Shown: positions 1 to 64,000 of the stretch, piece after piece | Layout of the letters: every line of letters begins with the position of its first letter | Numbering within the stretch: the stretch's first letter is position 1 | Assembly (NCBI GenBank): GCA_028709805.1 | Contig: JAQUTL010000012.1 | Coordinates: 1-64,000, forward strand | Reading direction: 5' to 3' | Length of the DNA: 64,000 nucleotides | From: Victivallaceae bacterium | GTDB taxonomy: Bacteria; Verrucomicrobiota; Lentisphaeria; Victivallales; Victivallaceae | Translations under genes and position numbers: made by a program | The notes under the pieces: model-generated | The model's input: only the letters and a program-made list of their open reading frames with translations | Told to the model about the DNA's origin: nothing | Database searches by the model: none

Positions 1-136
1 GACCGTTTGCGATCCGTTCCTCGGCGGCGGCACAACCGCGATTGCCGCAAGACAATGTAACTGCCGATTCATCGGATTTGATATCGATGAATCGTGCTTG
101 AGCACAACCCGTCAACGGTTGGGTGAAATTGTTTAG
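1..136 (+). CDS. DNA methyltransferase (N4/N6 type), C-terminal end only
   Basis: An open frame enters from the left edge in frame 2 and stops at TAG 134-136; about 44 residues are visible. They contain DPFLGGGTTAIAA, followed by CRFIGFDIDESCL. This is the AdoMet-binding FxGxG motif I (DPFxGxGTT) and the following strand with an acidic residue, as placed at the C-terminus of beta-class N4-cytosine/N6-adenine DNA methylases. The target-recognition region and the DPPY catalytic motif lie outside the window, so specificity cannot be stated. On mobile elements such enzymes are usually orphan or phage-type methylases. Confidence 0.75.
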   Translation, partial: TVCDPFLGGGTTAIAARQCNCRFIGFDIDESCLSTTRQRLGEIV

Positions 137-244
137 TCGCGTCGTAAGCCGCCACCACCGCACAACAATACTGGCATGGTAAATGCCCAGCGGCATTGCG
201 TTATCACGCGACAGCGGGCGCAGGAATGCCGCTTATGGGCGTGA

Positions 245-334
245 GGACGCAGAGTCCGCACAAGGGCATCGCCCTAGCTGAAAATCTGAAGGTACTCCTT
301 GGCCTCGATTGAGATAGAGGGCGGCGGAAGGAAT
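245..334. repeat. Degenerate repeat, copy A
   Basis: A small hairpin (GGAC 245-248 / GTCC 254-257) is followed by TCCGCA at 255-260, GGTACTCC at 291-298 and the 16-mer GAGGGCGGCGGAAGGA at 317-332. The distance from GGTACTCC to the 16-mer is 26 bases, identical in copy B. Possibly part of a structured RNA or a recombinase-related site. Confidence 0.45.
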
Positions 335-449
335 CGGAAGGCGTAAGATACGTTCCGCAAGCGTCCGGGAATATTTTGAAGTGCCTACAGTCGCTCGGAA
401 ATTGGCGTGCGACGCTCAAAATAGCGGAGGACAGCTGGGTAGTCAGGGG

Positions 450-534
450 GCGGCTCTGCCTCCGCATAGGAGGGCATCCGGCATGATCCAAAGGTACTCC
501 TACCGACCTTTTCTCATGGAGGGCGGCGGAAGGA
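450..534. repeat. Degenerate repeat, copy B
   Basis: A hairpin of different sequence (GCGG 450-453 / CCGC 462-465) is followed by TCCGCA 461-466, GGTACTCC 493-500 and the same 16-mer GAGGGCGGCGGAAGGA at 519-534. The layout and the 26-base spacing of the last two elements match copy A, while the linkers differ. Confidence 0.45.
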
Positions 535-583
535 CTCGATATGCTAAATTAAGTTGGTTGCGAACCGATAAATTTTTTTAGCA

Positions 584-1030
584 TTACGCCAGTCGGAATT
601 TACCCTTCTGCTCGGCCTTGACGATGCGCGGCTGTTCCTTGGTCGCCATCGCGCGGAAGATCGCGCCGTAGAGCGTCTGTTCGGGCGTTTTCGCTCCGGT
701 CGGCATCCACAGCCCCAGCGCGATAGCCTGTGCGACGATTTCGCGCGTGTTGAGCGGCTGTTCGCTCCGGCGCAGGACTTCCACCGCCGCATTCATGAGG
801 CTCAAATGCTTTGCCGGTGTTTCTATCCAGGAATTTTCAGAATCCTCACATGAGGCTTTGGCTTTTTCATCCGGCATTGCTTCTAACCGACGCGCCGTGA
901 ATTCTTTGCATGCTTTATTGCGGACGCGGTATACGCCGCCGTCTGCTTGTGCAATGACTACCACTTCGATTGCATTGCGGCCGACCCTGGCGATTGCCTT
1001 CGTCCCGATTTTGATGTTTTCGATTGCCAT
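584..1030 (-). CDS. HARE-HTH domain protein
   Basis: 148 residues. The C-terminal half (about 75-148: SLMNAAVEVLRRSEQPLNTREIV, then GLWMPTGAKTPEQTLYGAI and FRLA) fits the HB1/ASXL/restriction-endonuclease HTH domain (HARE-HTH), a winged-helix DNA- or chromatin-associated fold. The N-terminal 50 residues form a small beta-rich segment (KIGTKAIARVGRNAIEVVVIA). The first possible ATG at 1042 lies inside the Shine-Dalgarno sequence; GGAGG stands about 6 bases before the ATG at 1030, so translation should begin at MAIENIK. It is transcribed away from the recombinase module and probably binds DNA; its target is unknown. Confidence 0.7.
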   Translation of the reverse strand: MAIENIKIGTKAIARVGRNAIEVVVIAQADGGVYRVRNKACKEFTARRLEAMPDEKAKASCEDSENSWIETPAKHLSLMNAAVEVLRRSEQPLNTREIVAQAIALGLWMPTGAKTPEQTLYGAIFRAMATKEQPRIVKAEQKGKFRLA

Positions 1031-1135
1031 ATTGACCTCCATTGGTTTGGCTTACGCATATAGAAAGCTCTCCATGGGCGACATAGCAAATCGAATCCTG
1101 ATTATTAACCGAACTTATTCAACGAAAGGATATTA

Positions 1136-1261
1136 ATGACTGTTCAAAAACCACCTAAGGGAAAGTCTCTGCCAACGTCCACCGTTGCGGAGATTGCGAA
1201 AATTCTCTCTGATGCCATGAAGCGTCTGTCGGCTGTTCGGACTCCAATCCGTGCAAACTGA
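1136..1261 (+). CDS. Small hypothetical protein (41 aa)
   Basis: ATG 1136 to TGA 1261, with GAAAGGA six bases upstream. The peptide begins MTVQKPPKGKSL and contains an amphipathic helix-like stretch (VAEIAKILSDAMKRL) with basic residues. No family was recognised. It lies between the HARE-HTH gene and DUF2924. The ribosome binding site and the sensible composition favour a real gene, but the length makes this uncertain. Confidence 0.4.
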   Translation: MTVQKPPKGKSLPTSTVAEIAKILSDAMKRLSAVRTPIRAN

Positions 1262-1344
1262 AAAACTTTGTCATAGAGAGCTGGCTATTATGGCAATAGC
1301 ACGCTTTCAATATAGCACATGCAACCCAACTGGAAAGGAATATA

Positions 1345-1773
1345 ATGGAACAAACAGGAAATGAGGAATCGGTACGGCGTCAACTGTTGGCGCTCGCTCA
1401 AATGTCAAAAAATGAACTGACTGAAAAATGGAAAGACCTGTTCGGCAAGGAACCGCCCAATTACGGCCCCGTTTTCATGCGGAAACGTCTTGCCTACCGG
1501 GTACAGGAACTCTTTTATGGCGGATTGTCATCGGATATGCTCCGGGCGATGCTTCGGAATGAAGATCCTGTTACCGCACAGGCGAAAAAACGCGGTCCTC
1601 GACCGGGAACGATCATCGTCCGGATGTGGCACGGCGAAAAATACGAGGTCACGATCCGTAACAACGGATACGAATACAATGGTCAACTATACCGTTCGCT
1701 GACTGCGATTGCCTATCAAATAACCGGAGCGCATTGGAATGGCAAACGCTTCTTTCAACTTACCGAGGAATAA
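1345..1773 (+). CDS. DUF2924 domain protein
   Basis: 142 residues. The middle and end match the DUF2924 pattern: MSKNELTEKWKDLFGKEPPN, then a helical RLAYRVQELFYGG segment, RPGTIIVRMWHGEKYEV, GYEYNGQLYRSLTAIAYQITG, and a terminal HWNGKRFF. This family is known to sit directly upstream of large serine recombinases in alphaproteobacterial and other elements, and here the recombinase ATG follows the stop codon immediately. The function is unproven; a DNA-binding or recombination-accessory role is inferred from the conserved pairing. The start is supported by AAAGGA five bases before the ATG. Confidence 0.85.
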   Translation: MEQTGNEESVRRQLLALAQMSKNELTEKWKDLFGKEPPNYGPVFMRKRLAYRVQELFYGGLSSDMLRAMLRNEDPVTAQAKKRGPRPGTIIVRMWHGEKYEVTIRNNGYEYNGQLYRSLTAIAYQITGAHWNGKRFFQLTEE

Positions 1774-3120
1774 ATGGAAAACACGAAACAGAAACGCACC
1801 TATCGTTGCGCCTGTTATACGCGCAAAAGTCATGAAATCGATTCGGAACAGAATTTCAACACGCTGGAAGCACAGCGCGAAGCCTGTGAAAATTATATCG
1901 CCAGTCAGAAAGCTAATGGCTGGATCTGTCTGCCGGAACGCTACGATGATGGCGGATTTTCCGGCGGCAACATGAACCGTCCGGCTTTGAACCGGCTCAA
2001 AGATGATATTCAAGCGGGGAAAATCGACATTATCGTCATCTATAAGATCGACCGTCTGACCCGCTGTCTGACCGATTTCAGCGACTTGCAGGAATTCCTT
2101 GATGCCCACGATGTATCCTTCGTGAGTGTCACGCAAGAAATTAATACCAGCACCTCCGCTGGTCGAATGATGCTGAATATTTTGATGACCTTCGCTCAAT
2201 ATGAGCGTGAAATCATTGCCGAACGCGTGCGTGACAAGGTCGCCGCCGCCAAGAAAAAAGGTATGCACTGCGGCGGTTATCCGGTTCTCGGTTACGACAC
2301 CGATCCGGCAACCCGAAAACTGGTGGTCAATGAACGAGAAGCGGAAATCGTGCGCTTCGTATTTGACCGATACAATGAGTGCGGTTCGGCCAAAGAAGTA
2401 TCCACCGAATTGGAACTGCGCGGCTGTCGCGGCAAGGTTTGGAGAACCCGGAATGGGGTCCAGCACGATGGACAGCAGATCAACAATCAGATGATTTACC
2501 GGATGTTGAAAAATCCGCTCTACATCGGGCGCGTGCCGCATCGGGACAAAACCTATCCGGGAGAACATCAGGCAATCGTGACGCAAGAGGCATGGGACAA
2601 GGCGCAGGCGTTGTTGATTGGCAATCTCACGCACGATGCGAAACGGCGCAGTCCGAAACTTCAACCGTTTGCCGGATTGATGGTTTGCGGACACTGCGGC
2701 GGCGCAATCACGTTGGCTCATACCGTAAAGAAAGGGAAACACCGATACGGTTACTATATTTGCAACGAGGACAGTAAACGGAACTTCAGCATCTGCCCGA
2801 CGCCGCGCATTCCGGCCGCCGACATTGAAACACTGGTGGTGAAAGAGCTGTCGGCGGTATTGAAAACGCCGACCATGCTGGCCCGGATCGACGCACGGCT
2901 GGACGAGTTCGGAACCGGCTCGGTATTGGCGGTGAAAGCACTTGAAAATCTGAATACTCTTTGGGAGGTGATGTGTCCGGCGGAACGGTACAAACTGATT
3001 CACGCTATTGTCCGCCAGATTATCATCTTCAAAGATCACATCAAAATCGAATTCAATCAAGACGGCTTGGTAACGCTGTTGACCGAAGCCGGAATGGAGG
3101 ACGCACATGAGCAGAATTGA
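1774..3120 (+). CDS. Large serine recombinase
   Basis: 448 residues. The N-terminal resolvase domain (about 10-160) begins RRC-type YTRKSHEID, with Ser19 as likely nucleophile, and continues with DGGFSGGNMNRPALNRL, VIYKIDRLTR and FAQYEREIIAERVRD. A recombinase domain (about 170-290: RMLKNPLYIGRV) and a zinc ribbon (about 305-345: CGHCGG and paired later cysteines) follow. It lacks a long C-terminal coiled coil, so it is a compact member. It should catalyse integration and excision of the element by a 2-bp staggered phosphoserine exchange. It starts directly after the DUF2924 stop and overlaps the next gene by 14 bases. Confidence 0.95.
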   Translation: MENTKQKRTYRCACYTRKSHEIDSEQNFNTLEAQREACENYIASQKANGWICLPERYDDGGFSGGNMNRPALNRLKDDIQAGKIDIIVIYKIDRLTRCLTDFSDLQEFLDAHDVSFVSVTQEINTSTSAGRMMLNILMTFAQYEREIIAERVRDKVAAAKKKGMHCGGYPVLGYDTDPATRKLVVNEREAEIVRFVFDRYNECGSAKEVSTELELRGCRGKVWRTRNGVQHDGQQINNQMIYRMLKNPLYIGRVPHRDKTYPGEHQAIVTQEAWDKAQALLIGNLTHDAKRRSPKLQPFAGLMVCGHCGGAITLAHTVKKGKHRYGYYICNEDSKRNFSICPTPRIPAADIETLVVKELSAVLKTPTMLARIDARLDEFGTGSVLAVKALENLNTLWEVMCPAERYKLIHAIVRQIIIFKDHIKIEFNQDGLVTLLTEAGMEDAHEQN

Positions 3121-3496
3121 GACCGACGAATCCGGAACTGTGTTTATGAATATTCCGTGCCAGCTTCGAAAAAGCGGGAAACGGGTAATGCTGATCGGTC
3201 CGGAAACCTCGTTTGAGGATTTCAAAAATGAATCGCTGGCACGCGCAATTACGAAGTCCTATCAATGTGTTCACCTGCTGGAAACGGGAAAATATGGCAC
3301 GGTGTTGGAACTTGCCCAAGCGTTGAAAACCGACCGTTCGGCGGTCGCCCGGATGCTCTCGCTGGTGAACCTCGCGCCGGACATCGTGATGGCTGTCTTC
3401 AATGGAACCTCGCCGGAAACCCTCACCATGGCGAAGCTTGCCAACGGCATTCCCGATGACTGGCAGACGCAGCGAGAATTTTTCGGCATGGTGTAA
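3107..3496 (+). CDS. KorB/ParB-like HTH protein, recombinase partner
   Basis: 129 residues. Residues 60-125 read LLETGKYGTVLELAQALKTD, RSAVARMLSLVNLAPDIVMAV, then ETLTMAKLANGIPDDWQTQREFFG. This is the ParB/KorB-type helix-turn-helix (tdRsaVaRmLsLv) found in small proteins encoded next to, or fused to, DUF2924-associated serine recombinases. GGAGG stands 7 bases before the ATG, and the gene overlaps the recombinase 3' end, so the three genes form one translationally coupled module. It is presumably a directionality or DNA-binding factor; no experimental role is known to me. Confidence 0.75.
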   Translation: MSRIETDESGTVFMNIPCQLRKSGKRVMLIGPETSFEDFKNESLARAITKSYQCVHLLETGKYGTVLELAQALKTDRSAVARMLSLVNLAPDIVMAVFNGTSPETLTMAKLANGIPDDWQTQREFFGMV

Positions 3497-3512
3497 AAAC
3501 CAGAAAGACCTC

Positions 3513-3541
3513 TTGACAAATCTTCCATGACGGTGTATCTT
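3513..3541 (+). promoter_or_regulatory. Sigma70 promoter of the toxin-antitoxin operon
   Basis: TTGACA at 3513-3518, 17-base spacer, TATCTT at 3536-3541, 35 bases before the antitoxin ATG. The transcribed leader just after it holds TTGACAATGTGATAACAA, a weak dyad that could be the autoregulatory operator usual for such operons. Confidence 0.75.
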
Positions 3542-3576
3542 AGTATTGACAATGTGATAACAACAGGAGGTGCATT

Positions 3577-3804
3577 ATGATAAAGTCATTGACTAAACAT
3601 GGAAACAGCGCCGCTCTCGTGATTGAGAAGCCCATTCTGGACTTGCTCGGTGCGACCATCGACACCGCTTTTGAAGTGGTGACCGACGGGCAGGCACTTG
3701 TCCTGACTCCCGTAAAGGACGCTGTCCGGGCAAGCAAATTTCGCAACTCCATGGACAAGGTCGGGAAACGCTATGCGAAATCCTTTGAGGAGCTGGCAAA
3801 GTGA
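3577..3804 (+). CDS. AbrB/MazE-like antitoxin
   Basis: 75 residues. The N-terminus MIKSLTKHGNSAALVIEKPILDLLG is a swapped-hairpin AbrB DNA-binding domain (the motif GNSAALVI corresponds to the common GNSxxVxI). The remaining 35 residues (KDAVRASKFRNSMDKVGKRYAKSFEELAK) are the basic, probably disordered toxin-binding tail. AGGAGG lies 7 bases before the ATG. It overlaps the toxin gene by 4 bases (reading GTGA), as expected for a coupled antitoxin-toxin pair. It should neutralise the Doc protein and repress the promoter at 3513. Confidence 0.85.
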   Translation: MIKSLTKHGNSAALVIEKPILDLLGATIDTAFEVVTDGQALVLTPVKDAVRASKFRNSMDKVGKRYAKSFEELAK

Positions 3805-4196
3805 AATCCGAGCCATCGTTTCTGACGTTCTCCGAAGTGATTGAAATCCACGATTATCAAATTGAACACTTCGGCGGAGCGTCCGGATTACGCGATATTG
3901 AACTTCTGAAATCAGCCATCGGAATGCCGTCCGCAACGTATGGCGGAAATTTTCTGCATCCGTCCATCTATGAAATGGCGGCGGCATATCTTTTTCATCT
4001 GGTCGAAAATCATCCCTTTGTCGATGGCAACAAACGTGTCGGCGCGATGGCTGCGCTCATTTTTCTTGATTTGAACGGCATCGATTTTAACGCATCCGAC
4101 GAAGAATTTACCGCCATGGTCCTCCGTGTCGCCAGCGGCAAGATGCTCAAGGCGGAAATCACCCTTTTCTTCAAGGCGCATTGTTCCGGGTGCTGA
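3801..4196 (+). CDS. doc: Doc-type Fic-fold toxin (death on curing)
   Basis: 131 residues. The core motif HPFVDGNKRVG (His71, Asp75, Lys78, Arg79) is the Fic motif with Lys in place of the usual second Gly, as in Doc, which phosphorylates EF-Tu rather than transferring AMP. The N-terminus (FSEVIEIHDYQIEHFGG and GLRDIELLKSAIG) also fits Doc. The start codon is GTG at 3801, overlapping the antitoxin stop. It probably stabilises the element after integration. The toxin activity is inferred from family membership and the motif. Confidence 0.9.
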   Translation: MKSEPSFLTFSEVIEIHDYQIEHFGGASGLRDIELLKSAIGMPSATYGGNFLHPSIYEMAAAYLFHLVENHPFVDGNKRVGAMAALIFLDLNGIDFNASDEEFTAMVLRVASGKMLKAEITLFFKAHCSGC

Positions 4197-4439
4197 CGCC
4201 GGACTTGAAAAGTCCGCAGTTCGTAAAATCGCACAGATGGTACTCCGGTCTAACGCCTAAACTTAAAAGGGCGACTTTGCTGAATATCAACGCGTTACAA
4301 AGAAGGATGTCGTCCTTCTCTTCATCGAGAAAAGAGAGACGGAGAGACGTTTTTCGGTGATTTTACCCGTCTCATGAAGGATTCAGAGACGCTGGCGAAA
4401 ATCGCAAAAACCTGCCATGCAACGGGTAGTTACGACAAT
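4197..4439. other. Non-coding right end of the island
   Basis: No gene is supported here. The stretch contains copy C of the repeat, a perfect stem-loop AGAAGGA / TCCTTCT at 4301-4319 without a following T-run, and a long-range pair GAGACG (about 4342) / CGTCTC (about 4369). It probably includes the right boundary of the mobile element. Confidence 0.35.
4201..4246. repeat. Degenerate repeat, copy C
   Basis: Hairpin GGAC 4201-4204 / GTCC 4212-4215, TCCGCA 4213-4218 and GGTACTCC 4239-4246, in the same order as copies A and B at the left end of the island. The GAGGGCGGCGGAAGGA element is absent. It begins a few bases after the toxin stop codon. Confidence 0.35.
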
Positions 4440-4463
4440 AAAAAAGCCGTCCATCGGACGGCT
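4440..4463 (-). terminator. Rho-independent terminator of tRNA-Met
   Basis: Perfect 8-bp stem AGCCGTCC (4445-4452) / GGACGGCT (4456-4463) with a 3-base loop, followed on the minus strand by a run of six T. It lies 11 bases past the CCA end of the tRNA. Confidence 0.9.
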
Positions 4464-4474
4464 GAATTTATAAT

Positions 4475-4549
4475 TGGTAGCGGGGGTGTGAATCGAACAC
4501 ACGGCCTTCAGGTTATGAGCCTGACGAGCTACCACTGCTCCACCCCGCA
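4475..4549 (-). tRNA. tRNA-Met (CAT), initiator-like
   Basis: The minus strand folds into a 75-nt cloverleaf with acceptor GCGGGG / CCCCGC, D-arm GAGC / GCTC, anticodon loop CTCATAA and T-arm TTCGATT, and an encoded CCA. Positions 1 and 72 are both T and so unpaired, the hallmark of bacterial initiator tRNA, and the D-arm sequence resembles fMet tRNA. The anticodon stem is TCAGG / CCTGA, so only two of the three usual G-C pairs are kept (29-41 is A-U). It sits beside the mobile island. Confidence 0.93.
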
Positions 4550-4590
4550 TCATTCATAACTCTTTTAATATACTCGACTTTCCTGTTTTG

Positions 4591-5781
4591 TCAAGCACGA
4601 TCACGTAAACTTTCACAGAATTTCACCAGACGACGCACCGCTTCACGAATGTTCGACTCGCTGCACGCATAAGACAACCGTATCGAACCTTCCGCTCCAA
4701 AGCCTTTCCCCGGCACAGCAGCAAGCAACTCTTCCGCAAGCAACCGCTCACAGAATTTATCACTCGTCAGACCAAACGATGAAATGTCACACAATACATA
4801 AAACGCACCCTGTGGACGAATGCATTTCAAACCATCCACATCCTTCAACAACGAATAAATCAAATCCCGACGCTTAGAAAACGACTCTCGCATCATCTCT
4901 ACCGCCGAACCGCCGTCCCGCAACGCCGTAATCCCCGCCCACTGCACAAACGTCGTCGGATTGCTCGTACTGTGACTCTGAAATGCCACTATCCGCTTCA
5001 CCAGCCACAACGGCGCCGTCAAATACCCCAGCCGCCACCCCGTCATCGAATAGGTCTTGCTGAAGCCGTTCGCCGTAATCGTCAGATCCGCAATCCGGTC
5101 ATTCAACGACGCAATGCTCACATGCGGATAATCCTTGTCGTACGTCAGCTTTTCATATATCTCATCCGCCAGAATCATAATGTTGCGACGAACCGCTATC
5201 TCGGCAATCGCCTCCAGCGTCGATTTGCGATATACCGCACCGGTCGGATTGCTCGGAGTGTTCAATATCAACAACTTGGTATTTTCAGTGATCTTCGCGT
5301 CCAGTTCGGCCGGATTCAGTTCGTAATTGTCAGCGGCATGAGTCTGCAGCGGAACCACCTTGGCGCCAGTCGCCCGCACCATCTCCGGATAGCTGAGCCA
5401 ATACGGCGCCGGAATGATAACTTCGTCGCCGGGACCGCAGAGCGCCGCAATCGCGCTGAAAACCGAGAATTTGGCTCCGGGCGCAATCACAATACGGTCG
5501 GTACCGGTTTTTATGCCGTTGTCCGCGGCAAATTTATCCACCAGCTCCTTCTTCAATTCCAGCAGTCCGCTGGCCGGAGTATAATAGACCTTGCCCTGAT
5601 TGATAGCGTCGATGCACGCCTGCTTGATAATTTTGGGCGTATCGAAGTCAGGTTCGCCGGCCGACATGCTTAGTACGTCCTGCCCCTGCTGTTTCATCGC
5701 CTTGGCCATGGCTGCGATTGCCAGCGTCGCGGATGGAGTCAACCCTCCCATGAAGCCGGACAATTTCTGCAAATCATGCAT
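4591..5781 (-). CDS. Aspartate/aromatic aminotransferase, class I (PLP)
   Basis: 396 residues, usual length for subgroup I-gamma aspartate aminotransferases. Visible marks are SAGEPDFDTPKII near residue 40, the AD-binding DEIYEKLTYD, and the Schiff-base lysine in NGFSKTYSMTGWRLGY, followed by RLSYACSESNI near the C-terminus with the substrate carboxylate-binding arginine. It transfers the amino group of glutamate to oxaloacetate, and some members also accept prephenate. AAGGAG lies 8 bases before the ATG. It is a single-gene unit with its own promoter. Confidence 0.93.
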   Translation of the reverse strand: MHDLQKLSGFMGGLTPSATLAIAAMAKAMKQQGQDVLSMSAGEPDFDTPKIIKQACIDAINQGKVYYTPASGLLELKKELVDKFAADNGIKTGTDRIVIAPGAKFSVFSAIAALCGPGDEVIIPAPYWLSYPEMVRATGAKVVPLQTHAADNYELNPAELDAKITENTKLLILNTPSNPTGAVYRKSTLEAIAEIAVRRNIMILADEIYEKLTYDKDYPHVSIASLNDRIADLTITANGFSKTYSMTGWRLGYLTAPLWLVKRIVAFQSHSTSNPTTFVQWAGITALRDGGSAVEMMRESFSKRRDLIYSLLKDVDGLKCIRPQGAFYVLCDISSFGLTSDKFCERLLAEELLAAVPGKGFGAEGSIRLSYACSESNIREAVRRLVKFCESLRDRA

Positions 5782-5814
5782 TTGAAAACTCCTTGTTGAT
5801 ATTTACCGCATATT

Positions 5815-5842
5815 AAGATAGCGGCTGTTAAGTTTTTTTAAA
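5815..5842 (-). promoter_or_regulatory. Putative sigma70 promoter of the aminotransferase gene
   Basis: On the minus strand: TTTAAA (5837-5842), 16-base spacer, TATCTT (5815-5820), 34 bases before the ATG at 5781. The -35 box is weak. Confidence 0.45.
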
Positions 5843-5972
5843 GTGCGCCGCCGATCTTTTTTCCGGATATTTTAGCCGCACGCTCTTTCATGACCGGCAC
5901 AACACATCGCAAATGAAGCCGCAAAACGCCGGTAGACCATTTTCCGCAATGGCGGTGAAATCGTTTCTATGC

Positions 5973-5978
5973 TATATT
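5973..5978 (+). promoter_or_regulatory. Extended -10 element of the MATE gene
   Basis: TGC-TATATT, 36 bases before the ATG at 6015. No good -35 box is visible, so the TG extension may compensate. Confidence 0.5.
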
Positions 5979-6014
5979 AATAAGACAACTCAACTCCAAA
6001 GACGGAAATACCTG

Positions 6015-7412
6015 ATGACAACCGCATGCAGTTCCACCAGCCAAAACGGCGGATTCTGGGTGGAAGACCCTGAATTCTACAAAAAACTTTTCCTGCTGGC
6101 CATGCCGATGGTGCTTCAGAACCTGATAACGTTCGGCGTAATATTTTCCGACAATCTGATGGTCGGCCGACTTGGAGAGTCGGCGATTTCCGGACTCTAC
6201 ATGGGAACCCTTGTGCAGACGGTACTTCAGATTCTGCTGTTCGGAGTGGAAAGCACGGTGCTGATACTTTCCACTCAATATTGGGGGAAACGGGATTGCA
6301 ACCGGATCAAGGACGTAATTTCCATAGGCATGAGACTGTCGCTTGCCGGGACTGCGGTCATCGCGCTGACGGCGCTGCTTTTTCCGTCGCAGATAATCGG
6401 GCTGCTGACACCCGACGCCGGAGCCATAGTCGAAGGCGGAGAATATCTTCGGGCGGTCAGCGTGTCGTATCTGCTTTTCTGCGCTTCGCAGCTGCTGATT
6501 GTCGCCATGCGCTCGGTGGAGATCGTGCGGATCGGGCTGATAAATTCAATAACCGCGTTCTGCGTCAACGTTTTTCTCAACTATGTGCTGATTTTCGGTA
6601 AATTCGGGCTTCCGGCGCTGGGCGTGGCCGGAGCGGCGTACGCCACCGACATCTCGCGCGCGGTGGAACTTGCCGTTGTGCTGTTTTTCGTGCTGAAGAT
6701 CGACAAAAACCTGAAACTCCGCCTGCGTGACTTTCTCCGCTGGGACTCAAATATTTTTCACGACCTGGTCAAATACGGCACTCCGCTGCTGCTCGGTCAG
6801 ATTGTATGGGCGATCAACAATATCGGTCAGGGCGCGATTATCGGCCAGCTCAAGGCCGCCGCGATCTCCGCCGCCAGTATCGCCGGCATGTTCGACCGCC
6901 TGCTCTGGATGGGCACCTGGGGCGTAGCAGCCGCAACTGGAATCATGGTCGGCAAAGCGATCGGAGCAGGCGACTACGAACTGGTCAAACGTTACGCCAG
7001 AACGATGCAGGCGATATTTTTCGGAATCGGCATCATGAGTGCGCTGATCGTTTTTTTCGGTCGCGGGATTTTTCTGTCATTCTATGAGCTTGAGCCGGAA
7101 ACGCTGAACACGGCGATGCAGTTCATGGCGGTTCTGTCGGTAATCATGATCGGGCGCTGCTATCAGGCGCCGTCGCTGTTCGGGCTGGTGAAAGCCGGCG
7201 GCGACACCGCGTTCGTTTTCAAAAACGACACGTTCTGGGTCTTCTGCTGGGTGCTGCCCGCCGCATGGACCGCGCTGAAATGCGATGCTCCGCCGTGGCT
7301 GGTGTTCGCCCTGCTGCTGTCCGACCAGATATTCAAATGTTTTGTGGCATACGTCAAAATCAGCCGCTATGACTGGATGAAAAACCTGACCCGCACCTCC
7401 ACCGGCGTCTGA
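6015..7412 (+). CDS. MATE-family multidrug/organic cation efflux protein
   Basis: 465 residues with about twelve hydrophobic segments in two similar halves. The first starts near residue 22 (LFLLAMPMVLQNLITFGVI, then DNLMVGRLGE); the second starts near 265 (LVKYGTPLLLGQIVWAINN, then GQL and SIAGMFDRLLWMG). These are the repeated P-x-x-x-G/N and D-x-x-x-V-G features of MatE domains. It should exchange Na+ or H+ for cationic drugs across the inner membrane. An upstream in-frame ATG at 5913 lies before the -10 element, so MTTACSS at 6015 is preferred. It is monocistronic and converges on prfA. Confidence 0.9.
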   Translation: MTTACSSTSQNGGFWVEDPEFYKKLFLLAMPMVLQNLITFGVIFSDNLMVGRLGESAISGLYMGTLVQTVLQILLFGVESTVLILSTQYWGKRDCNRIKDVISIGMRLSLAGTAVIALTALLFPSQIIGLLTPDAGAIVEGGEYLRAVSVSYLLFCASQLLIVAMRSVEIVRIGLINSITAFCVNVFLNYVLIFGKFGLPALGVAGAAYATDISRAVELAVVLFFVLKIDKNLKLRLRDFLRWDSNIFHDLVKYGTPLLLGQIVWAINNIGQGAIIGQLKAAAISAASIAGMFDRLLWMGTWGVAAATGIMVGKAIGAGDYELVKRYARTMQAIFFGIGIMSALIVFFGRGIFLSFYELEPETLNTAMQFMAVLSVIMIGRCYQAPSLFGLVKAGGDTAFVFKNDTFWVFCWVLPAAWTALKCDAPPWLVFALLLSDQIFKCFVAYVKISRYDWMKNLTRTSTGV

Positions 7413-7442
7413 CGCCCCCTCCCCGGCAGTTATCCAAAGCAG

Positions 7443-7475
7443 AAAAAGGCCGACGCTCCATTCGGAGCATCGGCC
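7443..7475 (-). terminator. Terminator of prfA
   Basis: Hairpin GGCCGA-GCTCC / GGAGC-TCGGCC (7448-7475), one mismatch, followed on the minus strand by five T. Confidence 0.85.
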
Positions 7476-7496
7476 GGATCAATCTTACAGCTGATT

Positions 7497-8585
7497 TTAC
7501 TGCCGGTTGAGTTCCTCCAGCCGGCGCTCGCAATCGATCGCGATGATCGGTTCAAGCAGCAGATCAAGGTCGCCCTCCATCACGGTGGTCAATGCATAGC
7601 TGGTGACGTTGAACCGATGGTCGGTCACGCGGTTCTGCGGAAAGTTGTAAGTCCGGATGCGTTCACTGCGGTCTCCGGTTCCGACCTGAGAGCGTTTGTC
7701 GGCGGCCTGTTTTGCCGCTTCCGAGGCCTGTTTTGCTTCAAGCAGCCGGGCGTACAGAATGCGCAGCGCGATCTCCTTGTTGCGGTGCTGACTCTTCTCC
7801 TGTTGGCTGGCCACCGCGATCCCGGTCGGGATATGAGTGACCCGCACGGCGGAGTCGGTGGTGTTGACGCACTGTCCGCCGGGACCGGACGAGCGGTACA
7901 CGTCAAACCGGAGGTCTTCCGGCTTGATGTCCAGTTCCACCTCTTCGGCTTCCGGGAGCACCGCCACCGTCACGGTGCTGGTGTGGATGCGGCCGCCGGC
8001 CTCGGTCACCGGAATGCGCTGCACCCGGTGAACGCCGGACTCGTATTTCATTCTGGAGTAAACCGACTCGCCGGTAAGCGAGAATGAAACGGTTTTGATG
8101 CCGCCGAGATCACTGTCCGACTGGTCGAGCACTTCGATCTTCCACCCCCGGCTTTCCGCATAGCGCAGATAGAGCCGGAACATTTCGGCGGAAAACAGCG
8201 AGGCCTCCTCGCCGCCGGCTGCCGGATGGATTTCAACAATGATGTTTTTGCCGTCATTCGGATCCGGCGGCAGCAGCGCGAGGCGGATTTCCACCTCGTA
8301 CCCGGCAATATGCTGTTTGAGTTCCGCGATGTCGCTCTCAAGCAGTTCGCGCATTTCGCCGTCCTCCTCGCCGGTGAGCATCTCCTCGTTTTCGGCAAGC
8401 GAGGCGATTGCGGCGATCCAGCCGTCATACGACGCGAAGAGCCGCTCAAGCCGGCTGTGCTCCCGCGAGACCTTCTTGAGTTCGGACACCTTTCCGTAAA
8501 TTGCAGGATCTGCCAGCTCCGTTTCAAGTTCCTTGAAACGGTCGCGCAGATTGTTGATTGGTTCGGCAATATCCTGTGGCGTCAT
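7497..8585 (-). CDS. prfA: Peptide chain release factor 1
   Basis: 362 residues, standard RF1 length. The codon-recognition tripeptide is PVT (RIPVTEAGGRIHTST), the RF1 rather than the RF2 (SPF) type, so it should read UAA and UAG. The catalytic GGQ lies near residue 236 in SSGPGGQCVNTTDSAVR. The residue after GGQ is Cys, where His is common. The PCRF domain (about 60-170) contains EIHPAAGGEEASLF. The gene lies downstream of rpmE on the same strand, past a terminator hairpin, so read-through or an unseen promoter must serve it. Confidence 0.97.
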   Translation of the reverse strand: MTPQDIAEPINNLRDRFKELETELADPAIYGKVSELKKVSREHSRLERLFASYDGWIAAIASLAENEEMLTGEEDGEMRELLESDIAELKQHIAGYEVEIRLALLPPDPNDGKNIIVEIHPAAGGEEASLFSAEMFRLYLRYAESRGWKIEVLDQSDSDLGGIKTVSFSLTGESVYSRMKYESGVHRVQRIPVTEAGGRIHTSTVTVAVLPEAEEVELDIKPEDLRFDVYRSSGPGGQCVNTTDSAVRVTHIPTGIAVASQQEKSQHRNKEIALRILYARLLEAKQASEAAKQAADKRSQVGTGDRSERIRTYNFPQNRVTDHRFNVTSYALTTVMEGDLDLLLEPIIAIDCERRLEELNRQ

Positions 8586-8648
8586 ATCATCTACCTCTGA
8601 TACCTCTGAAAAAGCCGCGGTCCAAGGCCGCCGCCAGTTTTTTGAAAC

Positions 8649-8686
8649 AAAAAAAGCCCGTCGGCAAGTTGCGGACAGGCTTTTAT
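8649..8686 (-). terminator. Terminator of rpmE
   Basis: On the minus strand AAAAGCCTGTCCGC pairs imperfectly with the later GCCGACGGGCTTTTTTT; seven T follow. It separates rpmE from prfA. Confidence 0.8.
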
Positions 8687-8696
8687 GAAGGACAAC

Positions 8697-8906
8697 TTAT
8701 TTGTTGCCGGTTTTGGCGTAACGCTGACGGAAACGCTCAACGCGCCCTGCCGTATCCACAAACTTCTGTTTGCCGGTGAAAAACGGGTGGCACTTGGCGC
8801 AAATACCTACTTTGGTTTCGGGACGAGTCGATTTGACGTCCCACACAGCGCCGCACGCGCAAATGATCTTGGCGTCGCCGTACTTCGGATGGATGTCTTT
8901 TTTCAT
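8697..8906 (-). CDS. rpmE: 50S ribosomal protein bL31
   Basis: 69 residues, begins [20 protein letters not shown] and contains [20 protein letters not shown]. The cysteines at CACG and CAKC make this the zinc-binding (C+) form of bL31. The ribosome binding site is AGGCAGGA. It is the first gene upstream of prfA, a gene order found in many bacteria. Confidence 0.98.
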
Positions 8907-8961
8907 TTTTCCTGCCTTGATTTATGTAATTTCGCTATTTATGCATGCTTATGAGAATAAA

Positions 8962-8989
8962 AATATACTCCACAACCTTTAATATTCAA
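8962..8989 (-). promoter_or_regulatory. Sigma70 promoter of rpmE
   Basis: Minus strand: TTGAAT (8984-8989), 16-base spacer, TATATT (8962-8967), about 55 bases before the ATG. Confidence 0.7.
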
Positions 8990-9027
8990 GTCTGAAAAGA
9001 ATTTTTCCGGTAAAAAAAGAGCGGCGA

Positions 9028-9055
9028 TTGCAAAAAAAAAGTCCAATGCTAAGTT
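9028..9055 (+). promoter_or_regulatory. Sigma70 promoter with leaderless start of the acyltransferase gene
   Basis: TTGCAA (9028-9033), 16 bases, TGC-TAAGTT (-10 at 9050-9055). Only 7 bases separate the -10 box from the ATG at 9063 and no Shine-Dalgarno sequence is present, so the mRNA should start at or next to the A of the ATG. Confidence 0.6.
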
Positions 9056-9062
9056 ATTATAT

Positions 9063-9866
9063 ATGAAAAAAATCATTTCAAGGGCGCCCGGCGACGCCTA
9101 CGACACGCCGGAAAATCATCCGCGGGCGGCGGTCGACCGGCTGCTGTTCGGTTCGCGTCTCTATTTCTATCTCTGTAACTTCGGAGTGTTCATCCGCACC
9201 GGAATCTGCGCAAAACACGGCGAACTCGACGCCGAGCGGCAGATACATTACTCCAATATGAACTTCGATCTGGTGGAGAACTGCGGCGGGCGCATCCATC
9301 TGCGCGGCTTGAACAACCTCGACCGTCTGGCGGGAAAACCGGCGGTGATCATCGGCAACCACATGAGCCTGCTGGAAACCGCGGTTCTGCATGCGATCGT
9401 CCGCCCGCGGCTGGACTTCACCTTTGTCATCAAGGAGTCGCTGCTCGACGTGCCGTTCTTCGGCAACATCATGCGGTCGCTCCACGCCATACCGGTGACC
9501 CGCCGGAACCCGAAAGAGGACTTCAAGCAGGTGCTCGCCCTCGGCCGGGAGCGGCTGGAACGGGGGTGCAGCGTGATTCTGTTTCCACAGGCCACCCGCA
9601 GCGCGGAATTCAACCCGGAACTGTTCAATTCGATCGGGGTGAAACTGGCGCGGACGGCCGGAGTGCCGGTGATTCCGCTGGCGCTGAAGACCGACTTTAT
9701 CGGCAACGGCCGTTTTCTGCGCGACATGGGGCCGCTGCACCGCAACCGCGCGGTCTGGTTTGAATTCGGTGAACCGCTGGCGATCACCGGAACCGGCAAG
9801 GCGGAGCAGGAAAAGATAGTGGGGTTCATACAGACGCGCCTGAACAACTGGCGCGCCGGAGAATAA
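9063..9866 (+). CDS. PlsC-like lysophospholipid acyltransferase
   Basis: 267 residues. Motif I is NHMSLLE (residues about 99-105), that is HX4E instead of the common HX4D. Motif II is SLHAIPVTRRNPKEDF, motif III is LFPQATRS instead of FPEGTRS, and motif IV is VPVIPLAL. This matches a divergent clade of 1-acyl-glycerol-3-phosphate acyltransferases, which transfer acyl chains during phospholipid synthesis at the inner membrane. There is no N-terminal membrane helix beyond a short hydrophobic stretch near residue 30. The ATG follows the -10 box by 7 bases with no ribosome binding site. The lipoprotein and esterase genes follow closely. Confidence 0.85.
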   Translation: MKKIISRAPGDAYDTPENHPRAAVDRLLFGSRLYFYLCNFGVFIRTGICAKHGELDAERQIHYSNMNFDLVENCGGRIHLRGLNNLDRLAGKPAVIIGNHMSLLETAVLHAIVRPRLDFTFVIKESLLDVPFFGNIMRSLHAIPVTRRNPKEDFKQVLALGRERLERGCSVILFPQATRSAEFNPELFNSIGVKLARTAGVPVIPLALKTDFIGNGRFLRDMGPLHRNRAVWFEFGEPLAITGTGKAEQEKIVGFIQTRLNNWRAGE

Positions 9867-9891
9867 TAACAACCGTGGAGTGTCGAGAATC

Positions 9892-10368
9892 ATGTTGAAG
9901 TCAAAAATTTCAGTTTTTATGTTCGCGGCGGCGGCTCTGCTGTTCGCCGGTTGTCAGGACACCGCGCAGAACGCGCTTACGCCTGAGTATTCCATTCCAC
10001 AGGCGTCCGAGCTGGGGCGCTGGAGCGGCGAGGCAGTATACTTCTTTGAAATGCGCGACCTCCCGGCGGCCGAGGCGCAGATCGACAAATTCGTCAAAGA
10101 CCAGAACAGCCGGGTGATCTACCGCTCGGAACAGGCATCACAGTACATCATGCGATTCCCGGTCTCGCGCAGCGAATATGAAAAGATCGGCGGCAAACTG
10201 CTTCAGAACAGCGACCTCACCTATTTCAGCTTCACCGAATGCGACGCCGAACCCGACACCCCGGTTCTGCTGACCGTGGTCATGCAGCGCTCGCACCTCC
10301 CCGGCCCGCTCTACATTGCGCTGTGGCTGCCGGCGAAACTCCTCGAAAAGCTGGTCTATCTGGACTGA
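9892..10368 (+). CDS. Hypothetical lipoprotein
   Basis: 158 residues with a lipoprotein signal peptide (MLKSKISVFMFAAAALLFAG) ending in lipobox LFAGC, so Cys21 should be lipidated. The rest has no recognised family; it contains AVYFFEMRDLPAAEAQIDKF and a C-terminal hydrophobic tail PLYIALWLPAKLLEKLVYL. A GTG at 9880 is in frame, but the ATG at 9892 has the ribosome binding site GTGGAG and gives a clean signal peptide. It overlaps the following esterase gene by one base and is co-transcribed with plsC. Confidence 0.8.
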   Translation: MLKSKISVFMFAAAALLFAGCQDTAQNALTPEYSIPQASELGRWSGEAVYFFEMRDLPAAEAQIDKFVKDQNSRVIYRSEQASQYIMRFPVSRSEYEKIGGKLLQNSDLTYFSFTECDAEPDTPVLLTVVMQRSHLPGPLYIALWLPAKLLEKLVYLD

Positions 10369-11141
10369 TGGAGCGCCGGCTGAAACTCTGGGAAAGCAAC
10401 CGCTCCGCCAACGGCGACTTTGAACCGTTCATCGAACTGCATCCGCTGTCACCGGAAGCGGGATCGGCGCTTGGCACGGTGCTGGTGGTTCCCGGCGGCG
10501 GCTATGAGACGGTCTGCCTCGAACACGAGGGCGGCAACATCGCCGAACGCTTCAACCAACTCGGTTTTCACGCCGCCGTTCTCGTGTACCGGACGGCGCC
10601 GCGCCGTTATCCCGACCCGCAGCTGGATATGCTCCGGGCGGTTCAGTTGCTGCGTTTCTGCGGCTGCGGACCGATCGCCGCAGCCGGCTTCTCCGCCGGC
10701 GGACATCTGGCGCTGTGCGCCGGAACCTTGGCCGGCGCCATCGACGTGGTGGCCAATGACGGCGCCGACAAAATGAACCCGGTGCCGGATGCGCTGATTC
10801 TCTGTTATCCGGTCGTCACCGCCGGAGAATACGCCCACCGGGACAGTTTCCGCAACTTGACCGGAGAACGCTATGACACGGAGTTGACCGCCTATCTCAG
10901 TCTGGAAAACCGGGTGAGCGATGTCACGCCGCCGCTCTTAGTCTGGCATACCGCCCAAGACACCGTGGTTCCGGTGGAAAATTCGCTGCTTCTTGAAGCG
11001 GCGATGCGCCGGATCAAGCGCCCGTGCGAACTGCATGTGTTTCCGTACGGCGATCACGGTCTGGGACTGGCGGAAAACAATCCGGCCGCAGTCTGGCCGG
11101 AACTTGCGGCCGCTTTTCTGCGGCGGCACGGCTTCCGGTAA
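10368..11141 (+). CDS. Alpha/beta hydrolase, acetylesterase type
   Basis: 257 residues, no signal peptide. It shows the oxyanion strand VVPGGGYETVCLEHEG, the nucleophile elbow GFSAGGHLA (Ser at about 104), the acid in HTAQDTVVP and the catalytic His in YGDHGLGLA. This layout is that of BD-FAE/acetyl-xylan-esterase-like hydrolases that remove acetyl groups from sugars. The start at 10368 shares its A with the upstream stop (TGATG), so translation is coupled to the lipoprotein. The substrate is not known. Confidence 0.85.
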   Translation: MERRLKLWESNRSANGDFEPFIELHPLSPEAGSALGTVLVVPGGGYETVCLEHEGGNIAERFNQLGFHAAVLVYRTAPRRYPDPQLDMLRAVQLLRFCGCGPIAAAGFSAGGHLALCAGTLAGAIDVVANDGADKMNPVPDALILCYPVVTAGEYAHRDSFRNLTGERYDTELTAYLSLENRVSDVTPPLLVWHTAQDTVVPVENSLLLEAAMRRIKRPCELHVFPYGDHGLGLAENNPAAVWPELAAAFLRRHGFR

Positions 11142-11208
11142 TTTTCCGCCGCCGGACGCGACAATTCCACCCGTCCGCCTCGACTCCCCCCGGTAAGACA
11201 AAATAAAG

Positions 11209-11239
11209 ACCGCCCAATTTCTACAAATTGGACGGTTTC
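11209..11239. terminator. Bidirectional terminator between the esterase gene and obgE
   Basis: ACCGCCCAATTT (11209-11220) pairs with AAATTGGACGGT (11225-11236), one mismatch, loop CTAC. Short T-rich tails lie on both sides. Confidence 0.75.
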
Positions 11240-11295
11240 CCATATTGACCGCAACCTCGCCGCCGGACGAACCGGTGCGGGCAGACGGCCTCGCT

Positions 11296-12309
11296 TCAGA
11301 AAAATATTCCGCGCGAACTTTCCTTGACTTTTTCCGCCAGACGCGGGATAAGATCGCCAAGCTGATGTTTTTCCGCGGAAATCTCGATAATCTCAATCGG
11401 TTCGCTCTTGAGCGCCTCGCGCAATTCGGCAATATTACCGGCGCTTTCCGGCAGGTCGCACTTGTTGGCAACAATGATCGCCGGACGTTTGGAGAGTCCG
11501 CGCATATAAAGTTCAAGCTCGCTGCGCAGATGACGCAGGTCTTCAACCGGGTTGCGCCCGTCCGTTCCGGCGGCGTCGAGCACGAACAGCAGCACGTAGG
11601 TGCGCTCAATGTGTTTCAGAAACGCATGTCCCAAGCCGACGTTGGCGTGCGCACCGTCAATCAGCCCTGGAATATCGGCCACCGTCAGCCGTCCGTAGTC
11701 CGGCAGATCGACCACGCCCACCACCGGCTGAAGCGTGGTGAACGGATACGGTGCCACTTTGGGCCGCGCCTGTGAAACCGCCCGCAGCAGCGTCGATTTT
11801 CCGGCGTTGGGATAGCCGACCAACCCGATGTCGGCGATCGTCTTCAACTCCAGCGACAGCAGCCGCTCCTCGCCGTCGCCGCCGGCTTCGCACTGCCGCG
11901 GCGCCCTATTGGTGCTGGTGGCGAATCTGGCATTGCCGCGTCCGCCGCGGCCGCCGCGGGCCACACACGCCGTTGCGCCGTCCTCGTTGAGGTCGGCAAC
12001 CGGTTCGCCGGAGTCGCTGTCGGTGATAATGGTGCCGACCGGCACCTTAATGGTGATATCGTCGGCTTTCCGGCCGTGCAGATCCTTGCCGCGGCCGTTC
12101 GGTCCGCGCTGCGCGGTGTAATGACGATTGTAGAGCAGATCGATCAGACTCTGCTCCGAGGTGGTCGCCTGAATAATGATATTGCCGCCGTCGCCGCCGT
12201 CGCCGCCGTCCGGCCCCCCTTTGGGGATGAACTTCTCGCGCCGGAAGCTGCAGCAGCCGTTGCCGCCGTCGCCCGCTTTGACACTGATTTTCACTTTGTC
12301 CACAAACAT
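11296..12309 (-). CDS. obgE: GTPase Obg
   Basis: 337 residues. The glycine-rich Obg domain (1-158: KAGDGGNGCCSFRREKF, GGPDGGDGGDGGNI) is followed by the G domain with P-loop GYPNAGKST (165-173), switch region PYPFTTLQP, G3 DIPGLI (212-217) and G4 NKCDLP. There is no C-terminal OCT domain. It acts in 50S assembly and stress signalling. The longer frame up to 12372 is rejected because the ATG at 12309 has AGGAG upstream and MFVDKVKI is the normal N-terminus. It is encoded just after rpmA, as in many bacteria. Confidence 0.96.
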   Translation of the reverse strand: MFVDKVKISVKAGDGGNGCCSFRREKFIPKGGPDGGDGGDGGNIIIQATTSEQSLIDLLYNRHYTAQRGPNGRGKDLHGRKADDITIKVPVGTIITDSDSGEPVADLNEDGATACVARGGRGGRGNARFATSTNRAPRQCEAGGDGEERLLSLELKTIADIGLVGYPNAGKSTLLRAVSQARPKVAPYPFTTLQPVVGVVDLPDYGRLTVADIPGLIDGAHANVGLGHAFLKHIERTYVLLFVLDAAGTDGRNPVEDLRHLRSELELYMRGLSKRPAIIVANKCDLPESAGNIAELREALKSEPIEIIEISAEKHQLGDLIPRLAEKVKESSRGIFF

Positions 12310-12441
12310 AATCCGCACACTCCTCTTCCTTTGTCCGCAAGGTTCAACACCCTCCGCCGCCGCGCACAACACATCGCAACGCGCACAAAAACCTGTCTAT
12401 CCGCCATCCGCGCCCGGCCGTCGGTGTCGCCCGCTCCGAAC

Positions 12442-12474
12442 AAAAAAGACCCGGGGGCGTTCCCTCGGGCCTTC
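12442..12474 (-). terminator. Terminator of rpmA
   Basis: On the minus strand GGCCCGAGGG pairs with CCCCCGGGTC across loop AACG, followed by six T. It lies between rpmA and obgE and may only attenuate. Confidence 0.85.
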
Positions 12475-12496
12475 TTTAATATCCGCGATCCGCGAG

Positions 12497-12745
12497 TTAC
12501 GCCAGCGGCGCAACGGCAACCATGCGGCGGACTTTGTCAAACTCAACTTTGCCGTCAATCAGCGCGAAGATGGTAAAATCGCGGCCGAGGCCCACGTTCT
12601 TGCCCGGACGGAAACGGGTTCCGCGCTGCCGGATAATGATGCTGCCGGCGGTGACCGTCTCTCCGCTGAACGCCTTGACGCCAAGAAATTTCGGGTTACT
12701 GTCACGACCGTTACGACTGCTCGACTGACCTTTTTTATGTGCCAT
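12497..12745 (-). CDS. rpmA: 50S ribosomal protein bL27
   Basis: 82 residues beginning [20 protein letters not shown], followed by [22 protein letters not shown]. All typical bL27 features are present. The N-terminus starts directly with the mature-type MAHKKG and has no Firmicutes-like cleavable extension. The ribosome binding site is AAGGA. Unusually rplU (bL21) is not upstream; rpmA is the first gene after its own promoter. Confidence 0.98.
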
Positions 12746-12798
12746 TTTACAGATTCCTTATGTTAATTTTAATTTTTCCCGTAATATTCAGACCCTTT

Positions 12799-12826
12799 AA
12801 TATAATGTGCCGTCATCAAATATCAA
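12799..12826 (-). promoter_or_regulatory. Sigma70 promoter of rpmA
   Basis: Minus strand: TTGATA (12821-12826), 16-base spacer, TATATT (12799-12804), 53 bases before the ATG. Confidence 0.75.
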
Positions 12827-12858
12827 GTATCCCGTTCCAAATATTTGTAAAAATTACC

Positions 12859-12914
12859 ACTGTGCCACAAAAGCACAGTCACAGCACCTCATCGTTGTGC
12901 CATTCCGACACAAC
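12859..12914 (+). promoter_or_regulatory. Two 21-bp palindromes upstream of the sigma54-type promoter
   Basis: Site 1 is ACTGTGC-N7-GCACAGT (12859-12879), a perfect dyad. Site 2 is GTTGTG-N9-CACAAC (12894-12914), also perfect. Both are 21 bp long and share TGTGCCA in the left arm and CACA in the right arm. Their centres are 35 bp apart and lie about 65-100 bp before the predicted transcription start, as for enhancer sites of sigma54 activators. Confidence 0.6.
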
Positions 12915-12942
12915 AATAGTTCCGGCACGCCCGTTCTTTTGC

Positions 12943-12958
12943 TGGCACGGTATTTGCT
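12943..12958 (+). promoter_or_regulatory. Sigma54-type (-24/-12) promoter of clpB
   Basis: TGGCACGGTATTTGCT matches the sigma54 consensus TGGCAC-N5-TTGCW at every defined base, with GG and GC in the correct register. It gives a leader of about 170 bases before the clpB ATG. A hairpin GAGACG / CGTCTC (13100-13116) lies just before the Shine-Dalgarno sequence. Confidence 0.7.
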
Positions 12959-13137
12959 TGTCTGTAATCAAAAACAAACGCACTCCGCTGAACGCGACGG
13001 TCGGACGGCTGAAAACGCCGCAACGCCGCGCCGGACGGAGCTGGACGTGAAAACGCTTTCCGAACGGAGTTTACCTTAAATCAGTGAACACCGGAGCGGG
13101 AGACGCCGGACGTCTCAGAGGCAAAAGGAGAAAAAAT

Positions 13138-15723
13138 ATGAACCTTGAAAAACTTACCAACCGCTCGCGTGAGGCCTTGATGGCCGCCCAGACCGTGGCA
13201 CAGGAAAACGGGAACCCCGAATTGAACAACCTCCATCTGCTCAGCGCGCTGCTGGATCAGAACGACGGACTGGCCGGCGCGCTGCTGCAGCGTGCCGGTA
13301 TTCCGCTGAGCCGGATCGCCGGAAAGGTGGAGACCGCGATCAACGCGCTGCCGAAGGCGTCGGGGGGAACCGGTCAGCTTTATCAGTCGCGCGAATTCAG
13401 CGCGGTGCTGAACGCGGCGGCGCAGACCGCCGAGAAGATGCACGACGAATATATCAGCGTGGAACATTTTATTCTGGCGCTTGCAGAATCGCAGAGCAAG
13501 GCCGGCGAAATTCTGCGCGAGGCCGGTCTGGATCAGGCTACGGTGCTCAAGGCGCTTCAGTCGGTGCGCGGCAACCAGCGTGTGACCAGCGCCGACCCGG
13601 AGTCCACCTTTGAAGCGCTGGAAAAATACGGCCGCGACCTGACCAAACTCGCAGCGCAGGACAAGCTCGACCCGGTCATCGGCCGCGACGAGGAGATCCG
13701 CCGCGTCATTCAGATACTTTCACGCCGGACGAAAAACAACCCGGTGCTGATCGGCGAACCCGGCGTGGGCAAAACCGCCATCGTCGAGGGGCTGGCGCGC
13801 CGTATTTTCCGCGGCGACGTCCCGGAGGGGCTGAAAAACCGCAAACTGGTGGCGCTGGACATGGGGGCGCTGATCGCCGGAGCGAAATACCGCGGCGAAT
13901 TCGAGGAGCGGCTGAAAGCCGTTCTTAAAGAGGTCACGTCGAGCGACGGAAACATCATTCTGTTCATCGACGAGCTGCACACCGTGGTCGGAGCCGGCGC
14001 ATCGGAAGGTTCGATGGACGCCGGAAATCTGCTGAAGCCGCTTCTGGCGCGGGGCGAACTCCACTGCATCGGCGCGACCACGCTGGACGAATACCGCAAA
14101 TATATTGAAAAGGACGCGGCGCTCGAACGCCGGTTCCAGTCGGTTCTGGTTCCGCCGCCCTCGGTGGAGGACACCATAAGCATTCTGCGCGGACTGAAGG
14201 AGCGTTACGAAATACATCACGGCATCAAACTGCGCGACTCGGCGCTGGTGGCCGCCGCGGTGCTGTCGGACAAATACATCTCCGACCGCTTCCTGCCCGA
14301 CAAGGCCATCGACCTGGTGGACGAAGCCGCCGCGACGCTCCGCACCGAAATCGACTCCTCCCCGGTGGAGATCGACGAACTCCAGCGCCGCTCCATGCAG
14401 CTTGAAATCGAGATCGCCGGTCTTAAAAAGGAAAAGGACCCCGCCTCGCTCAAACGGCTGGAGGAGCTGGAAAAAGAATTGTCCGAACTTAAAGAAAAGT
14501 CCACCGCGCTGCGCGCCAGATGGGACAACGAGAAAAAGGCCATCGAAGACCTCCGCAACCTGCGCGCCTCGCTTGAGCTTGCCAAACAGCAACTGGACAA
14601 GGCCGAACGCAATTACGACCTTGAAAAGGCCGCCGAACTGCGCCACGGCACCATTCCGCGGCTTGAAGAGCAGATAAAAAAGGCAGAGGAGGCAATCAAG
14701 GCCTCCGGCGAATCGAGACTGCTCAAGGAGGAGGTGGACGAGGAGGACATCGCCGCCATCGTCAGCCGCTGGACCCACATCCCGGTCAGCAAACTGGTGC
14801 AGAGCGAAAAGCTGAAACTGCTCAATCTGGCCGACCACCTGCACCTGCGCGTGATCGGACAGGACGAGGCCGTCTCCGCCGTGGCCGACGCGGTGCTGCG
14901 GGCGCGCTCCGGCTTGAAAGACCCGAACCGCCCGATCGCTTCGTTCATCTTTCTGGGGCCGACCGGCGTGGGCAAAACCGAGCTGGCGCGGGCGCTGGCC
15001 GAAGAATTGTTCGACGATGAACGGGCGATCATCCGCATCGACATGTCCGAATACATGGAAAAGTTCAGCGTGTCGCGGCTGATCGGCGCGCCTCCGGGAT
15101 ACGTCGGCTATGATGAAGGCGGCCAGCTGACCGAAGCGGTCCGCCGCCGCCCCTACTCGGTGATCTTGTTCGACGAAATAGAAAAGGCTCATCACGACGT
15201 GTTCAACATCCTGCTTCAGGTGCTGGACGACGGCCGGATAACCGACTCTCAGGGGCGTACGGTGAACTTCAAGAACACCATCATCATCATGACCAGCAAC
15301 CTCGGCAGTCAGCAGATACTGGCCCACCCGGACGATCCGGAAAAGGTCAAAGCGGATGTGACGCAGGAACTGCGCACGCACTTCCGCCCCGAGTTCCTGA
15401 ACCGGGTCGACGAAACGCTGATCTTCCGGGCGCTGACCAAAGACGACATGATCCGGATTCTTGACATTCAGCTTGCCCACTTCTCCGGCCGACTCGCCGA
15501 CCGCGGCGTGAAGCTGGAGCTGACCCGCGAGGCCAAAGAACTGCTGACCGGCGACGGTTATGAGCCGGCCTACGGCGCCAGACCACTGAAACGGGCCATT
15601 GTGCGCGAACTTGAGACGCCGGTCTCCCGACTGCTGATCGCGGGGGAACTGCCGGAGGGCAGTTTGCTGAAGGTCGGCGTCAAAGACGGCAAACTGGACT
15701 TCGACTGCGTGAAGCCGGAGTAG
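13138..15723 (+). CDS. clpB: ATP-dependent disaggregase ClpB
   Basis: 861 residues, full length. The N-domain (1-145, two Clp repeats) is followed by AAA-1 with Walker A GEPGVGKT near residue 206, the coiled-coil middle domain (about 400-530, rich in E/K/L), AAA-2 with Walker A GPTGVGKT near 607, sensor 2 [10 protein letters not shown], and a short acidic tail. There is no ClpP-binding tripeptide. It rescues aggregated proteins with DnaK. The ATG at 13138 has AAGGAG 7 bases upstream; the ORF extension to 13084 is not used. Transcription seems to come from the sigma54-type promoter rather than a visible sigma32- or HrcA/CIRCE-type signal. Confidence 0.97.
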
Positions 15724-15798
15724 TTTCGGCCGATGCCGCGCGGCGAAAGCATGTCGTCCGGCGCACTTGCCGGCGGAACGCGGCAAAATAAAGACAAT

Positions 15799-15845
15799 AA
15801 AAAACCGTCCGGTCCGGGCAAACTCCCGGGTCGGGCGGTTTTTTT
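15799..15845. terminator. Bidirectional terminator between clpB and purB
   Basis: Long hairpin AAAAAACCG-CCG-CCGGG / CCCGG-CGG-CGGTTTTTTT with A-rich and T-rich flanks, serving both converging genes. Confidence 0.92.
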
Positions 15846-15898
15846 CCGCCGCGTCCGCGTAACACGCGGCCACCAAGCGGATTCAGGCAATATGCGAT

Positions 15899-17326
15899 TT
15901 AAACGTTGATCGACTCGCCCTCTTCGGACTCGGCGTTCTTAAGCAGCGGTTCAATGTCGCGCCGGATGAACTCCGCCACCTGTTCCGGAGCGCGGCCGAT
16001 AAACGCCGCAGGATCGACCAGACCGTCGATCTTCCCGTCCAGCATGGCGAACGCCGGATCGCCTTTGATGCGCTCCAGCAGATCGTTGTCACGCCCGAAC
16101 TCCTTGATCTGGCGGGCGGCTTCCATCGAATGGACGCGGATCGCCTCGTGCAGCGCCTGACGGTCGCCGCCGGCCTTGACCGCCTCCATCAGAATATTCT
16201 CGGTGGCCATGAACGGCAGTTCGGCCGCCACATGCCGGGCGATCACGTTCGGCCACACCTGAATGCCGTCCACGATGTTGATGAGCAGCGACAGGATGAC
16301 GTCGGCGGAAAGGAAGCTCTCCGGCAGCGTCAGACGGCGGTTGGCGGAGTCGTCAAGCGTGCGCTCGAACCACTGGCAGGCCTCGGTCTGGGCGGCGTTG
16401 GCCGGCAGGTTCATCAGAAAGCGCGAGAGCGAACAGACCCGTTCGCTGCGCATCGGGTTGCGCTTGTAAGCCATGGCGCTCGAACCGATCTGACTTTTAC
16501 CGAACGGCTCCTCCATTTCGCGCAGATTGGCGAGCAGCCGGATGTCGGTGGCCATCTTATAGGCGCTCTGGGCAAGCCCGGAGAGAACCGTCAGCACAAA
16601 GTAATCGACCTTGCGGGTGTAGGTCTGCCCGGAAACGGCGATGACGTTGGAAAATCCCATCTTTTCCGCCACCATTTTCTCAAGTCTGCAGATGCGCTCA
16701 TGGTCGCCGTCGAACAGCGCCATGAAGCTGGCCTGGGTGCCGGTGGTTCCCTTGACGCTGCGGAACGGCAGACGGCCCAGCTCAAAATCCAGACGTTCAA
16801 GGTCAAGCATGAAGTCCTGAAGATAAAGACTGAACCGCTTGCCCACCGTGGTGAGCTGCGCCACCTGATAATGGGTGAAGCCCAGCGTCGGCAGCGAACG
16901 GTTTTTCATGGCGAAGTCGGCCAGATGGCGCATCAGGGCGACCAGTTTGCCGCGCAGAATGTGCAGACCGTCGCGCATCTGGATAAGCTCGGTGTTGTCG
17001 GTGACAAAGCAGCTGGTGGCGCCGAGGTGGATGATCGGCATCGCCTTGGGGCAGAGCGCGCCGAAGACGTGAATATGGCTCATCACGTCATGCCGGAGTT
17101 CTTTTTCCTTGGCGGCGGCGGCTTCAAAGTCGATATCGTCAAGGTGTCCGCGCATTTCGTCGAGCTGTTCCTCGGTGATGTTCAGACCGAGCGCCTTCTC
17201 GCTCTCGGCCAGAGCCAGCCAGAGGCGGCGCCATGTGGAATGTTTTTTCTGAGGAGACCAGTTGAAGCTCATCTCCTTGCTGGCGTAGCGGTCGGTCAGC
17301 GGATTCTGATAGGTGTTGTAATCCAT
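15899..17326 (-). CDS. purB: Adenylosuccinate lyase
   Basis: 475 residues, the longer (eukaryote-like) class. The fumarase/aspartase-superfamily signature is GSSAMAYKRNPMRSE near residue 280, with Ala where Pro is frequent. HLGATSCFVTDN (about 100) and GFTHYQVAQLTTVGKR (about 150) supply the general acid/base histidines. It makes fumarate with AICAR or AMP in purine synthesis. AAGGAA lies 7 bases before the ATG. It follows the thioesterase gene by 20 bases and is probably in the same transcript. Confidence 0.95.
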   Translation of the reverse strand: MDYNTYQNPLTDRYASKEMSFNWSPQKKHSTWRRLWLALAESEKALGLNITEEQLDEMRGHLDDIDFEAAAAKEKELRHDVMSHIHVFGALCPKAMPIIHLGATSCFVTDNTELIQMRDGLHILRGKLVALMRHLADFAMKNRSLPTLGFTHYQVAQLTTVGKRFSLYLQDFMLDLERLDFELGRLPFRSVKGTTGTQASFMALFDGDHERICRLEKMVAEKMGFSNVIAVSGQTYTRKVDYFVLTVLSGLAQSAYKMATDIRLLANLREMEEPFGKSQIGSSAMAYKRNPMRSERVCSLSRFLMNLPANAAQTEACQWFERTLDDSANRRLTLPESFLSADVILSLLINIVDGIQVWPNVIARHVAAELPFMATENILMEAVKAGGDRQALHEAIRVHSMEAARQIKEFGRDNDLLERIKGDPAFAMLDGKIDGLVDPAAFIGRAPEQVAEFIRRDIEPLLKNAESEEGESINV

Positions 17327-17346
17327 TTGCTATTTCCTTATACATC

Positions 17347-18093
17347 TCAGTTTTGATCGGTAAAAAGCGAGCCGGCGGCCTGAAATTTACTGTTTCCGGC
17401 ATCGTCGCGCCCTTCAATGAAAAACGTTCCGCCGTCATGAACGACGCCGAAAAGTTCAATCGCCTCGTTCAGACGCGAAGCCTGATTGAAATTGATCTGA
17501 AGCGTGCGCACCGCCGGAGTCCGTCCGAGCAGCCCGGCCAGCGCATTATGCACCATTCCGGCGTATTCGCTGTTGTTCATATGGCCGTTCACGTCGATCT
17601 GCGAATCGACGACGCCCGTACGGAAAACCGGACGGCAGTCGTTCGGCGTGACCAGTTTTCCGGGGGCGGGAAAGAATACCGGCAACCCGGCGTTGTCCGG
17701 CAGGGACTCCGCCAGATTGCGGTCGGGGCGCAGCGGACGCAGTGCGGCTGCGTCAAGCAGCAGCCAGCAGCTGGAGCCGGCAAGCACGCGGGCGCCGGAT
17801 TCATCGGCCATATCGAACTGACGGTCGGCAAACAGACGGCTGAACCCGGTCGGATAGGTCTTCAACGCCAGCCGGTCGCCCAGCCGGAGCGGGCGGCTCA
17901 GCTCAATCGCAATGCGCGACAGCACCCACATCTTCCCGGAAGCGGACAAAAATCCGATGCCGCATCCCAGATCCGTGGCGTGATTGGCCGCCGCCTCCTG
18001 AAGATAGTCGAAGACGGAACGGAGTTTGACCCGTCCGGCGCGATCGACTTCGCTGTGGCGCGGCGCGAAATTTTCTGTCCATATGTTCTGCAT
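17347..18093 (-). CDS. Acyl-ACP thioesterase
   Basis: 248 residues with a double hot-dog fold layout. The first half reads SEVDRAGRVKLRSVFDYLQEAA, then WVLSRIAIELSRPLRLGD. The second half holds DVNGHMNNSEYAGMVHNAL, the DxNxHxNN motif of plant and bacterial FatA/FatB-type enzymes. It releases free fatty acids from acyl-ACP. The frame is open far upstream, but ATG 18093 gives the family N-terminus (MQNIWTENF) and stands 7 bases from a TATATT -10 box with no ribosome binding site, so the message should be leaderless. Confidence 0.88.
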   Translation of the reverse strand: MQNIWTENFAPRHSEVDRAGRVKLRSVFDYLQEAAANHATDLGCGIGFLSASGKMWVLSRIAIELSRPLRLGDRLALKTYPTGFSRLFADRQFDMADESGARVLAGSSCWLLLDAAALRPLRPDRNLAESLPDNAGLPVFFPAPGKLVTPNDCRPVFRTGVVDSQIDVNGHMNNSEYAGMVHNALAGLLGRTPAVRTLQINFNQASRLNEAIELFGVVHDGGTFFIEGRDDAGNSKFQAAGSLFTDQN

Positions 18094-18100
18094 ATAGAAT

Positions 18101-18128
18101 AATATAACGTCTCCGGCCCTTTTTTCAA
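18101..18128 (-). promoter_or_regulatory. Sigma70 promoter, leaderless start of the thioesterase gene
   Basis: Minus strand: TTGAAA (18123-18128), 16 bases, TATATT (18101-18106). The ATG begins 7 bases after the -10 box. Confidence 0.65.
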
Positions 18129-18148
18129 CCGTTTCCGGCGCCGCCGGC

Positions 18149-18177
18149 TTGAAAAGCGGCGCCATTCCGGGTAAATT
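18149..18177 (+). promoter_or_regulatory. Sigma70 promoter, leaderless start of the nuclease gene
   Basis: TTGAAA (18149-18154), 17 bases, TAAATT (18172-18177). The ATG at 18185 follows after 7 bases. It is arranged back to back with the thioesterase promoter in a 91-bp intergenic region. Confidence 0.65.
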
Positions 18178-18184
18178 AATCATC

Positions 18185-18859
18185 ATGGTCACCAGAAGAA
18201 AAAAAAACAGACATCCGATTTCCGGCTTCATGCTGAAGTTTTCCGGGTTGGTCGCCGCACCGCTCCTCGGCATGGTCGTTTTCAACCTCGACCGGCTGCC
18301 GCATCTGGCGGAGCAGCGCCATCTGCTGCGCCAGTTCATGCCGGGCTGGGCCACGCCGTTTCTGCCGGGGAACGGCGTACCGTATACGGTTCTGCCGCCC
18401 GGCGCGGAACTTGAGGCGCGGGTGATCGAAGTGTATGACGGCGACACGCTGACCTGCCTCAGTCTGGATGACAAAAACAAGTACAAACTCCGGCTCTACG
18501 GCATCGACGCGCCGGAAGCCGAACAGCCGTTCGGCGACGAGGCCCGGATTGCGCTGCACCGTTTGCTCTACGGCCGGCAGGTCGCGTTCAAGGTGCTCGA
18601 CTCCGATAAATACGGACGCAACGTGGCAAAGGTTTACTGCGACAATCTTTATATCAATCTTGAAATGGTCTCCGAAGGAATGGCGTTCCATTATTACGAA
18701 TTCGCCAAGCGCGACCTTGATCTGCCGCTGGCCGAGGAGCAGGCCCGACGCCGGGAAATCGGCGTATGGAGTCGCCCCAACCCCGAACCGCCGTGGCACT
18801 ACCGCAAGCGCGCCGCCGGAAAAAACAGTGCGGCGACCGCAACAACGCCAAAATCCTGA
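18185..18859 (+). CDS. Thermonuclease-like (SNase) nuclease
   Basis: 224 residues. After a basic N-terminus (MVTRRKKNRH) comes one hydrophobic segment (FMLKFSGLVAAPLLGMVVF), a signal anchor. The SNase domain (about 78-200) holds the Ca2+ ligand VYDGDT, KLRLYGIDAPEAEQPFG (catalytic Arg and Glu) and DKYGRNVAKVY (second catalytic Arg). It should cleave DNA/RNA outside the cytoplasm. An in-frame ATG at 18149 lies within the -35 box, so the ATG at 18185 is chosen. Confidence 0.9.
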   Translation: MVTRRKKNRHPISGFMLKFSGLVAAPLLGMVVFNLDRLPHLAEQRHLLRQFMPGWATPFLPGNGVPYTVLPPGAELEARVIEVYDGDTLTCLSLDDKNKYKLRLYGIDAPEAEQPFGDEARIALHRLLYGRQVAFKVLDSDKYGRNVAKVYCDNLYINLEMVSEGMAFHYYEFAKRDLDLPLAEEQARRREIGVWSRPNPEPPWHYRKRAAGKNSAATATTPKS

Positions 18860-18887
18860 AAAAAAACCAAAAATCATTTTGTAAGAC

Positions 18888-18916
18888 TTGATTTACCCGG
18901 TTGACGGCGATAAATT
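18888..18916 (+). promoter_or_regulatory. Sigma70 promoter of the RND efflux operon
   Basis: TTGATT (18888-18893), 17 bases, TAAATT (18911-18916). The leader to the first ATG is about 107 bases. Confidence 0.65.
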
Positions 18917-19030
18917 AGTCGGCAAGAGGACAAGATTGCATTCGGCACCCGCCGTCGGGCGAAGCGGTTTATCATGTAGCCGACTCCGCGGGCGGAATGG
19001 CGTAAATGCGCTTTTATGAGGAGGAAGCGT

Positions 19031-20167
19031 ATGAGACGTTCATATTTTCTTCTGCCAGCTGCGGTGCTGTCGGCACTGCTGACGGCGGCGCTGTTTCTTT
19101 ACGGCTGCGGCGATGACGACCACGGAAAAAAACGCACAACGGATGACGCGGCGTTCACGCCGGCGGTCAAAGTCTCCGCGGTCCGGCGCGGCGAAAGCCG
19201 GAACGTTCAGCGACTGATCGCCAGAGTGAAGCCGTTCAAATCGGTTCGGCTCACGGCCCGGGTCAGCGGCTTTATCACCGAGCGGTGCTTTAAAGAAGGC
19301 GGATTTGTAAAAAGCGGCGACACGCTGTTCCGCATCGAAGCCGATACCTATGAAATTGCGCTTGAGCAGGCTCGCGCCGAACTCGCCCGGCTGGAGGCCG
19401 AGAGCGAAAATGCCGGTCTGGAGTACAACCGCACCGCGAAACTGTACGAAGAGCAGGTTGCGGCGGTCAAACGGTTTGACGACGCGCGGGCGGCGCAAGC
19501 CGCCGCCGCCGCCGCAGTGCTTCAGGCGCGCGCCGCGGTCCGACAAGCCGAGCTGAATTTGGGATACACCGAAATCAAGGCTCCGTTCGACGGCTGGATC
19601 GGTCTGGTGGAAATCGACGCCGGCAACTATGTGCAGGCCCCAGCCGGACCGCTGGCCACGCTGAACTGCATCGACACGGTCCGGGTGGAATTCAATCTGC
19701 CGGATTCCATGCTGACGCCGGAGATTTCCGGCTTGATCGCCTCCGGCGCAAAACCGCCGTTCAGCGTCAGGATCGAGCTGCCGGACGGCGGCGGACCGGT
19801 CGGAGAATATCCGGTGGAATGCTGGAACAACGCCATCGGCGTTTCCACCTCCACCATCACAATGCAGGCGGTGGCGGACAATCCGGGACACCGGATGCTG
19901 CCCGGCGCTTACGCCACGGTGGCGGTGTCCGCCGACAAGCCGGAAAGTGTTCTGCTGCTTGACGCCGCCGCGCTGCGCCGGATGCAGAATATGACCTTCG
20001 TTTATATCGTCAACTCGGAGAACAAACTTGAACTTAGGGCGGTGGAAGTTGGTCTGGAGGAGAACGGCTCGGTTCAAGTCATTTCCGGCGTGGCGGAAAA
20101 TGAACGGGCGGTGCTGGCCGGCAATCCGCGGCTGCGCGACGGCGAAAATGTGAGAATAATCCAATGA
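19031..20167 (+). CDS. RND efflux periplasmic adaptor (membrane fusion lipoprotein)
   Basis: 378 residues. The lipoprotein signal ends LFLYGC. The lipoyl/hairpin part (about 55-180) contains RVSGFITERCFKEGGFVKSGDTLFRI, a coiled-coil hairpin (ARAELARLEAESENAGLEYN) and LNLGYTEIKAPFDGWIG. Beta-barrel and membrane-proximal domains follow, with a final LAGNPRLRDGENVRI. The ATG at 19016 merely contains the AGGAGG that serves the ATG at 19031. It links the inner membrane pump to the outer membrane channel encoded downstream. Confidence 0.93.
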   Translation: MRRSYFLLPAAVLSALLTAALFLYGCGDDDHGKKRTTDDAAFTPAVKVSAVRRGESRNVQRLIARVKPFKSVRLTARVSGFITERCFKEGGFVKSGDTLFRIEADTYEIALEQARAELARLEAESENAGLEYNRTAKLYEEQVAAVKRFDDARAAQAAAAAAVLQARAAVRQAELNLGYTEIKAPFDGWIGLVEIDAGNYVQAPAGPLATLNCIDTVRVEFNLPDSMLTPEISGLIASGAKPPFSVRIELPDGGGPVGEYPVECWNNAIGVSTSTITMQAVADNPGHRMLPGAYATVAVSADKPESVLLLDAAALRRMQNMTFVYIVNSENKLELRAVEVGLEENGSVQVISGVAENERAVLAGNPRLRDGENVRIIQ

Positions 20168-20187
20168 CGGAGTACCTCAGGTTATGA
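20164..20187 (+). CDS. Seven-codon minicistron between adaptor and pump genes
   Basis: ATG ACG GAG TAC CTC AGG TTA TGA. Its ATG overlaps the adaptor stop (ATGA) and its own TGA overlaps the pump ATG (ATGA). The arrangement could pass ribosomes from one gene to the next. The peptide MTEYLRL is not expected to have a function of its own. Confidence 0.3.
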   Translation: MTEYLRL

Positions 20188-23100
20188 CCGCCGACCGCGA
20201 AAAACACAATTTTTTCATCGAGCATCCCTATCTGGCGATCGTCGTCGCCGTGGTGACGGTGATCTGCGGCGGCATCGCCGTATTCCGGCTCCCGATAACT
20301 CAGTACCCGAACGTGACGCCGCCGCAGGTCAGCGTAAGCACCTTCTATCCGGGAGCCGACGCAAAAACCCTGCTTGACACGGTGGTGATTCCGCTTGAGG
20401 AGCAGATCAACGGCGTGGAGGACATGATCTACATGAAGTCCACCGTGTCCGACTCCGGAACCGTGGCGACGGTGGTGTCGTTCAAAATCGGCAGCGACCC
20501 GGACCGCAACGTCCAAAACGTTCAGGACCGGGTGAACTGGAGCAACGCGCAGCTGCCGGAAGCCGTGCGCCGGCAAAGTGTCATTGTCCAACAGCAGTCC
20601 GGCAACATTCTGCTGGCGATATCGCTCTATTCCCCCGGCCGCCGCTACGACTCGCTGTTCATGACCAACTACGCGGAAATAAATCTGGTGCAGAAACTCA
20701 AACGGATTTCCGGCGTGGCGGAGGTTCAGGTGTTCGGCTCGGCGGCGTATTCGCTGCGGGTGTGGCTGGATCAGAAGAAACTGGCGGCGCTCGGACTGTC
20801 GCCGGACGATGTGGCGGCGGCGGTGAAGTCGCAAAACGTTCAGGTCCCCGCCGGAGCCGTCGGCGGAGCGCCGGAAGCCGACGGCAACTTATTCCGCTTT
20901 GAACTTTCCGCCCGCGGCCGACTGAGAACGCCGGAGGAATTTGAAAACATCGTCGTGCATTCCGAACCGTCCGGCGCGGAGGTGATGCTCAAAGACGTGG
21001 CAACAGTTGAACTCGGCGCGGAAAACTACGATTCGCTCGCCTCGTTCAACGGCAATCCGGCGGCGATCATCGTGCTGTATCAGAAGCCGGAGGGGAACGG
21101 TCCGGCCATCTCCGCCGCCGCCAGAGCGCTGATGAAAGAGGCGGCGACGGCCTTCCCGCCGGGGCTGGAATACGGCGTGCAGTACGACACCACCGACTTT
21201 ATCCGCGCCTCGATCTCCGATGTGGCGGAGACGCTGTTTCTGGCAGTGCTGCTGGTGGCGCTGGTATCGCTGGTCTTCCTGCAAAACTGGCGGATGGTTC
21301 TGGTGCCGGTGCTGGCGATACCGGTCAGCATCGTCGGCACGTTCGCGGTGTTGTACGCGGTGGGATATTCGATCAATCTGCTGACGCTGTTCGCCCTGAT
21401 TCTGGCCGTCGGCATCGTGGTGGACGACGCGATAATCGTGGTGGAGAACATCAGCCGGCTGATGGAGAAGGAGCATCTGCCGCCGCGTGAAGCGGCGGAA
21501 AAGTCGATGCGTCAAATATCCGGAGCGGTCGCGGCGACCACCGCGGTGCTGCTGGCAATGTTTGTGCCGATCTGCTTTTTATCCGGCATAACCGGAGAGA
21601 TGTACCGGGAGTTCGGGGTGACGCTGTCGGCGGCGGTGGCGCTGTCGGCGGTCAACGCGCTGACGTTGAGTCCGGCGCTCAGTTCGCTGCTTCTGAAGCC
21701 GCGCGGCGAAAGCGGAAAAACGTTTGCTCCGGCCGCGCTGTTCAACGCCGGATTTACCAAACTAAGCTCCGGCGTCCGCCGTCTTCTGCCGCCGCTGATC
21801 CGGCTTTCGCTGCCGGTGATGCTGCTCTATCTGGCCGGCGGAGCGGCGGCGGCGCTGCTTTATTTCAAATTGCCGCGCGGATTCATCCCGGAGGAGGATC
21901 AGGGGTATTATTTTGTCAACGTGCGGATGCCGGGCGGATCGTCGCTGGCCGGAACCGCCGCGGCCGCCGCAAAAACGGAGGCGCTGATGCGCCGTCTGCC
22001 GGGGATCGCCGACGTGGTGGCTTCGCCCGGATACAGTCTGCTCGACGGCATTCCGACCTCCGGCAGCGCCTTCGTCATCGGCATTCTGGAACCGTGGGAG
22101 AAGCGGCGGACCGCCGAGACCTCGGCCTCCGGGCTGATCGACGCCACCATGCTCGCCGCGGCGGAGACCATTCCCGACGCGCTCATCATGGCGTTTCAGG
22201 CGCCGCCGCTGCCGGGGATCGGCGCCGCCGGCGGGGTTGACCTGATGCTGACGGCTCCCGCCGGCGCCGAACCGGACGAACTCAACGCCGCGCTGGACAA
22301 ACTGCTGTTCGCGGCCATGCGTTCGCCGTCCCTCGCCAATGTCTTCTCAACGTTTTCCGTGGACACTCCCGGCGTGTACATCAACGTGAACCGGCGCAAG
22401 GCGCTGCAAATGGGCGTCAATCTCGACGTGCTGCACTCTACGCTGGAGTCGCTGCCCGGAATAAATTACGTCAATCAATTCAATGCTTTCGGGCAGATTT
22501 ACAAAGTTGAGTTTCAATCCGCCGGAGAGGGGCGCGCCGCCGCCGGCGACCTGATGACCATTTACATTCCCAACCGGAACGGCGAAATGGTGCCGCTCGG
22601 CGCAATCGCCGAACTCGAAAACCGGACGGGCGCCGGAATTCTCAGCCGCTACAATCTTGCTCTCGCCGCCGAAATACAGGGGGAGCCGGCGCCGGGAGTG
22701 TCCTCCGCCGAGGCCATGGCGGAGATGGAGAAGCTCGCCGCCGAAGTCCTGCCGGCGGGGATGACCGTTGAATGGACCGGCATGTCCTATCAGGAGAAGA
22801 TCGCCGGCGGTTCCGGGCGCACCGTTTATCTTCTGGCGGTGGTGTTCATGTTCCTTTTTCTCGCCGCGCTTTACGACAGCTGGCTGCTGCCGTGGCCGGT
22901 GCTGATGGCCATTCCGCTGGCATTGGCCGGCGCCGCCGCCTTCCTCTTCATGCGGGAAATGACCGACAATATTTATACCCAGATCGGCGTGGTGCTGCTG
23001 TTCGGAATGGCCTGCAAAACCGCGATTCTGATCGTTGATTTCGCCAAGCGCCGCGAAAGGGACGGAGCGTCGGCCGCGTCCGCCGCCGCGTCCGCCGCCA

Positions 23101-23324
23101 AGCTCCGCTTCCGCGCCATCATGATGACCGGCATGGCGTTTATTCTCGGCACGCTGCCGCTGATGTTTGCGTCCGGCCCCGGCTCGGTCAGCCGGCGCAG
23201 CATCGGGACCGCAGTGGTCGGCGGAATGCTGGGGGTGGCGCTGTTCGGCATTCTGCTGGTCCCGGTGTTCTACTTTGTCCTGCGCCGGATTGCCGAACTT
23301 CTCAAAAGGAGGCGCGACAAATGA
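20184..23324 (+). CDS. RND multidrug efflux permease (HAE1/AcrB type)
   Basis: 1046 residues, full AcrB length. TM1 is at 14-32. Large periplasmic loops lie at about 35-330 and 560-860, and twelve membrane segments are expected. The proton-relay aspartates are present near residue 413 in TM4 (GIVVDDAIIVVENISRLME). The loop-1 motif is LPITQYPNVTPPQVSVST. It exports drugs or lipophilic compounds using the proton gradient. It is preceded by the minicistron and followed by a 4-base overlap with the outer membrane component gene. Confidence 0.96.
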   Translation: MTADREKHNFFIEHPYLAIVVAVVTVICGGIAVFRLPITQYPNVTPPQVSVSTFYPGADAKTLLDTVVIPLEEQINGVEDMIYMKSTVSDSGTVATVVSFKIGSDPDRNVQNVQDRVNWSNAQLPEAVRRQSVIVQQQSGNILLAISLYSPGRRYDSLFMTNYAEINLVQKLKRISGVAEVQVFGSAAYSLRVWLDQKKLAALGLSPDDVAAAVKSQNVQVPAGAVGGAPEADGNLFRFELSARGRLRTPEEFENIVVHSEPSGAEVMLKDVATVELGAENYDSLASFNGNPAAIIVLYQKPEGNGPAISAAARALMKEAATAFPPGLEYGVQYDTTDFIRASISDVAETLFLAVLLVALVSLVFLQNWRMVLVPVLAIPVSIVGTFAVLYAVGYSINLLTLFALILAVGIVVDDAIIVVENISRLMEKEHLPPREAAEKSMRQISGAVAATTAVLLAMFVPICFLSGITGEMYREFGVTLSAAVALSAVNALTLSPALSSLLLKPRGESGKTFAPAALFNAGFTKLSSGVRRLLPPLIRLSLPVMLLYLAGGAAAALLYFKLPRGFIPEEDQGYYFVNVRMPGGSSLAGTAAAAAKTEALMRRLPGIADVVASPGYSLLDGIPTSGSAFVIGILEPWEKRRTAETSASGLIDATMLAAAETIPDALIMAFQAPPLPGIGAAGGVDLMLTAPAGAEPDELNAALDKLLFAAMRSPSLANVFSTFSVDTPGVYINVNRRKALQMGVNLDVLHSTLESLPGINYVNQFNAFGQIYKVEFQSAGEGRAAAGDLMTIYIPNRNGEMVPLGAIAELENRTGAGILSRYNLALAAEIQGEPAPGVSSAEAMAEMEKLAAEVLPAGMTVEWTGMSYQEKIAGGSGRTVYLLAVVFMFLFLAALYDSWLLPWPVLMAIPLALAGAAAFLFMREMTDNIYTQIGVVLLFGMACKTAILIVDFAKRRERDGASAASAAASAAKLRFRAIMMTGMAFILGTLPLMFASGPGSVSRRSIGTAVVGGMLGVALFGILLVPVFYFVLRRIAELLKRRRDK

Positions 23325-24709
23325 GACGATCATATCTGGCCATCGCCGCCGCTCTGATCTTCTCCGGCGGCTGTTACTCGCCGCCGGAAGCCGGACGGCT
23401 GATAATGCTGCGCCAATACACGATAGAACAGAATCCGCCGGAGACTGAAAAACTGCCGGAAGAAGGATCGCTGACTTTGAACGCGGCGCAGAAAATCGCG
23501 CTGGAAAACAATCCGTCGTATCTGGCGGTGTTCCACGCGCTCCGTTCGGCCAAACTGCGCTGCTATCAGGCGTGGGGCGCTTATTCTCCCGACATCGGAG
23601 CGGCGGTGGCTCCCGGCGACCAGCTGTTCCGAACCGGCGGCTCAACCGACAATCTTTTTTATAACTTCACCACGGTTCAGGCGTCGTGGGTGGCGTTCGA
23701 CGGTCTGGTTCGCGAATTTGAACTCGCCGCCGCCGTTCACGGCGAAACGCGGCAGGAATTTTTGAACGCCGACCAGAAACGCATACTGCTTCGCGGCGTC
23801 GGCTGCGCTTTTCTTGACGTAATCGACGCAAAGACGCAAATCGCCATCGCCGCCGCCAACGCCGAATTTCTCAAGCTGCAACTGGCCGAGGCCGAAAAAA
23901 AGTTCTGCGCCGGCGATATCCAGCGCAGCGACGTGCTGAATTTTTCCGCAAAACTGAAACAGGCCGAACAGTCCATCGTGCGTGCCGGACAGTCATTTGA
24001 ACTGGCCAAAACATCTCTGGCCGTTCTGATGGGACGGCGCTCCGGATGCTTCCCGGATAATCAGGAGTTCGAGCCGACGGAAGACAATGCGGCGACAGAC
24101 TCTCTCCCCGTCGATTATTATCTTGACTGCGCATTGAACAACCGCCCGGACCTGAATGCCCTGCGTGAAGACCTGACAATCGGAAAATTCGCCTATTACG
24201 CCACTTTTTCATCGTTTATGCCCCAACTTCAACTCTACGCCAACTACAGCAACAGCGTATCCGACACCTCGAACTCCGGCAACAATCCGATGTTCGCCGG
24301 ATTCACCGATCAGGGCAACAGTTTCAGCTACGGCGCACTGGCCTATATGGATATCTTCAACGGATTCCGCAGTTTCAATCAGGCACGGGCGGCAAGGGCG
24401 ATGCTCGACGCCGCCTGGCTGAACGCCTCAGGAAAATGGCTGGCGGCGGTCGAAGAGGTCCGCAATGCCAAGATCAATCTTGACAATGCGCGCCAGCTGG
24501 CCAAACTGACCGGCGAAAGCGCCGTCATTCTGCGCGAACAGCGCGATCTGGTGGCGAAGGAATATCGGATCGGCGAAGTCAACATCGTCCGCATGAACGA
24601 AGCGCAGACCGATTTTGTCGTTGCCGAGCAGACCGCCAATTCCGCCGCCACCCGCGCCGCGAAGGCATGGATTGAACTTGAAGCCGCCGCCGGACTCCAA
24701 CCATTTTGA
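23321..24709 (+). CDS. TolC/OprM-like outer membrane efflux lipoprotein
   Basis: 462 residues. The signal peptide ends at lipobox IFSGGC (Cys18). Two outer-membrane-efflux repeats are seen (about 45-240 and 260-460), each with long alpha-helical stretches such as FLKLQLAEAEKKFCAGDIQRSDVLN and LREQRDLVAKEYRIGEVNIVRMNEAQ; these D/N-V-L and N-I-V-R turns are typical. It completes the tripartite pump. The start overlaps the pump stop (ATGA) and has AAAAGGAGG upstream. Confidence 0.93.
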   Translation: MRRSYLAIAAALIFSGGCYSPPEAGRLIMLRQYTIEQNPPETEKLPEEGSLTLNAAQKIALENNPSYLAVFHALRSAKLRCYQAWGAYSPDIGAAVAPGDQLFRTGGSTDNLFYNFTTVQASWVAFDGLVREFELAAAVHGETRQEFLNADQKRILLRGVGCAFLDVIDAKTQIAIAAANAEFLKLQLAEAEKKFCAGDIQRSDVLNFSAKLKQAEQSIVRAGQSFELAKTSLAVLMGRRSGCFPDNQEFEPTEDNAATDSLPVDYYLDCALNNRPDLNALREDLTIGKFAYYATFSSFMPQLQLYANYSNSVSDTSNSGNNPMFAGFTDQGNSFSYGALAYMDIFNGFRSFNQARAARAMLDAAWLNASGKWLAAVEEVRNAKINLDNARQLAKLTGESAVILREQRDLVAKEYRIGEVNIVRMNEAQTDFVVAEQTANSAATRAAKAWIELEAAAGLQPF

Positions 24710-24717
24710 CGCCGCCC

Positions 24718-24746
24718 TTGCGCCGGCGCCGACGCGGTGTTATATT
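24718..24746 (+). promoter_or_regulatory. Sigma70 promoter of the secreted TIM-barrel-like protein gene
   Basis: TTGCGC (24718-24723), 17 bases, TGT-TATATT (-10 at 24741-24746). Confidence 0.55.
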
Positions 24747-24779
24747 ACCCGCAAACCATAAAGATGGGACGTATAACAT

Positions 24780-26234
24780 ATGAAAATAAAAATCCACTCC
24801 GCCGCGCTTCTGATTCTGACACTGTGCGCCGGATTCGCCGACACCCCGGAACTGAAACAGGCCAGATGCGAAAAACTTCCAACCGCCGACGCCGTCCAGA
24901 TTGACACCGGCTTCCCCTATTACGCCGGCCGTTCGCCGCGCAGCATCGCCAATGAACTCGAAGTAAACGGCATTCAGGCCGTCTACTATTTTGTGATCCT
25001 GCCGCCGGTCATGCCGGGACTGATCCCCGAACTTCAAAGCCGCGGCGTGCCGGTGGCGCTGATGACGCTTCCGGCCATGGTCTATCCATCCGAGGCGGCG
25101 CTCGACAACCTGCTGCCGGAAAACTGGCGCGAATGGCAGGTGGAGTTCACCGATCCGGCGCGCATGAGCCAGTACATTTTCATCGGATTCAACTACCCGG
25201 AGTACCGCGCCTGGTACAAGCCGTATCTGAACAAAATGCTGACGGATAACAATTTCGACGGGTTCACCTTTGCCGAAGTGATGTATCCGATCGGCGATGG
25301 CGTCGAACAGTCGCCGCCGTTTTACGGCGACGTTTCGGAGAACTTCCGCCGCTCGTTCATGATTGAGACGGGAAACGACGCTTTTCCGGATTTTTCCAAT
25401 CCGTCGTCGCCGCATTATTTCAAAACCGACACGGCGCTTTATCAGGCGCTCGCCGCCTACCGGGTCAAGGTTGTCAACGAATTTTACAACGACATTATCA
25501 ACTCGCCGGACGGCGCCAGAGCCGCCGTGCCGAACATCCGGTTCGCCACCTGGACGCTGGGCATAAATCTGCCGGACGGCACGGCTAAACTCCGGGAACG
25601 GGAGGGCAATGACATCGCGTCCATGATCCGGCTGGTCCGCCCGGATATGCATTTCATCCAGACGCACGCTCCCGACTGGAGCAACCCCGATCTGCCGCCG
25701 GACTATCCGCTGCTGTACGCCCCGTTTTTCGAGGAAATCCGCCGGGCGGCTCCGGGTGTCAAAGTCGCGCTTCAAGGCGACTTCGGCTCGCTGACCGCCA
25801 CCCGCCGCTCACCGGAATGGCGGCGCATATTCCATGACGCCGCCGCGAAAGCCGGCGTGGACTCCACCGTCTGGTACGAATTTTCGCTCCGCAGCGAAGT
25901 GTACGACCAGCCCCCTGAACCGCGCAAACTGACGGCCAACAGCACAAACGCGATCCTGACTTTCGACCACCGGCTCGGCCCGGACGCCGAAAAAATCATG
26001 ACCGGCCGCCGGCTCGGACGCGCCGTCATCCGGGAATCCGTGGTTGACGGCTGCGACCTGATTTGCGAGCTTGACACGCCGCTGTATCCCGGCGAAATCG
26101 TAAACATCGATTATTCCGGAGTGCCGGACGATCCGTCCGTCCGCTTCGGCGACGACACCGGACCGGTCAACGCCGCGCCGGAGGAGTCCGCCGCGCCGCT
26201 GAAAGTGCTGCCGCGCCCCGATCCGGCCGGATAG
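24780..26234 (+). CDS. Secreted hypothetical protein, TIM-barrel-like
   Basis: 484 residues. The N-terminal 20 form a signal peptide (MKIKIHSAALLILTLCAGFA). The body reads like a (beta/alpha)8 enzyme: ELEVNGIQAVYYFVILPP, SRGVPVALMTLPAMVYPS, NFDGFTFAEVMYP, IRLVRPDMHFIQTHAPDW and GVKVALQGDFGS, with an acidic residue after several strands, then a beta-rich C-terminal domain of about 100 residues. This resembles secreted glycoside-hydrolase-like proteins, but I cannot assign a family. The last 124 bases overlap the convergent activase gene. Confidence 0.6.
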   Translation: MKIKIHSAALLILTLCAGFADTPELKQARCEKLPTADAVQIDTGFPYYAGRSPRSIANELEVNGIQAVYYFVILPPVMPGLIPELQSRGVPVALMTLPAMVYPSEAALDNLLPENWREWQVEFTDPARMSQYIFIGFNYPEYRAWYKPYLNKMLTDNNFDGFTFAEVMYPIGDGVEQSPPFYGDVSENFRRSFMIETGNDAFPDFSNPSSPHYFKTDTALYQALAAYRVKVVNEFYNDIINSPDGARAAVPNIRFATWTLGINLPDGTAKLREREGNDIASMIRLVRPDMHFIQTHAPDWSNPDLPPDYPLLYAPFFEEIRRAAPGVKVALQGDFGSLTATRRSPEWRRIFHDAAAKAGVDSTVWYEFSLRSEVYDQPPEPRKLTANSTNAILTFDHRLGPDAEKIMTGRRLGRAVIRESVVDGCDLICELDTPLYPGEIVNIDYSGVPDDPSVRFGDDTGPVNAAPEESAAPLKVLPRPDPAG

Positions 26235-27007
26235 CTCCGGTTCAATCCGGCATATTTGGCCGCCGCCGCCGGATTTGACGGCAGAAACTCCACCGCGCCG
26301 AGTCCGAATCCGGAAACAATGCGCCGCACCGCCTCAAGTTCCGCCGGCGCATCATTGCAGCCGGGAATGACCGGACAGCGCACCTTGATGCGCGCTCCGG
26401 TTCCAGCCAGAGCTTCAAGATTGCCGATAATTGTGCGATTGCCGCGGCCGGTCAGCCTCCGATGCAGCCCGGGATCGGCCGCTTTGAGGTCAAAATAAAA
26501 AAGCTCCACATATTCCGCCGCCGCCAGCAGATGTTCCGTCGGCAGTTCGCCGCAGGTTTCAACAACCGTCGTTCCGATTTTTTCCGCCGCGGCGAGCTTC
26601 AGCAGTTCAAGCGCGAAGTCGAACTGAAACAAAGGTTCGCCGCCGCTCAACGTCATGCCGCCGGAAGCTCCGTAGAACGGAACGTCGCGCCGCACCGCGG
26701 CCAGCACTTCCGCTGCGGTCATCCGCCGCCCGATTATCCGCCGCGCCCCGTAAACGCAGACCGCGGCGCAGCGGCCGCAGCCGACGCAGTTTGCACGGTC
26801 AAAATTCACCGGACAGTCAACCGTCCGGCATTTTCCGCATCCGGCGCACTTTTCCGGCTCAAAAAAAAGCTCCGGCGCCAAGTTCTGCGATTCCGGGTTG
26901 TGACACCAGACGCACCGCAGGGGACAACCCTTCAAAAATACCGCCGTCCGGATTCCCGGTCCGTCGCGCAGCGAAAATCCGGCGATGTCGAACACCACTC
27001 CGCTCAT
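26111..27007 (-). CDS. Glycyl radical enzyme activase (radical SAM)
   Basis: 298 residues. The radical SAM cluster motif is GCPLRCVWCHNPES (CxxxCxxC). Two ferredoxin-type [4Fe-4S] motifs follow (CAGCGKC...C and CVGCGRC...C), then SGGEPLFQ and VETCGELP. It abstracts a hydrogen from the conserved glycine of the partner enzyme. ATG 27007 overlaps the upstream glycyl radical enzyme stop by 4 bases. The C-terminal 35 residues are Gly/Ser/Pro-rich and lie wholly over the convergent gene, so they look like a read-through extension. Confidence 0.93.
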   Translation of the reverse strand: MSGVVFDIAGFSLRDGPGIRTAVFLKGCPLRCVWCHNPESQNLAPELFFEPEKCAGCGKCRTVDCPVNFDRANCVGCGRCAAVCVYGARRIIGRRMTAAEVLAAVRRDVPFYGASGGMTLSGGEPLFQFDFALELLKLAAAEKIGTTVVETCGELPTEHLLAAAEYVELFYFDLKAADPGLHRRLTGRGNRTIIGNLEALAGTGARIKVRCPVIPGCNDAPAELEAVRRIVSGFGLGAVEFLPSNPAAAAKYAGLNRSYPAGSGRGSTFSGAADSSGAALTGPVSSPKRTDGSSGTPE

Positions 27008-29145
27008 GACCGCGACTCCCCGGCCGCCCGGTTGATGATCATCTCCTGCCATTCGCCGGACAGCGTGGCAAAACGGGCCGACCAGCCGGAAATGCGCACC
27101 ACCAGATTGGGAAAACGGTCGGGATCGCGCCGGGCCTCGCGCAGCATTTCAACGCTGACCGTGTCCAGCTGTAAATAAAAGCCACCGAGTTTGATGAAGC
27201 CGCGGAGCAGTTCGACAACCGCCGCCGCCGCGTCTCCGGTTCCGCGAATGCCGGCCTCCAGACGCAGGTCAAGCGGACAGCCGTTGGGCGTCCGCGTAAA
27301 ATCCATTTTGCAGTAAGAACGGATCGCCGCGGTCAGCGGCAGACGCCCGGTCCCCGGCGTGGGCGAAAGATTCGGCGCCAGATATTCCCCGGCAAACCGG
27401 CCGAACGCCACCGCCTTGCGGCGACGCGCAAATTCGATCTCGCGCCCGAATGTGCTGACGCCGCACGGCACCAGAACGTCACGCACTTTGGAACGGGCGG
27501 CGACGATGGCGGTGTAGTCATTGAACACCCGGAGCATCATCGCGTCGGCCGCGTCGTCGTCATTGCCGTAGCATATCAGGTCGCGGACAATCTCGCGGCG
27601 CAGCGCTTCGGCGCCATGCCAGTCGTTCTCCAGCACGGCGGACAACTCGGCCAAAGTTAAACGTTTCTCGTCGAACACATATTTTTTGATCGCCAGAAGC
27701 GAGTTCGCCACGTCCGGCAGACCGCCGGCGTGAATGGCGCGCACGGTGTATTCGGCTCCGAAGTCGCAGTACGACCGCCCGGACTCGCGGCAGGAGGGCA
27801 TCAGCAGCGACAGCACAGCCGCCGGATGGCTGCACCTCCCGGTGTAAAACTCCGCTTCAATCGAGTCGCGCAAATCGTCGCACATTTTTGCCAGTTCTCC
27901 GGTAAAACCGGCGTACAGCGACTCGAAGCTGTTCATTCCGCGCGGCGGAAACAGCACCCGCTGCAGCGCGATCAACGCGTCAAACGGCCGGTAGCCGAAG
28001 TTGGTGCGCCCCGGAACAATCACCTCCCAGCAGCCGTCATTGGTGAACGAAAGCGCCTGACGCTCCGGTATTCCCAGACCGCGCAGACCGGCCAGCACCA
28101 CCGGTTCGTTGTAGATCGACACTATTCCGCCGCCGCAAAGTTGAACCTCCGCAATCCGGCGCAGCAGCTGTTCCGAAGTGCCCGGCCCCACGCGGACCGC
28201 CACCGGGTAATCGCTGATATGCAACTCCTCAATCACGTCAAGGACCAAAAAAGTTACAGCGTTCTCCACCGGAAGACCGGTGGCGGGGTCAATGCCGCCG
28301 AGAATGATGTTCTGATACACCTGCGCGTCGCCGCTGCCGGGCGCGAACCGCGATCCCGCCCGCAGACCGTGACACCATTCCGTTCCCTTTATCCAGAAGT
28401 GCGCCACAAGCTCCCGGGCGAAACCGGGCGTGATCGCTCCGGACGCCAGATCGCGCTCAAGATATTTGCCGAGAATCAGGTCGAACCGCCCCAGTCCGCT
28501 CCAGTTTCCGCAGAGCCTTTGAAATTCAAAGAACAGCCAGAAACTTTGCAGCGCCTCGCGGAAATTCGACGGCGGTGCCGTCATCAGCCTGCGCAGTACG
28601 GCGGAAATATCGAAAAAAAACTCGCGACCGGCGCCGTCATCCCCGCAATTTTCAGCCATATCCTCATATGCGGCGGCGTAACGCCACATCCATGTCCGCA
28701 TTGCGCCGGCCGCGGTCAGCAGGGCACGGCGGAATCCGGCGCGTCCGGGATCGCTTTCACGGCGGTTCAACTCCGCCAGTTCCGCCTCCAGACCGGACAG
28801 CCCCTTGGCCACCGCGTCTCCAAAATCAACAGTGGTGTGACTGATCGACCCCATACCCGGCCACCCCGGAATGAGATGTTCCGTCGCCTCCATGAACGGC
28901 GCGGCGCCGGCGAGCAGCTCCTCCGGCACGATCTCCAGCGGTGCAGAAGCGGCGAGCCGTGCCGCCAGCTCCGCATGACGCGTCTGATTGTCCGCCCCCG
29001 GACATCCGGTTGCGCCGCTCATCAAGTCGCCGGCGCGAACCAGCCGGCCGGCGAATCCGCCGCTGAGATAGCGCCATGCCAACTCTCGGGTTTTCGTGCT
29101 CAGCCGGACCGGACCGTCACCCAGCGGATTGAAGCCATGCGTCAT
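27004..29145 (-). CDS. Glycyl radical enzyme (PFL/diol-dehydratase superfamily), substrate unknown
   Basis: 713 residues. The thiyl-radical site is NDGCWEVIVPG (Cys372, Glu374) and the glycyl radical site is VVRISGWSARF (Gly687). A superfamily motif APNLSPTPGTG is near 590. The GCxE pattern places it with dehydratases/lyases (Cys followed two later by Glu) rather than with true pyruvate formate-lyase (Cys-Cys). Trp between them and the short length are unusual. The substrate cannot be read from the sequence. AAGGAG precedes the ATG, and the activase gene follows with an ATGA overlap. The enzyme would need anoxic conditions. Confidence 0.9.
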   Translation of the reverse strand: MTHGFNPLGDGPVRLSTKTRELAWRYLSGGFAGRLVRAGDLMSGATGCPGADNQTRHAELAARLAASAPLEIVPEELLAGAAPFMEATEHLIPGWPGMGSISHTTVDFGDAVAKGLSGLEAELAELNRRESDPGRAGFRRALLTAAGAMRTWMWRYAAAYEDMAENCGDDGAGREFFFDISAVLRRLMTAPPSNFREALQSFWLFFEFQRLCGNWSGLGRFDLILGKYLERDLASGAITPGFARELVAHFWIKGTEWCHGLRAGSRFAPGSGDAQVYQNIILGGIDPATGLPVENAVTFLVLDVIEELHISDYPVAVRVGPGTSEQLLRRIAEVQLCGGGIVSIYNEPVVLAGLRGLGIPERQALSFTNDGCWEVIVPGRTNFGYRPFDALIALQRVLFPPRGMNSFESLYAGFTGELAKMCDDLRDSIEAEFYTGRCSHPAAVLSLLMPSCRESGRSYCDFGAEYTVRAIHAGGLPDVANSLLAIKKYVFDEKRLTLAELSAVLENDWHGAEALRREIVRDLICYGNDDDAADAMMLRVFNDYTAIVAARSKVRDVLVPCGVSTFGREIEFARRRKAVAFGRFAGEYLAPNLSPTPGTGRLPLTAAIRSYCKMDFTRTPNGCPLDLRLEAGIRGTGDAAAAVVELLRGFIKLGGFYLQLDTVSVEMLREARRDPDRFPNLVVRISGWSARFATLSGEWQEMIINRAAGESRS

Positions 29146-29174
29146 AATCGCCGCTCCTTATTTTACTTTGAGGT

Positions 29175-29203
29175 AATATATACCGGCGGACGGCGCCGCG
29201 CAA
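29175..29203 (-). promoter_or_regulatory. Sigma70 promoter of the glycyl radical enzyme operon
   Basis: Minus strand: TTGCGC (29198-29203), 17 bases, TATATT (29175-29180), 29 bases before the ATG. Confidence 0.6.
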
Positions 29204-29234
29204 GTTGTTTTGCCGCCGAACATGGAACCGCAAC

Positions 29235-29263
29235 TTGATTTTTTCACCGGACGATGCCATATT
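29235..29263 (+). promoter_or_regulatory. Sigma70 promoter of the first GH20-like gene
   Basis: TTGATT (29235-29240), 17 bases, TGC-CATATT (-10 at 29258-29263). It diverges from the glycyl radical enzyme promoter. Confidence 0.6.
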
Positions 29264-29297
29264 ACAGTCGGCAACAAGAAAAAAAGGGAAATATTTT

Positions 29298-31934
29298 ATG
29301 GAAAATATTCTGAAATCAACGGCGGCGGCGCTGCTTGCGCCAATCTCGCTGTTCGCCGCCGTCACCGTGCAGATGAAGCCGATCGACGGCCTGCAGATCA
29401 ACACGCCGTTCTGTGAACTGTCCACCGCCTCACGGCTGATCGCCATCGAGCCGCCGTGGGGTCACTGCTACTTCAACAACGGCAAGGACAAAGTCGATAT
29501 TTCCGGCGACGGCCAAGCCGCCTCCATGCTTCAGGCCGTTCCGAATGAATTTGAACTCACCCGCTACACCGCGACAACCGCGGGCGACACCGCCACGGTC
29601 ACGCTTGAATGCAAACTGGTAAAAGACGTCAAGGCCTTTCTTGAATACACCGCCTTCGCCGTTCCCGGCTATGTTCTGGCCGGCAGCGACTATTCAGCCG
29701 TTTCAATGGACGGCAAAACCGTCTCCGGGCATATCGACACCGCCGAGGCCGGAGAAATATACCGCTACGCTGAAAATTTCAAAACGCTGGAAGTCATTTC
29801 AAAGCTCGGCCGGCTCAATATTGAGGTGGTCTCCGGTCCCGGTCTTAACTTTCTCGACCGCCGCGGCACGAAATTCATGGATCGCGGCTGTTACTGGATC
29901 GGCAACCCGCACACCGCGCTTGAATTCGGAAAAATCCTGAAGTCGGAAATAAAAATATCGTTCACTCCGGCCGGCGACCTCAAGATCATCGAGCCGGCCC
30001 TCCCCTCCGGCAATTTTTCCGCAACCGACGACCCGGCCGTGGTGAAGCCGGCGGCAAAGCCGGAGATACCGCTGGTTCCGGTTCCGCGCTCACTGGAAAA
30101 ACTCGGCGGCACATACACGCCGGGCGGACAGGCCGTCTTCAAGTCGGCGTTCACCGGCCGCGACGGTGAACGACTGCGCGCCGCCGCTTCCAGATTGACG
30201 CCCGACGCAACAGTTGACATCACCATTGATGCCGCGCTTGAACCGGAGGAATACCGGTTGACCGTCCTCGACTCCGGCTTGAATATCGCCGCCGCCGCCG
30301 CGCGCGGCGCGTTCTATGCGCTCCAGACCGCCGCCAGACTCGAAAAGAACGGCGCCTATCCGCAAGTAAAAATCAACGACGGACCGGATCTGCCGTTCCG
30401 CGGCGTCCACCTCTGCCTCGACGCCGGCGACCGCACCTATTACGAACTGGTGGAAAAGGTTTTGGCGCCGTCAAAGATCAACACCGTTGTAGGCGAAGTC
30501 GAATATGTCCAGTGGGACGCCACAAAACCGCTCGGCATCCACCAGGAGGACGGCATGACCAAAGAACAGCTTGCCGAATTCGCCAAACTCTGCGATGACA
30601 ACTTCATCGACTTCATCCCGCTCATGCAGACGCTCGGTCACTGCGGCTGGCTGTTCGCAAACGGCCGGAACTCCGCCATGGCCGAAGATACCGACACCCC
30701 CTACGCCTACAACGTCTCCAATCCGGCCGTCTACCCGCTGATGAGCGCCATTCTCGACGAGCTTTTCGCAATCCGTCCGTTCGACCGTCTCCATATCGGC
30801 CACGACGAAGTCACCATGCGCGGCCGCTTCCCGCACCGCCCGGAAAATGTGGCCAAGGGCATCAAGCAGATCGTTTTCGACGACGTGATGTTCTACTACA
30901 ACTACGCAAAAAAACACAACGCCGAAATCATGATGTGGCATGACATGTTCATGACGCCGGATGAGTCGCTGATCGCCTTCGGCGGTGCGCCCAACAATCT
31001 TGCCGAGCTGCGCCAGGACCTCCCGCGCGACATCGTGTTCTGCGTCTGGCGCTACACCGGCGACAGCTTCCCGGAATTCAGATTGCTGAAAAAAGAGGGC
31101 TTCGAGGTCATCGGCTGTTCGTGGTACGTCAAAAACAATCCGGAACAGCTTGCCGAAACCGCCATAAAGGAGGGCACGTCCGGCGTGCTGGCCACTACAT
31201 GGGCCGGATATTTCGGCAGCAAAACCCTGCTGTCGGAAAATTTCTATCAGGTCGAGCCTTACGTCCGCAGTGCGGCCTGGGGCTGGCGGACGTCGCGCCG
31301 CGACAATTCCGGCATAAACTTCTCCCGCTTGCTCTGCGACCTCCTGACCGTTCCCGGAACCGGAGAACACTCCGGCACAACGATCGATCTTTCCGGAGCC
31401 GCCAATCTGCCGCTCGCCCGGGAAAACGCGCCGTTCCTGCTCTGCGACAACATGGATATCGACCTGCTGCCGGAAGCCGGATATTTCGGAGACACCAGAT
31501 TCATTCTGCCGCGTCTCGCGGGAAAACCGGCGGCGGTGGCGTTCAAGTCACGGCTCAATCCGCTTTTCCCGGAAAACTCCGTTCCGGTGCCGGTCAACCG
31601 CAAGGCATCCTCGGTGCGCGTATTGGCCACCACCGCCGGACTGACGCCGCCGGACAAAACTCCGATGTTTTCCCTGACGCTGAACTACGCCGACGGCTCG
31701 TCCGATACGCTGACCGCCCTGAGCGGCATAGACACCGGAGCGCCGTCCGCCGATTTCAACCTTTATCTGCCGCCGTACAAGGCCTGCACATGGCGCTCGG
31801 ACGGCGCGGAATTCAACATCTGGAGTTCCGAATTCAAAAACCCGGAACCGGACAAGGAGATCGCATCCATCGTATTCTCCGGCTCGCCAGAGGGGTTCGC
31901 CTGCTACATTCTCGGACTTGCGCTGACCGACTGA
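29298..31934 (+). CDS. Secreted GH20-like beta-N-acetylhexosaminidase
   Basis: 878 residues with a signal peptide (MENILKSTAAALLAPISLFA). Residues about 255-340 form the GH20b-type alpha/beta domain (LVPVPRSLEKLGGTYTP); the catalytic barrel follows (FRGVHLCLDAGDRTYYELVEK). The acid/base pair is Asp502-Glu503 in LHIGHDEV, matching GH20 H-x-G-x-D-E. The N-terminal 240 and C-terminal 250 residues are beta-rich and unassigned. It should release N-acetylhexosamines from host or environmental glycans outside the cell. The in-frame ORF extension to 29205 overlaps the promoter. It is a paralogue of the gene at 39733. Confidence 0.85.
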   Translation: MENILKSTAAALLAPISLFAAVTVQMKPIDGLQINTPFCELSTASRLIAIEPPWGHCYFNNGKDKVDISGDGQAASMLQAVPNEFELTRYTATTAGDTATVTLECKLVKDVKAFLEYTAFAVPGYVLAGSDYSAVSMDGKTVSGHIDTAEAGEIYRYAENFKTLEVISKLGRLNIEVVSGPGLNFLDRRGTKFMDRGCYWIGNPHTALEFGKILKSEIKISFTPAGDLKIIEPALPSGNFSATDDPAVVKPAAKPEIPLVPVPRSLEKLGGTYTPGGQAVFKSAFTGRDGERLRAAASRLTPDATVDITIDAALEPEEYRLTVLDSGLNIAAAAARGAFYALQTAARLEKNGAYPQVKINDGPDLPFRGVHLCLDAGDRTYYELVEKVLAPSKINTVVGEVEYVQWDATKPLGIHQEDGMTKEQLAEFAKLCDDNFIDFIPLMQTLGHCGWLFANGRNSAMAEDTDTPYAYNVSNPAVYPLMSAILDELFAIRPFDRLHIGHDEVTMRGRFPHRPENVAKGIKQIVFDDVMFYYNYAKKHNAEIMMWHDMFMTPDESLIAFGGAPNNLAELRQDLPRDIVFCVWRYTGDSFPEFRLLKKEGFEVIGCSWYVKNNPEQLAETAIKEGTSGVLATTWAGYFGSKTLLSENFYQVEPYVRSAAWGWRTSRRDNSGINFSRLLCDLLTVPGTGEHSGTTIDLSGAANLPLARENAPFLLCDNMDIDLLPEAGYFGDTRFILPRLAGKPAAVAFKSRLNPLFPENSVPVPVNRKASSVRVLATTAGLTPPDKTPMFSLTLNYADGSSDTLTALSGIDTGAPSADFNLYLPPYKACTWRSDGAEFNIWSSEFKNPEPDKEIASIVFSGSPEGFACYILGLALTD

Positions 31935-31960
31935 CCTCCACCGTCGCAATATGACCGCGG

Positions 31961-32002
31961 CGGCGGCCGGGAACAACCGTCTCCCGGAACGCCGCCGTTT
32001 TT
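31961..32002 (+). terminator. Terminator of the first GH20-like gene
   Basis: CGGCGGCCGGGA pairs imperfectly with TCCCGGAACGCCGCCG, followed by five T. Confidence 0.75.
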
Positions 32003-32017
32003 CCGCATCCGCCCGGC

Positions 32018-32046
32018 TTGACGCAACCGGTTTTACGGTGTAATAT
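32018..32046 (+). promoter_or_regulatory. Sigma70 promoter of the U32-like gene
   Basis: TTGACG (32018-32023), 17 bases, TAATAT (32041-32046), 49 bases before the ATG. Confidence 0.7.
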
Positions 32047-32095
32047 ATATTACAGTAGAAAAATATCAACGACGACAAGGAGTGGCAGTAGGGTC

Positions 32096-33187
32096 ATGAA
32101 CAGAGGGAACGCCGGATCGAAGCCGGTCGCAAAATTCGCGATCGGCTATTTCTTCAACAAGAAAAAACCGTTCGTCGAAATTATTGAAAAATATCTGCCG
32201 CACATCGCCGAAATATATTTCCCGTGGCCGGGACTGCTCTCCGCCCGCCAGATACATGTGGACAACGGCGAAATGCTCGACGCGCTCACCGCCGATCTCA
32301 AATGGTGCCGCGAACACCGCCTGGCGCTCGATCTGCTGATGAACGCCACCTGCTACGGCGACGCCGGCGGAACCGTTGACCAGCAACTGGCGATCGGCCG
32401 GTCGCTTGAGCAGATGGACAAGGCCGGGTTGCTGCCGGAAGTGGTGACAACCACATCGCCATTCGTCGCCCGCGTGATAAAAATGGCGGCGCCCCAAATC
32501 GAAATCCGCGCCTCCGTCAACATGCGGCTCAACTCCACACTGGCAATGGAATACATCTCCGACTTCTTCGACTCGTTCTACATGGGACGCGATCTTCAGC
32601 GCGACCTGCCAACGCTGAAGCATTTCAGCAAATGGTGCACTGAAAACGGCAAAAAACTGTGCCTTCTGGCCAACTCCGGCTGTCTGCGCAACTGTCCGTG
32701 GCAGACCTTCCATGAAACGCTGCTGGCTCACGACTTCCAGCGGGCGTTCCATGACTGCCGCCGAATTGACGTGCCGTCGGTCCTCTGCTCAAAAATGTTC
32801 AAAGAGCGCCGTTTTGTGGAATTTCTGCGTGCATCGTGGATCCGCCCGGAAGACCTCCACCGCGTCGAACCCTATGTCGCCGCAATCAAACTCTCGACCC
32901 GCGATGTGCCTGACCCGGAATTGATCATCAAGGCCTATACCGAACGCAAATTCAACGGAAATCTGTTCAAGCTGATCGATCCCGGATTCAGCAACACCTA
33001 TTCCCGCTTCAGCCTCGACAATACCGCATTCCCGCCCGACTGGTTCGACAGCGGTATCGCCGGACTGTGCGCCATCAACTGCACCCACTGCGGACGCTGC
33101 GAGCAGGTAATGGATAAAGTGCTTCGGGAAAAACCGCTGCCGACCTTCGCCCTCTCCGCCGACCGGGTGGACAACATCACCATCTGA
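32096..33187 (+). CDS. U32-peptidase-like, probable iron-sulfur protein
   Basis: 363 residues, no signal peptide. The barrel-like body (KFAIGYFFNKKKPFVEIIEKY, then EIRASVNMRLNS) and the central LLANSGCLRNCPWQTFH recall the U32 family (PrtC/UbiU-type), in which such cysteines bind a [4Fe-4S] cluster. A C-terminal INCTHCGRC adds further cysteine ligands. U32 relatives take part in tRNA/rRNA or quinone hydroxylation or act on collagen; the substrate here is unknown. The gene has its own promoter and a clean terminator, so it stands alone. Assignment to U32 is by pattern only. Confidence 0.55.
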   Translation: MNRGNAGSKPVAKFAIGYFFNKKKPFVEIIEKYLPHIAEIYFPWPGLLSARQIHVDNGEMLDALTADLKWCREHRLALDLLMNATCYGDAGGTVDQQLAIGRSLEQMDKAGLLPEVVTTTSPFVARVIKMAAPQIEIRASVNMRLNSTLAMEYISDFFDSFYMGRDLQRDLPTLKHFSKWCTENGKKLCLLANSGCLRNCPWQTFHETLLAHDFQRAFHDCRRIDVPSVLCSKMFKERRFVEFLRASWIRPEDLHRVEPYVAAIKLSTRDVPDPELIIKAYTERKFNGNLFKLIDPGFSNTYSRFSLDNTAFPPDWFDSGIAGLCAINCTHCGRCEQVMDKVLREKPLPTFALSADRVDNITI

Positions 33188-33212
33188 GCCGATTACCCCT
33201 GCAAAAAAACAC

Positions 33213-33254
33213 AAAACTCCGTTTACCATGAAATACGGTAAACGGAGTTTTTTT
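33213..33254. terminator. Bidirectional terminator
   Basis: AAACTCCGTTTACC pairs perfectly with GGTAAACGGAGTTT, with A- and T-runs on both sides, between the converging U32-like and flavoprotein genes. Confidence 0.95.
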
Positions 33255-33313
33255 ATCCGTAATGCGCGACGCTGCGCCTGAAACGCAACGCCAAGGGCAA
33301 CCCGGCTCCGAAC

Positions 33314-33934
33314 TCAGTCGTTGCGGATGAAATTAGTGGCGATCGGCTTCTCGCGCACCGGCGGCTCGATCTTGGCGGCGGCGATGCATTTGAGCAGCCA
33401 CGCCATATTGTGCCCCAGTGTGCGCATGATCTGCATGCCTTCAAGGTCGCGTTTGACATCAAGCGTGTTGACGCCGTGCACTTCGTTCCAGTACTGCGAT
33501 GAAACCACCGGCATGTTGGAGATCATGAAATATTTGTTCAACCGTTCAAACGCCGCCGAAGCTCCGCCGCGCCGGCAGCTCACCACCGCGGCCGCCGGCT
33601 TGTAGGCGTATTTATCCGCCTTAAGGAAAAACATCCGGTCAAGCAGAGAACAGAGACTGCCGTTCGGCCCGGCGAAGTAAACCGGAGAACCAACGACAAT
33701 CCCGTCGCACGCCGCCGCCAGATTGATGCATTCGTTCACCGGATCGTCCCGGTAAATGCACAGCCCGGTCTTCGCACAGCCGCCGCAGGCCACGCAACCG
33801 TGGATTCCCTTGCTGCCGATATGGAATTCCTGCGTCTCAATGTCATCCTCATTCAGCGCCATGGCCACCTCGCTCAACGCAACGTGCGTGCAGCCCTGAA
33901 CATGCGGACTGCCGTTGATCAACAAAACCTTCAT
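33314..33934 (-). CDS. Iron-sulfur flavoprotein-like NAD(P)H-dependent FMN reductase
   Basis: 206 residues with flavodoxin fold. It starts MKVLLINGSPHVQGCT (FMN phosphate loop). The compact cysteine motif HGCVACGGCAKTGLC (about 45-60) is the [4Fe-4S] site of the ISF family, followed by GSPVYFAGPNGSL and SCRRGGASAAFERLN. It moves electrons between NAD(P)H or ferredoxin and small acceptors in anaerobes. GGGAG precedes the ATG. It is downstream of the exosortase substrate gene on the same strand, 77 bases away, with no proven link. Confidence 0.85.
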   Translation of the reverse strand: MKVLLINGSPHVQGCTHVALSEVAMALNEDDIETQEFHIGSKGIHGCVACGGCAKTGLCIYRDDPVNECINLAAACDGIVVGSPVYFAGPNGSLCSLLDRMFFLKADKYAYKPAAAVVSCRRGGASAAFERLNKYFMISNMPVVSSQYWNEVHGVNTLDVKRDLEGMQIMRTLGHNMAWLLKCIAAAKIEPPVREKPIATNFIRND

Positions 33935-34011
33935 TCTTTATCTCCCTTGATTTTATCTCAGCGCCGCCCCGCCCGTCGTCTTCCGGGTGAAGCAAGCGAC
34001 TTGACTTGTCT

Positions 34012-34644
34012 TTACCGCCGGCGTTCACGACGCCGCCTCATCATCCAGACGCTGACCGCGCCGCCGGCCAGCAGCGTGGACAGCACCCCGGGCAGCGGCA
34101 TGCCGGAAGGCGGCTTGTTGTCGCCGGGAACCTTGCCGATCTCCACTGTGAAAGACAGCGAACCCGATCCGCCGGACGGCGCCCAGCCAGGACGGCTGTC
34201 GATGTACCCCATCGACACCGATGTATTGTTTTTGCCGTTGTTGCCCTCATAGACGGCGTTGCGGTCATCCCCCTTGTCCCCGCGGTAATAGGAATCGAGA
34301 TAATTCCCGTTCTCGTCTTTCATCCAGAACACCACGGTATCGCCGCGGTTGAAGTCTCCGACCTGCGCCGCGCCGTTGTTTGCCAGAGCACCGGTGTCAA
34401 TCTCGCCGCCGACGTACTTGCCGTTCTCCATCAGCGGATTGCCAGTCGCGTCAATCTTGTAGTAGCCAAAGTTTGTGATGCCGGCGGGCAACGCGCTCAT
34501 TCCGTTGACCGTGATGAAAAGCGACAGCGAACCGCCAACCTTGAATCCGACACCTTTGTTAGGATTGATGCGTGAAATCTGCTCGGCGGCAAAAACCCCG
34601 GCACCCAACAGGCAAGAACACAGCACAAATAAAAATTTCTTCAT
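34012..34644 (-). CDS. Exosortase-sorted surface protein with PLPG-type C-terminal signal
   Basis: 210 residues. A signal peptide (MKKFLFVLCSCLLGAGVFA) is followed by a glycine- and asparagine-rich domain of about 150 residues with no family match. The C-terminus is a tripartite sorting signal: motif GMPLPG, a hydrophobic segment (VLSTLLAGGAVSVWMM) and an Arg-rich tail (RRRRERRR). This is the PEP-CTERM layout, nearest to the VPLPA variant. ATG 34644 is 6 bases after GGGAGG; an upstream TTG is in frame. It has its own strong promoter and sits directly after the exosortase genes, so it is their likely substrate. Confidence 0.75.
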   Translation of the reverse strand: MKKFLFVLCSCLLGAGVFAAEQISRINPNKGVGFKVGGSLSLFITVNGMSALPAGITNFGYYKIDATGNPLMENGKYVGGEIDTGALANNGAAQVGDFNRGDTVVFWMKDENGNYLDSYYRGDKGDDRNAVYEGNNGKNNTSVSMGYIDSRPGWAPSGGSGSLSFTVEIGKVPGDNKPPSGMPLPGVLSTLLAGGAVSVWMMRRRRERRR

Positions 34645-34691
34645 TTTCAACCTCCCGGGCCGTGCATGCGGCCACCATAATTAGTCACTTG

Positions 34692-34720
34692 AATATATCA
34701 TATCGAAAAATGATTGTCAA
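34692..34720 (-). promoter_or_regulatory. Strong sigma70 promoter of the exosortase substrate gene
   Basis: Minus strand: TTGACA (34715-34720), 17 bases, TGA-TATATT (-10 at 34692-34697), the closest match to consensus in the window. The leader is about 40 bases and contains GGGAGG. Confidence 0.85.
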
Positions 34721-34725
34721 GTCTT

Positions 34726-35820
34726 TCAATCTTTATTATCGGTTTTTAACGCGCCGGCAATCCGGGCCGCAAAATCCGCAAGCCGCTTTTCCGCGGCGGC
34801 TTTGCCCTCGTGACCGTCAATAGCGGTGGAAAGCAGAATACTGCGCCAGCCGTCCGCATCGCCGCCGCGCCGGAAACGCATGAAACTTCCGGTTGAAACT
34901 CCGGGCCGCTCATACCACGCCCAGACCAGAATCCGCCGGCCGCGACCGGACGCCGTCAACGAATTGACCTGAAAAACACGGCCGGAAAGCCGAATTTCCG
35001 CCAAATCATCCGTCTCCACGCCAAAACCGCCGGAACGCAGACAATAACCGGCCGGGTGAATCTGATGAACGTCGGCAATTCCAGCGACATCAAGAACGTC
35101 GATTCCCTCGCCGTCCGGCGCAGCAAAATAATAACGCCGCACCGTGGAACCGGCGAAAAACCGCCGGTCGGCCGCGTCAGGATCAATCTCACGACCGAAG
35201 TATTCCGGAGCGGAAACGCCGGAAAAATCCGGTCGAACCTCCGGATAACTCCGCCATGACACTCCGCCGCACCAATATCCGGCAACCGCGCCGCCGCCGG
35301 CCAGACAGAATAACAAAAATTCCGGACCGACAATCCACCTCCACCGCCACACCGTGAACTGCCAGATCAGCGCCGCCGCCGCCACCGGCAACTTCGCCCC
35401 CCACGGGTCAAGACCGAACAACGCGCCGATCCGATATCCGACGCCGGGAATCACCAGCAGCAGCACCGTGAACGCCGGAAGAAACCGCCACCCGGTCCGC
35501 CAGCCGCCCAGCAGCCACGCCGACGACCACCACAGCATTATGCCCCCAGCGATCACCGCGGCGTTGATGTTCACAATCAATCCGCCGCAGCACAGCACCG
35601 CCGACGGGACCGCCGCAGTCAACGCCTCCGCGGATAAAGGTTCATTGCTTTTGAAGCCGTTTAACCGTGCCACCCCCAGCATCGCCAGAAACAACAGCAA
35701 GAACCCCCAGTTGTAACGCTCCAGCGGAGAGTCCAGCCACGAACGGACAAGATAATCCAGCCGTATCACGGAAAAGAGCGAGCAGCACCAGAACAGTGCA
35801 ATCTTATTTCTGCAATTCAT
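34726..35820 (-). CDS. Multi-pass membrane protein with EpsI-like domain (exosortase-associated)
   Basis: 364 residues. The first about 200 contain six or seven hydrophobic segments and exosortase-like phrases (ERYNWGFLLLFLAML, then LLLVIPGVGYRIGALFGL), but no Cys-Arg-His catalytic set. The C-terminal half has the EpsI pattern: a YYF strand, HQIHPAGYCLRSGGF (like the EpsI H-x-P-x-x-C-L) and VWAWY. EpsI proteins accompany or are fused to exosortases and assist exopolysaccharide-linked sorting. ATG 35820 is preferred over 35856 because GGGAGG lies upstream. It overlaps the exosortase gene by 17 bases. Confidence 0.7.
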   Translation of the reverse strand: MNCRNKIALFWCCSLFSVIRLDYLVRSWLDSPLERYNWGFLLLFLAMLGVARLNGFKSNEPLSAEALTAAVPSAVLCCGGLIVNINAAVIAGGIMLWWSSAWLLGGWRTGWRFLPAFTVLLLVIPGVGYRIGALFGLDPWGAKLPVAAAALIWQFTVWRWRWIVGPEFLLFCLAGGGAVAGYWCGGVSWRSYPEVRPDFSGVSAPEYFGREIDPDAADRRFFAGSTVRRYYFAAPDGEGIDVLDVAGIADVHQIHPAGYCLRSGGFGVETDDLAEIRLSGRVFQVNSLTASGRGRRILVWAWYERPGVSTGSFMRFRRGGDADGWRSILLSTAIDGHEGKAAAEKRLADFAARIAGALKTDNKD

Positions 35821-36682
35821 CGCCGGACGCCTCCCCTCCGCATCGTCCGCAGCCATCGCCGAAACAACGGCGCACCAGCCACAAAAGCATCACCGCCAAA
35901 GCGATAAACCCATATCCGAGAATCGTGTGAATATCATATTCCAGCGCCCGGTCGCCCAACAGCAGAAACAACCATGACGTAATCAGCAGCCGTACCGTAT
36001 TCGCGGCAATGACCACCGGAAGCAGACAAAGAAAATAGAGCGACTCCCTCCACCACGGCGCCGAGCGCAACCCGCCGAGCAGCAGCCACGAAATCAACAG
36101 CAGCACGCCGAGCTGACCGATTCCGCTGCACGCATCGGTGATCGCCAGACGGTCTCCGCCGACAAAAATCGACGTCTGTTCCCAACTCGCTCCACACCCG
36201 GTCAGTCTCAAAAACACAACGGTGCAAAACGCCGACAGCAACCGCAGAGGATAACCGGCCGAAAGCAGGACGATCTCCTGAAACGGCAGAATCAGGAAAT
36301 CCAGCGTCAGCAACGGAATCAGTTTGAGCGCCCCGGCGCCGAACCGCCGGACACCAAACGCAAGCACGCTCAGCAACAGTCCGCAGTTGCGCACGCCGTC
36401 CCGCCCGGCGTCGGGCGGGATCACCCACACCGCCGCCGCACCGGCGATCAACAGCCCCCATGCCGCGACCGTCGCAACAGCCGCACCGCAGCCGGACGAC
36501 TCACCGCTCCGACGCCTCATCCACCGCCAGGTCATCGCCGCCGCCAACAGCCCCAGCGCCAGCGGATCGTCCCATTTTCCGCCGCCGGACAACACCGCGC
36601 CGGCAACGCCGAACAGCCACGCCGCCGTCAGCAGCCCGCCGAACAGCACACCTTCCGGATTATTTCGCGGCGGTTCCGTCAT
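35804..36682 (-). CDS. Exosortase (archaeo/exosortase family transpeptidase)
   Basis: 292 residues, about eight membrane segments. All three catalytic residues of the family are in place: Cys185 in ITDACSGIGQLGVLL, Arg231 in NTVRLLITSW and His252 in DIHTILGYGFI. It should cleave the C-terminal sorting signal of surface proteins at the outer face of the inner membrane and transfer them to another carrier. The start overlaps the TPR gene by 23 bases with no clear ribosome binding site, so translation is probably coupled. The adjacent substrate gene suggests a dedicated system. Confidence 0.92.
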   Translation of the reverse strand: MTEPPRNNPEGVLFGGLLTAAWLFGVAGAVLSGGGKWDDPLALGLLAAAMTWRWMRRRSGESSGCGAAVATVAAWGLLIAGAAAVWVIPPDAGRDGVRNCGLLLSVLAFGVRRFGAGALKLIPLLTLDFLILPFQEIVLLSAGYPLRLLSAFCTVVFLRLTGCGASWEQTSIFVGGDRLAITDACSGIGQLGVLLLISWLLLGGLRSAPWWRESLYFLCLLPVVIAANTVRLLITSWLFLLLGDRALEYDIHTILGYGFIALAVMLLWLVRRCFGDGCGRCGGEASGDELQK

Positions 36683-38942
36683 TGCTCACCGCCGCCACTT
36701 TATCGGCATATTCCAGCGCCACCCGGTTTTCCGGAAAGCGCTTATATAGTTTGTTGCAGTACTTGCGGCATTCGCCATATTTTCCGGCGGCAAACGCCTG
36801 CTTGATCAACTCCTCGGCGGAGCCGCTCCACGCGGCGGACACCCGGTCATCCGTCTCGCCGTCCACCAGTTTGCCCAGCACCCGCTCCGCCATTTCATAT
36901 TTTCCCGATTCGTAAAGACGAAGACCGTAAATTCGGCGGGAAGTGTCCCCGTCATCGGTTTTCCATACCGCCTCCGCCTCGCTGAGCGCCTGCGCCCGAT
37001 CGCCGACTGCCGACAACAGCTCGGACAGATTCAACCTGATTACTTCCGGTGACGGATATACCGGTTTGAGCCGCTGATATATTTTGATGGCGTCATCGTT
37101 TTCGTTTGCCACGCCCAGCAGCCCGGCCATGCGGAACAGCAATTCGGCGTCTTCCGGCTTGCGCTCATCCAGAAAATTCTCGGCCAATATCCGCCGAACC
37201 CCGGCAACCGCGTCTTTGGTGTCGCCCCGAAGCATGGAGGACTCCGCCGCTATCAACGGCAGCAGGCGGTCGTCTCCGGAATTTTTGTTGTTTTTCACCG
37301 CGTCGGCAAGCAGATCCAGCCCGGAGACTTCGGAATGGCGGACACAAAACGCCAGATAATTTTTTATGATGCCGGAGTCATCCGGAAACGACTTCAATAA
37401 TTCCTGAAATTCATGGTTGGCCTCGTCAATCCGGCCCAGTCCCTCAAGCGCGATCACCTGCTGCATAATCACCGCGGAAGTGCGGTTGCCGTTGTCCAGA
37501 TTGCGCACCGCCAGATTCAGCATTTCCGCAAAATCGCCGCGCTGCATGGCGTGCATGGCGGCAACGTCAAGCACGGTGGGGTCGTCGGGGAAATTTTTCA
37601 GCGCGTTGTTCAGATCCAGCTGAGCCACCGTGCCGCCCTGCATTTCGTCAAGCAGCAGAGCGCGGGTGAGCAGCAGATTCGGCGCACCGGGAGACGCCAG
37701 CACCCTGGCCAGCGAAGCAAGCGAGTTGATCCGCACCTGATCGTACAGCCGGGTAATCAGCGGCTGCACCATGTCATAAGCATACGGATAGAGATAGTTC
37801 AGCCGGGGCAGTCCGCGAATAAGGCGAATCAGCCGAACCACCTGCGGCACATTGTCGTGCCGCGCATAGGAGGAGAGCTGAATCATCACGGCCAGGGCGG
37901 AATCAAAACTCTCATCAAGTTTTGGCACAAATTCATCGACTTTCGCGTCATCCCCCTTCAGATAAGCCGCCAAAGCGTCAAGATAACAGCCGGTCATCAG
38001 CTCAGGTTTGCCGCCGGAACGGAAATATCCGGCAAGTTTTTCGATACCGCCGATATCTTTTGAATAGGCCAGCGATTCACCATAGCAGATCACCGATTTC
38101 AGCGTCAGTCCGTAATACATCGCCTTTTCATAAACAACGGACGCCGCTTCAAACTTTCCCTCGTCAAAATAAAAATCACCGAGAATCGGCATACCGACTT
38201 CGGGATTCAGCTCGGAAAGTCTTTTCAAAACGGTTCCGGCCTTCTCAAAATCGCCGGCATTTATATCAATTTTTGCCAGAATCAGCATGGCTTCGCCCGC
38301 CACGGCGATGTCGGAGGAGCCGGCGAACGCCTCGAGTTTGCCGCGAACCGCCGGAGTATCGTCCAACCGCTCCCCGAAAATGAACAACAACAACCCGGCC
38401 AGCGGCGATTTGGCCGCCTCATTCGCCGGCAACTTCAAAAACAGTTCCTGCGCGGTTTTCTGTGATCCCGCCCGGAATTCGGCCAGCGACCGCAGCGCCA
38501 GCACGTCATCGCGTTCGGCAACCGCCGACGGAAGCGGTCCTGCCATGGCCAGCAGACTGCGGTATTCGCGGCCGGACGCCAGCGCACGCAGCGCATTCAC
38601 CGCGTATTCCTTATTGTACGGATTCAAGGCTCCGGCCATGCTCCAGACTTCGGCGGCGTCCCGCCAGCGCTTCTGCTTTTCCAGCAGCTCGGCAAAACGG
38701 ACCACCAGTTTTTCGTTGTCCCGATCGGCCAGCACGCAATAACGCAGCAGCACTTCGGCCTGATCGTAATCACCGGCGGCCATCAATTTTTCAGCCTCGG
38801 CAACCCGGCTCACCCGCCGGTAATGACGTACACCAAAATAACCGCCGACCAGCGAGGTTGCAACGACCGCGACCGCCGCACCCGCCAATACCAACTTTTT
38901 CATCGGACCGGACAACACCGACGTCTTTGAATTTTTTTCCAT
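36660..38942 (-). CDS. Membrane-anchored TPR protein of the exosortase locus
   Basis: 760 residues. A cytoplasmic N-terminus is followed by one TM segment (about 14-37, KKLVLAGAAVAVVATSLVGGY) and then repeated 34-residue helical pairs (for example AEAEKLMAAGDYDQAEVLLRYCV, AVVYEKAMYYG and AIKIYQRLKPVYPS), spanning almost the whole protein. Such TPR proteins (PrsT-like) are encoded with exosortases and polysaccharide export genes; a scaffold role is inferred. GGAGAGG lies before the ATG at 38942, and the ORF extension upstream is not used. It is the first gene of the three-gene operon. Confidence 0.85.
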   Translation of the reverse strand: MEKNSKTSVLSGPMKKLVLAGAAVAVVATSLVGGYFGVRHYRRVSRVAEAEKLMAAGDYDQAEVLLRYCVLADRDNEKLVVRFAELLEKQKRWRDAAEVWSMAGALNPYNKEYAVNALRALASGREYRSLLAMAGPLPSAVAERDDVLALRSLAEFRAGSQKTAQELFLKLPANEAAKSPLAGLLLFIFGERLDDTPAVRGKLEAFAGSSDIAVAGEAMLILAKIDINAGDFEKAGTVLKRLSELNPEVGMPILGDFYFDEGKFEAASVVYEKAMYYGLTLKSVICYGESLAYSKDIGGIEKLAGYFRSGGKPELMTGCYLDALAAYLKGDDAKVDEFVPKLDESFDSALAVMIQLSSYARHDNVPQVVRLIRLIRGLPRLNYLYPYAYDMVQPLITRLYDQVRINSLASLARVLASPGAPNLLLTRALLLDEMQGGTVAQLDLNNALKNFPDDPTVLDVAAMHAMQRGDFAEMLNLAVRNLDNGNRTSAVIMQQVIALEGLGRIDEANHEFQELLKSFPDDSGIIKNYLAFCVRHSEVSGLDLLADAVKNNKNSGDDRLLPLIAAESSMLRGDTKDAVAGVRRILAENFLDERKPEDAELLFRMAGLLGVANENDDAIKIYQRLKPVYPSPEVIRLNLSELLSAVGDRAQALSEAEAVWKTDDGDTSRRIYGLRLYESGKYEMAERVLGKLVDGETDDRVSAAWSGSAEELIKQAFAAGKYGECRKYCNKLYKRFPENRVALEYADKVAAVSNDGTAAK

Positions 38943-39024
38943 AAGCACCTCTCCATTTCTGCTTCCGGCGCAAGCGCCGCATACGCACAATACCCCTGCC
39001 CCGCAACGGATTCATATGGACATT

Positions 39025-39053
39025 ACGATATACCGCAACTTCAGCCCCGTCAA
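39025..39053 (-). promoter_or_regulatory. Sigma70 promoter of the TPR-exosortase operon
   Basis: Minus strand: TTGACG (39048-39053), 17 bases, TATCGT (39025-39030). The leader is about 75 bases. Confidence 0.65.
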
Positions 39054-39105
39054 TCTTTTTTCAAAAAAATAAGAAAAAAGTCTTCCGGCAACCGCACTTG
39101 AGACA

Positions 39106-39133
39106 TTGACAAAAACTTCAGCCGTGCTATTTT
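39106..39133 (+). promoter_or_regulatory. Sigma70 promoter of the 39180 gene
   Basis: TTGACA (39106-39111), 16 bases, TGC-TATTTT (-10 at 39128-39133). It diverges from the TPR operon promoter. Confidence 0.7.
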
Positions 39134-39179
39134 TAGAGATACTGAAGAGGATGTATACACCAGCGCACAAACAAATATT

Positions 39180-39659
39180 ATGAAATATATCCACTTTACC
39201 GGCATACAAAAATTTCAGATGGAAAAACTTCCGTTGCGCTATATCATCCCGATGATTCTGGCGATGACGGCGATATTGTCCTTTTTTTTCGGCAAAGAGG
39301 AGGCCGAGAATGCCCACGGCGGCAGCAATGTTCCAATGGACGTGGCGGCGCAGCGCATGCCGGACGGCGCCTCCGATGTGCAATATTACTTCAGTCCGAC
39401 CTTCACCGCGTTTGAATTCAACACCGACGAGCCGACGTTTACACGCTGGGCCGCCGCATGGACCCCGCACGAAATTTCGTCCCCGGTCAAAATCAAGCGT
39501 CACAACTATATGGGCGACGCCGCCGGACCGGTTGACGCCCCCGACGAAATCACCGTGACCGCCGGTCTTGCCGCCGGACACATGAGGCCGGACGGCACCG
39601 GTGAAATGACGGTGTTCGACCGCACGCTGAACCGGGCGTATTATCTGAACATTCCATAA
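39180..39659 (+). CDS. Hypothetical membrane-anchored protein
   Basis: 159 residues with one hydrophobic segment (about 23-37, YIIPMILAMTAILSFFF) and a periplasmic domain of about 115 residues (VQYYFSPTFTAFEFNTDEPTF and HNYMGDAAGPVDAPDEITVTA). No family is recognised. Neither ATG 39180 nor ATG 39219 has a good ribosome binding site; the first gives a 24-residue cytoplasmic tail. It diverges from the exosortase operon, and a functional link is only suggested by position. Confidence 0.65.
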   Translation: MKYIHFTGIQKFQMEKLPLRYIIPMILAMTAILSFFFGKEEAENAHGGSNVPMDVAAQRMPDGASDVQYYFSPTFTAFEFNTDEPTFTRWAAAWTPHEISSPVKIKRHNYMGDAAGPVDAPDEITVTAGLAAGHMRPDGTGEMTVFDRTLNRAYYLNIP

Positions 39660-39666
39660 GCAGACG

Positions 39667-39702
39667 AAAAAAATCCGGCCGGGGCATAAACCCGCAGCCG
39701 GA
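39667..39702 (-). terminator. Terminator of the PHP-GH20 operon
   Basis: On the minus strand TCCGGCTGCGGG pairs with CCCCGGCCGGA with internal mismatches, followed by seven T. Confidence 0.7.
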
Positions 39703-39732
39703 GTCGCGCCGGAAATCCCGGCATTCCATGGA

Positions 39733-42447
39733 TCAGTCGAGCGCCGACAATCCAAGCAGATAATACGGAATCCCGCGGCCGGCCACCTTAATGGCGGCAA
39801 TTTCCTTATCAGGCGCCGGATTATCCCAGGAAAAACACCAGACCCGCACCGGAGTTCCATCGTCCGCCGTCCATTCGGCGCAGCGGTGCTTCGGCAGCAT
39901 CGTGTTGTAGTCAGCGCCGGTCAGCGCCACTTCGCGGTTGAACCGTACCGGAATATCCGCCGTGGAACCGTCGGCATATTCGACCGTCAAATCAGCCACG
40001 GCCGACCCGCCGTACATGGCAACGGGAGGTTTTCGCATCGAATTCAGGAAATAAAGCCGCGAAGCCTTCAACCCGTCGGGAAATGCGATCTTCGCCTCAT
40101 CCGGCAGAACCGGGTTCAACTGGGAATGAACGGAAATCACCGCGGGGAACCCGTCTCTTTCGCCGATTCTGAACCTGACCGCGCAGTCAAGCGGCTTCAG
40201 CAGGGCGGTATCGAAGCCCAGCATCGGCTCCACCAGAAACGGACGGACGGCCGGATCAAGCTTCAGATTGGCCGCGTTGCCCAGATCGATCATGCGGCCT
40301 GGTCCGGCGTTGTCGACCACCTCCGGGAACATCCGCAGATTCAGTTCGTCGCCGGGAGAAAACATATTAGCCGCGTCGGAGGAGTCCCAGGCGCGGGAGC
40401 CGACCGCGATATAGGCGGCCACCTGCTCCGGATTGTCCTGATAAATCCGGTCGAACCCGTTGTAACCGGCCCAGATGGTGCCCATCACGCCGAGACACTT
40501 GTTCCGCAAAACAGCGTCGGTCATATTCCGGACATTGTCCGGCTCCATCCAGTGGCAGCCGACCACATCGAACCCTTCGCCGCGCATATCGACGATATTC
40601 GGCTCGTTGACGTCGGCGCCGTAGTTCCAATGGGCGAACACAATGTCGCGCGGAAGCTCCTTCCTCGCCTCGTCCAATCCGAAAAGACTGATCGTTTTGC
40701 CGTCGGCGGCAAACACATCCGGCGAACGCATGAACATATCCTGCCACATCATCATGCGCAGATTGTTGCGTTTGCAGTAGTCGTAATAGAACATCACGTC
40801 GTCCATAATCAGCTTGCGGGCGCCGATCGCGCGGTTTTCCGGCAGGACGGGATAATCGTATTCGCTGCCGACTTCATCATGCCCGATATGGAGATATTGC
40901 GGATGATTGAAAACCTCTATCACCTCATCCAGCGTCTCGGCCATCAGCGGATGAACCGCCGGATGACGCGGATTGTACACCGTGCATTTGTCCGGATTCT
41001 CGGCCATATCGCGGTTCTGGCCGTTCTTGAACAGCCACTCGCAGTGGCCGAGCGTCTGAAACAAAGGATTGACGTCGATAAAATTATCGTTGGCAATTTT
41101 TATGAGTTTGCGGAGATCGTCCTTGCTCATCGCCCACGGCTGGCGGACGGAGGTCGTGGCATCCCACGCAACATATTCGCACTCAATGAACAGCGTGTTG
41201 ATCCGCAGCGGCGTCAACAGTTTTTCGATAATGTCGCCGTGCACTTTGAGCGAAGAATCGTCAACCATGATCAGAACGGCGCGCATATCGACGTCCGGCC
41301 AGTCCTCGATGCGGACGTTGCGGCGGCGGCGGTCGGCCAGAGTACGGATCGCATAGAATACGCCGCGCGAATTGGAGGCGGAGATATTCACGCCGTCGTG
41401 AGCGGTTTCCAGAACATAGCCGTCCGGACGGATGGTTTTGTCCGCGGTGACGGTCACCGGAAGTTTTTTATTGCGGTCGCCGGTGTTGAGTTTCTCCAAT
41501 GCGGCCGTCAACCGGTCGCCGTCGGGGAAGCCGTCCGGCAGAACCAGATAATAATCGGTTTCCGGCAGCAGAACCTCGTCGCGCACGGTGATTTTTTTGC
41601 AATTCGGCAGCAGTTCAGGCTTGCGCGCCGGCGTAACGGCGAGCCGGTCAACCGCGACCGCCTCCGGCGAACCGAGCGGCGACAGCGGCGGCGGGAAATT
41701 GACGCCGGGCGCAAAATCGAAACGCACCGAGATCACTTCATGTATTTTCTCGCCGGCGGCAAAGTCACCGATACGACCGATCCAGATGCCGGGCGTCGAG
41801 CATTCAACGCCGATGTCAAATCCGAAGCCGCGCCGGTCCACCGCCGAAAGCGGCAACCCGGACAGCACCTCGATCGTATAGGTGCCGAGCTTGGTGTCAA
41901 AAACGATTTTTTTCCAGTTTTCAACCAGCGGGCGGGCGCGATAAACCCAGTCATCCGGGATTTTCCCCTTAACCGTCGAGCCGTCCGCCAGCGTTGCGGT
42001 GAATCCGGCATCGCGCATCAGCGCCTCAGGAATCATCAGAGCGGAATATTCAAACGCGGCCGGAACGTCCGCCAGCGCCTCGCCGTCAAGCGTAACAACG
42101 GCGCAGTCCGGACAAACCTCCACCGAATATTCATCGAGCCGGTATTTTTCCGGCGGCGGCAGCAGTTTCAATGTCAGCTTATAGCCGTCGGCCGTAGCGG
42201 TTTCAACCGTCTCGGTCTTCCACCAGGTGGTCATGAAATATTTGTCGCCCCACGGCGGCTGGGCGGCGATGAATCGGGAGAACAGCGACAGGTCGATCCC
42301 GCGCCGCAGCGCAACACCGCTTGACGACAGATCGGCCGAATAACCGGCCGCCTCAGGTGCTTCGGATTCCCCGGCTCCCGCACATGGAACCGCCGCAACA
42401 ACGCCGAACGTCAGCATTGCGGCTAATTTCAAGACAAGTCGATTCAT
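39733..42447 (-). CDS. Secreted GH20-like protein, second paralogue
   Basis: 904 residues with a signal peptide (MNRLVLKLAAMLTFGVVAAVPCAG). The architecture is the same as for the gene at 29298: a beta-rich N-terminal region, alpha/beta domain, GH20-like barrel with LHIGHDEV near residue 520, then a beta-rich C-terminus. Shared phrases include NDNFIDVNPLFQTLGHCEWLF and FYYDYCKRNN. It is probably an exo-hexosaminidase on extracellular glycans; activity is inferred from the Asp-Glu pair. It follows the PHP-domain gene by 18 bases and uses ribosome binding site AGGAAAAG. Confidence 0.85.
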   Translation of the reverse strand: MNRLVLKLAAMLTFGVVAAVPCAGAGESEAPEAAGYSADLSSSGVALRRGIDLSLFSRFIAAQPPWGDKYFMTTWWKTETVETATADGYKLTLKLLPPPEKYRLDEYSVEVCPDCAVVTLDGEALADVPAAFEYSALMIPEALMRDAGFTATLADGSTVKGKIPDDWVYRARPLVENWKKIVFDTKLGTYTIEVLSGLPLSAVDRRGFGFDIGVECSTPGIWIGRIGDFAAGEKIHEVISVRFDFAPGVNFPPPLSPLGSPEAVAVDRLAVTPARKPELLPNCKKITVRDEVLLPETDYYLVLPDGFPDGDRLTAALEKLNTGDRNKKLPVTVTADKTIRPDGYVLETAHDGVNISASNSRGVFYAIRTLADRRRRNVRIEDWPDVDMRAVLIMVDDSSLKVHGDIIEKLLTPLRINTLFIECEYVAWDATTSVRQPWAMSKDDLRKLIKIANDNFIDVNPLFQTLGHCEWLFKNGQNRDMAENPDKCTVYNPRHPAVHPLMAETLDEVIEVFNHPQYLHIGHDEVGSEYDYPVLPENRAIGARKLIMDDVMFYYDYCKRNNLRMMMWQDMFMRSPDVFAADGKTISLFGLDEARKELPRDIVFAHWNYGADVNEPNIVDMRGEGFDVVGCHWMEPDNVRNMTDAVLRNKCLGVMGTIWAGYNGFDRIYQDNPEQVAAYIAVGSRAWDSSDAANMFSPGDELNLRMFPEVVDNAGPGRMIDLGNAANLKLDPAVRPFLVEPMLGFDTALLKPLDCAVRFRIGERDGFPAVISVHSQLNPVLPDEAKIAFPDGLKASRLYFLNSMRKPPVAMYGGSAVADLTVEYADGSTADIPVRFNREVALTGADYNTMLPKHRCAEWTADDGTPVRVWCFSWDNPAPDKEIAAIKVAGRGIPYYLLGLSALD

Positions 42448-42465
42448 TTTCTTTTCCTGTGTTTT

Positions 42466-45090
42466 TTATTGTTCATTGTCCAACAACATATCAATGTTCA
42501 TTCCGCCGAACAGCTTCATAAGCCGGGCGCGACGTTCGGACGCGGCGGCGTCGGGAGAGCGCAGCGCCGCCAGAACCGCCGGCGCAACCTCGGCGCCATA
42601 GACATAGTTCCGGTATCCGGGACAGACCAGCGCCGCATTGCGCGACTTCACCGCCGCCACTATATCCGCCGGCCCGTCGCCGGAAGCGAGGATCGCGGTG
42701 TATTCGCCGTACAATATCCCGCCGTGAGTGTCGCTGGAACCGACGATCGGCAGCCGCTCGGCGGCGCCGCCGATTCCCTCCGGCGCAACGCCGTCCGCCG
42801 CCGCCTCGAAAAATTCAATATGCCGCTCGGTGGCGTCCAGACCGGACGCGGCGATGTCGCCATACCAGAAATCATTCAACGCCACTCCAAACTCGGTCGG
42901 ATGGTTCCACTGCACAACGGCGTTCTGCGACGCGGCCGCGGCCAGAATATCCTCGAACGACAGATACGGACTGATATATGCGCTGAGCGGATATGCGTTC
43001 AGATGATACGCTCCGGCGGTGATCTCCTCGCCGGGAATCAGCTGGAACCCCAACCCGGCGGACTCCAGCAGTTTCGCGGCATTGAGCGCACCCTCCACCG
43101 AGTTGTGGTCGGAAACCACCAGCAAATCGCAGCCGTTGAATACCGATTCGACCGCAAGGCCAAGCGGTGTTGACGTGCCGTCCGACCATTTTGTATGAGT
43201 GTGAACATCCCCCACCCGCAGCCGGCGCAAAGCGTCCGCCCCCGCCGCCCGGATGCCGGGATAATTACGCTCGATCCGGCCGATCAGCTCCAGACGGAGC
43301 CGGTCGGCAACCCCGGCGTCAAGCGGATCGCCTTTCAGCAGCGCCGCCGCAAACGCTTCGTCCCCCCCGTCAACCGTCCACAGTTCGCGGCCGTGCAGCA
43401 GCACCATAAAACGCAGAAACGTTCCGGAGGCCGAAGTCCGATGTTCGCGGCACATCGATTCGGGGACCCGGCCGGCGGCGGCAAACACCGGTTCATCAGT
43501 GTGTTCGCCCGGCTCAAGCGTTCCGTCAAAAAACTCCACAATATGTTCCGGCGCGTCCGGGAATGCCATCACCTTGGTCGCGCCGAGCGCATACGCCTGC
43601 TCCGCGGTCATCCGGTAGCCAACCCCCCGCTCAAGCGACGAAATCAGCAAAACCGAACGTTCAATCTGATAATCACCGGGCAGCTCGCCCCAGCACTGAA
43701 ACCCGGTCCATATTTCTCCGCCGTCGATCGCCCCGGAATCCGAGCCGATGGCCAGAACCGCCCGCTTCGCCATTTCCTCCGCCGCCTTCTCCGGCGATTC
43801 AAAAAGCTCAACCTTCGCCCGCGCCAGCGGCAGATTGCCGGAACGCAGGACGATCATGGCCAGATCGCACTCCGAACCGCGCCGGAAAGACACCGACAGC
43901 TGATTTTTAAAGCCGCGCGCCAGATCAAGCAGCCGCAGCAGTCCGCCGGACGCGGTCTCCGGCAGCGGCCGGTCCTCCAGCAGCGCCAGCCGGGCATCCA
44001 GTTCAAGCCCCGCCAGCTCGGCGCGGCGATCACTGACGGCGGACTTCAGATATTCAATGCCGGACAGCAGTTCAAACCACCAGACCGCCCGTTCGGGATC
44101 GGTCTCCGCCAGTCTGACAAAATCGACATTGCGCAGTTTCCCGGCGACGCCGCGCGCCAGCGTCACCCGGCGCGTCAGCCGGCCGACCGGTTCGCCGTTG
44201 CGGAACGCCTTGAACACCACATCGAAGGTGCCGTCCGGCAGATCAGCCGGAAAATCAACGGAAAGTTGTCCGCGCCGTGCGGACACCACAGTGTTTTTTC
44301 CCGCCGTCTCAACTTCAACGCGGTCGTAGTCCGATTCCGGCATGTCCGCGGCAATCCCGCCGTCCAGCGACCACGGCCGGGCAATGATCTGCCAGTAGCC
44401 GTCCAGATTGGAGTCGCCGGATAGCTTCCGGTCGGCGGTAAGCTCAATCGGAATGTATGACGAAAAGTCGCGGCTCAATCCCGTCGCGCCGTTGATTGTC
44501 ATATAGCGCGGCTGCATGGCGGAGCCGTCGCGCCCGTCGTGGTCGTCAACCATCAGCTGAAACGCCGGAACCATCCCGGCGCGCCAAGAGTCCAGCCCGA
44601 ACACCGCCGGCGGAATGCCGACTTCAAGTTCATAGCCCCCGGCAATCCGCCGACCGGACAACCGCGGAGCGGCCGCCAAAGCCAAAGCGCCGTCCGGCAG
44701 CGACATCCGCACCGCGCCGTTTTCATCCGGCGCCGACACAATGAGCTGCAAATGGGGCCGTGACGCGCCTTCCGGCCCGAGCAGAAATATTTCAACCGCG
44801 TCGTGAAAAAACAGCAATCCGTCCGGCGCCGTGTTCGCCACGTCGTCATCGGTTACCACGAAGCGGAACGACAGCCCGTTTTCACTCCATCCGCCGCGCA
44901 CCGCAGCCGAAAGGTCGGCCGCGCCAAGCCACTCGCCGCCGGACAGCCGATGCACCGCCGCCGCCGAATCCATTACAATCTCCGGCAACTTGTCATAACC
45001 GCCGCCGTCAAGCGCCAGCCACGGCGTCACACCCGCCGGCGACGAACAGACGGCAAACAGCACGGACAAAAGAAAATAAAAACGTTTCAA
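42466..45090 (-). CDS. Secreted CBM9-like and PHP-domain protein
   Basis: 874 residues. After a signal peptide (MKRFYFLLSVLFAVCSSPAG), residues about 25-215 resemble carbohydrate-binding family 9 / DOMON-type domains (ENGLSFRFVVTDDDVANTAP, FFHDAVEIFLLGPEG and GGYELEVGIPPAVFG). The C-terminal 245 residues are a PHP phosphoesterase domain with metal ligands in GDVHTHTKWSDG, SDHNSVEG, PGEEIT, WNHPTEFG and SSDTHGG. The start codon is TTG, with GGGGAA six bases upstream. A secreted PHP protein with a sugar-binding module, cotranscribed with a GH20-like enzyme, suggests work on phosphorylated or polymeric glycans. Confidence 0.8.
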   Translation of the reverse strand: MKRFYFLLSVLFAVCSSPAGVTPWLALDGGGYDKLPEIVMDSAAAVHRLSGGEWLGAADLSAAVRGGWSENGLSFRFVVTDDDVANTAPDGLLFFHDAVEIFLLGPEGASRPHLQLIVSAPDENGAVRMSLPDGALALAAAPRLSGRRIAGGYELEVGIPPAVFGLDSWRAGMVPAFQLMVDDHDGRDGSAMQPRYMTINGATGLSRDFSSYIPIELTADRKLSGDSNLDGYWQIIARPWSLDGGIAADMPESDYDRVEVETAGKNTVVSARRGQLSVDFPADLPDGTFDVVFKAFRNGEPVGRLTRRVTLARGVAGKLRNVDFVRLAETDPERAVWWFELLSGIEYLKSAVSDRRAELAGLELDARLALLEDRPLPETASGGLLRLLDLARGFKNQLSVSFRRGSECDLAMIVLRSGNLPLARAKVELFESPEKAAEEMAKRAVLAIGSDSGAIDGGEIWTGFQCWGELPGDYQIERSVLLISSLERGVGYRMTAEQAYALGATKVMAFPDAPEHIVEFFDGTLEPGEHTDEPVFAAAGRVPESMCREHRTSASGTFLRFMVLLHGRELWTVDGGDEAFAAALLKGDPLDAGVADRLRLELIGRIERNYPGIRAAGADALRRLRVGDVHTHTKWSDGTSTPLGLAVESVFNGCDLLVVSDHNSVEGALNAAKLLESAGLGFQLIPGEEITAGAYHLNAYPLSAYISPYLSFEDILAAAASQNAVVQWNHPTEFGVALNDFWYGDIAASGLDATERHIEFFEAAADGVAPEGIGGAAERLPIVGSSDTHGGILYGEYTAILASGDGPADIVAAVKSRNAALVCPGYRNYVYGAEVAPAVLAALRSPDAAASERRARLMKLFGGMNIDMLLDNEQ

Positions 45091-45139
45091 AACTTTTCCC
45101 CAACCTTATTTAAAGTTATTTTTCCAGTGTACGGGCGAT

Positions 45140-45168
45140 ACGATAGCATGGTTTTACCCGGCTGTCAA
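45140..45168 (-). promoter_or_regulatory. Sigma70 promoter of the PHP-GH20 operon
   Basis: Minus strand: TTGACA (45163-45168), 17 bases, TGC-TATCGT (-10 at 45140-45145). The leader is about 42 bases to the TTG start. Confidence 0.78.
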
Positions 45169-45393
45169 GAGATTTTTTTTTCAGCTGGTCGCAATATGGC
45201 GAGCAAAGCGGTGATGTCCCGGCCTGGTGAGCACCGCCATTGAATGGAACGCCATCCGGCCGGGAGACGCCTGAAACAAAATAACCGCCACGCCAGCTCC
45301 GCCGTCCGGCCACACCACCGCCCGGAGCCGTCGAAAAAAACGGCGGATCAACCAAAATAACGCGATTTTTTCAACCGCGCACCAACCCGGCGG

Positions 45394-45421
45394 TTGCAAA
45401 AACAGCAAAACCATGTATATT
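45394..45421 (+). promoter_or_regulatory. Sigma70 promoter of the MarR operon
   Basis: TTGCAA (45394-45399), 16 bases, TATATT (45416-45421). Confidence 0.65.
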
Positions 45422-45460
45422 ATCTCCAAAATAGAGATGTTTCATTATCGAACCATTTCG
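45422..45460 (+). promoter_or_regulatory. Putative MarR operator dyads
   Basis: ATCTC-N7-GAGAT (45422-45438, perfect 17-bp dyad) covers the predicted transcription start, directly after the -10 box. A second dyad CGAA-N4-TTCG lies at 45449-45460. Autoregulation by the MarR protein is the simplest reading. Confidence 0.5.
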
Positions 45461-45480
45461 GAACGGGGATTTATATTGAT

Positions 45481-45969
45481 ATGGACATGACGACATTCAA
45501 GCGGATGTGCCGGCTGCTGGAATTTCAACGGCGCGGCTATTTCGAAAAAGCCTGGCCGCTGCTGTGCCGCAACAGTCTGGCCGCCGATCTTTCGCCACGT
45601 CAGATCAACCATTTAATGATGATCCGGTTCCGCATGCCGTGCAATCTGGCCGAAGTCATGCACCTCACCGGATTGTCCAGTTCGGCGGCGTCGGTTTTTG
45701 TGGACCGGCTGGTAAAATCCGGCGTGGTCCGGCGCGACATCGACGCCAGCGACCGCCGGAACATCCTGATCGGGCCGACGCCGGAAACCCAGCGGCTGTT
45801 CAACGCCATCGACGAACGGCTCAACAATTTCATTATCGAACAGCTCGAATTCTGCACCGACGCGGAACGCGAACTGATCGAAGCCGCCAGCGCCATCCTC
45901 TGCCGCCGCCTCGACGAAATACCGGACTGTGCGGCGGAAATCCAAATCAAATCCGGAGAAAAACTATGA
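45481..45969 (+). CDS. MarR-family transcription regulator
   Basis: 162 residues. The winged-helix core (about 38-105) reads LSPRQINHLMMIRFRMPCNLAEV, then LTGLSSSAASVFVDRLVKSGVVRR and the wing DIDASDRRNILIG, the usual MarR D-x-R-D-R-R layout. Long helices at both ends make the dimer interface (RLNNFIIEQLEF). It probably represses its own operon through the dyads at 45422. The upstream frame starts before the promoter and is rejected; 45481 or 45487 is the start. Its stop overlaps the lipoprotein ATG (ATGA). Confidence 0.9.
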   Translation: MDMTTFKRMCRLLEFQRRGYFEKAWPLLCRNSLAADLSPRQINHLMMIRFRMPCNLAEVMHLTGLSSSAASVFVDRLVKSGVVRRDIDASDRRNILIGPTPETQRLFNAIDERLNNFIIEQLEFCTDAERELIEAASAILCRRLDEIPDCAAEIQIKSGEKL

Positions 45970-46436
45970 AGTCTGGCTCATTTCAGTCCGTTGCGGCGAT
46001 TGTCGCGCTGACCGCGCTGCTGTGCGGCTGCGCCTCGACCGCGCAAAATGACACTCCGTCGGAAAGCGCCGCGGTGCGCGCCGAAAGGATCGCGTCGGAG
46101 TCGCGGGCGCTCGGTGAAAAAATGCTCGACGCCTATATCGCCGGCGACGGCGACAACTTCGCGGCGCTGCTTTCCAACGATGTGCGCCGCAACTTCGGAG
46201 CTGAAGAATTTACCGAAAACCGCGCCGCCATGGAGGAAACCATCGGGTCGGCGCAAAGCTACGAATTCCTTACCGGACTCGACGCTCCGGTATTCCGCAC
46301 CTATCTTTGGAAAGTGCGCTTCATCAGAAAAGCCCAGCTGGACGGGGAAAAGCAGTACAGTCAGGAGACGGTGTTCCGTATAGTCACCGCCGACCTCGAC
46401 GGCAAGCCGTGCCTGATCAGTTTCGGTTTTCTATAA
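45966..46436 (+). CDS. Lipoprotein, DUF3887/NTF2-like
   Basis: 156 residues. The signal peptide ends at lipobox LLCGC (Cys22). The mature part contains EKMLDAYIAGDGDNFAALL, RNFGAEEFTENRAAMEETIG and YLWKVRFIRKAQLDG, the cone-shaped NTF2-like/DUF3887 pattern (a helical start with AGDGDNF, then beta strands). It is probably anchored in the outer or inner membrane. It is coupled to the MarR gene (ATGA) and 33 bases before the first secretin-like gene, so it may be an accessory lipoprotein of those secretins. Confidence 0.75.
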   Translation: MKSGSFQSVAAIVALTALLCGCASTAQNDTPSESAAVRAERIASESRALGEKMLDAYIAGDGDNFAALLSNDVRRNFGAEEFTENRAAMEETIGSAQSYEFLTGLDAPVFRTYLWKVRFIRKAQLDGEKQYSQETVFRIVTADLDGKPCLISFGFL

Positions 46437-46469
46437 AGAAAGAAGTCTCAACAGGGGAACCACAAAAAG

Positions 46470-48014
46470 ATGCAACACCTACGAAGCGCGGTCATGGCCG
46501 CCGTTTTCGCCGTTCTGCCGACCGCCATTTCAGCAAACGCCCAGGACGACACGCAGGTAATTCATTTGCGGCAGGACAACGCCCAAGTGAATTTCGTCAG
46601 CAAACTATACGAACTCAAGCATGTCCGGGCAACCGACATTCTGCCGTTCATCAATTCCGCGGTGCTGCGCTACAATGCGAACTCCACGGTCAGCCGGGTC
46701 AAATACGCGCCGGGCGAAAACGCGCCGGACGCGCTGATGGTGTCAACCGGCGTGGATTTCATGCCCTACGTGGACAGTTTGATCGAGATGATGGACCGGC
46801 CCGGAGTGAAGGACGAAGCCGGGTCGCTGCTGGAAGGCACCGGCGTCTGCCGCGTCGCCTACACGCCGCGCCACCGGGCGGCGCTTGAGTTCGCCTCGCT
46901 GATCGACATGCTGATAAGTTCGTCCGAGGGCAGCGCCTACGTCAACAGCGACACCAACACGATTTTCTGGCGCGACGAGGAGTTCTCCGCAAAAAACACG
47001 CTGAAATGGGTTGAACAGCTGGACCGTCCGCTGCCGCAGGTGGAGGTTCGCGTCAACTATTACGAGGTGCGCGACAGCACGCTGCGCGACATCGGATTCG
47101 ACTATCTGGCCTGGAAAAACGGCCCCGGCGTCAACCTTTTCGGCGTCGGTTACAATGCCGGAGCGCTGACCATCGACGAAGCGTTCCGCAGCGTCGCCAC
47201 CAGCGCGCCGGTGATCGCCGATCTCGCGTCTTCCTGGAGCTACGGCGGCTTTTTCACCGCGCCGCAGTTCGACATGAGTTTCATCCGGGTGCTCCAGCAG
47301 TCCGGCAACGCCAACCTCGCCGCCTACGGTTCGCTGACCATGATCAACACCCCGGTTGCCACCAACGCGGAATACCGCGAGCTGCGCCGAGCCCAGAAAA
47401 CCAATCCGGACACCGCGCCGTACATCTACCGCATGTCCATGTATCCGGAATATCAGAACATCGCTAAAAACGCCGAGGGGCGCAGTTTCATCGGCGCCAG
47501 CTTCGCGGAGGAAAATTCGACCAAGCGCAAAGACCCGCCCGCGCTTGACATCGCCATCAGCAATCCGATCATCTGCTTTCCGGCCGCGACCGGAAATGTG
47601 GACAAACTCGGGTTCATTCCGTCCGACGCCGAATTCTACAACCGCAAAGACGATCTTACCGATTCCGGCGGCGTGATTTTCACCTACCGGTTCGCCTTCA
47701 AGAACGTGGTTGAACGCGGCGCCACCGGCAGCGAACTCAGCAACGAGACCGTGCTTTCCGGCGGCGTCACGCTGGGGTTGGATCATGAAAAAATTCTTTC
47801 AGTCTACGAAAAAGAGAATGAAGTCACCCAGACCATCGGTCTTCCGGTGCTCTGCAAGATACCGGTGATGAAATATCTGTTCAGCACCACCACAACCATC
47901 GAAGAACGCACCTACATTGTCGTTACCGCCGAAGCGTCGCTGGTCCATCCCGCCGGACGCGCCGGAGACAATGGCGCGAATAGCGTTTCCGGCCGCGTCA
48001 CGGACAGAAAGTAA
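46470..48014 (+). CDS. Secretin-like protein 1
   Basis: 514 residues with a signal peptide (about 1-24). An N-terminal segment FVSKLYELKHVRATDILPFI resembles the ring-building N1-type repeats. A second repeat, PLPQVEVRVNYYEV, precedes the beta-domain. The C-terminal VLCKIPVMKYLFSTTTTIEERTYIVV is the secretin core ending (V/L-P-x-L-x-x-I-P-x-x-x-x-L-F). Compared with GspD it lacks several N domains and has long inserts. It could form an outer-membrane pore or an envelope ring. It is part of the MarR operon; the tandem paralogue follows 15 bases later. Confidence 0.7.
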   Translation: MQHLRSAVMAAVFAVLPTAISANAQDDTQVIHLRQDNAQVNFVSKLYELKHVRATDILPFINSAVLRYNANSTVSRVKYAPGENAPDALMVSTGVDFMPYVDSLIEMMDRPGVKDEAGSLLEGTGVCRVAYTPRHRAALEFASLIDMLISSSEGSAYVNSDTNTIFWRDEEFSAKNTLKWVEQLDRPLPQVEVRVNYYEVRDSTLRDIGFDYLAWKNGPGVNLFGVGYNAGALTIDEAFRSVATSAPVIADLASSWSYGGFFTAPQFDMSFIRVLQQSGNANLAAYGSLTMINTPVATNAEYRELRRAQKTNPDTAPYIYRMSMYPEYQNIAKNAEGRSFIGASFAEENSTKRKDPPALDIAISNPIICFPAATGNVDKLGFIPSDAEFYNRKDDLTDSGGVIFTYRFAFKNVVERGATGSELSNETVLSGGVTLGLDHEKILSVYEKENEVTQTIGLPVLCKIPVMKYLFSTTTTIEERTYIVVTAEASLVHPAGRAGDNGANSVSGRVTDRK

Positions 48015-48029
48015 CAGGAGACCACGACA

Positions 48030-49976
48030 ATGAATTTCAATATTCGGATTTTTTCCGCCGCGGCCGCCATTTTTGCAGCCGCCGACCTTGCCGCCGCCGA
48101 CGCCGGCACACTGAATCTCATCCCGTATCAGATTCCCGGCACGCCGCGCAGCTACAACACCAAGACCGGAGAAGGCTACGGCCCGTCGTCGGTTCAGACC
48201 CAGCTCCGGGTCAACGTCAAGGATCAGACCCGCCTGCTCCATTTCATCCGCGACAACACCGACCCGTTCGTCATCACCAAAGCCTACCGGATCACCAAGG
48301 CCAATCCCTATGCGGTGCGGGGCTACATCCTCGGCGCGGTGAACGCCAGACACACCGACAGCAGCCCGGTTCAGGTCACCGCGCTGAAGTTCAACGACGG
48401 CACCGGACTGCTGCTTGCTTCGGCCGAAGATTATCGCTTCAAAGACTCCGCCAACGGAGAGGGTATCGACACGCTGGTGGCGAAACTCGACCGCGCCGAC
48501 CTCACCTTTCCCCGCAAGACCGAAACTTTCATCTATTTCCCGAAAATCAACACCGCCGCCAACATGGCGGAAATGCTCCGACGGGTCGGCAGCAATGAAC
48601 TCGACCCGGAATTCGCGGTCGCGCCCGACCAGATGCTGGTGGACGGCGGAATCAACGCCATTGTGATCGCCGGTCCGGAGTGGTCGTGGAAGCACATGAA
48701 GCGCATGCTCGACGCGTATGACAAACCGATGCCGGAAGTCCGCATCAGCTACCGGGTGCTGGAAATCTACGCGGAAAACGACGACCGGCTCGGCGTCGAC
48801 TTCCAGTCATGGAAAAACAACGACGGCGTTGACCTGTTCTCCGCCGGCGCCCGCATCCGCCGCAACTGGTCCACCTTCTTCACCGGCGGCGTGACGCCCT
48901 CCGGCAACAACAAAGTGGAATACTGGAACTTCAATCCCAAGTGGAACACCCGCTACCTCGACTTCCTCACCAGCATCGGCAAAGCCCGACTGCTGACCAG
49001 CGGAACACTGGTGGCCAAGAACCGTGAACTCTCGGAAGTCCGGGTCAATTCGGGATTTTTTTACGACCGCACCGATGCGTCGTACACTGAAAAAGACGCC
49101 GAATTCTACTACACCTCGCCCAATCCGGACATCATTCCGCGGCAGGCGCTCAACAAGATCATTCCCGAAGACATCATGTATGAAATGATGCCCAACCTCA
49201 ACCGCTCCGGCTACTACTGGCGCATGCTGAACAACCTCGCCGGAGCCACGAAATACGACACCGAAGTCGGGGAAAAAATCAAAGAACAGCTCGCCATCAT
49301 CAACAGCGCCACCGCCACTCAGGCGCAGAAGGCCGCCGCCTACCAGCAGCTTCAGACACTGCTTCAGGAGGAGGGGCTTACCGAGCTGCTGAATTACGCC
49401 TACTACAACCGCAACCCGATAACCGGCAGCACCACCGACAATGACTACGATGTGCTGACCAACAGCACGCCCGGAGTGATCCACGGCAAAATACAGCTGC
49501 CGATGGTGCAGAACGGCTTCCTGTTCGACCTGGCGGTGATGCCGGTGGTCACCGGAGAAAGCGCCACGCTGGAACTGAGCATGGCGTCGATCTCGCTGAT
49601 CGGCTGGAATTCCGACGGATCGACGAGATCGAGCAAGTCGGAAGTGTCGGCGCAGGTGCAGATCGGCTATGAAGGCAAGGATTTCGTGGTCGGCGGACTG
49701 AAGAAGTCGGAATCGGTCCGCAGCGTGTCCGGCCTGCCGTTCGTCAAAGACCTCCCGGTGATCGGGCTGCTGTTCTCAACTGAATCGGAGTCGATCAAGC
49801 AGTCGCAGCTGGTCCTGATCGCGTCGGTCAGCTATTCACCGCCGGACGGCGCGGCCGATCCCGCCGTGGTCGAGCAGCTTGGAAAAATCGTCGAAGGCGT
49901 GAACAAGGGCATCGAAAGCCCGACCGGAAACGTCTTCTTCCAGCAATATCTGCTTGATACCGACAGACCTGAATAA
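48030..49976 (+). CDS. Secretin-like protein 2
   Basis: 648 residues with a signal peptide ending near ADLAAADA. It shares with its neighbour the phrases PMPEVRISYRVLEIYAENDDRLG and DFQSWKNNDGVDLFSAG (compare PLPQVEV and DYLAWKNGPGVNLFGVG in protein 1), and ends with FVVGGLKKSESVRSVSGLP, FVKDLPVIGLLFS and SQLVLIASVSY, a complete secretin signature. The N-terminal 200 residues are not classical. A Tyr/Asn-rich insert with a helical stretch lies at about 390-470. It is the last gene before a strong terminator. It may form hetero- or homo-oligomeric rings with protein 1. Confidence 0.75.
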   Translation: MNFNIRIFSAAAAIFAAADLAAADAGTLNLIPYQIPGTPRSYNTKTGEGYGPSSVQTQLRVNVKDQTRLLHFIRDNTDPFVITKAYRITKANPYAVRGYILGAVNARHTDSSPVQVTALKFNDGTGLLLASAEDYRFKDSANGEGIDTLVAKLDRADLTFPRKTETFIYFPKINTAANMAEMLRRVGSNELDPEFAVAPDQMLVDGGINAIVIAGPEWSWKHMKRMLDAYDKPMPEVRISYRVLEIYAENDDRLGVDFQSWKNNDGVDLFSAGARIRRNWSTFFTGGVTPSGNNKVEYWNFNPKWNTRYLDFLTSIGKARLLTSGTLVAKNRELSEVRVNSGFFYDRTDASYTEKDAEFYYTSPNPDIIPRQALNKIIPEDIMYEMMPNLNRSGYYWRMLNNLAGATKYDTEVGEKIKEQLAIINSATATQAQKAAAYQQLQTLLQEEGLTELLNYAYYNRNPITGSTTDNDYDVLTNSTPGVIHGKIQLPMVQNGFLFDLAVMPVVTGESATLELSMASISLIGWNSDGSTRSSKSEVSAQVQIGYEGKDFVVGGLKKSESVRSVSGLPFVKDLPVIGLLFSTESESIKQSQLVLIASVSYSPPDGAADPAVVEQLGKIVEGVNKGIESPTGNVFFQQYLLDTDRPE

Positions 49977-49988
49977 GCCCCTACCCCC

Positions 49989-50033
49989 GGCCGCCGGACG
50001 GCTGCGCAACGCAGTTGTCCGGCGGCCTTTTTT
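49989..50033 (+). terminator. Strong terminator after the secretin-like operon
   Basis: GGCCGCCGGAC (49989-49999) pairs perfectly with GTCCGGCGGCC (50017-50027), followed by six T. Confidence 0.95.
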
Positions 50034-50130
50034 GTCTCTGCCGCCGGACGCTGGCGGCAACCCCACGCCGCACCGGACGGACGCAGTCAGGATTTTTATA
50101 CAAAATCGCATGCCGAATAAAAAATAAAAC

Positions 50131-50183
50131 AACCGGTCGGCGCGTTTGATAAACAGCGACAAACCAATCAACGGAGACCGGTT
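50131..50183 (+). promoter_or_regulatory. Inverted repeat before the type II secretion operon
   Basis: AACCGGTC (50131-50138) and GACCGGTT (50176-50183), perfect 8-bp arms 37 bases apart. The right arm lies just before the ATG at 50188, next to the GGAG sequence. It may be an operator pair or an RNA structure that limits translation. No convincing sigma70 promoter was found; TATACA at 50097 is a weak candidate. Confidence 0.4.
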
Positions 50184-50187
50184 GGGC

Positions 50188-50820
50188 ATGAAAAAGACAA
50201 TTATGATCGCGGCTCTGGCCGCACTGTTCTGCGTTCTGCGCCTTGCCGCACAGGACGGGGGGCAAGATTTTGGCAATTCCATGCCGCCGCCACCGCCGGA
50301 CGGCGGACCGCCGCCGGAAATGACGCCGGACTACGACGGCGCACCCATGACGCCGCCCGACATGCGGAACAGCAACACACCAAGCGCGCCGTCCGCCGAT
50401 TCGTCCGGTATCGAAAGCGCCACGCCGGAACAATGGCAAACCCTGCGCGACTGTCTGAAGAAAAATTATCCGGTCGAATTCGCCGCATTGGAAAAAATAC
50501 AGGCGTCCGCCCCCCGCTCCGCCATGGCCGGTTACCGGAAACTGGCAGTGCTGGCGAAACTGCCGTTCACTTCGCCGCGCGGACTTTACGCCGCCGCGTC
50601 CGGCGGGCGGAACACCGCCGGCCAACGCGACGCCGTCTCCAGATTCAAAGCGCTCGATGCCGCGATCGCCGCCGGATTTCCCGATGAATATGCGAAAATG
50701 ACGGAACTAAGAAAAACCGACCGCGCCGCCGCCGCCGCCATGTTCACCCGACTCGCCGCAAAAGCCGCCCAACCCTTGCCGCCCCGAACCGCCGAACCCG
50801 GCGCGGAGGCACAGCCATGA
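50188..50820 (+). CDS. Secreted proline-rich hypothetical protein
   Basis: 210 residues. A signal peptide (MKKTIMIAALAALFCVLRLAA) is followed by a Pro/Asp/Gly-rich disordered part (about 22-85, MPPPPPDGGPPPEMTP) and a helical Ala-rich domain (about 90-190: TPEQWQTLRDCLKKNYP and SRFKALDAAIAAGFPDEYAKM). It ends in a Pro-rich tail. No family is recognised. It leads the secretion operon and overlaps the PilM-like gene by 4 bases, so a structural or chaperone role in the system is possible. Confidence 0.75.
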   Translation: MKKTIMIAALAALFCVLRLAAQDGGQDFGNSMPPPPPDGGPPPEMTPDYDGAPMTPPDMRNSNTPSAPSADSSGIESATPEQWQTLRDCLKKNYPVEFAALEKIQASAPRSAMAGYRKLAVLAKLPFTSPRGLYAAASGGRNTAGQRDAVSRFKALDAAIAAGFPDEYAKMTELRKTDRAAAAAMFTRLAAKAAQPLPPRTAEPGAEAQP

Positions 50821-52028
50821 GTTTCCTGATCCCGAATGAATTCGCCGGTTTGTCCGTCGGCCGCTCAACGGTGTCGGCGGTGACGCTGAAACGGGTCGGC
50901 GGCAAACTGAGGATATTGAACAGATTCTCCGCGCCGGCCGATAAGGAAGACGCGATAAAACGCGCCGCCGCCAGAGTGGTCACCTCCGCCGACACCGTTC
51001 TGGCGGTAACCGCGGCCGTTCCCGGCGCGATCGTCTTCCACTGCGCCACGCTGGACATAACGCTTGAACGCCAGCGCGAAGCGCTTGAATTTGAACTGCC
51101 GCGCCACCTGGCGGCAACGTCAACGGCGATGCGTTTCGGCCACACTTTCACGCCGGACGGAAAAGGCGGCGGAACCGCCGTGGTCCTCGCGGCTCCGGCA
51201 GCGGCGCTCAGCACGCTGTGTGCAACCCTTGAGAACGCCGGAATCAAAGCCGACGCGCTGCTGAACCCGATTCAGGCAATGCCGCCGGAATGCGACGGAC
51301 AGGCGCTCTTCCTGCCGGATTTCGACCCCGACTACTATTGGCTGAACGGCGGATATGAACGCGCCGGAGCGGACACCGCCGCCAATGTCTTGAACTCGAC
51401 GGTCGCCGCCGAACTCGCCAAGCGCATCGACGCGCCGGCCGAAGACATTCTGGAATATATCGCGCCGATACTCGCCGCCGACTTCGCCGCCCGTCCGGAA
51501 TTCTCCCGCCGGGCGAAACCGCTGCTGCCGCTCCTCCCCCCCCGTCTCCGCACCGGACGCTGCCGGATATGGGCGAAAACCGCGATGATCCTGGCGGCGC
51601 TGCTGGCGCTGAACTACGGGTTCGCCGGTCTGCGCGCCGCATTCCGCAATCACGCTGCGTATCAGACGGTCGAAAGCGAACTGGACACGCTGACCGGAAA
51701 ATTCAACGCGCTGAAAAAGTCGGTCTCAGCACGCGAACGCAACGTGAAGGAGATGCAGAAGGCGCTGGACGGCTCGGCCGCGGCGGAAAATCCGGCGGCG
51801 GACTGGGCGCTGCTGGCAACCGTTCTGCCGGAGGGAACCACGCTCAACTATATACGCTGGAACGGCGGCGCGATTCAGCTTTCGCTTCAGACATCCTCCG
51901 AAGAAGATATTCCGCGACTGCTGACCAACGCCCGGCACAACACGAAAGTGACGGTGAACAGTCAGGGGGCGCGCGGCGATTCCCGCTCTATGGAACTGAC
52001 CATCGCCGACACCGGAGGTGGAAAATGA
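50817..52028 (+). CDS. GspL / PilM-PilN-like assembly platform protein
   Basis: 403 residues. The N-terminal 240 form a reduced actin-like (PilM/GspL cytoplasmic) domain: GLSVGRSTVSAVTLKRVGG, then ITLERQREALEFELPRHL. One membrane helix follows at about 251-271 (IWAKTAMILAALLALNYGFAG), and a periplasmic coiled coil plus ferredoxin-like domain (about 272-403) resembles PilN. So PilM and PilN functions are joined in one chain, as in GspL. It should connect the GspE ATPase to the inner membrane platform. It is coupled by ATGA to the genes before and after. Confidence 0.8.
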   Translation: MSFLIPNEFAGLSVGRSTVSAVTLKRVGGKLRILNRFSAPADKEDAIKRAAARVVTSADTVLAVTAAVPGAIVFHCATLDITLERQREALEFELPRHLAATSTAMRFGHTFTPDGKGGGTAVVLAAPAAALSTLCATLENAGIKADALLNPIQAMPPECDGQALFLPDFDPDYYWLNGGYERAGADTAANVLNSTVAAELAKRIDAPAEDILEYIAPILAADFAARPEFSRRAKPLLPLLPPRLRTGRCRIWAKTAMILAALLALNYGFAGLRAAFRNHAAYQTVESELDTLTGKFNALKKSVSARERNVKEMQKALDGSAAAENPAADWALLATVLPEGTTLNYIRWNGGAIQLSLQTSSEEDIPRLLTNARHNTKVTVNSQGARGDSRSMELTIADTGGGK

Positions 52029-52630
52029 AGTCCGCAATAAAGAGAATTTTCTCCACTCCGGCCGGCCGGCTCGGCGGTGCCGCCGCAGTGATGCTGATCT
52101 CACTGCTGCTGCTGGCGGCTAATTCGCTCAACTTCTCCGGCGGCTGGCTTTCCGGCGCTTCCGGCGTCAGACAACTGCAGGGCGAACTTGCCGCGAAATA
52201 TGAAAAATACAATCAGCTTGCCGCCGCCGACAACGCGCTCAAGGCGCGGGAAAAACAGTATTCCGCCCTGCTCAGTTCCTGTCTGCGCCAGTCCGACGCC
52301 GGCGAATACGGCGACCCGGCCGAACTGCTGCGCCGCAACGCCGAAAAGTCGGCGGCGGCCGCCGGTCTCCGTCTCAACAACGCCGGCGCCGTCCGCGCCG
52401 GGTCGCTTAACTCGGAGATCACCTCGTACGAACTTGAACTCTCCGGCAGCGCGGCGCCGGAAACCATCGTTGAATTTCTTCTGGCCGTGAACAATGCCGA
52501 ACCGCGGGCGCAATGGCGCAAATTCGAACTTCGCTCCGGCCGCGGACCGGGCAGCGACTCCGGCAGCCTGAACTTCTCCGGCACGCTGATCCTGCTGGAA
52601 TACCGCGGCAACGGAGGAAACGGAAAATGA
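52025..52630 (+). CDS. GspM / PilO-like assembly platform protein
   Basis: 201 residues. One membrane helix (about 20-36, AAAVMLISLLLLAANSL), a coiled coil (GVRQLQGELAAKYEKYNQLAAA) and a ferredoxin-like domain (about 90-200: ITSYELELSGSAAPETIVEFLLAVNN). This is the PilO/GspM layout. GGAGG stands 7 bases before the ATG. It is probably the heterodimer partner of the GspL-like protein, given the identical orientation and coupling. Confidence 0.8.
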   Translation: MKSAIKRIFSTPAGRLGGAAAVMLISLLLLAANSLNFSGGWLSGASGVRQLQGELAAKYEKYNQLAAADNALKAREKQYSALLSSCLRQSDAGEYGDPAELLRRNAEKSAAAAGLRLNNAGAVRAGSLNSEITSYELELSGSAAPETIVEFLLAVNNAEPRAQWRKFELRSGRGPGSDSGSLNFSGTLILLEYRGNGGNGK

Positions 52631-53448
52631 AAATACTGCTGATCGCACTGAATGCGCTTCTGGCGCTCCTGCTGCTGTTCGCCATTGCCGGCCATTTTGA
52701 CGAAGCCGACACGCCGGTTTTCCCGCTGGCAAACACGGCGGTTCAACGCACCGCCGCCAACGCTTCATCCTCCGAGCCGCGTGAACGCATCCGCACCGCC
52801 GACGCGGAACACGCCGGATACACCGTTGACGCAATCCGCTCCGCCATCGCCGCGAACTCGCTGGTGGGGGTGACGACGGACGGCGGCGCCGCCGGACCGC
52901 GCCGCGGCGGAACCACCGTCTCGCTGGTCGGCACCGTGACGGCCGGCGAACATTCGGCGGCGATATTTCTGATCAGCGCGACGCGCAGCCGCGACTTCCG
53001 CGACCGCAACGCCAGCACTCAAACGCAAAGACAGCCGGAAGACTACAGCTTCAAGCAATATATCCGTCTCGGAGAAACCAACGCCTCCGGCTATAAACTC
53101 ATTGCGGTGGAGCCGAACCGGGCGGTGTTGACCCGCGCCGGAGAGCGGCTGGAACTTGTGATGGCCGCGCCGTCGCAGAACGCGCCGAGCGCCTCAAGCG
53201 CCGACACCCGGAACAATCAGTCCGCCAACGACCGGTTCACCACACGCGACGCCCTCGCCATGCAGATGTTCCAGAACATGCAGATGATGCGCATCATGGA
53301 CCGTCTGATGCGCCAGCAGCAGCGGACCGGTTCCGGTTCGTCGCTGAGCGGACGGCGCGGCAGTTCGTCCGGCGGCGGATTCGGCGGCGGCGGGTTTCCC
53401 GGCGGCGGCATGGGTGGCGGCGGCTTTCCCGGCGGCGGAGGACGTTAG
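52627..53448 (+). CDS. GspC-like inner membrane protein with glycine-rich tail
   Basis: 273 residues. The N-terminal signal anchor (MKILLIALNALLALLLLFAIAG) is followed by a linker and an HR-like domain (about 95-180): VSLVGTVTAGEHSAAIFLIS, then FKQYIRLGETNASGYKLIAV and RAVLTRAGERLELVM, which fits GspC/PilP proteins that bind the secretin N0 domain. The last 60 residues are odd: a Met/Gln-rich stretch (MQMFQNMQMMRIMDRLM) and a Gly-rich tail with GGGGFPGGG repeats. No PDZ domain is present. It is coupled upstream (ATGA) and precedes gspD. Confidence 0.75.
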   Translation: MKILLIALNALLALLLLFAIAGHFDEADTPVFPLANTAVQRTAANASSSEPRERIRTADAEHAGYTVDAIRSAIAANSLVGVTTDGGAAGPRRGGTTVSLVGTVTAGEHSAAIFLISATRSRDFRDRNASTQTQRQPEDYSFKQYIRLGETNASGYKLIAVEPNRAVLTRAGERLELVMAAPSQNAPSASSADTRNNQSANDRFTTRDALAMQMFQNMQMMRIMDRLMRQQQRTGSGSSLSGRRGSSSGGGFGGGGFPGGGMGGGGFPGGGGR

Positions 53449-53490
53449 GACGATTTCATGAAACTTGAATATAAAACAAAGGTATCGCAC

Positions 53491-55776
53491 ATGAAAAAAT
53501 GGCTCATGGCGTCGACCGGAGCGCTTTTGGCCGCGCTCTGTTGCGCCTCCTGCTCACTGGACGGAATGTTCGATGATAAAAAGGACGACGCGCCGGTCAG
53601 AATCGAAGACGCCGACCGCTATACGTTCGTGAAACGCAACCGCAACGAGTCGGAGGTGAAATCCCGCGATGTCGGCGAAGAGGAACTGCCTCCCGCTCAG
53701 GACGCCATCCCGCTGGCGAAAATTGACACGCCGGCGCAGGTGGCGGAGGTTCCCGGAGTCAAAGCCGTAAAGCCGGAACCGTTCTACTCCGAGCTTATCG
53801 CCCTCGACGCCGACGAGGAGCTCCCGGTGCGCATCTCACTCAACTCCGCGCCGCTGATCGACGCACTCCCCGCCTTCGCCGACATCCTCGGCTTCAATTT
53901 CATAGCCGACAGCGAAATAAAAAGCGCCGTCACCGTGAACATCGACTCCGTTCTCACCCGCCGCGAACTCTGGCAGACGCTCGACCAGCTGATCGACCTC
54001 GCCGGATGCAGCGCCAAACTTGACGGCCAGATCGTCAACATCATCCCCGCCGCCAAGCTCGGCGCCAGAAGCACCCTCGCCGCCGGAACATCCGGCGCGC
54101 CGGAACTCGTTTTCCGTCAACTGAAAAACATCACCGCCGCCAGCGCGCAGGAGCTGCTCCAGCCGTTCTGCTCCTCCGGCGCCGTCATCAAGCCGGCCGC
54201 CGCCGCCAACGCGCTGCTGATCGCCGACACTCCGGCCAACGCGGCAAAACTCAATGAAATACTCGACCGCATCGACACCGGGAAACGCGCCGGCTGGCCG
54301 CGCGGCGTCTACCGCTGCGACAACGTGGTTCCCTCCACCGCCGCCGCCGAACTCGCCGCGCTGCTGCCGATCCTCGGCTTCACCGTCGATCTCACCGGCG
54401 GCCAGTCGCAGGAGGCGGGCGCGGTTCAACTCATGGGCGTGGATCGACTCCAAATGCTGGTGGCCACCGCCGCCACCCAGGACGCGCTCGACGAAATCGC
54501 CCGCTGGATTCACATCCTCGACACCGCCGACAACGCCCAGCAGGAACGCGTCTATGTCTACAAAGTCACCAACGGCAAGGCCGAACAGCTGGCGCAGGCG
54601 CTGAGCATCGTCTTCAACGTCTCCTCCGGCACCAGCCTCACCGTGGACTCCGCCGACGCCATCGGCTCCGGATCCAACACCAAAAACCTCGCCAACACCG
54701 GCAGCGCCAACACCACCGACGGAGTGGACAATCTGCCCAACACGCTGGTGGACCGGTCGTCCAGCGTCTTTGAAGTCCCGGTCCGGCTTTTCGCCGACGG
54801 CGTCTACAACCGCCTGGTCATCCGCACCACGCCGCGCTGTTATGCGATGGTCAAGGCGCTGCTCGACCGGCTCGACACCGTGCCGTCACAGGTGCTGATC
54901 CAGATACTGCTGGTGGAAATAACGCTCGACGACTCCACCTTGTTCGGCGTCGAATTTTCCTACGCCGGTTCGGGAGGCGGCGCCGACAGTCTGCTCCAGA
55001 CCAACTACACCGAACTTAAACCGGACGAAGGCGCCGGCGAAGGCTTCAGCTACCTCATCACCAACCCGGACGACCCGAGCCAGAAATTCGGCTACCTCCG
55101 CGCCAAGGCCGGAAAAAGCCGGCTCAAAGTCATATCCAGCCCGCAGGTGCTGGTGTCCAGCAACTCCACCGCCACGGTGCAGATCGGGTCCGACGTGCCG
55201 TATCAGACCGGGTCGATATCCAGCAGCAGCTCGTCCGGCGCCATCACCAACTCATTCCAGTACCGCACCACCGGCATTGTGCTGGAGATCAAACCGCAGG
55301 TGACCAGCAACGACCTCATCTCTTTTGAAATCTCGCAGGAAATCTCCGAGGCGGTGAAAACCACCACCAGCGACATCCAGTCGCCCACCATCACCGTCCG
55401 CAAGATCGAATCGACCATGACCATCGCCAACGGCCGCAGCATGATCCTCGGCGGCCTGATTCAGGAACGCGAAAAGGAGGCGCTGGACACCGTGCCGATA
55501 ATTTCCGAAATTCCTCTGGTCAATTCACTGCTGGGCAAAACCGAAAAGTCGATCGAACGCACCGAAGTGCTGATGATGATCACCGGATATGTCATCAACG
55601 AACGCAGCCCGGTGGAGGATCTGCTCCGCCGCTACAATGAATCGGTGCGCTCGCTGAATTCGTTTGAAAATAAACTTGAGGACGAATACCAGAAGGATGT
55701 CGCCGGCCTCTCCGCCGTCCGTTCCGGCGACACTCCGGTGGTGATCGCCACCGCCCCGGAGACCGCCGCAAAATGA
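53491..55776 (+). CDS. gspD: Type II secretion secretin GspD
   Basis: 761 residues. The lipoprotein signal ends LCCASC. N0 (about 110-185: ISLNSAPLIDALPAFADILGFN), N1 (about 205-270: LVFRQLKNITAASAQELLQPF) and N2/N3 (about 275-420) precede the secretin domain (about 470-740), which carries KSRLKVISSPQVLVSSN, GSDVPYQTGS and GGLIQEREKEALDTVPI. A C-terminal S-domain-like helix follows. It forms the outer membrane gate. ATG 53458 is an alternative start but would put 11 polar residues before the signal peptide. It is followed by gspE with an ATGA overlap. Confidence 0.95.
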   Translation: MKKWLMASTGALLAALCCASCSLDGMFDDKKDDAPVRIEDADRYTFVKRNRNESEVKSRDVGEEELPPAQDAIPLAKIDTPAQVAEVPGVKAVKPEPFYSELIALDADEELPVRISLNSAPLIDALPAFADILGFNFIADSEIKSAVTVNIDSVLTRRELWQTLDQLIDLAGCSAKLDGQIVNIIPAAKLGARSTLAAGTSGAPELVFRQLKNITAASAQELLQPFCSSGAVIKPAAAANALLIADTPANAAKLNEILDRIDTGKRAGWPRGVYRCDNVVPSTAAAELAALLPILGFTVDLTGGQSQEAGAVQLMGVDRLQMLVATAATQDALDEIARWIHILDTADNAQQERVYVYKVTNGKAEQLAQALSIVFNVSSGTSLTVDSADAIGSGSNTKNLANTGSANTTDGVDNLPNTLVDRSSSVFEVPVRLFADGVYNRLVIRTTPRCYAMVKALLDRLDTVPSQVLIQILLVEITLDDSTLFGVEFSYAGSGGGADSLLQTNYTELKPDEGAGEGFSYLITNPDDPSQKFGYLRAKAGKSRLKVISSPQVLVSSNSTATVQIGSDVPYQTGSISSSSSSGAITNSFQYRTTGIVLEIKPQVTSNDLISFEISQEISEAVKTTTSDIQSPTITVRKIESTMTIANGRSMILGGLIQEREKEALDTVPIISEIPLVNSLLGKTEKSIERTEVLMMITGYVINERSPVEDLLRRYNESVRSLNSFENKLEDEYQKDVAGLSAVRSGDTPVVIATAPETAAK

Positions 55777-57401
55777 ACGAGCTTGCCGCCATCACCGGAC
55801 GCGACCTCGCCGGACTGCCGGAAAAACTCTCCCGGCTCGCCGCTGCGCTCAAGGCGAAATTCGACGACTACCCGGAAAACGGAACCGCGGAAGAAAAACG
55901 GGAGTTCGACTCGTCGCTTACCGAGTCCGGACAAATCACCGAAGTGGAGCTGACCGCGCTCTACCGTTCCGCCCTGAACCTGGCGGAGACCGACGAAAAT
56001 GATTTTTCCGTCCCCTCCCCCCGTCCCGAACTCTCCGCCGACTTTCTCGCCGCCAACGCCGTCCTGCCCGCCGAAACGCTGCCCGACGGCACCGTCCTCT
56101 GCTACGCCGCCGACCCGTACGGACTGCCCGGAAAATCCCGCGCCCTGCGCGACGCACTGGCCGCCGAACCAGCCTTTAAACTGCTCCGCCGCACCTTCCT
56201 CGAACGGCAGATTGCCAAAGTCTGCCAGAACGGAGACGACGACGAATCGCCGTCCGACGCCGACGCCGCCGGAGAATCCGAACTCCGCCAGCTCGCCGGC
56301 GAAGCCCGCATCGTCCGTCTGGTCAACGACATCTTCACCCGCGCGCTCGAAATGAACGCCAGCGACATCCATATCGAACCCGGCGGGGACGCCGTATCCG
56401 TCCGCTGCCGGGTGGACGGCGTGCTGACCGAAATACTCACCTGTCCGCTTCAGCAGTTCCCCGCGATAAGTTCACGCATCAAACTCATCGCCGATCTCAA
56501 CATCGCGGAGAGCCGGCTGCCGCAGGACGGCCGCACCGGATTCCGCCTCGGACGCACCGAACTCGACATGCGCGTCAGCACCATACCGATCCTCACCGGA
56601 GAAAGCATCGTACTGCGTCTGTTGAACAAGGAGTCGGTGGCTTTCGACCTCGCCAGCCTCGGAATGAGCAGCGGACTGCTCGCGGAATTCGACCGGCTGA
56701 TCCGGATTCCGCACGGCATCATCCTGGTGGTGGGGCCGACCGGTTCCGGCAAAACCACCACCCTCTATTCGGTCATCTCAAAACTTAACGACAACCGCCG
56801 GAAAATCATCACCATCGAAGACCCGGTGGAATATCAGCTGCCGGGCCTCTCACAGATGCAGGTCAATTCCCAGATCGGCGTGACCTTCGCCGCCGGACTG
56901 CGCCACATCGTCCGCCAGGACCCGGACATCATCCTGGTCGGCGAAATACGCGACCGCGAAACCGCCGACATCGCCATCAACGCCGCGCTGACCGGCCATC
57001 TGGTGCTGAGCACGCTCCATACCAACGACGCGGTCGGCGCCGTCACCCGGCTGGCGGACATGGGGGTGGAGCCGTTCCTGATCTCCTCGGCGCTGTTCGG
57101 AGTGCTGTCGCAGCGGCTGGTCCGCAAGCTCTGCACCGAGTGCGGCGGCTCCGGCAGCGTGGACGGCGCCCGCTGCCGCCGCTGCAACGGCGCCGGATTC
57201 AAAGGACGCATGGGCATTTTTGAACTCCTTACCGTCAACGAGCGGCTGCGTCACGCCATCACCGCCAATCTGCCCAGCGACGAACTCGAAAAAATTGCCG
57301 AGGCCTCCGGCATGGTTCCGCTGGCGCAGGACGGACTGGCCAAAGTGAAGTCCGGCGTAACCACCATCGAAGAGCTGCGCCGCTCGACCGCCGACATCTG
57401 A
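55773..57401 (+). CDS. gspE: Type II secretion ATPase GspE
   Basis: 542 residues. The N-terminal domain of about 170 residues is atypical and Ala/Pro/Asp-rich. The catalytic core has ASDIHIEPGGDAVSVRCRVDG, Walker A GPTGSGKTTT near residue 322, the Asp box TIEDPVEYQLPG, Walker B ILVGEIRDRETADIAINAAL and the His box STLHTNDAVGA. A zinc tetracysteine (CTECGGSG, then CRRCNGAGF) lies near 452-475, typical of GspE/PilB. It powers pseudopilus assembly. It is coupled to gspD. Confidence 0.96.
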   Translation: MNELAAITGRDLAGLPEKLSRLAAALKAKFDDYPENGTAEEKREFDSSLTESGQITEVELTALYRSALNLAETDENDFSVPSPRPELSADFLAANAVLPAETLPDGTVLCYAADPYGLPGKSRALRDALAAEPAFKLLRRTFLERQIAKVCQNGDDDESPSDADAAGESELRQLAGEARIVRLVNDIFTRALEMNASDIHIEPGGDAVSVRCRVDGVLTEILTCPLQQFPAISSRIKLIADLNIAESRLPQDGRTGFRLGRTELDMRVSTIPILTGESIVLRLLNKESVAFDLASLGMSSGLLAEFDRLIRIPHGIILVVGPTGSGKTTTLYSVISKLNDNRRKIITIEDPVEYQLPGLSQMQVNSQIGVTFAAGLRHIVRQDPDIILVGEIRDRETADIAINAALTGHLVLSTLHTNDAVGAVTRLADMGVEPFLISSALFGVLSQRLVRKLCTECGGSGSVDGARCRRCNGAGFKGRMGIFELLTVNERLRHAITANLPSDELEKIAEASGMVPLAQDGLAKVKSGVTTIEELRRSTADI

Positions 57402-57441
57402 CCGGGAAAAAAACAAGACATTCAACAGGACAACAACCGCC

Positions 57442-58635
57442 ATGCCAACATTCACCTATCTGGCCGGAGAACCCGGAAAACCGGAAAGAAACATCACGGT
57501 GGAGGCCGACAGCCGCGCCGACTCGGCGGCAAAACTGCGACGGATGGGCTTCGTCCCGATCCGGCTTGTCGGGGAAAACATCTCCGACGACCTGCCGGCC
57601 GGTCACGGCAAAATCGACGTCAACTCATTCACCCGCGAACTCGCCGTGCTGCTGAAAAATCACGTCGCCATCGAAAAGGCGCTGGCGCTGATCTCCGAGA
57701 GCGCGGACGCGCCGGCGCAGAAGGAGTTCGTCAACTCGCTGCGCCAGGGGCTGCACGAGGGACGGCGCTTCTCCGAACTGGTGCGGCGGCACGGCCGGGT
57801 GTTCCCCGGATTTTACGCCAACATCGTGGAGTCCGGCGAAGAGTCCGGCTGTCTGGCCCAGGCGGTGGAGCGCCTGAATTCGTTCATGGACGAAAGCCGC
57901 GAACTCAAGGAATTCATCATATCCAGCTCGATTTATCCGGCGGTGATCCTCGGAGTGTGTCTGGCGATGATGGTGGTGCTGTTCGTCTGGTTTGTGCCGA
58001 AATTCGCGGACGTGTTCGCCCAGATGGGGCGCGAACTGCCGGGCGCGATGAAGTTTCTTACCGTGCTCGGCGCAATTCTCTCCTATGCGTGGTGGCTGGT
58101 TCCACTGGCCGGATTCGCCGCGTGGAGAATTATGAAAAAAACAATGGGCGCGGAACGCATGGAGGAATGGCGCGGCAGAACGCTGACCAAACTGCCGGTC
58201 TTCGGCAAAATCGCGATCCAGCTCGAAATGTGCCGGTTCCTCCGCACGCTGGCCATTCTGGTGGAGAATCATGTGGAGATAATCCGCACCGTCCGGCTCT
58301 CCACCGGCGTGATCCGCCACGCGGCGATCCGCAGAAGTTTTGCCGACGTGGAGGGAAAACTGCGTTCCGGGCTGAAGCTCTCCGCCGCGCTGTCCGGCAA
58401 TCCCTATCTGCCGTCCGGCGCGGCGGCGATGATCCGCATGGGCGAGGAGTCCGGCGAAGTTTCCGAAATGATCTCCGGCGTGGCCGAGCGGCTGGAGGAG
58501 ACCACGCGAGCAAAGATCAAGCGCCTGCTCAGTCTGTTCGAGCCGGTGGTGATCGTGGCGCTGGCGGCGGTGATTCTGGTGGTGGTGGGGGCGATATTCA
58601 TGTCGATCATGGAAATGAACGCGATAAACGCATAA
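57442..58635 (+). CDS. gspF: Type II secretion inner membrane platform GspF
   Basis: 397 residues. Two T2SSF domains (about 65-190 and 265-390) with signatures FTRELAVLLKNHVAIEKALALI, HEGRRFSELV and NIVESGEESGCLAQAVERL; the second has FLRTLAILVENHVEIIRTV and MIRMGEESGEVSEMI. Three membrane segments lie at about 170-190, 215-235 and 368-390. It binds GspE and extrudes pseudopilins. It lies 40 bases after gspE. Confidence 0.96.
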   Translation: MPTFTYLAGEPGKPERNITVEADSRADSAAKLRRMGFVPIRLVGENISDDLPAGHGKIDVNSFTRELAVLLKNHVAIEKALALISESADAPAQKEFVNSLRQGLHEGRRFSELVRRHGRVFPGFYANIVESGEESGCLAQAVERLNSFMDESRELKEFIISSSIYPAVILGVCLAMMVVLFVWFVPKFADVFAQMGRELPGAMKFLTVLGAILSYAWWLVPLAGFAAWRIMKKTMGAERMEEWRGRTLTKLPVFGKIAIQLEMCRFLRTLAILVENHVEIIRTVRLSTGVIRHAAIRRSFADVEGKLRSGLKLSAALSGNPYLPSGAAAMIRMGEESGEVSEMISGVAERLEETTRAKIKRLLSLFEPVVIVALAAVILVVVGAIFMSIMEMNAINA

Positions 58636-58657
58636 AAGTAAAACGGGAGGACGCAAG

Positions 58658-59062
58658 ATGAAAAAGTCGAAAAAAAACAACTTTACGCTGATCGAAGTCA
58701 TGGCGGTGATGATGATTCTGGTGTCGCTCGCGGCGGTGGCCACCGTGGTGGTCTCAAACATCATGGACAACTCCAAGATTTCAACCGCGAAAACCCAGAT
58801 CGGAGAACTCAACTCGGCGGTGGAAGTCTACCGCATGGGCGTCGGCGACTACCCCGGCCAGCTTGAGGACCTGATCGAGAACCCCGGAAACGACAACTGG
58901 AAAGGTCCGTATCTGAACAAAGCGGCGATCCCGGCCGACCCGTGGCAGCAGCCGTACATTTACATTTGCCCCGGCGAACGCTTCGCCTTTGACATCATCA
59001 GTTACGGCAGTGACAAAACAGAGGGCGGCGAAGGATCGGCCGCCGACCTCTCCAACCACTAA
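58658..59062 (+). CDS. gspG: Major pseudopilin GspG
   Basis: 134 residues. The prepilin N-terminus is KKSKKNN-FTLIEVMAVMMILVSL, with Glu5 of the mature form present, but the residue before the cleavage site is Asn where nearly all prepilins have Gly. The globular part has the GspG features GDYPGQLEDLIENPGN, WKGPYLN, PADPWQQPYIY and FDIISYGSDKTEGGEG, including the calcium-binding loop. The C-terminal DLSNH is also typical. The ribosome binding site is GGGAGG. Confidence 0.96.
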   Translation: MKKSKKNNFTLIEVMAVMMILVSLAAVATVVVSNIMDNSKISTAKTQIGELNSAVEVYRMGVGDYPGQLEDLIENPGNDNWKGPYLNKAAIPADPWQQPYIYICPGERFAFDIISYGSDKTEGGEGSAADLSNH

Positions 59063-59083
59063 AAATCCGGGAGACCGCCGCTG

Positions 59084-59608
59084 ATGTCCGCACGCCGTTT
59101 CACGCTGATCGAGATCATCGCCGTCACCGTCATCATTCTGGCGGTGAGCACGGTGGCGGTCGGCACGCTGCACGAGCCGCCGACGGCTTTCGCCGTTCAG
59201 TCGGCCGCCGACGACTTCGCGCTGTTCTGCGCCGGAGCCAGAATGCGGGCGATGGAGCGCGGCTGCGACATTGCGGTGGTGTTCACCCCGGAGGACAACT
59301 GCTTCGACGCCCGCGAATCGCGGACGCCGCCGGTGCGCTGCGTGCTTGACCGCCCGGCCGACGACACCGCCGCGGCCGGCGCACCGGACGATCCGCTGTT
59401 CAGCTGGCAGCTGCCGGAAAAATTCGTCACTGACCTCGCTTTGCCGGAAAACACCGGATACCGGACCGGAGAATTTGAAGTCATCCGCTTTTTCCCCGAC
59501 GGCGGTGCAACCGGAACCGCGCCGTTCCATATCGCTTTCGACGGCGCGTCAAAACGCATCGGCGTCTCCCCCCTGTGCGGAACCGTGACGGTGTACGATG
59601 AGCAATAA
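59084..59608 (+). CDS. gspH: Minor pseudopilin GspH
   Basis: 174 residues. N-terminus MSARR-FTLIEIIAVTVIIL; Arg instead of Gly before the cleavage site. A GspH-type body follows (SAADDFALFCAGARMRAMERGCDIAVVF, beta-rich C-terminus with GTVTVYDEQ). It belongs to the initiating tip complex of the pseudopilus. It overlaps gspI by 11 bases. Confidence 0.85.
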   Translation: MSARRFTLIEIIAVTVIILAVSTVAVGTLHEPPTAFAVQSAADDFALFCAGARMRAMERGCDIAVVFTPEDNCFDARESRTPPVRCVLDRPADDTAAAGAPDDPLFSWQLPEKFVTDLALPENTGYRTGEFEVIRFFPDGGATGTAPFHIAFDGASKRIGVSPLCGTVTVYDEQ

Positions 59609-59996
59609 ACGCTTCACATTGATCGAAGTGGTCGCGGCGCTGGCAATCCTGGCCACCTGCGCCGCGGCGCTGCTCGGCTATTGCGCCGCGTCCGTCCGCC
59701 AGATATCCGCGGCAACGCGGAAGGAACGCGATTTCACCATGCTCCAGCAGGCGGTCGAGTATTATCTGCTTCAGGGCGATCAGCTGAACGATCCGCCGGC
59801 GGAAGTGTTCGACTACCCCGGCTTCCATCCGCGCTGCTCGGCCGCCGCGTCCGCCGGAATGGACGACGCGCTGAACACCTCCGCCACCGATCTGGTTCAG
59901 CTCGACTGCCTGACCATCGAAATCATCCGCGACGCCACCGGAGAACCCGTTGAACAGATAAAAATCGACAGGCTGCACCATGACGATGAAAACTGA
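59598..59996 (+). CDS. gspI: Minor pseudopilin GspI
   Basis: 132 residues. N-terminus MSNKR-FTLIEVVAALAILATCAAAL; Arg before the cleavage site. The short globular domain includes RKERDFTMLQQAVEYYLLQGD and CLTIEIIRDATGEPVEQIKI. Identification as GspI rests on gene order between gspH and gspJ and on size. It overlaps gspJ by 17 bases. Confidence 0.82.
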   Translation: MSNKRFTLIEVVAALAILATCAAALLGYCAASVRQISAATRKERDFTMLQQAVEYYLLQGDQLNDPPAEVFDYPGFHPRCSAAASAGMDDALNTSATDLVQLDCLTIEIIRDATGEPVEQIKIDRLHHDDEN

Positions 59997-60636
59997 AAAA
60001 AAACGCCGTTTCACACTGGTGGAAATGGTCGCCGCCCTCTCGATCATGATGGTCATAGCCGGCATCATCGCCGGCGCGGTATCCATCTTCGCCACCGCCT
60101 ATATCGACAGCCGCGCCGCCGCCGCCACCCTCCGCCGCAACCGCACGATCTCCGCGGTGGCCGACCGGGTGCTGCGCACCGCCGTCCCGTTCGTCTGGAC
60201 AGACGACGACACCGCAACGGAAAGATCGCTGTTCCACGGCACTGCCGACGAACTGTACACCGCAAGCCTGAACCGCGCCGGCGGCGCCGGCAGCTCGCCG
60301 TTTATCTTCACCCGCATCCGGCTCGCCGGCTCCGCCGTGGTCTGCGACACCGCCAGTCTCCCCATGCCGTACTGGGACGACATCGACCGGTTTGCATACA
60401 CCACCGAAACCGTGGCGACCGACGTCCGCTCGCTCAAATTCCGCTACTTCAATCAGGACGACGACGGCGAACCGGTTGCCACCGACAGCTGGAGCGAAGA
60501 CTACGAATACACCATCCCCCTCGCCATTCAGCTTGAAATCGAATTCAGCGACGGCACAACCGAGCGCCGCCTCCGCCGCACCGCCGGCAACGGCGGCTAT
60601 ACCCGCTTCGGCTCCCGCGAGGAGGCGCTGGAATGA
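59980..60636 (+). CDS. gspJ: Minor pseudopilin GspJ
   Basis: 218 residues. N-terminus KTEKKRR-FTLVEMVAALSIMMVIAG; Arg before the cleavage site. The globular domain (VADRVLRTAVPFVW, then TDVRSLKFRYFNQDD and YTIPLAIQLEIEFSDGTTER) matches GspJ. A second ATG at 59986 is possible. It is coupled to gspK by ATGA. Confidence 0.88.
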   Translation: MTMKTEKKRRFTLVEMVAALSIMMVIAGIIAGAVSIFATAYIDSRAAAATLRRNRTISAVADRVLRTAVPFVWTDDDTATERSLFHGTADELYTASLNRAGGAGSSPFIFTRIRLAGSAVVCDTASLPMPYWDDIDRFAYTTETVATDVRSLKFRYFNQDDDGEPVATDSWSEDYEYTIPLAIQLEIEFSDGTTERRLRRTAGNGGYTRFGSREEALE

Positions 60637-61634
60637 ACGCCGCCAAATCACAACGCGCAGAAGAAGGCATCGCGCTGGTCGCGGTGCTGATGCTGCTGTT
60701 TGTCGCCGGACTGCTGACCGCCGCGGTCGTCGCGGTCGCCAAACTCAACACCGCCGACGCCACCGCCGCCGCCGAACTCGGCCGCTCAACCTACATCGCC
60801 GAAGGAGCCGCCGCCCGCATCGTCTGGCTGATCGCCGCCGACCGCTACAACTATTCCGACGCCGTAATCGGGGAAATCGACTACGAACAGTATGACAACG
60901 ACCGCTTCGCCGCCGACGGCGTCATCCACACCATCGACTATTACGGCACCCCGGTCACCTTCGCCATCGACGACGCCGTGCGCGGCATGAATCCGGAAAA
61001 CCTTCAGAACGAATTCGCCGTCGCCGCCGAAGCCAACGACGGCGATGCCGAAATTCAGGACAGCCTCGACGCACTCCTGAACCGTTGCAACGATTATACC
61101 GACACCGACTCCGACCGCGCCGTCTCCGACGGCTTCGAGGCCGACGACTACGAAAACGAAAACCGCCGCCCCCTCCCCCGCAACGCTCCTTTGGAATACC
61201 GCGAGGAACTTTCCTGGGTCCCCGGCTTTTCCGACCTTTTCCCGTTCGACGCCGACGGCCGCCTCACCGCCGTCCAGCTGCTGCCGCCCCACGGCTGCGA
61301 AATCACCCTTTCCGGCGGCGTCCCCCTCATGAACGCCACTTATGCCCAGCTGCGCCGCGCCGGGCTGGAGGAGTCCGACGCCGAAACCGCGCTCGACGCC
61401 ATCGCCAGCTATAAAAAAGACCGCACGCCGCTCTCCGACAATCTGAACGCCGACATACTCGACGCAATGCGCAACACATTCACACAGCAGGAGTCCGGCG
61501 TATTCACCGTCCGCATTCTTCACGCCGCGCACGACAATCACCCCTCCGCCAGACTCGCATTCAGCTTCGCCGCCTTTCCCGCCGCCGGCCCGACCGACGG
61601 CATATTGACGTTTCTCGAATTCTTCCGCTATTGA
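60633..61634 (+). CDS. gspK: Minor pseudopilin GspK
   Basis: 333 residues. N-terminus QRAEEG-IALVAVLMLLFVAGLL; here the Gly is present and Glu5 is absent, both usual for GspK. The large globular domain includes AVRGMNPENLQNEF and LLNRCNDYTDTDSD, then MNATYAQLRRAGLEESDAETALDAI, the helix-hairpin-helix-like GspK insert. It caps the pseudopilus. Its stop codon lies inside the -35 box of the next promoter. Confidence 0.92.
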   Translation: MNAAKSQRAEEGIALVAVLMLLFVAGLLTAAVVAVAKLNTADATAAAELGRSTYIAEGAAARIVWLIAADRYNYSDAVIGEIDYEQYDNDRFAADGVIHTIDYYGTPVTFAIDDAVRGMNPENLQNEFAVAAEANDGDAEIQDSLDALLNRCNDYTDTDSDRAVSDGFEADDYENENRRPLPRNAPLEYREELSWVPGFSDLFPFDADGRLTAVQLLPPHGCEITLSGGVPLMNATYAQLRRAGLEESDAETALDAIASYKKDRTPLSDNLNADILDAMRNTFTQQESGVFTVRILHAAHDNHPSARLAFSFAAFPAAGPTDGILTFLEFFRY

Positions 61635-61658
61635 TTTTTTCTTCCGCCGTGCTATATT
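61631..61658 (+). promoter_or_regulatory. Sigma70 promoter, leaderless start of the MBL-fold gene
   Basis: TTGATT (61631-61636), 16 bases, TGC-TATATT (-10 at 61653-61658). The ATG at 61667 follows after 8 bases. The -35 box overlaps the gspK stop codon. Confidence 0.75.
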
Positions 61659-61666
61659 ATCCCATT

Positions 61667-62275
61667 ATGATAAAAGCTGTAACAACCGGTCCGCTTGAGG
61701 AAAACTGTTATCTGGTCCAGCTTGAACCGGGCGGGCGTCTCTTTGTGATCGACCCCGGCGATTCTCCGGCCGACATTCTCGCCGCCGCCGCGCAAATCAA
61801 GTTTTCCGAGGCGGAAATACTGTTCACTCACGGCCACTTCGACCATATCGGAGCCGCCGCCGCCGTCGCCGGGAAACTCGCCGTCAGCCACTGCTACCTC
61901 AACACCGCCGACCGCGAACTGTTTTTCAGCCCGGACAACTGTTTTCCGCCGTACATTCCAGCCCCCGCGTCCCTGCCGCCGCCGGAAAAAGTGACCGACG
62001 AAATCGACTTCAGCGAACCGGCCGTCATTCCCACCCCCGGCCACACTCCGGGCGGCGTGGCCTTTTACTTTCCGGCGCTCTCCGCACTTTTTTCCGGCGA
62101 CACTCTGTTCGCCTCCAGCATCGGACGCACCGACTTTCCCGGCGGCTCGCTGCCCGATCTGCTGAACTCAATCAAAACCGGACTCTTCGTCCTGCCACCC
62201 GAAACCAAAGTGTTTCCCGGACACGGCCCGACCACCACGATCGATCGCGAAAAACGCACAAATCCGTATGTATAA
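61667..62275 (+). CDS. Metallo-beta-lactamase-fold hydrolase (glyoxalase II-like)
   Basis: 202 residues. It begins MIKAVTTGPLEENCYLVQL, then VIDPGDSP, the metal motif THGHFDHIGAAA (HxHxDH), PTPGHTPGGVAFY (His), FSGDTLFASSIGRTDFPGG (Asp) and FPGHGPTTTIDREKRTNPY (His). This is the GloB/YcbL clade of thioester hydrolases. ATG 61667 matches the conserved start and lies 8 bases after the -10 box, with no ribosome binding site; the upstream in-frame ATG at 61631 is inside the promoter. The pattern predicts a leaderless mRNA. Confidence 0.93.
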   Translation: MIKAVTTGPLEENCYLVQLEPGGRLFVIDPGDSPADILAAAAQIKFSEAEILFTHGHFDHIGAAAAVAGKLAVSHCYLNTADRELFFSPDNCFPPYIPAPASLPPPEKVTDEIDFSEPAVIPTPGHTPGGVAFYFPALSALFSGDTLFASSIGRTDFPGGSLPDLLNSIKTGLFVLPPETKVFPGHGPTTTIDREKRTNPYV

Positions 62276-62276
62276 C

Positions 62277-62304
62277 TGGATTTTCGCACTTTATATGCTA
62301 TATT
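62277..62304 (+). promoter_or_regulatory. Promoter of the etfBA operon
   Basis: Weak -35 TGGATT (62277-62282), 16 bases, TGC-TATATT (-10 at 62299-62304). AAAGGAG lies in the leader before the GTG start. Confidence 0.6.
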
Positions 62305-62344
62305 ACTAAGATTGCCTTTTTTGAATGCAAACAAAGGAGCTGAT

Positions 62345-63238
62345 GTGAAATACACCATACTCGTATTCGTAAAGCAGGTTCCGGACACCCAGAATATCAC
62401 CGGGGACGCAATGAAGGCCGACGGAACGGTCAACCGCGCCGCACTGCCGGCGATCTTCAATCCGGAAGACTTGAATGCGCTTGAGCTGGCCCTCCAGCTC
62501 AAGGACCGCTATGACGCCAAAGTCACGGTCGCCACCATGGGGCCGCCCGCCGCCACCGAAGTGCTCCGCAACGCGCTCTACCGCGGAGCCGACGAAGCCA
62601 TGCTTCTGACCGACCGCGCCTTCGCCGGCGCCGACACTCTCGCCACCAGCTACGCACTCAGCTGCGTGGCCAAGCAGATAAAGCCGGACCTAATCCTCTG
62701 CGGACGGCAGGCCATCGACGGTGACACCGCCCAGGTCGGCCCCCAGCTTGCGGAAAAACTTCACGTTCCGCAGATATGCTACGTTGAAGAGGTCGTTGCG
62801 CTTGACTCCGGAAAAATCACCGCACGCCGCGCCATCGAAGGCGGCTACGAAATCCTCGAATCCCCGCTGCCCTGTCTGCTCACGGTGGTGGACGCCAACA
62901 CCCCCCGCCCGGAAGCTGCCAAGCGCATCATGAAATTCAAACGCGCGGTAACGCCCGGCGAACTCAAAAAGCGCTTTGCCGACGCCGACTATACCGAGGC
63001 CGGCGATCTCGCCGCCGCGGAAAGCAGTCTGGCCGCAAAAGGGCTGATCATCAAGGAGCTTAACGCCGCGGCGGTCCACGCCGATCCCAAACGCATCGGA
63101 CTGGCCGGCTCTCCCACCAAGGTGAAGAACATCGAAAGCGTTGTGCTCTCCGGCGGCGAAGCCAAAGAGGTCGCCGCCACCGCCGAGGGGATCAACCTCC
63201 TCATTCACGAACTCATTACCGACCATACTCTGGGGTGA
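62345..63238 (+). CDS. etfB: Electron transfer flavoprotein beta subunit
   Basis: 297 residues when started at GTG 62345 (AGGAG 6 bases upstream), giving the family N-terminus MKYTILVFVKQVPDT. The body contains FNPEDLNALELALQLKD, VTVATMGPPAATEVLRNALYRGADEA and LILCGRQAIDGDTAQVGPQLAEKL, the AMP/FAD-binding EtfB pattern, and a C-terminal tail beyond 250 residues as in butyryl-CoA or quinone-linked Etf. It transfers electrons between flavin dehydrogenases and acceptors, possibly by bifurcation. It pairs with etfA. Confidence 0.95.
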   Translation: MKYTILVFVKQVPDTQNITGDAMKADGTVNRAALPAIFNPEDLNALELALQLKDRYDAKVTVATMGPPAATEVLRNALYRGADEAMLLTDRAFAGADTLATSYALSCVAKQIKPDLILCGRQAIDGDTAQVGPQLAEKLHVPQICYVEEVVALDSGKITARRAIEGGYEILESPLPCLLTVVDANTPRPEAAKRIMKFKRAVTPGELKKRFADADYTEAGDLAAAESSLAAKGLIIKELNAAAVHADPKRIGLAGSPTKVKNIESVVLSGGEAKEVAATAEGINLLIHELITDHTLG

Positions 63239-63243
63239 TCCAC

Positions 63244-64000
63244 ATGACTCAAAAAATCGGAAACGTCTGGGTTTTTATCGAACAGGAAGGCGGAAAGATC
63301 GCCGACGTCAGCCTTGAGCTGGTGTGCAAAGGGCGCGAACTCGCCGACCGGCTGAAGGTCAAGCTCGAAGCCGTGCTCCTCGGAGACAAAATCGAAAAAC
63401 TGGCCGACACGCTTTACAGTTACGGCTGCGACACCGTGATTCTGGCCGAGGACAAGCGCCTCGAACCGTTCACCGTGCTCGCCTACGCCCGGGTCATCAT
63501 GGACCTGATCAAAGCGCACAAGCCGAACATCCTGCTCTTCGGAGCCACCATGAAAGGGCGCGAACTCGCGCCGCGGATTGCCTCCGAAAAGCTCGCCGGC
63601 CTTACCGCCGACTGCACCAATCTCAAGATCGACGACTTTGACGACAAAGTCAACGGCAAAAGCTATAAAGACAAGCTGATGCAGATCCGTCCCGCTTTCG
63701 GCGGCAACATCATCGCCACCATTGTCAACACCTGGGACGATCCGCAGATGGTCACCGTCCGCGAAGGCGTGATGAAAATGGACAGGCCGGACGCATCGCG
63801 CAAAGGCAACCTCGTCCGGGTTGACGTGTCGCTGACCGATGCGGAAACCGCGATCAAAGTCATCAAGCGTGTCCGCGAAGAGAAAAGCGTCGACCTCAAG
63901 GGCGCCCAGATTATCGTGGCCGGCGGCTACGGCGTCGGTTCGGCGGACAACTTCAAACTGCTCCGCAAGCTGGCCGAAACCCTCGGCGGCGAAGTGGCGG
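63244..64000 (+). CDS. etfA: Electron transfer flavoprotein alpha subunit (partial, cut by the window end)
   Basis: ATG 63244, five bases after the etfB stop. 252 residues are visible with no stop before 64000. Features: VWVFIEQEGGKIADVSLELVCKGRELADRL, then ILLFGATMKGRELAPRIASE, LTADCTNL, MQIRPAFGGNIIAT, and at the edge IIVAGGYGVGSADNFKLL, the start of the FAD-binding domain. These match EtfA. The C-terminal FAD domain lies outside the window. Translation is coupled to etfB. Confidence 0.94.
   Translation, partial: MTQKIGNVWVFIEQEGGKIADVSLELVCKGRELADRLKVKLEAVLLGDKIEKLADTLYSYGCDTVILAEDKRLEPFTVLAYARVIMDLIKAHKPNILLFGATMKGRELAPRIASEKLAGLTADCTNLKIDDFDDKVNGKSYKDKLMQIRPAFGGNIIATIVNTWDDPQMVTVREGVMKMDRPDASRKGNLVRVDVSLTDAETAIKVIKRVREEKSVDLKGAQIIVAGGYGVGSADNFKLLRKLAETLGGEVA

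Follow-up and report, generated by a model that had tools for sequence, protein, structure and literature searches.

How is the disaggregase gene clpB controlled in a bacterium in which it sits, judging from the sequence, behind a sigma54-type promoter? Textbook control of bacterial chaperones runs through RpoH, HrcA/CIRCE or CtsR, and an earlier note on this locus proposed a dedicated enhancer-binding protein that couples protein damage to sigma54. We followed this proposal through the window (the whole stretch of 64,000 nucleotides of contig JAQUTL010000012.1, to which positions refer unless another contig is named), the remainder of the Victivallaceae source genome (47 contigs, 2.55 Mb, 93% complete) and the genomes of relatives.

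The clpB promoter

The clpB gene (13138–15723, plus strand) begins with an ATG at 13138 behind a Shine-Dalgarno-like AAGGAGA (13125–13131, plus strand) and encodes an 861-residue protein that scores above the curated cut-off of the TIGR03346 ClpB model, carries the Pfam domains Clp_N, AAA and ClpB_D2-small, and shares at most 62% identity with its matches from named bacteria. A divergent open reading frame, read as rpmA (bL27), lies upstream on the minus strand (12497–12745). The element TGGCACGGTATTTGCT (12943–12958, plus strand) matches the consensus TGGCAC-N5-TTGCW, with GG at −24 and GC at −12, without a single mismatch, just as the earlier note had read it, and is the sole site in the 64-kb window with fewer than two mismatches to that consensus. 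Its position before clpB is kept in relatives, and it places the predicted transcription start at about 12969. Pattern-based scanning of the 2.55-Mb genome, which may miss weaker sigma54 promoters, returned three perfect matches, located at clpB, gltB and dnaK. RpoN, whose presence the proposal presupposed, is encoded in the genome (PF04552 match, E 5.6e-52).

A crude scan for one type of sigma70-like promoter gave no match on the plus strand of 12700–13140, and the two sigma70-like sites found on the minus strand near clpB are compatible with an rpmA promoter. Comparison of the clpB leader with Rfam revealed nothing above the gathering threshold, and an RNA element was discarded as a candidate, the sub-threshold matches being on the opposite strand and beginning before or inside rpmA.

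The upstream dyads and a conserved operator motif

Two candidate upstream operators precede the promoter on the plus strand. Dyad 1 (12859–12879) has the form ACTGTGC-N7-GCACAGT with a 17-bp core at 12861–12877, TGTGCCACAAAAGCACA, scoring 8.4–10.1 bits; dyad 2 (12894–12914) has the form GTTGTG-N9-CACAAC with a 17-bp core at 12896–12912, TGTGCCATTCCGACACA, scoring 16.5 bits. They lie about 100 and 65 bp before the predicted start, in agreement with the earlier distances of 65–100 bp. The description of both as perfect 21-bp dyads holds for their arms but not for their centres, of 7 and 9 bases, which are non-palindromic. Likewise, the shared TGTGCCA and CACA are real, since TGTGCCA-N6-CACA occurs exactly at both dyads and has no further copy in the genome, but they do not mark a regulon: allowing up to one mismatch, the genome holds 12 matches against 22 for the reversed control. 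Because such matches are no commoner than the control, the literal string is not the regulon motif, and it was dropped as a marker.

De novo motif search in the 150 bp before the dnaK promoters of relatives yielded TGTGaCAnanTGtCgCA, a 17-bp inverted repeat, and the wider pattern learned from relatives is TGNGNCA-N3-TGNCNCA. The first matrix was seeded by a consensus read by eye, and a repeat from random seeds converged on the same motif. With the dnaK-derived motif, dyad 2 is the top site of the 64-kb window, where shuffled windows contain 0.1 sites above 16 bits, while dyad 1 is a weak match (8.4 bits). Among the operators, the distance to the −24 box is 39–141 bp and sites are often paired. 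Apparently, the proposed upstream sites at clpB are members of an operator family conserved in relatives. It is hardly credible that dyad 1 serves as a transcription terminator of the minus strand instead of as an operator: a scan did list it as a hairpin of terminator type, followed by T-rich sequence, but no minus-strand gene terminates there, rpmA starts at 12745 and reads away, and the dyad 1 core has a second copy in dyad 2 and tandem counterparts in relatives. With no gene to match it, the terminator was rejected.

Conservation in relatives and absence of HrcA

Against dinucleotide-shuffle expectations, which overstate independence because relatives share ancestry, 22 of 30 order-level relatives have a sigma54-like element within the 300 bp before clpB (0.3 expected), and 28 of 30 have one within the 200 bp before dnaK (0.2 expected). 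Elsewhere in the phylum, 34 of 49 dnaK loci carry such an element upstream (0.4 expected), and the control region 400–600 bp upstream of the same genes gave 1/49. Among named bacteria of many other groups, 3/77 have such an element before clpB, with 0.6 expected. The operator learned at dnaK was recovered at 14 of 22 held-out clpB loci, the window included (0.2 expected), and at 37 of 49 dnaK loci elsewhere in the phylum (0.5 expected; control 1/49). Position and sequence of the operators vary among relatives while the pattern is kept. The other 8 of the 22 clpB loci with a sigma54 element have no detectable operator, several of them being downstream of hsp20 genes, and where hsp20 genes precede clpB in relatives a sigma54-like element also stands before the first hsp20. 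At L055, L058–L061, L067, L074 and L075 two hsp20 genes precede clpB, often with a second sigma54-like element before clpB itself.

Three clpB loci outside the order deserve mention. An Opitutae locus (L153) has an operator-like site, CGCCACACAATGGCGCA, at 15.4 bits, and a Planctomycetota locus (L104) has an operator-like TGCGCCAATTTGGCAGC at 10.8 bits together with a perfect −24/−12 element; the system may thus extend further across the PVC group. At a Brachyspira locus (L123) a sigma54-like element with one mismatch stands 126 bp ahead of clpB and no operator accompanies it, possibly a chance match or an independent case.

The classical repressor system was also searched for. Searches of 61 genomes returned no HrcA, while the positive control genomes were detected, and no CIRCE element precedes dnaK in the 59 genomes sampled, every region having at least 6 of 18 mismatches. 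On these grounds HrcA/CIRCE was rejected as the controller.

Predicted members of the regulon

Among 25 sigma54-like sites checked in the source genome, operator and sigma54 element occur together only at clpB, dnaK and moxR. The dnaK locus has a perfect −24/−12 element and the same operator as clpB, and dnaK is the first gene of an uninterrupted dnaK-groES-groEL block; among the 51 relatives in which both genes were detected, 50 have groES immediately after dnaK. In the source genome neither a sigma70-like promoter nor a terminator was found in the dnaK-groES gap, and the crude scan for one promoter type found no sigma70-like match around the dnaK promoter. The third site (C35:15630–15693, L011/L256) precedes genes that by inspection encode a moxR-type AAA protein followed by a DUF58-like protein; there the chaperone operator TGTGTCGAAATGACACA (17.6 bits) accompanies TGGCATGGAAAATGCT, and this operon is probably a third member. 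The regulon thus appears to comprise dnaK-groES-groEL, clpB, the hsp20 genes of relatives and probably the moxR operon.

The remaining perfect promoter, that of gltB, faces a divergent glnA promoter with one mismatch (C15:15348–15525, L015/L027), glnA encoding by inspection a type III glutamine synthetase. The chaperone operator is absent from the glnA/gltB intergenic region, which contains a distinct dyad, AAGTGTGA-N10-TCACACTT, perhaps the site of one of the NifA-like pair described below.

A two-component regulator as candidate activator

The search for enhancer-binding regulators called for by the earlier note turned up three true ones in the source genome: two NifA-like GAF-AAA-HTH proteins and one REC-AAA-HTH protein encoded beside a PAS histidine kinase. 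The GAF proteins, on contigs C13 (L044) and C23 (L045), fall just under the NifA equivalog cut-off. The REC-AAA-HTH protein is an NtrC-type response regulator (C37:58561–59907) with REC, Sigma54_activat and HTH_8 (residues 411–447) domains, all above Pfam cut-offs, and the gene just upstream encodes the kinase, with PAS, HisKA and HATPase_c domains and no receiver domain. The best NCBIfam models for the pair are AtoS and AtoC, below cut-off; the regulator scores 469 bits against an AtoC cut-off of 714 and 414 bits against an NtrC cut-off of 559.

An orthologue of the regulator is present in 57 of 61 genomes and in 35 of the 36 high-quality ones, orthologues (at least 50% identity) being separated from paralogues (at most 46%); the one high-quality genome without it, G004, is in 1,030 contigs. 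In six genomes that are 94–98% complete (G003, G015, G018, G034, G036 and G043) no enhancer-binding protein other than the regulator reaches E ≤ 1e-60, and all six retain the dnaK sigma54 promoter and operator. The recognition helix, NRTxAAxKLGISRRTLHRKL, is nearly invariant within the order, which is what an unchanging operator would predict, and differs from those of both GAF proteins. Of the 13 genomes readable at this place, 10 have the operator in front of the kinase-regulator operon, where about 0.13 would be expected, mostly 30–50 bp before the kinase gene. The source genome has it as TGTGTCAAATTGACACT (17.3 bits), with no sigma54 element there. An operator close before its own operon is the usual layout of a self-repressing operon. 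Where the operator lies 30–50 bp before the kinase gene, a protein on it could obstruct a sigma70 promoter, and the regulator probably represses its own operon.

Taken together, its co-occurrence with the dnaK promoter as sole enhancer-binding protein, its conserved recognition helix and the operator at its own operon make the REC-AAA-HTH protein the likely activator of clpB and dnaK. The earlier expectation of a dedicated activator was right in that converging evidence allows one enhancer-binding protein to be named, and wrong in its reach, for the predicted regulon is chaperone-wide and not dedicated to clpB.

In two genomes, G018 (L368) and G027 (L369), the regulator gene has neither a kinase gene beside it nor a copy of the operator, which means that its partner is not in every case this kinase; clpB and dnaK still have operators and sigma54-like promoters in both. 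Inspection of the kinase revealed no obvious membrane segment and no recognised misfolded-protein sensor, and direct sensing and indirect sensing through redox, energy or chaperone occupancy are equally likely.

A model for chaperone control and its alternatives

The genomes contain the promoters and operators, their phylum-wide conservation, the kinase-regulator pair and the operator at its own operon, and lack HrcA; from this record we consider it highly probable that clpB and dnaK-groES-groEL are run by the sigma54 promoter, the operators and the kinase-regulator pair. In such a model, sigma54-RNA polymerase would transcribe clpB from 12943–12958. The PAS-HisKA-HATPase kinase would phosphorylate the NtrC-family regulator (REC, AAA+ and Fis-type HTH), which would oligomerise on the tandem 17-bp operators at 12861–12877 and 12896–12912, contact the sigma54 polymerase by looping and open the promoter through ATP hydrolysis. 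Oligomerisation, looping and ATP-driven remodelling of sigma54 polymerase are standard for NtrC-family proteins. The same pair, with the same architecture, would activate dnaK-groES-groEL, as well as the hsp20 genes in relatives and probably the moxR-DUF58 operon in the source genome, while the operator beside the promoter of the kinase-regulator operon would provide self-control, probably repression. The output, ClpB with DnaK-GroES-GroEL, would form a coherent disaggregation and refolding set. Binding, activation, the direction of self-control and the protein-stress stimulus are what we infer; protein damage as the cue is read from the target genes only.

One alternative concerns the cue: clpB and dnaK could belong to a broad sigma54 regulon that answers to energy, redox, growth phase or another signal, making the chaperone link incidental. 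The moxR-DUF58 operon with its same operator and promoter type would fit such a regulon, the kinase carries a PAS domain, and the related sigma54 regulon of Chlamydia is tied to development (PMC7482065); yet the members known so far are mostly dnaK-groESL, clpB and hsp20, and HrcA is missing, so that we regard this account as unlikely, though worth keeping in view. It is improbable that clpB is expressed mainly from a sigma70 or unrecognised promoter with the sigma54 element playing a minor part. ClpB and GroEL are needed in growth, purely activator-dependent promoters are unusual for essential genes, and hrcA-grpE of Chlamydia has tandem sigma66-sigma54 promoters (PMC8762339), but the scan, crude and limited to one promoter type, gave no plus-strand sigma70-like match before clpB or around the dnaK promoter.

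A real sigma54 promoter might instead be served by one of the GAF proteins, C13 or C23, which would link clpB and dnaK to nitrogen or redox. Both proteins are encoded in the source genome, and glnA/gltB likewise has sigma54 promoters. However, the six genomes named above keep the dnaK promoter and operator with no GAF enhancer-binding protein at E ≤ 1e-60, the GAF recognition helices differ from the conserved one, and the chaperone operator is missing at glnA/gltB. We judge this very unlikely, and co-occurrence and helix differences removed the GAF proteins as candidate activators of clpB. The kinase-regulator pair remains our preferred explanation. Its broadest form, which we offer tentatively and with more doubt than conviction, is that one self-controlled two-component sigma54 switch sensing proteotoxic stress is the primary control of essential chaperones, groESL included, throughout the phylum, in place of HrcA and, in part of the group, without a sigma70 fallback.

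Comparison with known systems

A link between chaperones and sigma54 is already known from Chlamydia and Myxococcus and has been predicted in Bacteroidota and Planctomycetota, according to the relevant passages of PMC7482065, PMC9109919 and PMC12316311. Relative to the open-access literature, beside which a further report may exist, what would be new is that the control covers the core chaperones, acts through a defined operator and a named, self-controlled regulator, and goes with the loss of HrcA. Throughout the phylum, expression of an essential folding operon and of the disaggregase appears to require a phosphorelay and an activator driven by ATP; the system offers one operator, one kinase and one regulator as a testable set, and makes concrete the question of how misfolded proteins are sensed in cells without HrcA.

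The HrcA/CIRCE, RpoH and CtsR systems control the same genes (dnaK, groESL and clpB) in other bacteria, but do so by repression or a sigma70-type factor, whereas HrcA and CIRCE are absent here. In Myxococcus, as summarised in a passage of PMC9109919 citing Ueki and Inouye 2002, the HsfB/HsfA phosphorelay acts on lonD. HsfA, as portrayed there, is similarly an NtrC-like response regulator activating a heat-shock gene; that system has a hybrid kinase, a protease target and secondary-metabolite genes, in contrast to the kinase without receiver and the core-chaperone targets found here. A 2025 survey predicted GroEL, GroES, DnaK, GrpE, IbpA and ATP-dependent proteases behind sigma54 promoters in Bacteroidota and Planctomycetota (PMC12316311); its chaperone passage names neither the source phylum nor an operator or regulator, while here both are assigned.

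In Chlamydia, CtcB/CtcC (AtoS/AtoC) and sigma54 act on hrcA-grpE (PMC7482065, PMC8762339), so that there, as proposed here, a kinase and an NtrC-type AAA+ regulator drive sigma54 transcription, also of an operon of the DnaK system; the best NCBIfam models for the present pair are again AtoS and AtoC. CtcC has no domain for DNA binding (PMC7482065), whereas the present regulator has HTH_8 (411–447) and a conserved operator, and Chlamydia retains HrcA and tandem sigma66 promoters, whereas the genomes studied here lack HrcA and have dnaK-groESL and clpB as candidates for direct sigma54 control. This comparison suggests that the chlamydial hrcA-grpE sigma54 promoter may be left over from an older arrangement that was once shared.

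What the first reader, a model, noticed from the sequence alone, without database searches (positions are those of the whole stretch)
45481..49976. MarR-controlled operon with a lipoprotein and two tandem secretin-like proteins
Two related but unusual secretin-family proteins (514 and 648 aa) sit in tandem, separate from the genuine gspD 3.5 kb downstream and with no ATPase or platform genes of their own. They share motifs such as W-K-N-x-x-G-V-[ND]-L-F. Three secretin-family genes within 10 kb are exceptional. They may form a heteromeric outer-membrane ring, an alternative gate of the same secretion system, or a new envelope structure switched by an environmental signal.
Basis: partly seen in the sequence, partly recalled or inferred. 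Interest (0 to 1): 0.7.

Follow-up and report, generated by a model that had tools for sequence, protein, structure and literature searches.

The report
Stand-alone paired secretin operon in Victivallales
Bacteria of the order Victivallales carry an apparently undescribed cassette of two always-adjacent sister outer-membrane "secretin" genes, often with a small lipoprotein and its own MarR switch, that is not part of the neighbouring protein-secretion system and may build a two-protein outer-membrane channel.

Summary
An operon MarR–lipoprotein–P1–P2 (45481–49976) encodes two secretin-fold proteins. P2 exceeds the Pfam Secretin cut-off; P1 falls below it, but all 55 P1 family members scanned match the family, and both AlphaFold models hit secretins. 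The operon starts at a promoter overlapping a palindrome conserved ahead of most relatives' MarR-containing operons, and ends in a strong terminator 12 bp after P2, before the gsp operon.

It is not a T2SS part. P1 and P2 are sister clades (100/100 each). P1 was found only in this order among the genomes sampled; genomes carry up to at least five pairs. P2 follows P1 in 117 of 117 loci with room for it, and their trees match (r=0.97). Pairs occur in ≥97%-complete genomes without a T2SS GspD, orthologous GspD genes lie on other contigs, and no N0 docking domain was detected.

Best reading: a self-contained two-subunit outer-membrane secretin channel, with the lipoprotein as assembly factor and MarR as ligand-responsive repressor. 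Identity, pairing and operator are well supported; the heteromeric pore, the lipoprotein's role and the cargo are inferred. New variant of a known kind.

The parts
45394..45421 (+). sigma-70-like promoter, TTGCAA-16-TATATT (an 18-nt spacing to TATTAT overlaps it)
   Evidence: Consensus scan. TATATTAT directly before the palindrome recurs upstream of many relatives' modules.
45422..45438 (+). probable MarR operator, palindrome ATCTCCAAAATAGAGAT overlapping the -10; full conserved site TATATTATCTCCAAAATAGAGAT is 45416-45438
   Evidence: EM motif TATATTATCTTTcAaTgAAAGAT found ahead of the first gene in 39 of 49 upstream regions of MarR-containing modules (about five are the same locus fetched twice); log-likelihood 297.6 vs 57-61 in shuffled upstreams. 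ATCT-N9-AGAT in 8/49 vs 0.5 in shuffles and 0-2 at other spacings. The -10 plus palindrome pattern occurs once in the genome.
45481..45969 (+). MarR-family transcriptional regulator, 162 aa from ATG 45481 (ATG 45487 also possible)
   Evidence: PF01047 31.2 bits, cut-off 24.6; homologue in the same cluster in 54 loci; alignment A6.
45966..46436 (+). small lipoprotein (LP), 156 aa, lipobox LCGC; weak NTF2-like signal
   Evidence: A5: Cys22 invariant in 32 homologues; weak matches to DUF3887, YvbJ NTF2, DUF4440 and designed NTF2 folds; next to P1-P2 in 69 loci.
46470..48014 (+). P1, 514-aa secretin-fold protein: signal peptide, two N-type ring domains (about 42-111 and 126-184), secretin domain about 190-492; no N0 detected; GGL motif lost
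48030..49976 (+). P2, 648-aa secretin-family protein: signal peptide, two N-type domains (about 81-153 and 165-230), secretin domain about 232-603, C-terminal helix and conserved tail; GGL motif kept; no N0 detected
   Evidence: PF00263 47.7 bits.
49065..49484 (+). about 140-residue insertion of variable length in P2's secretin domain, approximately where T2SS secretins have the central-gate loop
   Evidence: A1: hypervariable region, nearly absent in the ~540-aa P2s; flanked by G342 (invariant) and G496 (>=90%) in A3; mostly low-confidence in the model.
49989..50027 (+). intrinsic terminator ending the operon (18-pair stem, then TTTTTT)

Best explanation
The operon encodes a self-contained outer-membrane secretin channel of Victivallales made from two sister subunits, P1 and P2, that arose by an ancient tandem duplication and have since been inherited and multiplied as a pair. 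Proposed working: both proteins cross the inner membrane by Sec. The co-encoded lipoprotein (or, in many relatives, a lipid anchor on P2 itself) takes them to the outer membrane and helps them assemble, as pilotins do. P1 and P2 then form a gated ring, most likely a mixed or stacked P1/P2 ring in which P2 supplies the usual gate hinge and an enlarged gate loop and P1 a diverged element. Lacking N0, the channel does not dock to a T2SS/T4P platform in the known way; it acts alone or with an unidentified partner. MarR represses the operon through a palindrome at the promoter and releases it when a ligand or redox signal appears. Shown by sequence: gene content, homology, strict pairing, co-divergence, independence from T2SS, the conserved operator-like site, the terminator. 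Inferred: outer-membrane location, hetero-oligomer, the lipoprotein's role, MarR binding and derepression by a signal, cargo.
For: Fold. Pairing: P2 directly follows P1 in 117/117 loci with room, gaps -4 to 46 bp but for two. P1 and P2 are sister clades, 100/100 each, joined 98.6/100, against the GspD, T4P-type and ABC-linked secretins of related genomes. P1 and P2 trees match, r=0.97, maximum permuted 0.14, 98 pairs. Asymmetric divergence: GG of GGL kept in 21/22 P2, absent in 22/22 P1. Lipoprotein in 69 loci, MarR in 54; the operator-like site stays at the head of the operon whether MarR is first or last. T2SS independence: G018, G027, G039 (97-98% complete) have P1-P2 but no GspD match at E<=1e-60; G001, G022, G040, G054 have GspD without P1. 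No N0 found in P1, P2 or homologues, while the window GspD has it weakly.
Against: No biochemical data and no multimer prediction. Strict linkage alone gives matching trees, so co-divergence does not prove contact. About 40% of the loci lack a recognised lipoprotein and about half lack MarR, so neither is essential to the core pair. Every relative has T4P/T2SS-type ATPases, so help from the T4P-like machine cannot be excluded. The lipoprotein's weak NTF2-like signal matches no pilotin fold known to me.
Confidence: 0.5

Rival explanations
1. P1 and P2 each form their own homomeric outer-membrane pore with different tasks and are simply co-expressed.
For: Known secretin rings are homomers (general knowledge; e.g. 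pIV, PMC8563730). P2 keeps the hallmark GGL motif and could work alone. P1 and P2 differ strongly in gate region and length.
Against: No P1 without P2 in 117 loci, a fixed order, tiny gaps and co-divergence are easier to explain if both make one structure. P1 alone has lost GGL, suggesting dependence.
Confidence: 0.25
2. The pair is an alternative or accessory outer-membrane ring for the T4P-like machine of these genomes, acting in trans.
For: All 61 genomes have T4P/T2SS-type ATPases. The T4P-like operon of this genome itself carries two tandem secretins. Secretins elsewhere serve such machines.
Against: No N0 docking domain detected; no T4P secretin or other conserved partner gene next to the pair in fetched loci; scores far below PilQ and Amuc_1098 cut-offs.
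Confidence: 0.15
3. P1 and P2 are secretin-derived proteins that no longer form an open channel but build a static envelope ring or scaffold.
For: P1 lost the GG pair; no N0 in either; P2's gate region holds a long insertion; no conserved transport genes nearby.
Against: The secretin core is conserved in all members and P2 keeps GGL and glycines near the gate ends.
Confidence: 0.07
4. The pair is part of the neighbouring type II secretion system (alternative gate).
For: It lies less than 1 kb upstream of the gsp operon on the same strand. G001, of the same genus, lacks both P1 and a close orthologue of the window GspD.
Against: Terminator between them; no GspD near the pair in other loci; GspD orthologues on other contigs in G009, G013, G015; pairs in genomes without GspD and the reverse.
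Confidence: 0.03

Closest known systems
Type II secretion secretin GspD (PulD, XcpQ, EpsD)
   Same: Secretin domain, N-type ring domains, gate region; top Foldseek matches; best profile match for P2.
   Different: No N0 detected, no gsp gene linkage, TIGR02517 scores 29.6 and 48.2 bits against a cut-off of 351; two sister subunits instead of one.
pIV of filamentous phage f1 (7ofh)
   Same: Best solved-structure profile match of P1 (E 5.6e-14); few N domains before the secretin domain; not part of a pilus or T2SS.
   Different: pIV has an N0 that contacts pI/pXI (PMC8563730) and is a homomer; P2 has no relative in phage records and none was confirmed in the viral-contig scan.
PilQ and the Amuc_1098 family (T4P secretins; Amuc_1098 in PVC bacteria)
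   Same: Same superfamily; Amuc_1098 is an outer-membrane secretin of a PVC bacterium (PMC4960237); best NCBIfam E-value for P1 and P2 is to PilQ.
   Different: Scores far below cut-offs (38 and 51 vs 284; 13 and 26 vs 750); no T4P secretin-operon neighbours.
Pilotin lipoproteins (PulS, AspS, MxiM, TadD)
   Same: Small lipoprotein encoded with a secretin.
   Different: No match to a pilotin family in Pfam; weak NTF2-like signals only.

Membership tests
Secretin superfamily | C-terminal secretin domain (PF00263) | tested here: met
   P2 47.7 bits, above the 27.5 cut-off. P1 21.2, below, but 55/55 family members match at E<=0.01 and the fold search gives secretins.
Secretin superfamily | N-type ring-building domain(s) before the secretin domain | tested here: met
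   Secretin_N in 54/55 P1 and 29/57 P2 family members; two alpha/beta N domains in each model.
Secretin superfamily | GGL motif after the gate region | tested here: inconclusive
   P2 met in 21/22; P1 not met in 22/22.
Secretin superfamily | 12-15-mer heat/SDS-resistant ring in the outer membrane | not testable with these tools
   Needs biochemistry; no multimer prediction available.
GspD (type II secretion secretin) | N0 domain (PF21305) | tested here: not met
   No hit in P1 or P2 at E<=1, nor in homologues at E<=0.01; the window GspD hits weakly at 8.9e-5.
GspD (type II secretion secretin) | Linked to, or co-occurring with, gsp genes | tested here: not met
   the window itself is the only adjacency seen.
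PilQ / Amuc_1098 T4P secretin | Curated family score and T4P operon linkage | tested here: not met
   TIGR02515 38.1 and 51.0 vs 284; NF042912 13.3 and 25.9 vs 750; no conserved neighbours of the pair other than lipoprotein and MarR.
MarR regulators | MarR winged-helix domain | tested here: met
   PF01047 31.2 vs 24.6.
MarR regulators | Palindromic operator at the promoter of its own operon | tested here: met
   Conserved site at the operon head; binding itself not tested.
Pilotin | Lipobox and genetic linkage to a secretin | tested here: met
Pilotin | Binds the secretin and targets it to the outer membrane | not testable with these tools
   Needs co-expression experiments.

The most novel reading that the evidence does not exclude
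A natural two-component secretin: one outer-membrane ring built from two obligate sister subunits, independent of T2SS, T3SS, T4P and phage machines, multiplied into several differently regulated copies per genome across one bacterial order.
Probability: 0.33. Interest if true: 0.8.

Novelty: new variant of a known kind. Interest (0 to 1): 0.58.

Why it matters
Secretins are thought of as homomeric pores serving known machines. An order-wide family of obligate sister-secretin pairs without their own ATPase, platform or docking domain would show that secretins have been recruited into a different, self-contained envelope channel. It also raises testable questions about ring symmetry, gating and assembly. 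Victivallis vadensis DSM 14823, a type strain held in a culture collection, carries such a pair (L158).

Tried and rejected
Single-sequence scan of genome contigs with P2 found nothing; the P1 family alignment then gave 273 relatives. T2SS membership: rejected by gene order, co-occurrence and lack of N0. Phage origin: no P2 relatives in phage records and none confirmed in viral contigs. Link to orphan prepilins: prepilin-like genes are scattered, 25 in 120 loci, with no fixed position. Conserved neighbours beyond the lipoprotein and MarR: none found. A link between P2's C-terminal tail and the lipoprotein was considered and dropped: some lipoprotein-bearing pairs lack the tail. Gate pivot glycines: the column-wise alignment is ambiguous, so only an approximate position is claimed. 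Literature: searches of the held library found no description of this pair; papers outside it were not searched.

Full report
What is there. The window carries MarR (45481–45969), a small lipoprotein (45966–46436), P1 (46470–48014) and P2 (48030–49976), all on the + strand with overlaps or gaps of at most 33 bp. An 18-pair terminator follows P2 at 49989–50027. Beyond it starts a separate gsp (T2SS) operon with gspD at 53458–55776. The genome is a 2.55-Mb, 93%-complete assembly; named relatives are mostly Lentisphaeria/Victivallales MAGs, and Victivallis vadensis.

Are they secretins? P2 passes the Pfam Secretin cut-off; P1 does not, but every family member scanned matches the family at E≤0.01. 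Profile searches of solved structures return secretins only: P1 best pIV, 5.6e-14; P2 best GspD, 7.3e-18. AlphaFold models of moderate confidence give secretins as all significant Foldseek hits shown; TM-scores are low, as expected for uncertain domain placement. Each protein has two N-type domains, a secretin domain and no detected N0. P1 has lost the GG of the GGL motif; P2 keeps it. P2 has an insertion of about 140 residues, variable among relatives, approximately where T2SS secretins carry the central-gate loop (gate description in PMC10550240).

A paired module. P2 was found in 59 and P1 in 51 of 61 genomes (for P2 the weakest hits may be other secretins). A phylum-wide sample finds P1 only within this order: 56 of 241 genomes. 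Genomes carry up to at least five pairs. Of 119 P1 genes in fetched loci, P2 follows directly in all 117 with room, within 46 bp but for two. Some loci were fetched twice from two collections, so these are loci, not independent genomes; 98 non-identical pairs were used for trees. P1 and P2 trees agree (r=0.97). With the GspD, T4P-type and ABC-linked secretins of these genomes as outgroup, P1 and P2 are each monophyletic (100/100) and sisters (98.6/100). So one tandem duplication in an ancestor was probably followed by copying of the pair as a unit. The outgroup is limited to secretins of this order.

Accessory genes. Arrangements are LP–P1–P2–MarR (46 loci), P1–P2 alone (41), LP–P1–P2 (16), MarR–P1–P2 (6), P1–P2–LP (3), and MarR–LP–P1–P2 only in the window. 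The lipoprotein has an invariant Cys and weak NTF2-like signals. Upstream of the first gene, whichever it is, 39 of 49 upstream regions of MarR-containing modules (about five fetched twice) share TATATTATCTTTcAaTgAAAGAT, a -10 element plus palindrome (log-likelihood 297.6 against about 58 in shuffles). The window copy at 45416–45438 is the only exact match to its pattern in the genome. The MarR proteins share an invariant Cys in PCNL (Cys54), which could sense redox state or metal; that is a guess.

Not T2SS. Among fetched loci GspD adjoins the pair only in the window. In G009, G013 and G015 the module and the GspD orthologue are on different contigs. G018, G027 and G039 (97–98% complete) have P1–P2 but no GspD match at E≤1e-60; G001, G022, G040 and G054 have GspD without P1. 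All genomes keep T4P/T2SS-type ATPases, so help from the T4P-like machine is not excluded.

Mechanism. The most economical reading is a self-contained outer-membrane channel made by P1 and P2 together, helped to the outer membrane by the lipoprotein (or by P2's own lipid anchor in many relatives: L074–L077, L086, L090 and L091 have P2 lipoboxes), and switched by MarR. Strict linkage, fixed order, asymmetric loss of gate motifs and co-divergence point to a shared structure; none proves it. Mixed multimers of PulD variants form in vitro (PMC4604470), so mixed secretin rings are physically possible.

Novelty. The held library yielded no description of this pair. The proteins belong to the secretin superfamily but reach the cut-off of no curated secretin subfamily tested. 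I rate it a new variant of a known kind, rising in interest if the heteromeric ring is confirmed.

Noticed in passing
L072 (G000:C27:95000-110000), 4106-8958 minus strand: A 460-aa secretin gene is followed directly by an HlyD/MacA-like adaptor, an ABC ATPase and a MacB-type permease (by reading the sequences): a secretin where TolC would be expected in a MacAB-type exporter.
   Followed up: partly
L071 (G000:C46:55000-74000), 8555-18445 minus strand: The T4P-like (Amuc_1098-type) operon carries two tandem secretin genes (940 and 852 aa) after PilM/PilN-like genes, a second, independent case of tandem secretins in this genome.
   Followed up: partly
L073 (G000:C14:285000-302000), 3653-14402: A second T2SS operon; its GspD (818 aa) and the window GspD both start with a lipobox-like sequence, so they look like liposecretins.
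   Followed up: no
G001 (same genus as the window genome): Lacks P1 and a close orthologue of the window GspD but keeps the other GspD type: a possible joint loss, one case only.
   Followed up: partly
window 45481-45969 (MarR, Cys54 in PCNL): A cysteine in the MarR DNA-binding region is invariant in 25 homologues; possible redox or metal sensor.
   Followed up: no
window 29205-31934 (+) and 39733-42447 (-); L072 11289-14087: Three paralogous ~900-aa secreted proteins that look like glycosidases, perhaps hexosaminidase-like; not searched.
   Followed up: no
window 50146-50820: Proline-rich secreted protein of about 210-224 aa, first gene after the terminator and head of the gsp operon; no Pfam match.
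   Followed up: no
L155 9426-11186: The only P2 found broken, into three pieces.
   Followed up: no
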